In this document: positions 1 to 27,561 of the stretch, piece after piece
How positions within the stretch are numbered: position 1 is the first letter of the stretch
How the letters are laid out: each line of letters opens with the position of its first letter
Source of the DNA: a virus
Direction: 5' to 3' (one strand)
DNA length: 27,561 nucleotides
IMG/VR virus record: IMGVR_UViG_3300035700_000359
Span: 3,357-30,917 of that record
Position numbers and translations under genes: made by a program
Notes under the pieces: model-generated
What the model was told of the DNA's origin: nothing
The model's input: only the letters and a program-made list of their open reading frames with translations
The model's database searches: none

Positions 1-1
1 T

Positions 2-73
2 ATTAATCACACATATAAAGCAGTAGTACAGTTTATTGAAGAATATAATAAAAGTGAAAATGAGCTTAGTTAA
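2..73 (+). CDS. C-terminal end of an upstream gene (partial)
   Basis: An open frame enters from the left edge and ends with TAA at 71-73. The visible 23 residues are hydrophilic and end in ENELS. The frame overlaps the ATG of the next gene (60) by 14 bases, a short overlap like others in this window, which supports it as a real gene end. Too little is present to assign a function. Confidence 0.55.
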   Translation: MNHTYKAVVQFIEEYNKSENELS

Positions 74-926
74 AAAAGTAACTAGGAAATCTATGCTGAT
101 AAGATATTCAGGTAGAAGTTCTGATTATATAAGTCCTTCATTTGGATATGGATGTTTATTAAATTGTAGTTATTGTTATATGAAGCGTCATAAAGATCAA
201 GGTCTTGATGTTGCTACAAATATAGAAGATGTTTTAACTGCAGTAAATAATCATTCTGTCTTTGATACAGTAGAAAAGCCTAATCAGACAGACAAGGAGT
301 TCGTAACGTACGATATTAGTTGCAATGAAGACTTTGCTTTACATAGTAAATACTATGACTGGGAGAAAATATTTAAATTTTTTAGAGATCATAACAACGC
401 CAAAGCAACATTAGCAACTAAGATAATTCCTGATAACTTTCTAAAATTTAATCCTTTTGGAAAAGTTAGAATAAGGTTTAGCTTAATGCCTCAGAAATTA
501 AGTACTATTTTTGAGCCAAATACTCCAAAGATACTAGATAGGATAAAAGCAATAAATAGATTTTATAAAGCAGGATATGATGTTCATGTTAATTTTAGTC
601 CAGTGATATTATATAAGAACTGGGAAAAAGATTACATAGAGCTATTTGAAATGCTAAATAAATATGTTGATGATGACATAAAGAAAGATGTTTTAGCAGA
701 AGTAATATTCTTAACCCACAATAAATTAAAACATGAGACAAATTTAAAAAATAAATTAAAAAAAGAAAATATACTGTGGAATCCTAAATTACAAGAAAAT
801 AAAACTTCAGAATATGGAGGAAATAATGTAAGATATAAAAGGGATTTAAAAAGACATAGTATTAGACAATTTAAAAGAATACATAATGAAATTATACCTT
901 GGAATACAATAAGGTATATATTTTAA
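60..926 (+). CDS. Radical SAM protein, spore photoproduct lyase-like
   Basis: Probable radical S-adenosylmethionine enzyme of the spore photoproduct lyase (SPL) type, which reverses a UV-induced thymine dimer directly in DNA. The 4Fe-4S motif CLLNCSYCY gives Cys32, Cys36 and Cys39 (numbered from ATG 60), the CX3CX2C spacing of the superfamily, with Tyr after the third Cys as in SPL. A further Cys at 88, in DISCNEDF, sits where SPL carries its hydrogen-donor Cys. The stretch from about 140 to 200, with RFSLMPQKLSTIFEP, DRIKAI and AGYDVHVNFSPVI, follows the SPL core pattern. A TTG at 36 and a GTG at 54 are alternative in-frame starts; ATG 60 is preferred because its leader is A-rich like other starts here. 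The assignment is from remembered family motifs, so another radical SAM substrate is possible. Confidence 0.72.
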   Translation: MSLVKKVTRKSMLIRYSGRSSDYISPSFGYGCLLNCSYCYMKRHKDQGLDVATNIEDVLTAVNNHSVFDTVEKPNQTDKEFVTYDISCNEDFALHSKYYDWEKIFKFFRDHNNAKATLATKIIPDNFLKFNPFGKVRIRFSLMPQKLSTIFEPNTPKILDRIKAINRFYKAGYDVHVNFSPVILYKNWEKDYIELFEMLNKYVDDDIKKDVLAEVIFLTHNKLKHETNLKNKLKKENILWNPKLQENKTSEYGGNNVRYKRDLKRHSIRQFKRIHNEIIPWNTIRYIF

Positions 927-937
927 AAAATAAAAAA

Positions 938-1441
938 ATGAGAAAAAATTTTAGTGTACAAGCAAAGAAATATAATGGAGTACCAAATTCTCATAGTTTA
1001 CTTAGAGAATTTGCAATAGGAAAAAAAGCAATAGTTACATCAACAGTAGGAGGCCATAATTATGGTGAAGTAGGAACAACATTTATTATATCTGCATTTA
1101 ATGTTGCTGGAGGATCAAGAACTAATTTTACTTCAGCAAGTCATTTAATACCAACTGGAAATATTATTCCTTTTTCATCTTTTAGTGTTATTTTAGAAGA
1201 CACTTCAAAAGAAATTGAAGATAAAATTAAAGATTTAGAAAAAGAAAAAAAATCTGTAGTTAAAAAATTTGATGAACAAGTAAAAGAATGTAAATCTAAA
1301 TTAAGATTTCTAAAAGAAAATAAATTAGAAATATTTGATGAAGATGAGTTTAAAAGCTTTCAAGCATTTGAACTATTAGAAAATAATAGCTTATCTATTA
1401 TGGAGAAATCTAGAATATTAGCTAAAATAATAAAAGGTTAA
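938..1441 (+). CDS. Hypothetical protein with C-terminal coiled coil
   Basis: Not recognised. The frame is open from a TTG at 899 inside the previous gene, but ATG 938 has the usual A-rich leader and avoids the overlap, giving 167 residues. The first 85 residues look beta-rich and glycine-rich (GGHNYGEVGTTFIIS and VAGGSRTNFTSASHLIP). From about 88 to 135 there is a highly charged Lys/Glu helix compatible with a coiled coil (EIEDKIKDLEKEKKSVVKKF), and the end (LSIMEKSRILAKIIKG) is helical. It lies immediately upstream of the Sak4-like ATPase, so a role in DNA replication or recombination is possible from context only. Confidence 0.7.
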   Translation: MRKNFSVQAKKYNGVPNSHSLLREFAIGKKAIVTSTVGGHNYGEVGTTFIISAFNVAGGSRTNFTSASHLIPTGNIIPFSSFSVILEDTSKEIEDKIKDLEKEKKSVVKKFDEQVKECKSKLRFLKENKLEIFDEDEFKSFQAFELLENNSLSIMEKSRILAKIIKG

Positions 1442-1456
1442 TAAATGAAATAAAGA

Positions 1457-2221
1457 ATGAATTTACCAAGTAAAAAAGTAAAAGCAACTGGTGTAAATCC
1501 AGAAACAATGGTTATCTTTAGTCAACCTAAAATGGGTAAGACTTCAGCAGTAGCTAATTTAGAAAACTGTTTAATTGTAGATATAGAAAAAGGTAGTAAT
1601 TTTGTAGATGCTCTAAAAATTAATGTAATAGAGGAAGCTAAAAAAGAAAAAAAACTACCTATTGTAATATTAAAAAAATTAATTAACAGCATTGCTAAAA
1701 AAAATAAAGAAGCTGGAAAATATGTGTATCGTCATATTGCTTTAGATACAGTATCAGCGTTAGAAGAAATAGTAATACCATTAGCAGGTAGTATGTATAA
1801 ATCTACTCCTATGGGACGTAATTGGGAAGGAGACTCAGTCCTCACATTACCTCAAGGAGCAGGATATTATTACATAAGAGAAGCTTTAAATAACATTATT
1901 AATAGTCTAAGCAGTATTTGTGAAACATTAATAATATTAGGTCACGTTAAAGATAAGCTTATAGAAGTAGAAGGAAAGGAAATGAATGAAAGAGGTTTAG
2001 CTTTAGCAGGAAAATCACCAGCAATTATATGTTCTCAAGTAGATGCTGTAGGTTACTTTTATAGAGATGAAAACGAAGGAAGAATTAATTTCAAACCTTC
2101 TGAATCTTTATTATCAGGAACTAGAGTTAAGCATTTGAGAAATCAAGACATACTTCTTTCTGAATTTGATGAAGAAAAACAAGAAGTAGTGACGCATTGG
2201 GATAAAATTTTTAAAAACTAA
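1457..2221 (+). CDS. Sak4-like phage RecA-type ATPase (AAA_24 family)
   Basis: 254-residue P-loop ATPase of the kind found in phage recombination modules (Sak4/AAA_24), thought to act with an SSB in single-strand annealing or strand exchange. Seen: a Walker A at about 22-30 (SQPKMGKTS), a first beta strand ending in VDIEKG at 41-46, a Walker B strand HIALD at 93-97, and a later LIILGHVKDK strand with polar residues resembling sensor motifs. Length fits the family. The next gene, 18 bases downstream, is a likely single-stranded-DNA-binding protein, the partner normally encoded beside Sak4. Function is inferred from motif and context; a generic phage NTPase is the alternative. Confidence 0.75.
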   Translation: MNLPSKKVKATGVNPETMVIFSQPKMGKTSAVANLENCLIVDIEKGSNFVDALKINVIEEAKKEKKLPIVILKKLINSIAKKNKEAGKYVYRHIALDTVSALEEIVIPLAGSMYKSTPMGRNWEGDSVLTLPQGAGYYYIREALNNIINSLSSICETLIILGHVKDKLIEVEGKEMNERGLALAGKSPAIICSQVDAVGYFYRDENEGRINFKPSESLLSGTRVKHLRNQDILLSEFDEEKQEVVTHWDKIFKN

Positions 2222-2239
2222 TAAAAAAGAATAATATAT

Positions 2240-2827
2240 ATGATTAATTTAAATGAAGTAAAAGAAAAGTCCATTTCAATTTTTAATGGAGGTGAAGCAG
2301 GTGTAGCTAAAGGTAAGCTCACTAAAGTAGAAAAAAAGCAACCAGGTGATGCAGAAAGATCTCCTGATTTTAAAGTTTTTTTTGAGGATAAAGAAGGAGA
2401 AACTAATATTGCTTTTTTTGTACCAGATGGCCAAGATGAAGTTAAATCAAACAGAGAACTAGCAAGACTACTTAGTTTAGCTAGAGCTTATTTTGGAGAT
2501 GATTTTGAATTTCCAAAAGTAAAAAATTATAATGAAGCATATTCTGTTGTACTAAAAATGCTTAAAAAAGAATGTGTAGGAGAAGAATTTAACCTATTTG
2601 TATGTTATGGTTATGATGCTAAACCTAGTAGTTTTCTAGGAGTAAGAAAATTTGATTTTGTAGAATCAGGTAAAGTATCTATTGAAGATAGTAAACTAAA
2701 AGTTAAAAAATCAGATGTAATGGAAAGATTACAACCTGATGGTGCAGATAATAAAAAAGATTCAATTTTTGATGAATCTATGGAAGAATTAGGAGATGAT
2801 TTTGAAGATGAAGATGATATTATGTAA
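2240..2827 (+). CDS. Probable single-stranded DNA-binding protein
   Basis: 195-residue protein with a central region of alternating beta-like segments (FKVFFEDKEGETNIAFFVP; FNLFVCYGYDAKP) followed by a low-complexity acidic tail ending in DDFEDEDDIM. An acidic C-terminal tip is the hallmark through which bacterial and phage SSBs recruit partners. I see no clear sequence signature of an OB fold, so the call rests on the tail, the size and the position right after the Sak4-like ATPase. A strong terminator follows immediately, suggesting this ends a transcription unit. A recombination accessory protein is the alternative. Confidence 0.55.
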   Translation: MINLNEVKEKSISIFNGGEAGVAKGKLTKVEKKQPGDAERSPDFKVFFEDKEGETNIAFFVPDGQDEVKSNRELARLLSLARAYFGDDFEFPKVKNYNEAYSVVLKMLKKECVGEEFNLFVCYGYDAKPSSFLGVRKFDFVESGKVSIEDSKLKVKKSDVMERLQPDGADNKKDSIFDESMEELGDDFEDEDDIM

Positions 2828-2840
2828 TATCTTATAATAT

Positions 2841-2865
2841 AGGGGGGAATAATTTCCCCCTTTTT
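2841..2865 (+). terminator. Rho-independent terminator after the SSB-like gene
   Basis: GGGGGAA at 2843-2849 pairs with TTCCCCC at 2854-2860 around a four-base TAAT loop, and TTTTT follows at 2861-2865. The G/C blocks stand out in this AT-rich sequence. The hairpin begins 14 bases after the stop codon at 2827. The sequence AATATAGGGG on its left flank recurs at the terminator near 19780. Confidence 0.9.
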
Positions 2866-2883
2866 AATTAAATTTACAAAGAT

Positions 2884-3321
2884 ATGAAAGAAGAAATAAT
2901 TAAATTTCAAACAGCCAAATTAGCTAAAGAAAAAGGATTTAATAATTTAGATTATAGTAAGTATTTTTATACAAATCTAAGAAGTAAGATGTTTGGCATA
3001 GATGAAGAAAATAGAACTTACCCAATAGTAAATAAATCAAAAAAACTATACACAGTAGGATGTGATTTAGCTTTATATCTTAAAAATATAATTGAAGCAC
3101 CAACTCAATCTTTATTACAAAAGTGGTTAAGAGAAAAGCATAATATTATTGTGCTATTAGAACCAGTTTTAGGATTTAGTCATATAGAATTTTCAATGTC
3201 TATATACACTAAAAAAAATATATTTTCTTTAACTAAATTTCATGTTTCTTCAAATAAAACTTATGAAGAAGCATTAGAAGCAGGATTAATAGAAGGATTA
3301 AAGCTAATAAAAGGTTTATAA
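2884..3321 (+). CDS. Conserved phage hypothetical protein (PTQSLLQKWLRE motif)
   Basis: 145 residues, no known enzymatic motif. It opens with FQTAKLAKEKGFN, has a central PTQSLLQKWLREKHNIIV segment and ends with YEEALEAGLIEGLKLIKGL. This arrangement matches, from memory, a small uncharacterised protein common in phages and mobile elements of Bacteroidota, so it is useful as a host indicator rather than for function. It is the first gene after the terminator at 2841-2865 and its stop codon shares one base with the ATG of the primase (TAATG at 3319-3323), implying translational coupling. Confidence 0.75.
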   Translation: MKEEIIKFQTAKLAKEKGFNNLDYSKYFYTNLRSKMFGIDEENRTYPIVNKSKKLYTVGCDLALYLKNIIEAPTQSLLQKWLREKHNIIVLLEPVLGFSHIEFSMSIYTKKNIFSLTKFHVSSNKTYEEALEAGLIEGLKLIKGL

Positions 3322-4334
3322 TGTTAAATCTAAATAAAAAATTAGTAACTAAAGATGAACTATTAAAGCATGTAAGCCCATTAGATATATTTAATTTTTA
3401 TTCAGGACAAGAACTAAAATTAAAAAAAGTAACTTTATCTCCTTTAAGAGAAGAAAAAAATCCATCTTTTGCATTATTTGCATCAGGTAATGAGATATTC
3501 TTTAAAGACTTTGTATTAGGAGGTGGAGATTGTATAAAATTTGTTAAATTAATGTTTGGATTAAATTTCATGGATGCATTAAGTAAAATAGTAGTTGATT
3601 TTGATCTTAGAGATCATTTTCTATATAAAGAAGTTTATAGAACTGTAAATAATAACTTTAAAAAAGTAGATCAAAAAAAAGTTATTAAAGAACAAAATGA
3701 AACTATGCTTAACATAAAAAAAAGAAGATGGAAAAAGCATGATATTATGTTTTGGAGTAGTTTTGGTATTACATTTAATACCTTAAAACATTATAGAGTT
3801 TTACCTGTTGAATATATATTTTTAAATAATAATATAATAAAAGCAGATAAATATGCTTATGCTTTCATAGAAGAGAAAGATGGTATAAAAACTTATAAAA
3901 TATATCAACCATTCAATAACAAAATAAAATGGCTTACAACACACGATAATTCAGTATGGCAAGGTTGGGAACAACTTCCAGAATCAGGTTATAACTTAAT
4001 AATCACTAAATCTTTAAAAGATATTATGGCTATTACTTCTATAATGGGTATTAACTCAACTGGTTTACAAAATGAAGGAGTTAAACCAAAAGAAAGTATA
4101 GTTAAAGAATTAAAAAATAGATTTGAAAACATATATTTACTATATGACAATGATTTTGATTCAGAAACTAACTGGGGTAGACAATTTGGAGAAAAAATAA
4201 GTAAACTTTTAGATGTTCCTCAAATAGAAATTCCTAGTAAATATAAATGTAAAGACTTTTCTGATTTAATACAAAAAAAAGGAATAGAAAAAAGTAAAAT
4301 AATTTTAAATAATATAATAAAATATGATAACTAA
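3321..4334 (+). CDS. DNA primase-like protein with Toprim domain
   Basis: 337 residues that follow the DnaG-type layout. The N-terminal part (about 36-75) reads LSPLREEKNPSFALF, then FKDFVLGGGDCIKFV, the contour of the CHC2 zinc-binding domain but with the zinc cysteines and histidine missing. The Toprim fold begins near 225 (LIITKSLKDIMAI) and includes a strand ending LLYDNDFDS near 272-280 that supplies the Asp-X-Asp metal ligands, then CKDFSDLIQKKG near the end. The first Toprim acidic position is replaced within TKSLKD, as I recall for primases of Bacteroidota phages. No helicase domain is fused. It would prime DNA replication in the host cytoplasm. Confidence 0.8.
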   Translation: MLNLNKKLVTKDELLKHVSPLDIFNFYSGQELKLKKVTLSPLREEKNPSFALFASGNEIFFKDFVLGGGDCIKFVKLMFGLNFMDALSKIVVDFDLRDHFLYKEVYRTVNNNFKKVDQKKVIKEQNETMLNIKKRRWKKHDIMFWSSFGITFNTLKHYRVLPVEYIFLNNNIIKADKYAYAFIEEKDGIKTYKIYQPFNNKIKWLTTHDNSVWQGWEQLPESGYNLIITKSLKDIMAITSIMGINSTGLQNEGVKPKESIVKELKNRFENIYLLYDNDFDSETNWGRQFGEKISKLLDVPQIEIPSKYKCKDFSDLIQKKGIEKSKIILNNIIKYDN

Positions 4335-4335
4335 A

Positions 4336-4749
4336 ATGGAAGAAAATAGAACATTAATAGCTGTATATGGCAGTTTAAGAAAAGGATTAAGTAATCATCC
4401 TATAATAGTATCAGCTTTGTATGTAGGAGACTTTACTTCAGATCCTGTTTTTAAAATGTACGATTTAGGTGCATATCCAGCAATTACACATGGAGGAAAT
4501 TCTAGTATAGAGTTTGAAGTCTATGCAGTTAATGCTAAGGAATTAGGAGAAGTCAATTCTTTAGAAGGTTTTCATGAAGGAAGAGAAAATAATTATTATG
4601 ACAGAGCTATAATTAAATCCCCTTACGGGAAAGCTTATTATTTCTTTTTTTCTGAATCAGGAAAATTAAGTCATAATTTAGATAACGCAGGGTTAGAAGT
4701 AGAAAGTGGAAATTGGAAAGATCACCATACAACTAAAATAGCAAATTAA
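4336..4749 (+). CDS. Gamma-glutamylcyclotransferase-like protein
   Basis: GGCT/AIG2-like fold enzyme, which releases gamma-glutamyl groups as 5-oxoproline by intramolecular attack. From ATG 4336 the protein has 137 residues: the substrate-loop motif VYGSLRKG (10-17) and a LEGF segment whose Glu77 is the likely catalytic acid, followed by YYDRAI. The size fits single-domain members. An in-frame ATG at 4324 would overlap the primase by 11 bases; 4336 gives a one-base gap and matches the family's short N-terminus. It opens the amide-ligase cassette, and GGCT-like genes beside ATP-grasp and amidoligase genes are a recognised association, so its target is probably a gamma-glutamyl bond made or left by that pathway. 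Confidence 0.82.
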   Translation: MEENRTLIAVYGSLRKGLSNHPIIVSALYVGDFTSDPVFKMYDLGAYPAITHGGNSSIEFEVYAVNAKELGEVNSLEGFHEGRENNYYDRAIIKSPYGKAYYFFFSESGKLSHNLDNAGLEVESGNWKDHHTTKIAN

Positions 4750-4750
4750 T

Positions 4751-5620
4751 ATGAGACCAAAATATAAATTATTCAGACCAAGAGTTAGGACTAGACACCC
4801 CTCACACTCTGCATTAAGACCAGTTCATCAAAACTTACCTTTATTACCTTTTAGATCAATTATTAGATTAGGTTCTACTACAAGTATAAGAGCTTTAGCA
4901 AGTAATAGAAACGTTAGAGTAGAAGTAAATTCAGTTGATTCTATTAAAAACAGTTCTAATAAACTGTTGATGAAACAATGCTTTACACAAAAAGAAGTAA
5001 ACACTGCAGCTTGGTGGACTTATAATGAGATAGAAGAACTTTTTATTCCTGAATTTTCAAATGAAGAATTAGAAATGGCTTCTTTAGAAGATTTATCTTA
5101 TCCTATTATATCTAAAAATATATATGGTAGTAGAGGTACTGGTAATAAAAAGCATGATACTCCAGAATCTTTAAGAGATTGGATGGAAAATAAATTTTTA
5201 GATAATTATATATTTGAAAAGTATCATAACTATGTTAGAGAATATAGACTTCATGTAGATTCAGAAGGATGCTTTTACTCATGTAGAAAAATGCTTAAAT
5301 CAGATACTCCTCAAGAATCTAGATGGTATAGAAATAACGATCATTGTGTTTGGATAATGGAAACAAATGACTTATTTGATAGACCATCAAATTGGGATGA
5401 AATAGTATCACATTCTGTTAATGCTTTAAAAGCAGTAGGACTTGATGTAGGAGCTGTAGATTTAAGAGTACAATCATCTACAAATTCAGATGGAGAAAGT
5501 AGAGCAAACCCAAAGTTTATAGTAATAGAAATTAACTCTGCTCCTAGTTTTGGAAAAGTTACAGAAGAGAAATATATAGAACAATTACCAAAAATTTTAA
5601 ATAGAAAATACAATGATTAA
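4751..5620 (+). CDS. ATP-grasp ligase (phage type)
   Basis: 289-residue ATP-grasp enzyme, which activates a carboxylate as acyl-phosphate and joins it to an amine. Seen: an adenine-contact strand YPIISKN with Lys122, a Gly-rich loop GSRGTG at 126-131, the hinge IFEKY with Glu157, EYRLHV at 164-169, and the metal-binding end AVDLRV (Asp237) and VIEINSAPSFG (Glu260, Asn262). The first 50 residues are Arg-rich and contain RLGSTT, an N-terminal region seen in phage members. The start is one base after the GGCT stop (TAATATG). It overlaps the next gene by eight bases. The substrate is unknown; by context it should add an amino acid or peptide to a product handled by the neighbouring ligases and amidotransferases. 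Confidence 0.85.
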   Translation: MRPKYKLFRPRVRTRHPSHSALRPVHQNLPLLPFRSIIRLGSTTSIRALASNRNVRVEVNSVDSIKNSSNKLLMKQCFTQKEVNTAAWWTYNEIEELFIPEFSNEELEMASLEDLSYPIISKNIYGSRGTGNKKHDTPESLRDWMENKFLDNYIFEKYHNYVREYRLHVDSEGCFYSCRKMLKSDTPQESRWYRNNDHCVWIMETNDLFDRPSNWDEIVSHSVNALKAVGLDVGAVDLRVQSSTNSDGESRANPKFIVIEINSAPSFGKVTEEKYIEQLPKILNRKYND

Positions 5621-6347
5621 AGGAAAAAGAGTATTAGTAGGATTATTAGGACATAAACATTCAGGTCAATACAATGATGGATATGGGCAAAATGAAGCTT
5701 ATATAGAATTTTTTAGAAAATATGGGGATGTAATTATTATTGATTCTCAATGTGAAACAGTAATACCAGTAGATTTATTAGTATTACCAGGAGGAAGAGA
5801 TGTAAATCCTATAAGATACGGAGAAAAGCCAGGTATGCAAACTCAACCTCCCGATTTAGAATATGAATGGTTTTTTGCAAATATGTTTAAGCACTATTTA
5901 AGTAGAGCGAAAAATTTTGACACAGCAATATATGGAATATGTGCAGGATTTCAAAATTTAGTTGTAGAATTTGGAGGAAGTTTACAGCAAAGTTATACTC
6001 AAAAACAATCCACTAAATTTAGAGGAGAATTAGTTGATAGGTTAAAACTAAATGATAAATATCTTTTAGAAGACCCTATGATGAGTAAAAACTATAAATC
6101 TTATAAGTTTAAAAATAATTACAATGAAACTAATTCTATACATCATCAAGCTGCTTTAGAATCTGATGTTACTACAGATTTTATTATTGTAGCTACAAAT
6201 AAATTATATGATAATGTAGAATTTATTATTCATAAGGAATTACCTATTGCTGCAGAGCAGTCTCATCCTGAAGAAAGAGTACAGCCTTTATTAACACACA
6301 GTTTATTAGACAATTTAATTTTTAAAATAACTAAAAATAATGAGTAA
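5613..6347 (+). CDS. Class I glutamine amidotransferase-like hydrolase (peptidase C26 type)
   Basis: 244 residues of the class I amidotransferase fold, closest to gamma-glutamyl hydrolase/PuuD-like members. Seen: LPGGRDVNPIRYGE at 58-71, the nucleophile elbow GICAGFQ with Cys110, an HHQ motif at 177-179 and EQSHPEE with the triad His218 and Glu220. All three catalytic residues are therefore present. Such enzymes cleave a gamma-glutamyl amide or release ammonia from glutamine for a partner ligase. It overlaps the ATP-grasp gene and, by eight bases, the following unknown gene, so the three are likely co-translated. Whether it hydrolyses a peptide or supplies ammonia cannot be told from sequence. 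Confidence 0.85.
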   Translation: MIKGKRVLVGLLGHKHSGQYNDGYGQNEAYIEFFRKYGDVIIIDSQCETVIPVDLLVLPGGRDVNPIRYGEKPGMQTQPPDLEYEWFFANMFKHYLSRAKNFDTAIYGICAGFQNLVVEFGGSLQQSYTQKQSTKFRGELVDRLKLNDKYLLEDPMMSKNYKSYKFKNNYNETNSIHHQAALESDVTTDFIIVATNKLYDNVEFIIHKELPIAAEQSHPEERVQPLLTHSLLDNLIFKITKNNE

Positions 6348-7008
6348 TATATTAATAATTTCAAAAAATGAAGAAGAACAAAAAAAATTTAAATTTTTAG
6401 AAGACAGCTCTCATGACATAAAAAATTTATTAGGTATTAATACTAGAATTGATACATCAACTGATTTTTTAAAAATTTTAGATACTAACAAAGAAAATTT
6501 TCAAAAAGCTGAAGTTATTATAATTTCTGATATAAAAGTATATACTAATTTTTTAAGACGTTCTAATGTATTATCAAATGTTTATTTTCCTAATTTAAAA
6601 GAAATAATATTTTCTCCTTTAAATGAGTCAATGTTTAATCTTTTATTAGATCATTTACCTTATGATTTTTATAGTTCAAAATATAATATTAAATTAGATG
6701 AATATCTTTTATTTTCTAAAATAAAAAAAGATAGTAAAGGTAAATATAAAATTTTAAGTAATATTAATGTAAAGCTTAAAGGAAATGTTACTTTTTTTCT
6801 TAGCAATACTATACAAGATAATGAAATTTATTTAAATAGAGTATTTTCTAAAAATAAATTTTTATCTTTTTACAAAAAATTTGAATATCTTTTACCTTCT
6901 GGAAAAACTATAAATAAAACAGTAATAACGCCAATAAATAATTTTGAAAAAAGTAGTTCAAATTTATTAAAAACATCAATAATTAACTTTTTAAATAATA
7001 TAAAATGA
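6340..7008 (+). CDS. Unknown protein inside the amide-ligase cassette
   Basis: 222 residues with no family I recognise. The N-terminus (MSNILIISKN) and AEVIIISD near 58-65 look like beta strands of an alpha/beta fold. The rest is Lys/Asn/Phe-rich, with no conserved Cys/His cluster and no transmembrane segment. The gene is even more AT-rich than its neighbours, with long Lys, Asn and Leu codon runs. It overlaps the amidotransferase upstream by eight bases and the amidoligase downstream by four (ATGA), and it ends in TGA, the only non-TAA stop in the window. Its position suggests a scaffold, carrier or substrate for the cassette, but that is context only. Confidence 0.75.
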   Translation: MSNILIISKNEEEQKKFKFLEDSSHDIKNLLGINTRIDTSTDFLKILDTNKENFQKAEVIIISDIKVYTNFLRRSNVLSNVYFPNLKEIIFSPLNESMFNLLLDHLPYDFYSSKYNIKLDEYLLFSKIKKDSKGKYKILSNINVKLKGNVTFFLSNTIQDNEIYLNRVFSKNKFLSFYKKFEYLLPSGKTINKTVITPINNFEKSSSNLLKTSIINFLNNIK

Positions 7009-7796
7009 TAGACAAAGTAAAAGTAGGAGCTGACCCAGAATTATTTTTAACTAAAAATGGAAAACCTTTTTCAGCTGAAGGTATTATAGGAGGAAGTAAA
7101 GATGAACCTAAATTAACTGAAATTGAGGGATGCTGTTTACAAGAAGATAACGTAATGGCTGAATTCAACATAACTCCTTCTGAAAATGAAGAAGATTTTA
7201 ATGAGAATATAGATTTTATGCTTGATACTATATCTACTATTGCATTAGTTAATGATTGTGAAATCATGATAAAACCTTCTGCAATTTTTGAAAAAGATCA
7301 ATTAATAACTAGTCAAGCTATGGAATTTGGGTGTAGTCCTGATTTTAATGCTTACAATTTCATGGAAAATGAAAGAGTAGAAATTAAAGAAAACCTTAGA
7401 GCTGCAGGAGGGCATATCCATATTGGTTATGAAAATCCAACTAAAAATATCAGCTTACAAATAGTAAGGGCTTTAGATATATTTTTAGGGCTTCCTTCTT
7501 TATTTTTAGATGATGATACAAGAAGAAGACAGTATTATGGAAATGCAGGAGCTTACAGAGAAAAAACTTATGGAGTAGAATATAGAACTTTATCTAACTT
7601 TTGGATTCAAACAGAAGAGTTAAGACTATGGGCATTCAGACAAGTTATGTTAGCTATTGATTTTGTATCTAGTGGGGAAATTCTAAAAGTAACTGATAAG
7701 CAGTGGGGAGACATAGAATTAGCTATTAATGACAATGATAAAAGCTTAGCAAGTGCTATAGAACAACAATTAATAAAAACAAAAAAAGAAAATTAA
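7005..7796 (+). CDS. phiEco32-type COOH-NH2 ligase (amidoligase)
   Basis: 263-residue ligase of the glutamine-synthetase-like fold described from phage phiEco32 (COOH-NH2 ligase type 2). Seen: GADPELFL at 8-15, VMAEFN at 50-55 with an acidic metal ligand, AAGGHIHIG at 133-141, and RRRQYYGNAGAYREK followed by YGVEYRTLSNFW between 173 and 200, all diagnostic for the family. These enzymes are predicted to form amide bonds between amino acids, peptides or protein side chains using ATP. It overlaps the unknown gene by ATGA and is separated by one base from the class II amidotransferase (TAATATG). It differs clearly from the second amidoligase at 9786. Confidence 0.88.
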   Translation: MIDKVKVGADPELFLTKNGKPFSAEGIIGGSKDEPKLTEIEGCCLQEDNVMAEFNITPSENEEDFNENIDFMLDTISTIALVNDCEIMIKPSAIFEKDQLITSQAMEFGCSPDFNAYNFMENERVEIKENLRAAGGHIHIGYENPTKNISLQIVRALDIFLGLPSLFLDDDTRRRQYYGNAGAYREKTYGVEYRTLSNFWIQTEELRLWAFRQVMLAIDFVSSGEILKVTDKQWGDIELAINDNDKSLASAIEQQLIKTKKEN

Positions 7797-7797
7797 T

Positions 7798-9780
7798 ATG
7801 AATTATTTACTAAGCCAAGATACGTTAAATATGTTAGTACTAATAATTAGTATGTTTTTACTAACAATTATGGTTAATGCTATAATTAGATTAGTTAAAA
7901 GAGCACAAGGGAAGAAAGTAAATCAACCTACTACTTTAAATTGTGGTATTTTTGCTTGGGCAGGAAAAAATACTAAAAAATTCAATAAGTCAAAGTTTGA
8001 TATTTTAGGTATTTACAATGACGCAAGAGGAGGACAAGGTTCTGGTATCACTAAAAATGGAGATATTTTTAAAAGCTCAAAACCTTCTAAATATAAAGAC
8101 TTTTTAACAGATATAAACTATGATAATGATTTAGAATCTCCTGTTATATTTGGGCATACTAGAAAAAGTTCTAGTGGATCTGTAAACGCTAAAAATAATC
8201 ATCCTTTTGGATTTGGATTTACTCAAGAAAAAGGATTTGAATTTACAGGAGTTCATAATGGAACTCTTTACAATGAAAATGATTTAGCAAGAAAATTTGA
8301 AGCAGATAGAAGTAAAATAGACAGTCACATTTTATTAGAATGTATTTACAAAAGTAAAAGTTTTAAAGTTTTAAAAGATTATGTAGGGGCAGCTGCATTA
8401 GTATTTTATAATTTAAATGATCCAAATGTTTTATATGTATTTAGAGGGGAATCTTCTAAATATGAAAGTGATAAAACTACAGAGCCAGAAAGGCCTTTAT
8501 TTTATTACCAAGAAACTAGAAATAGTCTTTATATATCTTCTATAGAAAATTCTTTAATAGCAATTACAGAAAAACAAGAAGATATTTTAAATATAGAAGA
8601 ATTTGAAACTAACATTGTTTATAAAATTACAGATGGTAATGTTAAAAAAGCTATTAAATTTAAAATAAATAGAAAAAATTCTTTTCAGAGAGAATATTAT
8701 TCTAATTATAGTAATAATAGTAATATGGATTGGACAGGACAAAATCACCAAGCATTTAGAAATAAAGCTGAAAGTAAGTACCCTTCGAGCTCAAATAGTC
8801 GTATTTCAGATAAAAAAACTAGAAGAGGAAATTCTGGATCTAATACTGAAAAAGTTTTCAAAATAAAAAATGAAAGTCATACTAATGCTGACAGAAAAGG
8901 AGGAAATCCTATATGGGAGAAGTTTAATTATACTAGGAATGGTCATCCAGTTACAGGTATTTTTATTAACACTCTTGAAGAAGGATTACTTCGTCTTGAT
9001 GAAGACTATGTAGATGCTGTTCAAATATTTAATGAAAAATATCTAGGTAAAGTATTTGATTTACAAAGTCAAACATACTTAGATACATTAGATCAAATAG
9101 ATCATAATCATTACTATATACCTTTTATGAAATCTACTATTAATAAAGATTCTATGCCTTTTGTTTATATTGTAGATGGAATTAGAGTTTGTCACAGGCA
9201 AGATTATGAAGCTATTTCTTTAAATGATGATTTACTTTCAGGTCTAGAATATGCTAGCTATTATCCTATGTTGAATACAAAAGGATTAGTAACACATAAA
9301 GGATCTATAGTAAATCATATAAGATTTAGTCCAATAGGTAGTAAATATGTTTATACTGTTTTAGATGGAGAAGTAACTTCAAGAAAAAGGAAAAATAATG
9401 AAGATATATTAGCTTATTATTTTCCTTCAGTTACTATTAAACAAGCTGGAGAAAAAACTAAAAAGAAAGAAGTAAAAACTTTAACTTTAGGAGAAAATAC
9501 TGTTTTTGAAGAATGTTTTAAAGAACTTGAAAAAAATGATGTAGAAGTGAATAATACATGTGAAATTTTTAATCTTCCTGAAAAAAAAACAACAGAAGAA
9601 GACATAGAAAGAACACAGAATATTCAAAAAATAAAATATTTTTCTAATGTATATTTAATGAAAAAAAGAGAGTCTTTAGAAAAATTAAATCCTAATGCAG
9701 AAGCTAAAGGAATTATAAATTTGATCGACAAATTTGTAACTGATATTGCAAAAGTCAACGTTAAAAAATTAAAATATTAA
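7798..9780 (+). CDS. Membrane-anchored class II glutamine amidotransferase domain protein
   Basis: 660 residues. Residues 10-33 form a hydrophobic transmembrane helix followed by a basic stretch (RLVKRAQGKK), predicting a cytoplasmic C-terminal body. The class II (Ntn) amidotransferase domain starts at CGIFAWAG with Cys49, and has RGGQGSG at 77-83, GHTR at 119-122 and HNGT at 153-156, matching the nucleophile, glutamine-binding and oxyanion motifs. Family members need an N-terminal Cys; here it lies 48 residues in, with Asn before it and no internal ATG, so cleavage is implied if it is active. Residues 285-355 are Asn/Ser-rich linker; 360-660 is an unrecognised domain with a charged C-terminal helix. 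It probably supplies ammonia, or removes an amide, for the adjacent ligases. Confidence 0.8.
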   Translation: MNYLLSQDTLNMLVLIISMFLLTIMVNAIIRLVKRAQGKKVNQPTTLNCGIFAWAGKNTKKFNKSKFDILGIYNDARGGQGSGITKNGDIFKSSKPSKYKDFLTDINYDNDLESPVIFGHTRKSSSGSVNAKNNHPFGFGFTQEKGFEFTGVHNGTLYNENDLARKFEADRSKIDSHILLECIYKSKSFKVLKDYVGAAALVFYNLNDPNVLYVFRGESSKYESDKTTEPERPLFYYQETRNSLYISSIENSLIAITEKQEDILNIEEFETNIVYKITDGNVKKAIKFKINRKNSFQREYYSNYSNNSNMDWTGQNHQAFRNKAESKYPSSSNSRISDKKTRRGNSGSNTEKVFKIKNESHTNADRKGGNPIWEKFNYTRNGHPVTGIFINTLEEGLLRLDEDYVDAVQIFNEKYLGKVFDLQSQTYLDTLDQIDHNHYYIPFMKSTINKDSMPFVYIVDGIRVCHRQDYEAISLNDDLLSGLEYASYYPMLNTKGLVTHKGSIVNHIRFSPIGSKYVYTVLDGEVTSRKRKNNEDILAYYFPSVTIKQAGEKTKKKEVKTLTLGENTVFEECFKELEKNDVEVNNTCEIFNLPEKKTTEEDIERTQNIQKIKYFSNVYLMKKRESLEKLNPNAEAKGIINLIDKFVTDIAKVNVKKLKY

Positions 9781-9785
9781 TAATT

Positions 9786-11525
9786 ATGACAAGAAAAGTA
9801 ATGACCATTAATGGCTGTATAGAAAAAATTACAGACTGTAAAAAAATAGAAGGGGACTATTATAAAATAGGAGATAGAAAAATAGAAAATTCTGGGGATT
9901 GTTATATTATTAATGGCAGACATTTTAAAAGTAATACAGGATATATTATTTTTGATAATTATAAAAAACAATATGAAATAGCTAATTCCTTATATACAAA
10001 AGGAGTAATTAGAATAGATGAAAATAATAATTTTGTTATAGGTATGTTTTTAGAAAATAACTTACAATGCCTTGTTAAAGAAAAAGGAAGTTCAACAATA
10101 TTGAAAGCAATGAACTACACTATATTTGATAATAGTAATTTTGTTGTTAATAAAAAAACAGAAGTATTTACTCATAAAAATGATTTAAGGCTAGAAGATT
10201 ATTTAAATTATGAAAAAGTTAATTCAGATTTAAAAAGGTCTTTAAATTATAATATTACTAATGAAGCCATACAATCTTCTAAAAAAAGTATGGAAGAATA
10301 TAGTAAATACTTACCTAAATATAATTTTGCTAAAGGAGTTAGTAAATATTTAAATGATTTAACTTTTGGTTTAGAATTTGAAACTACTGAAGGTACGATT
10401 CCTATAAGATATTGTGCTGCAAGTGGAGTAGTTCCATTAAGAGATGGAAGTATTAGAGGATTAGAATATGTAACTTTACCTTTACAAGGAGAAGATGGAG
10501 TTAATAAAATAATGAATATTAGTAAATTATTAAATACTTATACTAATTATGATCATAGCTGTTCTTTACATTTACATTTAGGTAATATACCTAGAACAGA
10601 AAGTTTTATTGTAGCATTATTTAGAACATTAGCTATGGTAGAAAATGATTTCTTTGATATGTTTCCACTTTACAAAAAAATAAATGCAGGATTTAAAAAT
10701 AAAAATTATACTGCCCCTTTACCTTGTAAAAATTTATTGAATAAAATGGATTCTAAAATAGATTCTTCTAATGTAAGTAAGAATTTTTCTTATTTATTTG
10801 AATATTTGTCTAATGGAGAATCTTATTCTAATTATGGAAATAGTTTAGACAAAGTACACTCTCATCCGTATGATCCTGATAACAACAGAAAATGGAATGT
10901 AAGATCACGTTATCATTGGGTAAATCTTATACCATTAATATTTGGTAATAAGCAAACAGTTGAGTTTAGAATCCATACTCCTGTAAAAGATCCTGATAAA
11001 GTTATGTTATTTTTATTAATGTGTTCTAAATTAGTAAATTTTGTAAAATCTAATGAAAAAGATATTTTAAGTAATAAATTTAACAATTTAGATCTTAAAT
11101 TTATATTAAATCACAAAAATACTAATTTACATTTTGAAGGAAAATTAAATTTTTTTATTTTAAATTATTTTTCTACTAGAAAGCAATTTACTACTCAACA
11201 GTATCAAAAAAGTAATTTTAATTATTCAGAACAAGAATTTGAGTTTAAATCTACTAAATCTTTTAGAAGTGACACAGTGTATTTTTTAAATGAAGATAAT
11301 TTAAATGATAAAAATACTGGTACAACTCAAAAAGCACTTGAAAATTTTATGACTAATTTAGAAAATGAAGTACCAGCTTATAGAAATGAAGGGACAGTAA
11401 GGGGAAGACGTTCAAGTAGACAACCTTTTACAGAAATAGATACTGAAGCTACTTCTACAGAACCTACAGCTTCTTCTAGTTGGTATGATATGGCAAGACA
11501 AAGAATTAATAATAGCGAATCTTAA
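9786..11525 (+). CDS. Second amidoligase (Amidoligase_2-like) with N-terminal extension
   Basis: 579 residues. The catalytic core spans about 190-420: FGLEFET at 194-200, LRDGSIRGLEYVT at 218-230, SLHLHLG at 260-266 and RYHWVNLIPL then TVEFRIH at 375-397. These Glu, His and Arg motifs match the amidoligase branch of the glutamine-synthetase-like superfamily (Amidoligase_2). The first 190 residues form an extra region with Cys11, Cys18 and Cys39 and repeated short strands (YYKIGDRKI; CYIINGRHF), which I cannot assign. The last 90 residues are polar and likely disordered (RGRRSSRQPFTEIDTEATS). It closes the cassette, five bases after the amidotransferase. Presumed reaction: ATP-dependent amide bond formation; substrate unknown. 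Confidence 0.85.
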   Translation: MTRKVMTINGCIEKITDCKKIEGDYYKIGDRKIENSGDCYIINGRHFKSNTGYIIFDNYKKQYEIANSLYTKGVIRIDENNNFVIGMFLENNLQCLVKEKGSSTILKAMNYTIFDNSNFVVNKKTEVFTHKNDLRLEDYLNYEKVNSDLKRSLNYNITNEAIQSSKKSMEEYSKYLPKYNFAKGVSKYLNDLTFGLEFETTEGTIPIRYCAASGVVPLRDGSIRGLEYVTLPLQGEDGVNKIMNISKLLNTYTNYDHSCSLHLHLGNIPRTESFIVALFRTLAMVENDFFDMFPLYKKINAGFKNKNYTAPLPCKNLLNKMDSKIDSSNVSKNFSYLFEYLSNGESYSNYGNSLDKVHSHPYDPDNNRKWNVRSRYHWVNLIPLIFGNKQTVEFRIHTPVKDPDKVMLFLLMCSKLVNFVKSNEKDILSNKFNNLDLKFILNHKNTNLHFEGKLNFFILNYFSTRKQFTTQQYQKSNFNYSEQEFEFKSTKSFRSDTVYFLNEDNLNDKNTGTTQKALENFMTNLENEVPAYRNEGTVRGRRSSRQPFTEIDTEATSTEPTASSSWYDMARQRINNSES

Positions 11526-11535
11526 ATTTTAAACA

Positions 11536-12225
11536 ATGGTAAACTTAAATGAAACAGTACTAGGAACTGAATTAGCTAAATGGGATAAGTATTTAGATAA
11601 TTTTAGAGATACAAATTATTTTAAGAAGTTAAAATTGTTTTTAAAAGAAGGAAGTAGATCAAAAAAGTTTAACACTTCGATTTTTGAAGTGTTTAAACCT
11701 TTTGATATGGTTGATCCTTCTAAATTAAAAGTAGTTATTCTTACTGACACTAAACATATACATGGAGGTTTACCTTATGGTAAAATGTATAATTCTTCTT
11801 TTGATCATGAAAATCTAGAAATAGAAACTATTAAAAATAGTATAGAGCTTCAATTTAAAGAAGGTTTAAATATGGATTTTGATGACAGTTTAGAATCTTG
11901 GGCAAATCAAGGTGTTCTTATTTTGAATTCTTCTTTAACTCATAGTTCAGAAGGAAAAGACTTATACTATAAAGTATGGAGAAGATTTAATGCTCATATA
12001 ATAAAATGCCTAGTTAAAAATTATACAGGAATACATTATGTATTTATGGGTGGTAAATCTATTTACTATAGAAAGCACGTTAAAAGTGCTTCTAATTATG
12101 TCTACAATGTTAGTAAACCAGAAAAGCGAAGTGTAGTAAACTTTAGCGCATTTAAAGAAATTAATAAAAAAATTCTTGAACAAAATGGAGAAGAATTTAT
12201 GATAAATTGGACAGATTATCAATAA
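11536..12225 (+). CDS. Uracil-DNA glycosylase-like protein with altered active-site motifs
   Basis: 229 residues with the frame of family 1 uracil-DNA glycosylase, which excises uracil from DNA. The motif WANQGVLILNSSLT (122-135) is a near-perfect match to the family. The catalytic water-activating motif, normally GQDPYHGPGQAHG, appears as LTDTKHIHGGLPYG (69-82), keeping Asp71 and the downstream glycines but losing Gln, Pro and Tyr. The C-terminal HPSPLS motif is represented by NVSKPEK (191-197) before VNFSAFKEIN, so the catalytic His seems absent. The fold is likely conserved but activity is doubtful or modified. Phages of Bacteroidota often carry divergent versions. It sits at the start of the DNA-repair and dNTP gene run, consistent with keeping uracil out of an AT-rich genome. 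Confidence 0.78.
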   Translation: MVNLNETVLGTELAKWDKYLDNFRDTNYFKKLKLFLKEGSRSKKFNTSIFEVFKPFDMVDPSKLKVVILTDTKHIHGGLPYGKMYNSSFDHENLEIETIKNSIELQFKEGLNMDFDDSLESWANQGVLILNSSLTHSSEGKDLYYKVWRRFNAHIIKCLVKNYTGIHYVFMGGKSIYYRKHVKSASNYVYNVSKPEKRSVVNFSAFKEINKKILEQNGEEFMINWTDYQ

Positions 12226-12248
12226 TTTAAAACAAAAAATATGAAAAC

Positions 12249-12716
12249 ATGATATTTATACCTGGGAATGTACCCAGTTTAAAAAACAGTAAAGTTAAAA
12301 CTAGTAGGGGGATATTTAGTTCCCCTACAGTTAACAAATACATTAGAAAATTAGGAATACAATCATTCAGTTCCTCTAAAAAGTATATAAAAGGTTATGT
12401 TGACAAAGACAGACCAAATAAATTTGAAGCTTTTAGAGAAGAGTTTAATAAAATGAAAAGTAATAAAACTGATCCTATATTTATAGGGTATCACCAAGTT
12501 AGAAATTCAAAAAGATTATTTGATTTTAGTAACAGCGTTGAACTTATACAAGATTTATTAACTGCTCATGATTTTATTGAAGATGATAATGTTAAGTATG
12601 TATTTCCTATACCAATGACTAATAAAGGAGTATTGCCAACTCCTAATAATATTAGAAAAAATGAATGGTATTCAGTAGATAAGGAAAATTCAGGAGTGTA
12701 TTTAAAAATATTTTAA
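12249..12716 (+). CDS. RusA-like Holliday junction resolvase family protein
   Basis: 155 residues. The N-terminus IPGNVPSLKNSKVKT matches the strand and Lys-rich loop that open RusA proteins, and RLFDFSNSVELIQDLLTAHDFIEDDNVKYV (about 96-125) matches the catalytic segment, whose pattern is DLDN, then a helix with Asp, then DD. Here the first motif reads DFSN, so one of the paired acidic residues is Ser; Asp in IQD and the DD pair remain. RusA cuts four-way junctions made during recombination. ATG 12249 is chosen because the RusA strand starts at residue 2. Two GC-rich hairpins lie in its first 80 bases. Activity cannot be assumed given the substitution. Confidence 0.7.
   Translation: MIFIPGNVPSLKNSKVKTSRGIFSSPTVNKYIRKLGIQSFSSSKKYIKGYVDKDRPNKFEAFREEFNKMKSNKTDPIFIGYHQVRNSKRLFDFSNSVELIQDLLTAHDFIEDDNVKYVFPIPMTNKGVLPTPNNIRKNEWYSVDKENSGVYLKIF
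12262..12328 (+). other. Two consecutive GC-rich hairpins at the start of the RusA-like gene
   Basis: CTGGG (12262-12266) pairs with CCCAG (12273-12277) around six bases. Then GTAGGGG plus GA (12304-12312) pairs with TTCCCCTAC (12320-12328) around seven bases, with one G-T pair. Both lie within the first 80 bases of the coding sequence. Neither is followed by a T-run, so they are not terminators; a translational or RNA-processing role is possible. Chance cannot be excluded. Confidence 0.4.
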
Positions 12717-12744
12717 AATGAAAAATAAATGAAATAAAATTAAA

Positions 12745-13749
12745 ATGAATGAAGAGATGGAAGAGCTGTTTAAAGACAGTTTGAATGAAGATAAGAAGTT
12801 AAGTTTAAGTTACAGTAGATTGTCAGCTTTTGATACAAAAGGCCCTAACGTTTTAATTAATAGGCCTAAATTAGATGGTATAGGTATTAAAATGGGATCT
12901 TTAATTGATGACTTACTACTAGACAAAGAAGCTTACAATAAAAAGTATTACAAGTTTGATGGTACAAAACCAACAGCAACATTAGGTAAATTATGTGATA
13001 TTGTTATTAAAAATTTTGTAGAAATTCCAGATACAGCAAAACTATTACAGATATGTAAAGTTAACAAATTTTGGAAAGTACAAAGTGAAGAAAATGTTAT
13101 AAAAAATTTTGATAAAGATGAGTTTTACGATTATATAAAAGCATATCATAAATCTAAAGATCAAATATTAATAACATCTGAAGATTTACAAAAAGCTATA
13201 CAAATAAGAGATGTATTGTTAACACATCCACATAGTAAATCAATCTTTAAAGAAAAAAATTACATTTACCAATGTCCTTTTATAGATTTTATTAATGGTG
13301 TAAGAGTAAGAGGTATTATTGATATTGTTATTATAGATGATAAAAATAAAACAGTTCAATTAATAGACTTAAAAACTGGTGCTCCAGCAGCATTAGAATT
13401 TGCATACAATTTTTATAAGCATAGATACTATTTTCAATCAGGAATATATCAAAATGCTTATCCAATTATAAAAGAAGAGTATAATATACCTGATGATTAT
13501 GAATTATTACCTTTTCAGTTTCTATATATTAGTAGAGGGGAAAGAATACCAGTTATTTATGAAATAGATAAGAAGTGGGAAAAAGCTAGTTTTCACGGAT
13601 TTACTAAAAACAATTATACTTATAGAGGAGTTATAGAACTTATTGAAGATGCTAAGTGGCATTGGAAAAATAAAGTTTTTGATCTTCCTAGAGAAGTGTA
13701 TGAAAATAATGGTAAAATGGTATTAACAAGTAATCAAATAGTGGTATAA
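12745..13749 (+). CDS. PD-(D/E)XK superfamily exonuclease
   Basis: 334 residues. The core nuclease signature is RGIIDIVIID (Asp193) followed after about 14 residues by LIDLKTG (Asp208-X-Lys210), then YYFQSGIYQNAY, the helix with the Gln-X3-Tyr element of Cas4/RecB/phage exonuclease families. The N-terminal region contains SYSRLSAFD and GIKMGSLIDDLLL, the helix carrying the His or acidic residues in relatives (GTAVHELL in RecB-like members). It would resect DNA ends to make single strands for the Sak4-like protein. Its stop codon directly abuts the ATG of the next gene. The exact subfamily is uncertain. Confidence 0.82.
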   Translation: MNEEMEELFKDSLNEDKKLSLSYSRLSAFDTKGPNVLINRPKLDGIGIKMGSLIDDLLLDKEAYNKKYYKFDGTKPTATLGKLCDIVIKNFVEIPDTAKLLQICKVNKFWKVQSEENVIKNFDKDEFYDYIKAYHKSKDQILITSEDLQKAIQIRDVLLTHPHSKSIFKEKNYIYQCPFIDFINGVRVRGIIDIVIIDDKNKTVQLIDLKTGAPAALEFAYNFYKHRYYFQSGIYQNAYPIIKEEYNIPDDYELLPFQFLYISRGERIPVIYEIDKKWEKASFHGFTKNNYTYRGVIELIEDAKWHWKNKVFDLPREVYENNGKMVLTSNQIVV

Positions 13750-14307
13750 ATGAAGAAAAATAAATCAATAACGTATTTATTTCCTTTAATTAATGATATT
13801 TTAGAATTAGACGTTAAATTTTATTATAAATATGTATTAAATACTTATATTTTCAGTGATGAAGATAAAGGTAGATATTTTTATTTATTATTAAAATTTA
13901 ATGAAGAGGACGAAGATTTTTTAGAAAAAGAATCGTATTTAACACAATTAAGTATTTATTCTGGTAATACAGATATAGATCAAGATACAGTTTTATTTAA
14001 ATTTGAATTTCCAAAATCTTATCATCATGAATATGATAAGTTTATAGAAGGTAAATATTCAGAATTTAAACTTGACGCTAAGACTATAATATTAAAATTT
14101 TTTAATAAATTATATGATAATAATTCTGCTAACAATATAGCTTTTTTAGTTAATATGAAGCATATATTATTTAAAGATGATAAATTAAAAAAAAAATTAG
14201 AAGAGGAATTAAATGTAAATATATCTACTAACGCTGAGTTAAGTAGTATTATAGACAAAGACAAAGAAACAGTTAAATTAAATTTAAAGTATGAAAGTAA
14301 AAATTAA
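13750..14307 (+). CDS. Hypothetical protein between exonuclease and dUTPase
   Basis: Not recognised. 185 residues, acidic and Lys/Asn/Leu-rich, with an early helix (SITYLFPLINDILEL), aromatic strands (FYYKYVLNTYIF; RYFYLLLKF) and a charged C-terminal half. No metal-binding cluster, P-loop, signal peptide or membrane helix is visible. The start codon follows the exonuclease stop with no gap and its end overlaps the dUTPase start by 17 bases, so it is firmly part of the operon. A small structural or regulatory partner of the exonuclease is possible but unsupported by sequence. Confidence 0.75.
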   Translation: MKKNKSITYLFPLINDILELDVKFYYKYVLNTYIFSDEDKGRYFYLLLKFNEEDEDFLEKESYLTQLSIYSGNTDIDQDTVLFKFEFPKSYHHEYDKFIEGKYSEFKLDAKTIILKFFNKLYDNNSANNIAFLVNMKHILFKDDKLKKKLEEELNVNISTNAELSSIIDKDKETVKLNLKYESKN

Positions 14308-14719
14308 AACTAGGAATAAAGATATAAAAATTCCTGAAATAAAAAAATGGGGTGACGTAGGATTAGACCTTGAAGCCATTGATGTTAAAAAATCTGGAAA
14401 TTGGTTTTTCCCCTTATATACATATTCTACAGGAATAGCATTAGAAATACCAGATGGGTATTGGGTGCTATTAACTCCTAGAAGTTCACTATCAAAAAAA
14501 CTAATGTGGTTGGCTAATCATGTTGGTGTTATAGATACGAACTATACAGGAGAATTAATTTTTAAATTTAGAAGTATTCTCGGAATTTCTCCATATAAAA
14601 TTGGTGAAAAAATTGGCCAAATGATTTTAATGAAAAAATACAGAGTAGACTTTGTACAAGTAGATAGAATTAAAGTTACAGAGAGAGGAAACAAAGGATT
14701 TGGAAGTACTGGAAAATAA
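14291..14719 (+). CDS. dut: dUTP diphosphatase (dUTPase)
   Basis: 142-residue trimeric-type dUTPase converting dUTP to dUMP and pyrophosphate. All five family motifs are seen: I, GDVGLDLEA (about 21-29); II, PRSSLSKK; III, NHVGVIDTNYTGEL with the catalytic Asp and the uracil-contact Tyr; IV, IGEKIGQMIL; V, ERGNKGFGSTGK at the very end, the flexible arm that covers the active site. Length is normal. It overlaps the unknown gene upstream by 17 bases. With thymidylate synthase and ribonucleotide reductase it lowers dUTP and supplies dUMP for dTTP synthesis. Confidence 0.97.
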   Translation: MKVKIKTRNKDIKIPEIKKWGDVGLDLEAIDVKKSGNWFFPLYTYSTGIALEIPDGYWVLLTPRSSLSKKLMWLANHVGVIDTNYTGELIFKFRSILGISPYKIGEKIGQMILMKKYRVDFVQVDRIKVTERGNKGFGSTGK

Positions 14720-14739
14720 TAATATAAAACAGAAAATTA

Positions 14740-15723
14740 ATGGGAATTTTTGAAAAAACGTTGCATAACGATCCAGAATATAGACATTTGGAAAAATATG
14801 TGCATATTATGTATAGGGGTTTTTGGACTCCAGCAAAATATGAAAAATTAATTAAAGAAGTAGATGCACCTAGGTTTTATAATTCTATGAAAGAATTAGA
14901 TAAAGAAACTATAAAAAGATGCATAATGGCTGTAAACTTAGTAGAAGATAAAGTAAAAACTTATTGGTCTTCTTTATCTTTAGATGTCCCTCAAGTAATT
15001 GTAGGAGATGTAGGAGGATTATTTGGAATGTCAGAAGTAACTCATAGGAGATCTTATAATGCTTTATCTGAAGTATTAAATGTAGATACTGAAGATTTAT
15101 CAGAGCATAAAGCTCTTAAAGGAAGAGTAGAATATTTAGGAAAATATTTAGAAAAAGATTCTTCTTTAAGAGGTAAAAAAGCTATACTAAAAAAATTAGT
15201 ATTGTTTACTTCTTTAGTAGAAAGATGCAGTTTATTTACTCAATTTTATATATTAATGTCTTATGCTTATAATAATAAAGGATTAAATTCTATATCTGCT
15301 TTGCAAGAATCAACAGCTATAGAAGAAATTCAACATTATTCTTTTGGCATAGATTTAATTAATATTATAAAAAAAGAATATCCTCAATTATGGGATAATC
15401 AAATGATTACTCTTGTAGAAAAAAATATAAAAGAAGCTTATGTAGCAGAATTGAATCTTATAGAATGGTTTTTTGAAAAAGGTGTACCAGAACATTTAAG
15501 TAAAGAAGAAGTAATTAATTTCTTAAACTATAATTTTAATGTAGTATGTAAAGATTTAAAATTAGATATTGAATATCCAGTAGATATGGGCATGTTTAAG
15601 GAAAAAAATGAATGGTTTAAGGTTAAAGTGTTTATGACCAGTGAACCTGACTTCTTTGATAATGCTGTACCTGGATATGCATCCGAACAAAAAGACATAG
15701 ATATTAATAGTTTTGAATTATAA
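14740..15723 (+). CDS. nrdB: Class I ribonucleotide reductase small subunit
   Basis: 327-residue ferritin-like radical-generating subunit. Ligands in order: Glu69 (in NLVEDKV, taking the place of the first Asp), Glu99-X2-His102 in MSEVTHRRSY, Glu161 in LVERCSLFTQFY and Glu196-X2-His199 in EEIQHYSF. Tyr106, four residues after His102, is at the position of the radical tyrosine of E. coli NrdB (Tyr122), so a tyrosyl-radical class Ia/b type is likely. It precedes the large subunit by three bases, the reverse of the common nrdAB order, and the pair would be made together. The protein acts in the cytoplasm to reduce ribonucleotides for phage DNA. Confidence 0.93.
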   Translation: MGIFEKTLHNDPEYRHLEKYVHIMYRGFWTPAKYEKLIKEVDAPRFYNSMKELDKETIKRCIMAVNLVEDKVKTYWSSLSLDVPQVIVGDVGGLFGMSEVTHRRSYNALSEVLNVDTEDLSEHKALKGRVEYLGKYLEKDSSLRGKKAILKKLVLFTSLVERCSLFTQFYILMSYAYNNKGLNSISALQESTAIEEIQHYSFGIDLINIIKKEYPQLWDNQMITLVEKNIKEAYVAELNLIEWFFEKGVPEHLSKEEVINFLNYNFNVVCKDLKLDIEYPVDMGMFKEKNEWFKVKVFMTSEPDFFDNAVPGYASEQKDIDINSFEL

Positions 15724-15726
15724 AGT

Positions 15727-17427
15727 ATGGAATTAAAATTTTTAAAGAAAGAACAGATAAAGTTTTTAAGAGAAGGGCAATACATAGAAGAAAATGAATC
15801 TCCTCAAGAAAGATTTACAGATATAGTAAATAGAGTAAGAGACTACGAAAAAGACTACTCAAAAGGATTAGCAGACAGAATGGAATATATGCTAGATAAA
15901 AATATATTTAGTTTATCAACACCTGCTTTATCCAACTTTGGTAGAAAAAAAAAGAAAGGTAGTAATACTCAAAGTTTACCTGCATCTTGCAATATTATAA
16001 CTGTAGGAGATTCTATATCAGACATTGGTTATTCTAATTCGGAAGTAAGAATGTTATCTAAATTAGGAGCTGCAGCAGGTACTAACTATACTAGAGTATC
16101 TCAAAAAGGTACAAAAATATCATATGATTTTTATACTAATTCAAAATTAGATTGGATAGAAGATGATGTTAGTGCTGCACAAAAAACTAGTCAAGGAGCA
16201 AAAAGAAGAGGGTATGTTACTCCCTTTTTATCTATAATGGATAATGATTTTTATAAACTGATGGAAAGAATAGATAAAAGAAATCCTGATGAAAATGACA
16301 ATTTAATTAATAATACTGTAGGTATTATACTTCCATTAGGATTTAGAAAAACTTTAAATACTGATCAAGAAGCTAAAAAAAGGTATTTAATGGTTCTTCA
16401 AGAAAGACAGAAGACAGGTAAAGTTTATATGGTAGATGTAGAAAATTGTAATATAAACTCATCTCCTGTATATAAAAGATTAAACATGCCTGTTGAAACT
16501 AGTAATATATGTTGTGAGTTTTTACAGCCTTTATTTGATAACATGACTTCTGTTTGTGTAATAGGTGCTCTTAATCTAAATCATTGGGACGAAATAGCAA
16601 AGAATCCACAAATGATTATAGATAGTTTTATGTTTTTAGATATTATGAATGAAGAATACATAAAACTAACAAAAGGTATTCCTTTTATGAAAAAAGCTAG
16701 AAAAGCTGCAAAATATAAAAGAGATATAGGTTTAGGAGTATTAGGATTTCATGAAGCTTTACAAAAAAGAGGATTTGCTTTTGGAGATATTTACAGTAGA
16801 GCTTTTAATAAAGTAGTTTTTAAAACTATTAGGCATTACGGTGAAGTAGCTACAAAAGAAATGGCAAAAACTTTAGGGCCAGCACCTATATGTAAAGATG
16901 CTAGCATGATAAGAAGAAATGCTTCATTAATGATGATAGCTCCTAATAAGTCTACTAGCTTTATTTCTGGTATAACTTCAGGAGGTATAGAACCTTTTAT
17001 GAGTAATATATTTATGAAAACTTTAGCAAAAATACAACACGTATTTAGAAATCCTCATTTAGAAAATTTATTAAAAACTAAAAATAAGAACACAGAAGTT
17101 GTCTGGGATTCTATAATGGATAATAACGGTTCAGTTTCTCATTTAGATTTTTTAGATGAAGATGAAAAAAATATATTTAAAACTTTTGCTGAAGTTAGTC
17201 CTAAAGATATAATAGATCTTGCAAGAGATAGACAAGAATTTGTAGACATGGGACAAAGTTTAAATCTTGTATTTAGAAAAAACTATACACTTCAAGATAT
17301 AGCTAGTATTCATAAATATGCATGGGAAAATCAAATTAAGACTTTATATTATGCTTATTCTTCTGCTCATGCAGCATTAGAAAAAGACGGAGAAAATTGG
17401 GATTCATGTGCTATGTGTGCAGATTAA
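15727..17427 (+). CDS. nrdA: Class I ribonucleotide reductase large subunit (compact)
   Basis: 566-residue catalytic subunit. Redox Cys88 (PASCNI) pairs with Cys277 (SVCVIGALNL); the thiyl-radical site is SNICCE with Asn260, Cys262 and Glu264; the radical-transfer tyrosine pair is in KTLYYAYS near the end; Cys561 and Cys564 in CAMCAD form the C-terminal shuttle for thioredoxin or glutaredoxin. The protein starts directly with the catalytic barrel's N-terminal helices, without the roughly 90-residue ATP-cone that gives dATP feedback inhibition, and is about 200 residues shorter than E. coli NrdA. Loss of the cone is common in phage enzymes and fits unrestrained dNTP production. A Lys-rich patch (RKKKKGSN) lies at 73-80. 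Confidence 0.95.
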   Translation: MELKFLKKEQIKFLREGQYIEENESPQERFTDIVNRVRDYEKDYSKGLADRMEYMLDKNIFSLSTPALSNFGRKKKKGSNTQSLPASCNIITVGDSISDIGYSNSEVRMLSKLGAAAGTNYTRVSQKGTKISYDFYTNSKLDWIEDDVSAAQKTSQGAKRRGYVTPFLSIMDNDFYKLMERIDKRNPDENDNLINNTVGIILPLGFRKTLNTDQEAKKRYLMVLQERQKTGKVYMVDVENCNINSSPVYKRLNMPVETSNICCEFLQPLFDNMTSVCVIGALNLNHWDEIAKNPQMIIDSFMFLDIMNEEYIKLTKGIPFMKKARKAAKYKRDIGLGVLGFHEALQKRGFAFGDIYSRAFNKVVFKTIRHYGEVATKEMAKTLGPAPICKDASMIRRNASLMMIAPNKSTSFISGITSGGIEPFMSNIFMKTLAKIQHVFRNPHLENLLKTKNKNTEVVWDSIMDNNGSVSHLDFLDEDEKNIFKTFAEVSPKDIIDLARDRQEFVDMGQSLNLVFRKNYTLQDIASIHKYAWENQIKTLYYAYSSAHAALEKDGENWDSCAMCAD

Positions 17428-17455
17428 AAAAAAAATTTTTATAACATTTAATAAA

Positions 17456-17483
17456 AACCTCATCTATTAATTTAGATGGGGTT
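17456..17483 (-). terminator. Stem-loop after nrdA; possible minus-strand terminator or RNA element
   Basis: An 11-pair stem with one G-T wobble joins 17456-17466 to 17473-17483 around a six-base loop. On the + strand no T-run follows (ATATTAAC), so it is a poor terminator for the upstream operon. On the - strand the stem is followed by TTTTTATTA, which looks like a terminator. It lies in the 77-base gap between nrdA and the next gene, one of the longer gaps on the + strand, and could also be a processing or stability element for + strand mRNA. Confidence 0.45.
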
Positions 17484-17504
17484 ATATTAACAAAAAATAA
17501 AAAA

Positions 17505-17849
17505 ATGACTAAAAAAATGAGTGAGACTTATTTTACATCAAGACTTGCAGAAGCTACAAATCATATTCATATTACTCTAGAAGAAAAAGCAAGAGAATAT
17601 GTTAGAAATGGTGATAGGATGCATAACTTTAATGTAGGAGCTAAAAAGAAAGATATTACAAGAGAACAAGTAATAGATAATATGCGATTAAAGCATGAGA
17701 TATCTATTGATGATATGCGTCAAGATATAGCTGAAGGTAGATTACCTACTAAAGAATTAGTAGAAGAAAAATTTGGTGATATTATTAATTATTTCGTTTT
17801 AGAAAAAATTAGTATATTACATAAAATAGATGAAAAAAATGAAGTATAA
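17505..17849 (+). CDS. Small protein, possibly MazG/DUF1599-like
   Basis: 114 residues. The pattern EEKAREYVRNGDRMHNF, then RLKHEISIDDM, then VEEKFGDIINYFVLEK resembles small all-alpha phage proteins related to NTP pyrophosphohydrolases (MazG) and DUF1599, where Glu/Asp on two helices bind magnesium: here Glu in VEEKF and Asp in GDII. Such proteins remove unwanted nucleotides, which would fit between ribonucleotide reductase and thymidylate synthase. The similarity is from memory and moderate, so treat the function as a suggestion. ATG 17505 follows an A-rich leader; a second ATG at 17517 is possible. Confidence 0.6.
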   Translation: MTKKMSETYFTSRLAEATNHIHITLEEKAREYVRNGDRMHNFNVGAKKKDITREQVIDNMRLKHEISIDDMRQDIAEGRLPTKELVEEKFGDIINYFVLEKISILHKIDEKNEV

Positions 17850-18093
17850 ACTGATTAAATTAAGTGACGATGTATTTAATGGAAAACATCCAAATGGAAT
17901 TATAGAAGGTCTTACATATGAAGGACAATTTCAAAATAGACCTCAAATAGGAAAAAGATTTCATTTTGGAACAGATAAAGATCATCCTAGAGAGCATTTA
18001 TTTACTTCTACTGTTACTCATATTATAGACAAAGAAGTTTTTAAAACTAAAAATAGTACTTATAAATTAGAAAAAATTAAAAAGAATGAATAA
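17839..18093 (+). CDS. Small beta-rich hypothetical phage protein
   Basis: 84 residues from ATG 17839 (an in-frame ATG at 17830 would add three residues). Not recognised by function. It has short strands (YKLIKLSDDVF; IIEGLTYEGQF; IGKRFHFGTD) and the end FKTKNSTYKLEKI, which suggests a small beta barrel. Proteins of this layout recur in Bacteroidota phages in my memory, without known role. It overlaps the preceding gene by 11 bases and the exonuclease gene by eight, so it is co-translated with nucleotide-metabolism genes. Confidence 0.65.
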   Translation: MKYKLIKLSDDVFNGKHPNGIIEGLTYEGQFQNRPQIGKRFHFGTDKDHPREHLFTSTVTHIIDKEVFKTKNSTYKLEKIKKNE

Positions 18094-18610
18094 TATAGTA
18101 TTTGATTTAGAAACACTAGGAAATACTAGTGAAGCACCAATAATTCAAATAGGTGCAGTAAAATTTGATGAAGATGGTAAAATACTTAATTCATTTGAAA
18201 GAAATATAGATATTGAATCTTTAGGAGATTATAACTTTAAAGTAGATTACCCAACAGTAATGTGGTGGTTTAGTCAAGATGACAAAGCTATAAAATCTGT
18301 ATTTGGAAAAGATTTAAAAAGAGTAAAACTAAAACAAGCTTTATATGAGTTTGTTAAATGGGTAGGTAAAGTAAATGATTATTCTTATTGGAGTCATGCT
18401 ACTTTTGATCCTCCTATTTTACGTAACAACTTTAACAAAGTTGGATCAAGTGATTCAATTCCTTTTAGATCACATAGAGATATTAGAACTTTAACACATT
18501 TGGCTCCAGATGTAAAACTTGTTAGAGCTGATATACCTCATAATGCATTAGAAGATGCAAAAGCAGAAGCTTTGTATATAAGTAGATGTTTAAAGTTTAT
18601 AAACTCTTAA
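18086..18610 (+). CDS. DnaQ-like 3'-5' exonuclease (DEDDh)
   Basis: 174-residue stand-alone 3'-5' exonuclease of the RNase H fold. The DEDDh residues are visible: Asp7 and Glu9 in FDLETLG, Asp108 in SHATFDPPIL, and His152 with Asp157 in HNALEDAKAEA. The segment TVMWWFSQDDKA (57-68) is typical of phage-type members annotated as Rv2179c-like exoribonucleases, so either RNA or DNA may be the substrate. Length is normal. It overlaps the previous small gene by eight bases and ends two bases before the thymidylate synthase start. Confidence 0.9.
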   Translation: MNNIVFDLETLGNTSEAPIIQIGAVKFDEDGKILNSFERNIDIESLGDYNFKVDYPTVMWWFSQDDKAIKSVFGKDLKRVKLKQALYEFVKWVGKVNDYSYWSHATFDPPILRNNFNKVGSSDSIPFRSHRDIRTLTHLAPDVKLVRADIPHNALEDAKAEALYISRCLKFINS

Positions 18611-18612
18611 TT

Positions 18613-19653
18613 ATGGCAAAAATAGATAAAAGTTATCACAAATTATTAAATGAAATTTTAAAAAAAGGTTACAAATATGAAGATCCTAATCGCAAAGATG
18701 TACATAGAATTGAAATTCCAAGTTATCAAATTAAACATGATTTTAAGGATGGCTTTCCAGCTATAACAACTAAAAAACTATATTGGAAAGGTATTGTTGG
18801 GGAATTATTATGGTTTTTAAAAGGTGATACTAATATTAAATATCTACTAGATAATAATATTAATATATGGAATAAAGATGCTTATAATTATTATTGTAAA
18901 AATGTTAGAAATCCTTTATCATTTGAAATATGGTTAGATAACATTAAATCTCATAATTTATATGAAAAGTCTGGTGATTTAGGTAGAGTATATGGTGCTC
19001 AATGGAGAAATTGGGTAAACCATGAATACTCTAATGAATTTCTAGGTTATGTAAACGAACACCCCGTAGATCAATTTTCTAATCTTATAAAAGGATTAAA
19101 AGAAACACCTATGGGTACAAAACACATAGTTACAGCTTGGAATCCTGCAGAGTTAGAAGATATGGCTTTACCACCTTGTCATTGGAGTTTTGAAATATTA
19201 GTTGAGCCAATTGGATTAGCTAATAGATTAAAGTATCAAAATAAAATGGCTGCATTTAGTAATGAACAACTAGATAGAATGAATATTCCAAAATATGCAT
19301 TTACTTTAAAATGGCATCAACGTAGTGTAGATACGTTTTTAGGTTTGCCTTTTAACATTGCAAGTTATTCATTATTGGCTCAAATTATTAGTAAACTAAC
19401 TAACATGAAGCCTAAAGGTATTATTGGTGATTTGTCTAATGTTCATATTTATGAAGAACATTTAGATGCTATTGATATACAGTTATCTAGAGATGTAAAT
19501 AAGCATGATAATTGTGAGTTAGATATTAAAGAAATTGGTTGGGATGAGAGTACTGAAGATATTTTAGATCATTTAATGATTTCAGATTTTAAATTAAAGA
19601 ATTACACATCAGAAGAATCAATACCAGCAAAAATGTTAGCCTATAATAAATAA
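18613..19653 (+). CDS. thyA: Thymidylate synthase ThyA (with insertions)
   Basis: 346 residues from ATG 18613; an upstream in-frame ATG at 18586 would overlap the exonuclease and add nine atypical residues. It converts dUMP to dTMP with methylene-tetrahydrofolate. Seen: FPAITTKKLYWKGIVGELLWFLKG (48-71), GRVYGAQWR (124-132), the catalytic Cys189 in LPPCHWSF, the phosphate-binding RSVDTFLGLPFNIASY (237-252) and DLSNVHIYEEHLDAI. It is about 80 residues longer than E. coli ThyA because of insertions near 95-120 and 200-225, both seen in some phage and eukaryotic forms. A folate-dependent ThyA rather than ThyX, supplying dTMP for an AT-rich genome. Confidence 0.97.
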   Translation: MAKIDKSYHKLLNEILKKGYKYEDPNRKDVHRIEIPSYQIKHDFKDGFPAITTKKLYWKGIVGELLWFLKGDTNIKYLLDNNINIWNKDAYNYYCKNVRNPLSFEIWLDNIKSHNLYEKSGDLGRVYGAQWRNWVNHEYSNEFLGYVNEHPVDQFSNLIKGLKETPMGTKHIVTAWNPAELEDMALPPCHWSFEILVEPIGLANRLKYQNKMAAFSNEQLDRMNIPKYAFTLKWHQRSVDTFLGLPFNIASYSLLAQIISKLTNMKPKGIIGDLSNVHIYEEHLDAIDIQLSRDVNKHDNCELDIKEIGWDESTEDILDHLMISDFKLKNYTSEESIPAKMLAYNK

Positions 19654-19655
19654 AT

Positions 19656-19772
19656 ATGGAAAAAGATTGGATTATAGATTTAGATAAAAAAGAAACAATC
19701 CTCAAGAGGTTAAAAAACAAAAAAACAGTAGAGGATGAGTCAGATGACAGTAAACAAACAGTAGAAGATTAA
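19656..19772 (+). CDS. 38-residue acidic/basic mini-protein
   Basis: ATG 19656 starts two bases after the thyA stop with the same A-rich junction as other genes (TAAATATG), and the frame ends with TAA just before a terminator. The peptide begins MEKDWIIDLDKKETILKRL, then a Lys-rich stretch, then an acidic tail VEDESDDSKQTVED. No family recognised. The frame is open between two defined gene signals and its two halves have opposite charge, which favours a real coding gene over chance, but 38 codons is short. Confidence 0.5.
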   Translation: MEKDWIIDLDKKETILKRLKNKKTVEDESDDSKQTVED

Positions 19773-19778
19773 TAATAT

Positions 19779-19799
19779 AGGGGAGTAAAATCCCCTTTT
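19779..19799 (+). terminator. Rho-independent terminator before the helicase gene
   Basis: GGGGA at 19780-19784 pairs with TCCCC at 19791-19795 around the six-base loop GTAAAA, followed by TTTT. It begins about seven bases after the mini-protein stop and ends nine bases before the helicase ATG. The left flank AATATAGGGG matches the terminator at 2841. The short stem suggests partial termination between the thyA unit and the helicase. Confidence 0.75.
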
Positions 19800-19807
19800 G
19801 TATTTAA

Positions 19808-21007
19808 ATGAAAATGATAAATAATGAAAAAAAAGATAAAATACAAAAAGAAGCATTACAAGCATGGATAGATTCTAAAAAAATAGGAACTTGTGAAATA
19901 ATTACTGGATTAGGTAAGACATTTATTGCTTTGCATGCATTATATACTATGCCAAAAGATGATGGTAAAGTACATTTATTTTTAGCAGAAGTTAAAGATA
20001 GAAAAAAAGATTTATATCTTGAAATAAAGAAATATAATGAAATATTTAATAGAGACGTTTTAAAAGACTATAATTTAAAGTTTAAATGCTATCAGGCTGC
20101 ATATAAGTACACCAATTTAGAATTAGGACTAGTTATATCAGATGAGATACATGATGCATGTACACCCTCTTATTCTAGGTTTTATACTAACAATAAGTAT
20201 GATGGAGTTATAGGTTTAAGTGCAACTATAGATAGAAAAACAAGCTATGAAGTAGAACCAGGTAAATTTATAACTAAAGGTAAAATACTAGACAGTATAG
20301 CACCTGTTATTTTTAAATATGGCTTTAAAAAAGCATTTAAAGATGAGACTACTAGAAAGTTAAATGTTCATATAATACTAGGAAACTTAGATAACAAAAG
20401 AAAAACTATTAAAGGTGGGCCAAAAAAGAAACCGTTTTATCAAACTGAAGATGCTTATTATAAATATTGGACAAAAAGAATAAGTCAATCTTTTTTTATA
20501 GCAGATATTGAAAAGAGAGAATTAATGTTTAATATTTCTTCTAAAAAAAGAAATGATTTACTTTATAGTTTACCTTCTAAAATTAATGAAGCAATTTTAT
20601 TAACAGAATCATTAAAAGGTAAAACTATATTATTTGGTAATCATATTAAATCTTTATTAGAAATAACTCCTAATACTATTAGTTCTTATAATAATGACAA
20701 TCAAAATGATAAAATAAGAAAAGACTTTGATAATGATAAAATAAGTTTAATAGCTAGTTTTAAAAAGTTAAAACAAGGTGCAAATTTAAAAGGTTTAGAT
20801 AACTGTGTTATAATCTCTTATTATGGATCAAGTAAAGACCTAACTCAAAGAATAGGAAGACTTAGAAACAATGGAGAAATTGGTCAAATATTTATATTTG
20901 TTACCAGAGAGACTCAAGAAGAAACATGGTTTTCTAAAATGTTTGAAAATTTTGAAAATGTAAAAACTTTCTCTTACAATAGTGTAAGTGAATACTTAAA
21001 TAAATAA
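19808..21007 (+). CDS. Superfamily 2 DNA/RNA helicase
   Basis: 399-residue SF2 ATPase. Domain 1: IQKEALQAW (12-20) resembling the Q region, Walker A ITGLGKTF (32-39), Walker B DEIH (112-115) and motif III SAT (138-140). Domain 2: TILFGNHIKS (about 275), LIASFKKLKQGANLKGLDNCVI and motif VI LTQRIGRLRNNG (about 347-358) with the arginine fingers. The layout and size resemble small phage helicases such as UvsW-like or restriction-type unwinding enzymes. Alternative starts exist (ATG 19814), with no effect on the fold. It begins the last + strand unit, with the phosphoesterase 13 bases downstream. Role in replication restart or recombination is inferred. Confidence 0.92.
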   Translation: MKMINNEKKDKIQKEALQAWIDSKKIGTCEIITGLGKTFIALHALYTMPKDDGKVHLFLAEVKDRKKDLYLEIKKYNEIFNRDVLKDYNLKFKCYQAAYKYTNLELGLVISDEIHDACTPSYSRFYTNNKYDGVIGLSATIDRKTSYEVEPGKFITKGKILDSIAPVIFKYGFKKAFKDETTRKLNVHIILGNLDNKRKTIKGGPKKKPFYQTEDAYYKYWTKRISQSFFIADIEKRELMFNISSKKRNDLLYSLPSKINEAILLTESLKGKTILFGNHIKSLLEITPNTISSYNNDNQNDKIRKDFDNDKISLIASFKKLKQGANLKGLDNCVIISYYGSSKDLTQRIGRLRNNGEIGQIFIFVTRETQEETWFSKMFENFENVKTFSYNSVSEYLNK

Positions 21008-21020
21008 AAAATAAATAAAA

Positions 21021-21539
21021 ATGGATAGATTTATAGCAGATCTCCACTTAGGAGACAAAAAACATAGTAAAAAAAGAGGATTTAATTCTATAGAAAAAAT
21101 GCATGATCATATTATTGAGGAATGGAACTTAGTAACTTCTAAAAATGATAGGGTATTTTTACTAGGTGATGTAGCTATATCAGCCAAGTACTATCCATTA
21201 TTAGAAGAATTAAACGGAAAGATTTATGTTATATTAGGAAATCATGATAAATTTAAAGATGTTCCTAAATTGTTAAAATGTGTAGAAGGAATTAGTGGAT
21301 TATATAAATATGTAAATAATATATATTTATCTCATTGTCCTATTAATGAATGTCAAATAGGTAGTAAAGTTAGTTTAAATATTCATGGACACATGCATAA
21401 AAACTATATTAAAACTTATATTTGGGATTATGCAATAAGAGATGAAGTTCCAGTAAAACACCCTAATTTTATAAATGTTTGTGTAGATAGAATAGGCTAT
21501 AATCCTCAGACATTAAATCAATTAATGGCTAACCGTTAA
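21021..21539 (+). CDS. Calcineurin-like metallophosphoesterase
   Basis: 172-residue single-domain metallophosphoesterase. Metal and phosphate ligands: Asp7 and His9 in ADLHLGD, Asp50 in LLGD, Asn75 and His76... in GNHD (residues 74-77 region), His105 in LSHCPI and His124 with His126 in GHMH. Compact phage forms act as phosphodiesterases or nucleotide phosphatases; the substrate is not visible. It follows the helicase by 13 bases with an A-rich leader, and a long-stem terminator lies 5 bases after the stop. Exact residue numbers may be off by one. Confidence 0.93.
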   Translation: MDRFIADLHLGDKKHSKKRGFNSIEKMHDHIIEEWNLVTSKNDRVFLLGDVAISAKYYPLLEELNGKIYVILGNHDKFKDVPKLLKCVEGISGLYKYVNNIYLSHCPINECQIGSKVSLNIHGHMHKNYIKTYIWDYAIRDEVPVKHPNFINVCVDRIGYNPQTLNQLMANR

Positions 21540-21544
21540 ACAAC

Positions 21545-21578
21545 AAAAGGTATGTAGTTAAATACATACCTTTTTTTT
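21545..21578 (+). terminator. Strong terminator between convergent transcription units
   Basis: A perfect 12-pair stem joins AAAAGGTATGTA (21545-21556) to TACATACCTTTT (21563-21574) around a six-base GTTAAA loop, and T-residues continue to 21578 (eight Ts). It stops + strand reading after the phosphoesterase. On the - strand the stem is followed by TTTTGTTG, so it may also stop the giant gene's transcript about 20 bases past its stop codon: a bidirectional terminator. Confidence 0.92.
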
Positions 21579-21598
21579 AGTCGCTTATAAAAATCTAA

Positions 21599-24500
21599 TT
21601 AAAATCCAAATGATGATTTATTACTAAGATTATAAATTTTATGATAATCTTTCATAAATTCTTTTACTCCAGGAGTTCTTTTTCCTACATTCTTAATAAA
21701 CTTATCAAAATTTTCAGGATCTACTAAATCTTCTCCGTTAAGTACATCACCCATTTCAAATAATACTCCAATTGTATCTCCAAAATCTTTAAATAATCTT
21801 GTAGCAGGAACTGGAGATTTAAGAATTTTTAATAACTCTGGAATACTATAGAATTGAGAAAGTTCCATTTCTAATCTTCTCATTTGATATAAAGTAAATC
21901 CTAATACTGCGCTATCATCATCATCAAATGCTGCAGAAAGTAAAGAAGTAAGAAGAGGTATTATAACTAAAGTTAAAGCAAATTCTCCACTAGCTTGAGT
22001 TATATTAGCTTTTTCATGTTGAGATAAAGTTCCCCAATGCGCTTTTAATGCTTGCATTCCCATTTCTCTACTTTTTATTGCACTAAGAATAAATCTTACT
22101 AAACTAGTATAAAATCCTTCTTCATATTCTTGTAATGAGCTGTTAAAAGTTCTTTGATCTTCTCTTAAATCCTCTTTATTTACAGCTACATTATCAATAT
22201 TTTTAAATCTTCTATTAAAAGAATCATAAAAATATTTTCTAAACATACCAACAAATTTCCAATACCAGTGTCTATAAAGTTCAGCTCTAGTTTTTTGCTT
22301 ATAGTTACCTACTATATCATAAGTTTTATTATCTATAAGATTTTTAATTTTAGTTTTACCTCCTTTATCAAATTCCGTTAATTTGTTAAATTTAGTAAAT
22401 ACTAATTTATCAGATACTACTAATTTTTTATTCTTATCTTGGCTAAACATCTCTAACATAGTAGCAGCTTCTTTTTCAGTAGCTACTATTTTGCCTTCTT
22501 TATTTATATAGTTATAGTCCTTATCTCTAACTGCAATTCCATCTAAAATAGATAAAACCATAGTACTTTGAATCCAATGCTCTCCAGAAGCTTGTGTTAC
22601 TTGTCTTGCTTCTTTTGTTAGTCCTTTTTTAGCTAAAGTAGATGCTAGGAAATCACCAGCTTCTCCCATTAAATTTCCTTCTAAATCAAAATATTCATTA
22701 ATTTGATTTACTATAGATTCATTTATAGGTCTAGTAACATCTGCCATAGTTTGTTTTAAATGTTTAGCATAGAATTTTTCAGAATTTTTTATATTCTTAG
22801 ATTTTATAATATCCCCTGCTATAAAACTTTCTAAAAATAATTGAGTTTTAGTGTTAGTAACGTTTGCAAATCCTTGACCTAAATTTAAAGGCAATGATAC
22901 AAAAGAAGCTAATCCTGTAATTTTAGATGCAACTTTATTAGCATCAGCATTAAGAATAGGAACTTTTACTCCATTTTTATTTAATACATCGTAAAATTGT
23001 TGCTCATTTAAATTTTTAAGCATCTTATACATATTACTATTAGCAGCATTCTCAGTGAATTCAAATTTACCTGTATTAGTATTTTTACTATTTTGACTTC
23101 CTTTCTGAAGATAAATAGGCTTATAATAAGCAACATCTAATAAAGTAGAAAACTCAAGTTCTACTTCTCTTCTGTTTTTGTATCTATTTATATTTTTAGC
23201 TTCTAGTCTAAATATAGTAAATAAATCTAAAGATTGATCTTTAGCTTTCATTTTATTATCTCCTGTTCCATCTCTAAAATGTAAAGGAATTTTAAATACT
23301 TCTTTACCTGCTGCATCATATTCTGTGTTAACAAATCCAACATCATCAGATCTTACTGTACTTAAATCTTTATATCCTTCTTTAACTTCATCTAATATAT
23401 TACCATTATAAGCTCTTTCTAATGCACTCTTATATATTTTAGGTAAACCATAAAAAACAACATTTTTGTTTTTATACATATAAGTATTTAATCCTTGTCT
23501 TCCATATATTGTATTGTTTCCTTCATCATTTTTAGATTTAAAATAATCTAAAACTTCTTTTTCAATAGTAGAAAGATTAGAATAAGAGTTTTTATATTTA
23601 TCTAAAACTTGAAATTCATCTACTTTATCAACAAAATATTTAGTTTTTAAAGCTTTGTATTCTTTATCTAATTTATTAAATTCTTCATCTGTCTCTTCTA
23701 GTTCTTGAAGCTTATATCTTATAGTGCTCATCCTCTTACTAGCCTCTAATACTTCTAATTTATAATCACTTAATAAGTAAGGAACTCCAGTAGAATCAAA
23801 TTGTAACATATTTTTAAACATCTTGTTTATATTGCTACTACCTTTTTCATCTCTTAATTTTCTAAATAAGACTTTAACTCTTTGATCCTCTTCCATATCT
23901 TCTTGAATCTCTCTATCTTGCATTTCATTTAGTCTATGTTGATATAGTTGAATTAACTTGTCAGAAGCTTTTAAACCATTACCTAGAGAAGCACTCATTG
24001 CACTTATATCTTTAGAAGGATCATTAAATAATTTATTTACTTCTTCTTCTACTTCTTCTTGAATTCTTTCTCTATCTCTACCTGCCATTTGTCTTAAAAC
24101 CCAAGTATCTTTATCTCCTTTTATATTATTAGCAGAATATTCTTTTTCTAATCTTTCTCTATTTCTATACTCTACATTTGGAAAATACTTTACATCAGAT
24201 AATTTCTTAGTAACATAAGATAGTTGATAATCTTTAAAAGAATTTTTTACATTTTCAAAACTAGTAGATACTTCAGTTAACACATCAATAGCCTCCTGCA
24301 ACTCGTTATCTTTAATTCCTTCTATAGATTTATCAGGACGAGCCTTATAAGTAGAAAGAACAGATTTCATTACAGGAATGCTAGAGAATGATTTTATATA
24401 ATTTTCATAGAATGTTAAAACAAATTCTAAATCAGATAATTCATTAGTATCAAGATTATCTAGTTGATTATTTAAATAACTTAAATTATTTTTTGCTTCA

Positions 24501-27457
24501 TTAGCAAATATTAAAGCACTAGTAACTTTACTTTTGTCTCTATATTTTTCTAAGTCTAATAATATTTCTTTTAAGCTATCTGCTCTCTGACTTAGTTTTT
24601 GAGACTTTTCTTTATTTTTATTTTTATTCATTTCTGCAGAGTGAATTAAAGAAGCTATTCTTTCCTTTAATGCAATCTCAGATTTCTCTAAAGCAGAAGT
24701 TAACTTTTCATTAGAATTTTTTAAAGATGTTTCTTTCTCTGAATATTTTTCTTGCTTAGTTTGAGTATCAACTTTTTTAAATAAAGGTTCAATTGATTCA
24801 GTTTCTTCTGAAGATTCTATTTTATCAGTATTTTCATTAGTAAGCATTGCCATAGCATACTTAGTAAAAGTTATCTCATTATTTTCATATTGAGGATTTC
24901 TATCTAAAAACTCTAAATAAGCTTCATACTTATCTGCAGCTCTTCTACTACCTTTTTGTACTATGTTAGTACTTATACTAAAAGCTTGTTCAAAAGCAGA
25001 TTTATTATCAGATAAGTTTAATAATTTACTTAATAAATCTAAAACTTGTTGAAATAAATTTCTATATTTTTTTACTCCTTTTGAAGGAGGTAATTTTTTT
25101 AACTCGCTTATAAATGAAGAATCAGTATATAAAGCTACTAAGAATTCATCTAAATTAGTAAACCCATACATAGAACTATCTAAATTCTTTTTAGCATAGT
25201 CATATACTTTTTCAAAATCTTTAACTGCTTCATTAGAAGAATCTTGTAATTCTATAAAAGATAAGTAATGTAACGCTTCGTGTAATATAATAGCTTCTGC
25301 TCTACCTTGCTTAAATACAGCATTTTCATTAATTTTAATATTGCCATCAAACTGACCTGCTACATCTTCTCCTTTACTGCTTTGTAATTTATTTACTAAG
25401 AAAATAGGTATATCTGCTTTTCCTACTAATTCATTAACTTTTTTTGCTAACTCAGATAAAGAATGATCAGAATTTCCTATTTTTTTTAAAACAGATTTTA
25501 ATCCTTGTTCTGCATTATCTTTAAAGTAATTCTCTTTTAGATTTTTATCCATAGAATAATTACTAACAGAGGCAGAATTTAAATCATTAGTTAAATTTTC
25601 TACTTCTTTATTAACTTCAGCTTCTTCACTAATAACTTTTACAAATTCATCATTAATTCTTAATATAGATCTATTAGGAGTTACATTAATTATTTTAAAA
25701 GTTCCGTCAGGTACTGAAAATCCGTATTTAAAAAAGGATATATCTTTGTAATTTTGTATTACTTTATTTAATTTAGTTTTATTTAATATTTTACCTTCAC
25801 TATTAATTAAGTTAGAATTTATAAGTGATTCTTTTAAATTAAAAGGAACATCAGTTTTATCTTTATTAACTTGATTTTTTTGAAACAAAATAGGGTTTGA
25901 AGCTTTAGCTTGTGATAAATCTACTTCATTCCAAGTATTACCATGTTCATCAGTAATTTCATTTACATCATATAATTTATTAAGAATATTAGTTACTCTA
26001 TTAGTATAAAAAGCTTCAACAGGTTTAAGTTTTTCTAAACCTTGAGTTTTCATATCTTCTTTAGCTTTTTCTTTATTTTTTATACTGTCTTTTATTTTAT
26101 TTTCTAAATCATTTTTATTATTACTAGAAAACTTTTCAAGAGAATGTGCCTCGCTACTAGGGTCTACAATTTTATATCTTTTAATATTTTTAGATTCATA
26201 ATCATTGTTTTCAATAATTTGCAAAGTGTTAATCCTAGCTATATCTTTGTTTAATTTAGCAATATCATCAGCAATAGTTTGATGTCCTTCTACCTTAGCA
26301 GCAGTCTCCCCTGTAGGAAATAATACTTTTTTATAACCTTTTTTAATACTATCTTGCACTATAGATTGTATAAAGAAATTAACCCAATTACCTTTTTTGT
26401 TTAATAGTTGTAGGAATTGGTTTTGACTTTCCATATCAAAACTTTCTTTATTGGCTTTTTTTTCAGCTTCTTTTTCACTTAATCCATTTTCTAAAGCATT
26501 TGCATAAATATTATTCCATATATCTATATTAGAATACAAACCAGAATTATTTGATTTAGTTGATGCTAAATTTTCTTTATCTCTACCTTTTTGAAATAAA
26601 TCAGATTGTACTTCTAATACTCTACGTGTTTTATTTGTATTACTACCAGATTCTTCAAGTTCAGAAATTTCATATTCAGAGTAACCTTCATTATCCCTTA
26701 AAGAATTTTTTTCTTGTTCAGATAATTTAATTTTAATATCAGATTCTTTATCATCACTTCTAAACCATCCAATACCATTATCTGTACTAAAATCACCATG
26801 CCCTTTAATACTAGGTATAATTCCTGGAGTAGCTACTTCATTTTCTGTATAATTAGTACCTCCTGGTACTGTAAGGTGTGAGTAATATTCAGTTGGAAAT
26901 TTTTCTTTTTCTTCAAATTTTCTTTTTCCATTTTTTACAGCTAATCTATATTCTCCTTCTGTAATTTCAATATTATTATTTTTATAATAAGCAAATCCTA
27001 AATCAGCATATTCTTCATTATTATATATATAAGTAGTTAACTCATTTTTATCTACAAATTTTTGTTCTTTAGTAGTATTAACTTCAACAGCAAAACTATT
27101 TTCAGCTAATAAAGATGTAATAATTTCTTCTCTATCAGTAATACCTTTATCTAATATAATTTGCTTTTGTTCTTTAGGTATTTGAAGTTCTGTTAAAATT
27201 TTACCTAAGTCCCAATTATTCTTTTTACCTTTAGCAAATGCTTTTTCTGCTTTGTCAGAAGATAATATATCTATAGATTTTAGATTATAGGTAACTATAT
27301 TATCTTTTCCTCTTAATTCCTCTATTGTAGGAAACCTATCTTCAATACTATTTTTAGACTGCCACACACCTACTTTAGCTGCAACTAAAGCAGTAGATAT
27401 GTTTAAATCTTCTGATAATTTTTTTACTTCTGGTAAATTTCTATTTATACAACTCAT
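21599..27457 (-). CDS. Giant phage polyvalent-type protein with zinc-protease motif
   Basis: 1952 residues. Regions: an N-terminal helical part (1-110); a domain at about 195-400 (YSHLTVPGG, GWFRSD, RVLEVQSDLFQKGRD, GNWVNFFIQ, VLFPTGETAAKVEGH) resembling the E-Q-S-D domain of large phage polyvalent proteins; a zinc metalloprotease motif HEALH at 726-730 with a downstream NLDEFLVALY that could give the third ligand; long Lys/Glu coiled coils at about 905-1000; a long helical body; a hydrophobic segment at 1826-1844; and a conserved-looking end near 1850-1952. Proteins of this kind are packaged in virions and injected to act on host targets. No RNA-polymerase-type DxDGD motif seen. Its ATG 27457 has an A-rich leader. 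The + strand genes converge on it. Confidence 0.75.
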   Translation of the reverse strand: MSCINRNLPEVKKLSEDLNISTALVAAKVGVWQSKNSIEDRFPTIEELRGKDNIVTYNLKSIDILSSDKAEKAFAKGKKNNWDLGKILTELQIPKEQKQIILDKGITDREEIITSLLAENSFAVEVNTTKEQKFVDKNELTTYIYNNEEYADLGFAYYKNNNIEITEGEYRLAVKNGKRKFEEKEKFPTEYYSHLTVPGGTNYTENEVATPGIIPSIKGHGDFSTDNGIGWFRSDDKESDIKIKLSEQEKNSLRDNEGYSEYEISELEESGSNTNKTRRVLEVQSDLFQKGRDKENLASTKSNNSGLYSNIDIWNNIYANALENGLSEKEAEKKANKESFDMESQNQFLQLLNKKGNWVNFFIQSIVQDSIKKGYKKVLFPTGETAAKVEGHQTIADDIAKLNKDIARINTLQIIENNDYESKNIKRYKIVDPSSEAHSLEKFSSNNKNDLENKIKDSIKNKEKAKEDMKTQGLEKLKPVEAFYTNRVTNILNKLYDVNEITDEHGNTWNEVDLSQAKASNPILFQKNQVNKDKTDVPFNLKESLINSNLINSEGKILNKTKLNKVIQNYKDISFFKYGFSVPDGTFKIINVTPNRSILRINDEFVKVISEEAEVNKEVENLTNDLNSASVSNYSMDKNLKENYFKDNAEQGLKSVLKKIGNSDHSLSELAKKVNELVGKADIPIFLVNKLQSSKGEDVAGQFDGNIKINENAVFKQGRAEAIILHEALHYLSFIELQDSSNEAVKDFEKVYDYAKKNLDSSMYGFTNLDEFLVALYTDSSFISELKKLPPSKGVKKYRNLFQQVLDLLSKLLNLSDNKSAFEQAFSISTNIVQKGSRRAADKYEAYLEFLDRNPQYENNEITFTKYAMAMLTNENTDKIESSEETESIEPLFKKVDTQTKQEKYSEKETSLKNSNEKLTSALEKSEIALKERIASLIHSAEMNKNKNKEKSQKLSQRADSLKEILLDLEKYRDKSKVTSALIFANEAKNNLSYLNNQLDNLDTNELSDLEFVLTFYENYIKSFSSIPVMKSVLSTYKARPDKSIEGIKDNELQEAIDVLTEVSTSFENVKNSFKDYQLSYVTKKLSDVKYFPNVEYRNRERLEKEYSANNIKGDKDTWVLRQMAGRDRERIQEEVEEEVNKLFNDPSKDISAMSASLGNGLKASDKLIQLYQHRLNEMQDREIQEDMEEDQRVKVLFRKLRDEKGSSNINKMFKNMLQFDSTGVPYLLSDYKLEVLEASKRMSTIRYKLQELEETDEEFNKLDKEYKALKTKYFVDKVDEFQVLDKYKNSYSNLSTIEKEVLDYFKSKNDEGNNTIYGRQGLNTYMYKNKNVVFYGLPKIYKSALERAYNGNILDEVKEGYKDLSTVRSDDVGFVNTEYDAAGKEVFKIPLHFRDGTGDNKMKAKDQSLDLFTIFRLEAKNINRYKNRREVELEFSTLLDVAYYKPIYLQKGSQNSKNTNTGKFEFTENAANSNMYKMLKNLNEQQFYDVLNKNGVKVPILNADANKVASKITGLASFVSLPLNLGQGFANVTNTKTQLFLESFIAGDIIKSKNIKNSEKFYAKHLKQTMADVTRPINESIVNQINEYFDLEGNLMGEAGDFLASTLAKKGLTKEARQVTQASGEHWIQSTMVLSILDGIAVRDKDYNYINKEGKIVATEKEAATMLEMFSQDKNKKLVVSDKLVFTKFNKLTEFDKGGKTKIKNLIDNKTYDIVGNYKQKTRAELYRHWYWKFVGMFRKYFYDSFNRRFKNIDNVAVNKEDLREDQRTFNSSLQEYEEGFYTSLVRFILSAIKSREMGMQALKAHWGTLSQHEKANITQASGEFALTLVIIPLLTSLLSAAFDDDDSAVLGFTLYQMRRLEMELSQFYSIPELLKILKSPVPATRLFKDFGDTIGVLFEMGDVLNGEDLVDPENFDKFIKNVGKRTPGVKEFMKDYHKIYNLSNKSSFGF

Positions 27458-27473
27458 AATTTATTTTTAATTT

Positions 27474-27560
27474 TTATAAACAATCTTTTACATTATTTTT
27501 CTCTTCTATTGTCATACTATCCCAATCTGCTTGAGTTTCTCCTGACTCTAGCCATTTATT
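27474..27560 (-). CDS. C-terminal end of another minus-strand gene (partial)
   Basis: The frame comes in from the right edge and ends in TAA on the - strand at 27474-27476. The visible 28 residues read NKWLESGETQADWDSMTIEE then KNNVKDCL. It lies 16 bases upstream of the giant gene's ATG, so the two are probably one transcription unit. The sequence is polar and helical with no recognisable family; a small virion or ejection protein is plausible given its neighbour. Confidence 0.6.
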   Translation of the reverse strand, partial: NKWLESGETQADWDSMTIEEKNNVKDCL

Positions 27561-27561
27561 T

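Follow-up and report, generated by a model that had tools for sequence, protein, structure and literature searches.

An amide-ligase and amidotransferase cassette beside the primase gene of a crAss-like phage, with a membrane-helix form of its class II amidotransferase

The window, 27,561 nucleotides of the IMG/VR record IMGVR_UViG_3300035700_000359, is a fragment of a Crassvirales genome, Asinivirinae-like and with hosts of Bacteroidota type. Among its replication genes, overlapping the primase gene and followed by genes for DNA metabolism, is a cassette of seven + strand ORFs in one run (4324-11525), in the order GGCT, ATP-grasp ligase, GAT1, orphan ORF, CNL2, GAT2 and AML2. The coordinates, strand, spacing and enzyme families given for these ORFs in the initial annotation were borne out. 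The relevant features are as follows.

2841..2862, + strand: intrinsic-terminator-like hairpin, the sole + strand site of its kind within 1-12300
3321..4334, + strand: DNA primase with CHC2 zinc ribbon and Toprim, Crassvirales type (PF01807, E 1.6e-4)
4324..4749, + strand: GGCT, gamma-glutamyl(amine) cyclotransferase, YtfP/AIG2-like (PF06094, E 9e-13)
4751..5620, + strand: ATP-grasp ligase (phrog_2599, E 4e-33; TIGR00768, E 1e-10, below the model cut-off)
5613..6347, + strand: GAT1, class I glutamine amidotransferase / peptidase C26 (PF07722, E 6e-19)
6340..7008, + strand: orphan ORF, without Cys and with no family match
7005..7796, + strand: CNL2, phiEco32-like COOH-NH2 ligase type 2 (PF14395, E 2e-15; phrog_3815, E 5e-76)
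7798..9780, + strand: GAT2, class II (Ntn) glutamine amidotransferase (PF13522, E 5e-10)
7816..7905, + strand: GAT2 membrane-helix segment, aa 7-36 (maximum Kyte-Doolittle 2.7, positive charges on the C-terminal side)
9786..11525, + strand: AML2, Amidoligase_2 (PF12224, E 2e-5; phrog_2443, E 3e-33)

Successive ORFs of the cassette are separated by gaps of 1-5 nt or overlap by 4-8 nt. The primase, which is 41% identical to that of phage phi14:2 and has 144 matching records, mainly from crAss-like and other Bacteroidota phages, is encoded by an ORF that overlaps the GGCT ORF by 11 nt, and this overlap makes a shared transcript of primase and cassette probable. The hairpin at 2841..2862 is likely to be the upstream boundary of a transcription unit comprising primase and cassette; nine terminator-like hairpins were found against 2.0 expected in shuffles, several of them overlapping at this position. 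Sigma-70-like promoter sites were not in excess of shuffles, no structured RNA or tRNA was found in the window, and PADLOC defence-system annotation gave no relevant match.

In comparison with relatives, nearly all conserved catalytic residues of the cassette enzymes are retained. GGCT, which scores 49 bits against a PF06094 cut-off of 22.8, has the YGxL motif (Y15, G16, L18) and the catalytic Glu81, and its nearest solved structure is E. coli YtfP (1xhs, E 4e-21). The ATP-grasp ligase retains K71, E164, R166, H168, K180, D237, E260 and N262. With 41 bits against the cut-off of 143 for TIGR00768 (RimK family), it falls outside that family, and on its sequence it is a distant relative of RimK, LysX and cyanophycin synthetase rather than a RimK family member. 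The catalytic triad of GAT1, Cys110-His218-Glu220, is intact. Residues E12, E53, H137, H139, R185, E192 and R194 are retained in CNL2, as are the conserved E197, E199, H262, H264, E393 and R395 in AML2. Neither ligase had a meaningful sequence match to a solved structure. The AML2 model has an N-terminal beta-rich domain (aa 1-130), a glutamine-synthetase/GCS-like fold (aa ~190-430) and a disordered tail (aa 501-579), and 49 of the top 50 PDB matches to its predicted fold are relatives of glutamine synthetase or glutamate-cysteine ligase, though the similarity is weak (best E 0.007, TM <0.4).

The membrane anchor initially ascribed to the class II amidotransferase is upheld by the prediction of an N-terminal membrane helix in GAT2. 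The helix (aa 7-36) is followed by a basic linker, the catalytic Cys49 (codon TGT, 7942-7944, downstream of the helix segment) and the Ntn domain (~49-290), beyond which are a second beta-rich domain (~360-535) and a helical C-terminus. Also present are R77, N154, G155 and D175, each found in 98-100% of 74 relatives, with counterparts in PurF and GlmS that hold the alpha groups of glutamine and the oxyanion; the predicted fold resembles those of GFAT, PurF and EgtC, a gamma-glutamyl hydrolase. An exact Met-Cys start is found in 51 of the 74 class II amidotransferases, a helix ahead of the catalytic Cys in 18, and at least 10 switches between the forms with and without helix are seen on the tree of relatives. 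In the present protein Cys49 sits behind a 48-residue extension that includes the helix. Translation starting directly at Cys49 was considered and rejected, as no start codon immediately precedes it. With their catalytic Cys encoded behind a helix, the helix-form enzymes should require cleavage to work.

The orphan ORF is AT-rich (GC 16.8%, third-position GC 5.4%), and no relatives of it were found in Pfam, PHROGs, the phage collection or viral contigs. That it might be a decayed second class I amidotransferase was considered and rejected, the best hhalign probability against the cassette families being ~1%. A positional counterpart exists only in L030, the nearest relative locus. The ORF is lineage-specific and, unlike the six enzymes, outside the conserved system. 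In a further locus, L011, two tandem GAT1 genes are at the place of the orphan ORF. The idea that the cassette encodes its own small-protein substrate, or a carrier peptide, found no backing: the cassette types have no family of small proteins (at least 35 aa) in common.

The distribution of the cassette was assessed across a dereplicated set of 80 viral loci. In 68 of these a single run holds the four core genes (ATP-grasp, PF14395, class II amidotransferase and PF12224), most exceptions being truncated at contig ends, and all six enzymes are present in 30. The core genes occur in at least four orders, on the same strand throughout, and co-occurrence of the families is far above chance. Carriers include phages of Pseudomonas, Escherichia, Vibrio, Cellulophaga and Leptolyngbya. 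Among 84,980 cellular species genomes the ligase family was found in three, each time on a phage-looking contig, keeping in mind that the scan relied on two short degenerate motifs that distant copies could escape. Recurrence of the gene set in other phages and retention of catalytic residues had been singled out at the start as the points on which the proposal of one functional unit, rather than isolated genes, would turn; the same families do recur together in these loci, and widespread loss of catalytic residues was not seen, which supports that proposal. The further proposal that this phage has an unusually complete version did not hold up, given the counts above and a seven-gene version described in 2017 from RIO-1-like phages, where it was termed a ‘peptidoglycan modification cassette’ (PMC5498523).

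These features suggest, with about an even chance of being right, an early cytoplasmic pathway of gamma-glutamyl ligation and release acting on a host amine, with GAT2 activated here by cleavage. CNL2 and AML2, both assigned to the glutamine-synthetase/GCS-fold ligases, and the RimK-like ATP-grasp enzyme would use ATP to join glutamate, or perhaps another amino acid, to an amine on a substrate taken from the host. Hydrolysis of glutamine or gamma-glutamyl groups by GAT2 and GAT1 would either supply ammonia or serve for trimming, and GGCT may release a terminal gamma-glutamyl cap as 5-oxoproline. GAT2, made here with a helix before its catalytic Cys, would be active only once cleaved at Cys49, and at least this activation would be on the inner side of the membrane. 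GGCT or GAT1 is absent from several cassettes within the stretch examined, and so the release step would not be universal. A more far-reaching version is unlikely as a whole: that this gamma-glutamyl conjugate pathway is exclusive to phages, with no cellular counterpart, and that GAT2 is a membrane-tethered zymogen whose transmembrane propeptide is cut exactly before the catalytic Cys in one large clade, the switch having been gained or lost at least 10 times.

Modification of peptidoglycan precursors, with the ligases altering the stem peptide of the precursor or lipid II and so excluding a later superinfecting phage, is possible but doubtful, even though it is the role predicted in passages of PMC5498523 and PMC10580990 that cite Iyer and Hardies. 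The isolate hosts among the matches listed are peptidoglycan-bearing Gram-negative bacteria, and a membrane helix in 18 of 74 GAT2 relatives is compatible with work near lipid II; however, the majority (51 of 74) are soluble forms, and the cassette has no periplasmic or lysis gene and no Mur-ligase partner, and no Mur-ligase domain of the kind that partners the class I amidotransferase in MurT-GatD was found among the window's genes. GGCT and C26 hydrolases act on a gamma-glutamyl group only where it is terminal and free, and this conflicts with the internal position of D-Glu in peptidoglycan. Furthermore, the Kuravirus receptor is O-antigen (PMC11990801), which changes in peptidoglycan would leave unmasked.

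The nucleotide-metabolism genes around the cassette would fit recycling of host amides, in which breakdown of glutathione-like or other gamma-glutamyl compounds feeds nucleotide and amino acid pools; relatives of GGCT, C26 and class II amidotransferases cleave gamma-glutamyl bonds, and recycling of host material is mentioned in PMC5498523. Yet three ATP-dependent ligases with intact sites, superfluous for recycling, are co-retained, and this role is improbable. Position also prompts consideration of DNA hypermodification, a base decorated with an amino acid or amide protecting phage DNA from restriction, as the cassette is adjacent to primase in two distinct lineages and to a UDG-type gene in crAss-like cassettes. 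Gordonclarkvirinae resist restriction-modification systems without a known modification pathway (PMC11990801), and one of them, Bas86, carries PF14395. But DNA of the cassette-bearing phage tf is cut by RsaI, HpaI, EcoRV, SmaI and HaeIII (PMC3517423), phiEco32 termini were mapped in part via restriction profiling (PMC9965538), and no base-modifying gene was recognized in the window, itself a genome fragment; the data weaken such a role and it is very unlikely. Modification of virion protein side chains, compatible with the sequence, has the least to recommend it of the substrates initially put forward and is highly improbable: the relatives are near replication genes rather than late genes, and the ATP-grasp, amidotransferase and YtfP proteins of SU10 are listed among early gene products (PMC4281155).

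For gamma-glutamyl ligation and release there are cellular parallels, with known products, that share enzyme folds with the cassette and are likened to it by fold, not by sequence orthology. In the ligase EgtA and hydrolase EgtC of ergothioneine synthesis (EgtC being the GAT2 fold match), the ATP-grasp BtrJ and cyclotransferase BtrG of butirosin synthesis, and PuuA and PuuD of putrescine use, paired folds add and then remove gamma-glutamyl. The cassette type itself is already known from many phages, and the present copy is not exceptional. The comparative-genomics prediction mentioned in the initial annotation is traced to Iyer et al. 2009, as cited for phiEco32 in PMC10580990. Cassettes of RIO-1, PSA-HP1, phiEco32, LUZ24, PaP3, tf and CW02 likewise have two amidoligases, ATP-grasp, class II amidotransferase and GGCT among replication genes (PMC5498523). 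That of PaP3 differs in order (CNL2-AML2-GAT2-ATP-grasp-GGCT); in podovirus types there is also a PaP3p47-type gene (29 loci), which the present cassette lacks, and their class II amidotransferase has a Met-Cys start and no membrane helix, unlike GAT2 here. The Leptolyngbya phage Lbo-JY46 (PP438436), a cyanophage not assigned to the Crassvirales, also has all six enzymes in a single run, but in another order, with additional class I amidotransferases and a GAT2 without the helix. In the uncultured crAss-like phage cr108_1 (NC_055878), as here, ATP-grasp, class I amidotransferase, CNL2, GAT2 and AML2 are between primase and UDG; no GGCT was found there, two additional unknown proteins are present and GAT2 starts Met-Cys. 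The nearest annotated relative is Cellulophaga phage phi14:2 (Steigviridae, Asinivirinae), where the cassette is annotated (g037-g041) and the order is the same, primase, GGCT, ATP-grasp (51% identical to that here), COOH-NH2 ligase, membrane-helix class II amidotransferase, Amidoligase_2, UDG and RusA, but without the class I amidotransferase and the orphan ORF. The cassette has been rearranged yet kept together, and its product would reveal a biochemical function common to very different phages. What the present lineage adds to the known cassette is the membrane-helix form of GAT2, and this provides a testable entry point, since proteolytic activation, at a site near the membrane, would be expected of it.

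Within a viral record of 30,917 bases, seven + strand ORFs occupy 4324-11525 of the window, neighbours lying 1-5 nt apart or overlapping by 4-8 nt; the first also shares 11 nt with the primase ORF. The sole + strand terminator-like hairpin in 1-12300, at 2841-2862, lies upstream of both, so primase and cassette are probably co-transcribed. The primase matches 144 records, chiefly from crAss-like and other Bacteroidota phages and with Cellulophaga phage phi14:2 as the best hit, which places the window in or near Crassvirales. Family assignment is firm for six ORFs: GGCT (gamma-glutamyl cyclotransferase), ATP-grasp ligase, GAT1 (class I GATase/C26), CNL2 (PF14395 ligase), GAT2 (class II GATase) and AML2 (PF12224 amidoligase). 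The fourth ORF is treated as lineage-specific and outside the conserved system. Two further window ORFs are of separate note.

6340-7008, + strand: fourth ORF, very low GC, no relatives detected; its counterpart in the nearest relative, locus L030, is only positional (BLAST E 0.009, a value for this one pairing alone)
36-926: radical SAM protein of spore photoproduct lyase type, beside replication genes (PF20903, E 1e-24)
21599-27457, - strand: 1952-aa protein with a HEALH (zincin-like) motif and no match in Pfam or PHROG, perhaps a polyvalent or virion protein

Scanning viral contigs with two ligase families returned 22 and 80 loci; the dereplicated set, window and annotated phages included, numbers 80. 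GAT2 is present in 77, ATP-grasp in 75, GGCT in 59 and GAT1 in 49, while CNL2 and AML2 (76 each) are counted partly by construction because loci were retrieved via one or the other. The four core genes (ATP-grasp, CNL2, GAT2 and AML2) form a single run in 68 loci, in variable order and, among the loci listed, always with all genes on one strand; the other 12 are mostly interrupted by contig ends, with a core gene apparently truly missing in three (L018, L024, L029). Aligned with sets of 45-75 dereplicated viral homologues, the window retains nearly all positions conserved above 85%, the known catalytic ones included, so it is not the case that most of its cassette genes have lost catalytic residues. 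The initial annotation was therefore right that the genes are found together, and with residues intact, but wrong to call this an unusually complete version, given those 68 loci and a seven-gene cassette published in 2017 (PMC5498523).

By eye, several relatives have cassette genes that are split or kept apart by HNH endonuclease-like ORFs or by gaps, which suggests repeated invasion by homing elements.

L030, 10741-11737 (AML2 split)
L010, 7393-7908
L012, 7432-7956
L043, 8696-9549 (GAT1 split)
L028, 5772-6794 (GAT1 split)

A PaP3p47-type family of about 190-220 aa (L004 6782-7360 and 28 further loci), always within podovirus-type cassettes and close to CNL2 and AML2, is a candidate extra component. 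A CNL2 motif scan of 84,980 species genomes from bacteria and archaea yielded three relatives, each on a contig assembled from a metagenome; the two inspected by eye have phage-like gene content. On one contig binned as an archaeon (L112, 10758-13533), CNL2, AML2 and GAT2 adjoin, by eye, IMPDH/GMP reductase-like and PurA/PurZ-like ORFs, neighbours that may mark it as a phage whose purines are modified.

In 18 of 74 GAT2 proteins, those of the window and phi14:2 included, the catalytic Cys comes after an extension of 26-48 residues that contains a strong hydrophobic helix.

Window, 7798-7941, + strand: helix extension of GAT2, up to the catalytic Cys
Other loci with this form: L030, L012, L032, L039, L010, L044, L048, L015, L017, L014, L011, L080, L071, L028, L027, L026, L045

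A Met usable as start sits immediately before the Cys in 51 of the 74; in the 18 helix-extended proteins position -1 is never Met and position -2 is always Leu, Ile or Phe. The two forms alternate among close relatives, with at least 10 changes of state on a quick catalytic-domain tree with many weak branches, all 18 falling in the larger main clade (40 rows) and none in the podovirus-type clade (31 rows). In the window protein, AlphaFold predicts residues 7-36 as a helix with confidence, followed by a linker of low confidence that leads into the Ntn domain, and basic residues behind the helix suggest that the enzyme part is cytoplasmic. Known class II GATases require a free N-terminal Cys, so cleavage before Cys49 is predicted. 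The membrane-helix form is the sole feature for which the accessible cassette literature yielded no description.

The GAT2 fold resembles GFAT, PurF and EgtC, the AML2 model matches, weakly, almost exclusively glutamine synthetase and glutamate-cysteine ligase relatives, and the ATP-grasp protein is a distant relative of RimK, LysX and cyanophycin synthetase. Since these three families, GGCT and C26 are elsewhere a toolkit for adding and removing gamma-glutamyl groups, we favour a pathway in which a gamma-glutamyl group would be joined to a host amine and later taken off again, early in infection if the timing of relatives applies. SU10 ATP-grasp, GATase and YtfP proteins are listed among early gene products (PMC4281155), a class with which virion modification is at odds; as the sample was PEG-concentrated lysate and not CsCl-purified virions (PMC4281155), these data do not put the proteins in the virion. 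Mere recycling of amides would leave three conserved ligases unexplained. DNA modification could account for the as yet unexplained resistance of Gordonclarkvirinae to restriction (PMC11990801), yet five restriction enzymes cut DNA of the cassette-bearing phage tf (PMC3517423) and restriction profiling was used in mapping phiEco32 (PMC9965538). Peptidoglycan modification, the function named in the 2017 Pseudoalteromonas phage study of RIO-1-like phages, is a less likely alternative and a prediction only; that study also repeats a superinfection idea (PMC5498523).

The seven-gene 'peptidoglycan modification cassette' of RIO-1-like phages is common to phiEco32, 7-11, PA11, tf, MR299-2, LUZ24, PaP3 and CW02 (PMC5498523), and amidoligase and GATase occur in phages of marine OM43 bacteria in a report that attributes the phiEco32 prediction to Iyer 2009 (PMC10580990). 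UFV-P2 and PaP3 carry the same genes, and the annotated relatives phi14:2, cr108_1 and a Leptolyngbya phage have an order near that of the window or all six enzymes; the window cassette thus belongs to an already known type of phage cassette.

Follow-up and report, generated by a model that had tools for sequence, protein, structure and literature searches.

Class II glutamine amidotransferases use the free alpha-amino group of their nucleophilic Cys in the Ntn mechanism. A virus-encoded member of this class therefore poses the question of how its Cys comes to lie behind 48 residues and a predicted membrane helix, and whether that extension is a propeptide, an anchor, a sorting signal, or an artifact of gene prediction. 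The gene is located in a stretch of 27,561 nucleotides (the window) taken from a 30.9-kb virus record.

The enzyme, its catalytic Cys, and its operon

The gene and its neighbors in the operon are listed below, with positions counted from the first letter of the window.

4324 to 4749, plus strand: gamma-glutamyl cyclotransferase-like gene (GGACT) belonging to this operon (PF06094, E 9.3e-13)
4751 to 5620, plus strand: ATP-grasp ligase, S6 glutaminyl transferase-like (phrog_2599, E 4.4e-33; 51% identity to phi14:2 over 99%)
5613 to 6347, plus strand: class I glutamine amidotransferase, Peptidase_C26 (PF07722, E 6.3e-19)
7005 to 7796, plus strand: phiEco32-like COOH-NH2 ligase type 2 (PF14395, E 2.4e-15; phrog_3815, E 5.4e-76)
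7798 to 9780, plus strand: class II glutamine amidotransferase ORF, 660 amino acids, ATG start
7798 to 7941, plus strand: leader of 48 codons, with a transmembrane helix (about residues 12–30), a basic juxtamembrane segment (RLVKRAQGKK), and NQPTTLN before the Cys
7942 to 7944, plus strand: codon TGT of the catalytic Cys49, predicted residue 1 of the mature enzyme
7942 to 8685, plus strand: class II amidotransferase (Ntn) domain, residues 49–296 (PF13522, Pfam GATase_6, E 4.8e-10)
8860 to 9405, plus strand: second, separately folding domain, residues 355–536 (AlphaFold2 pLDDT 90.9, pTM 0.86)
9786 to 11,525, plus strand: Amidoligase_2-type amidoligase, directly downstream (PF12224, E 2.2e-5; phrog_2443, E 2.9e-33)

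A prior sequence-only reading had described an internal Ntn nucleophile, Cys49, behind a 48-residue extension that contains a transmembrane helix and a basic flank, and this description holds; the helix spans about residues 12–30. Mean Kyte–Doolittle hydropathy over residues 12–30 is 2.71 versus 0.94 or less beyond residue 60, and AlphaFold2 predicts a leader helix at residues 7–36 followed by a disordered stretch at residues 39–46 (pLDDT <50). The coordinates 7798–8283 given in that reading fall inside the ORF, although they span its first 162 codons only. As had also been stated, no start codon abuts Cys49, because the codon at position −1 of the junction (...TTLN/CGIFAWAG) is AAT. The glutamine-site motifs that had been called intact are all present, with RGGQGSG at residues 77–83, GHTR at 119–122, and HNGT at 153–156.

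Judged by fold, profile, and residues, the protein is a class II (PurF-type, Ntn) glutamine amidotransferase. Foldseek matches its N-terminal domain to GFAT/GlmS/PurF with E values down to 1e-12, and structural alignment of residues 49–296 with VIA-align 2 yields Z scores of 20–24. Cys49 superposes on residue 1 of Escherichia coli PurF (1ecb; Z 23.8, rmsd 2.7 Å, 218 aligned), of GlmS (2j6h; Z 23.7), and of GOGAT (1ofe; Z 18.0), and also on residue 87 of Arabidopsis GPRAT2 (6lbp; Z 19.6) and residue 22 of glutamate synthase (7mfm; Z 17.7), which are the processed N-termini of the latter two proteins. GlmS/GFAT and EgtC have an amidotransferase fold like that of the window protein (Z 21–24), and they start with Met-Cys and lack a propeptide. 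In the structure comparisons, none of their acceptor domains resembled the second domain of the window protein. This second domain follows a linker that AlphaFold2 predicts with low confidence, has no match to a solved structure (best PDB E value 2.8, Foldseek), and, judging from the model, is possibly an undescribed acceptor or scaffold domain.

The propeptide-bearing class II amidotransferases (PurF/GPRAT of B. subtilis, plants, and humans; glutamate synthase; MEROPS C44) have both the Ntn fold and an extension before the Cys in common with the window protein, and residue 1 of mature C44 enzymes in solved structures corresponds to Cys49. In PurF, the residues EE precede the Cys. According to PMC9140057, GPRATs shed an N-terminal propeptide autocatalytically, which in Arabidopsis GPRAT2 exposes Cys87.

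The stop codon of the COOH-NH2 ligase lies 1 nt upstream of the leader start codon, and the gene set as a whole is, from its profile matches, a phiEco32-like amidoligase island. Such islands, reportedly described by Iyer et al. 2009 as combining a COOH-NH2 ligase, an ATP-grasp protein, an amidotransferase, and a GGCT-like YtfP, have the same gene set and order of kinds as the window. In phiEco32, the amidotransferase gene adjoins those for a conserved hypothetical protein, an ATP-grasp protein, and YtfP. Unlike the window protein, the amidotransferases of phiEco32, cr108_1, and Lbo-JY46 begin with (M/I)-Cys and have no leader. The window phage itself is, by its best protein matches, crAss-like (Crassvirales), with Cellulophaga phage phi14:2 (Crassvirales, Steigviridae) being the first match for its amidotransferase, its ATP-grasp protein, and a minus-strand protein of 1952 residues. 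The phi14:2 amidotransferase (g040/gp051; YP_008242264.1) is the closest annotated record (31% over residues 16–528) and resides in the same operon. It has its own leader before CGLFGW, MTIIEIILVALFIHTVGFFLTKKRRINNVIS, which at 31 residues is shorter than that of the window protein. In the phi14:2 records, this leader is included in the annotated gene without comment, and the product is named only "aminotransferase".

Several other genes of these loci deserve mention. The operon of the window also encodes a 222-residue protein (6340–7008) that matches no Pfam or PHROG family and for which an iterated search matched the window's own record only. Similar-sized ORFs take its place among relatives, one of which (L009:3485–4162) has a class I amidotransferase-like GGEDVYPG, and the protein is perhaps a fast-changing degenerate class I amidotransferase. 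A spore photoproduct lyase-like radical SAM gene (36–923; PF20903, E 1.3e-24) is present in this crAss-like phage, and a match covering 60% of it was found in only 1 of 50,697 phage records. The COOH-NH2 ligase gene is apparently split in L027:3079–4905, by an inserted ORF, and in L037:3579–4389. A second, shorter amidotransferase-like frame starting with MCLI or MCII occurs about 3 kb downstream in L064–L071, L076, L079, L084, and L115.

Relatives with and without a leader

A homologue search of IMG/VR with the window protein as the single query recovered no relatives, and the phi14:2 protein used in the same manner matched only phi14:2 itself. Because single-sequence queries found nothing further, family profiles were required. 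Profile searches of IMG/VR and of phage and genome records yielded 235 amidotransferase frames (for one search, the best 80 of 146 were kept), in which the Cys was at the expected place in 231 and not in 4. Among 136 distinct relatives, a start codon abuts the Cys in 105 (ATG in 93, ATT in 6, TTG and GTG in 3 each), a hydrophobic leader is present in 30, and the remaining one is a mis-picked archaeal row; no intermediate N-terminal form was found among them. We scored ATT as a start because the annotation of the phiEco32 amidotransferase (L004:4998) begins the protein at an ATT that immediately precedes its Cys. An earlier set that included duplicates divided into 86 frames starting at the Cys, 54 with a leader, and 0 others (140 frames). 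The proportion 30 of 136 should not be read as a frequency in the population, because the profiles derive from relatives of the window protein among which leader types were well represented. A profile scan of genome contigs found 14 weak cellular or archaeal loci, none of which has a leader (L128, L130, and L137 having been excluded or wrongly picked at some stage).

The alignment of homologues that the sequence-only reading had proposed was thus carried out, and it reveals that the extension is conserved as a leader, with helix and motif kept, in 30 of 136 distinct relatives. Given that 29 of these besides the window protein have a leader of the same plan, its recurrence is, on sequence grounds, more than chance. 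Homologues starting directly at the Cys, which that reading had counted against its proposal, do exist (105/136). However, they are not a refutation, because both forms occur among near-identical proteins and a Met-Cys start marks where the mature protein begins. Because leaderless relatives start with Met-Cys and Cys49 superposes on residue 1, the mature window enzyme very probably begins at Cys49.

Could translation instead start at or next to the Cys, with the leader frame being a by-product of upstream sequence? We judge this to be highly improbable. Such a start is true of 105/136 relatives, but position −1 of the leader forms is occupied by AAT, TCT, TAT, GGC, CAA, TTT, ACA, and other codons that do not serve as starts, and protein-level conservation, an excess of synonymous changes, and stops in the other frames all speak against it. 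In 54 leader-bearing frames (duplicate loci included), the leader frame is open in all, whereas a stop interrupts the +1 frame in 54/54 and the +2 frame in 48/54; the chance of an open leader from base composition alone has a median of 0.053 each. Differences per site are 0.275 at synonymous and 0.127 at non-synonymous positions across 18 close pairs, which are not independent of one another. From these patterns, the leader reading frame is under protein-level constraint.

The leader was also sought as a free-standing gene elsewhere in the phages. A leader profile run against 25 phage records, several of which are perhaps fragments, found the start of the amidotransferase in all but one (L025) of the 12 leader-type records. 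The 13 leaderless records gave 1 weak match (E 9.5e-4), which we consider noise because it lies antisense inside a 321-aa gene. Against the 8890 ORFs of the collected loci, nothing except amidotransferase starts scored below E 0.05, and the L121 ORF (E 0.017) turned out to represent one more type of leader.

Leader anatomy and the fate of the helix

The leader is 26–33 residues long in 28 of 30 proteins. The 48-residue extension first noted is therefore real for the window, but the long form is restricted to the window protein and its sister L007 (43 residues). The consensus is M-x-x-x-I-I-L-I-L-x-L-x-(H/Q/N)-Y-I-x-x-x-x-F-K-P-K-x-N-x-L-(N/S/Y)/C. Counting back from the Cys, position −2 is Leu in 26/30 and position −4 is Asn in 20/30, whereas the stretch between the helix and this N-x-L motif is variable; the motif followed by its variable last residue (N-x-L-x) accordingly reads as a cut-site signature, because its positions are conserved relative to the Cys while those linking it to the helix are not. 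The Asn directly before the Cys, to which attention had been drawn, is present in the window but is not required, given that position −1 is N in 10/30, S in 9, Y in 4, and otherwise F, T, V, G, Q, or L. This looseness fits self-processing and does not fix the chemistry.

At least one K or R occurs between the helix and the Cys, within the last 12 leader residues, in 30/30 proteins, which suggests that the C-terminal side of the leader is cytoplasmic. The topology call is weaker for the 10/30 leaders that also have K or R at residues 2–5. The leader might alternatively be a lipoprotein or secretion signal, with the Cys lipidated or the protein exported. In some rows, L-S-C or I-S-C does come after a hydrophobic stretch, and a loose lipobox fits 1 of 30 (L001, phi14:2). 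However, the PROSITE-type lipobox fits 0/30, A-x-A before the Cys is found in 0/30, and the basic residues noted above intervene in every case. In addition, a lipidated Cys could not serve as the Ntn nucleophile, and the partner enzymes need ATP and are expected to be cytoplasmic. We therefore regard a lipoprotein or ordinary signal peptide as unsupported and its chances as very slight.

A more unusual feature is a polar residue in the middle of the helix, found in 30/30 leaders (H in 12, Q in 10, N in 5, S in 2, R in 1) and across all 17 lineages, as grouped by hand. The other hydrophobic columns have H, Q, N, R, K, E, D, or S in only 24 of 420 letters. The aligner could pull polar residues together in gapped rows, but not in the 20 of 30 leaders wherein the residue is located at −16 from the Cys. 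Its presence suggests self-pairing of the helix or contact with a partner, since an indifferent anchor would not need it. The polar residue is also a point in favor of a separate protease, host or phage, membrane-bound or intramembrane, that cuts at the Cys and recognizes either this residue or N-x-L: it is unnecessary for self-cutting and typical of recognition by a membrane partner. Nevertheless, we consider such a protease unlikely, because propeptide-bearing class II amidotransferases, including precursors related to the window enzyme, are described as self-cutting in PMC7056826, PMC5753285, and PMC9140057.

The sequence-only reading had left a choice between a self-cleaved propeptide and an uncut enzyme working at the membrane. 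In the latter case, the leader would be a permanent anchor, and the protein either would be active without a free alpha-amino group or would have no role beyond that of a scaffold or of a partner fed with ammonia. In most leaders, a short link of about 8–11 residues separates the helix from the Cys, which would keep an uncut enzyme at the membrane surface, and the leader is conserved as such. Yet the alpha-amino group of the nucleophile takes part in Ntn catalysis, and the glutamine site is intact in all 30 leader-type proteins. These have the Cys at the nucleophile position and retain Arg77, His120, Arg122, His153, Asn154, Gly155, and Asp175, of which R122, N154, G155, and D175 presumably have the same glutamine-site roles as in PurF. 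Moreover, this Cys is precisely where leaderless relatives from the same operons start, and an N-x-L abutting the Cys is expected of a cut site rather than a tether. We thus find a permanent anchor quite unlikely. By analogy with PurF, the leader is most likely a membrane propeptide that is removed autocatalytically, and the Met-Cys relatives together with the match of Cys49 to residue 1 of PurF lead us to favor self-cleavage over the uncut form.

Distribution of the leader and the proposed precursor

The leader is distributed as a patchwork. On a tree of 71 proteins (30 leader, 41 leaderless; LG+G4, 1000 bootstraps), the leader label changes 17 times, with at least 12 changes forced by well-supported branches, and bootstrap trees give 16–17 changes. 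A wider quick tree of 98 rows gives 15, of which 8 are on well-supported branches. Even near-identical proteins differ, with a leader in L032–L035 and L037 and none in L031 and L040, where the DNA simply lacks the leader and ATG abuts TGT. No enzyme-domain site clearly co-varies with the leader in 13 leader/leaderless pairs (the best, Glu at residue 89, being 6 versus 1), and for this reason the domain offers no mark of a self-cutting form.

When each clade in turn was left out, the leaders of other clades recognized those of L038 (E 2.8e-7), L050 (7.4e-8), L020 (7.8e-11), L041 (1.5e-8), L021 (5.5e-6), and others. Left unmatched were the pair formed by the window protein and L007, as well as L058, L065, and L025; L121 (300), L042 (12), and L030 (380) were not recognized, and L024 was weak (0.44). 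Because the window leader is unmatched in this manner, its common descent with the others is indicated by plan and motif only. We read this pattern as an old leader that has often been lost and perhaps regained by recombination. Related zinc-ribbon/HNH-like ORFs (CxKCK...KDGLYxxCKxCKKEYD) are located between the COOH-NH2 ligase and amidotransferase genes in 4/30 leader-type and 0/41 leaderless loci (one-sided Fisher 0.028, uncorrected for relatedness), and may carry the leader along by homing.

L015, 4392 to 4907: zinc-ribbon/HNH-like ORF
L041, 4384 to 4917: zinc-ribbon/HNH-like ORF
L121, 4430 to 5011: zinc-ribbon/HNH-like ORF
L160, 3376 to 3942: zinc-ribbon/HNH-like ORF

No dependence of leader presence on operon content was seen among the 71 relatives, and both forms are found in the same operon. 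Relatives scoring at least 100 bits have the COOH-NH2 ligase in 69/71 and Amidoligase_2 in 68/71. The claim that the leader places the pathway at the inner membrane consequently does not hold in general, given that this operon also functions in relatives that lack a leader. The leader looks like an optional membrane step.

We consider it likely that the gene product is a membrane-inserted precursor whose signal-anchor propeptide is cut before Cys49, most likely by the protein itself, such that the enzyme is switched on and released. The leader would be a single-pass signal-anchor with its N-terminus outside and the amidotransferase in the cytoplasm. With the conserved N-x-L-x motif as its guide, the folded domain would break the bond before Cys49 in the way that precursors of PurF and glutamate synthase do, through an N-to-S acyl shift and then hydrolysis. 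This cut would free the alpha-amino group and thiol of Cys49, turning on glutamine hydrolysis for the neighboring amidoligases, and would release the enzyme from the membrane, leaving behind a helix of about 27–48 residues. The predicted mature N-terminal peptides are CGIFAWAGK for the window protein and CGLFGWIGATPEEFNK for phi14:2. The topology, the cutting and its autocatalytic nature, the release, and the use of a membrane stage are what we infer from these comparisons.

Standing against self-cutting is that the known propeptides named for comparison are not membrane helices. To our knowledge, the propeptides of class II amidotransferases have hitherto been soluble tails. The literature searched, with most subscription papers outside its scope, holds no description of a transmembrane propeptide on an amidotransferase. 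In PMC7056826, the precedent is a short propeptide, whereas the window-type extension comprises a transmembrane helix, a mid-helix polar residue, and N-x-L. A different reading, which we deem rather unlikely, is that the enzyme serves to deliver a membrane microprotein, from which it cleaves itself. The helix of about 27 residues, with its invariant mid-membrane polar residue, would then have its own job, either self-association or contact with a membrane protein of the host, and would be made 1:1 with the enzyme. The leader would spread and disappear in cassette fashion among crAss-like phages, perhaps transported by the HNH homing endonucleases located just upstream in some of these phages.

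Under the favored reading of a membrane propeptide, the propeptide idea is known, and what the literature searched does not describe is a propeptide that is transmembrane, is switched among close relatives, and has a polar residue in mid-membrane without exception. Pairs of nearly identical enzymes from the same operon, one with a membrane propeptide and one lacking it, amount to a natural comparison repeated many times, and such pairs make the contribution of the propeptide testable, whether this is timing, place, or the leftover peptide. A cultured system exists in phi14:2 on Cellulophaga baltica. The leader would also offer a first way into the mechanism of an amidoligase island found commonly among phages.
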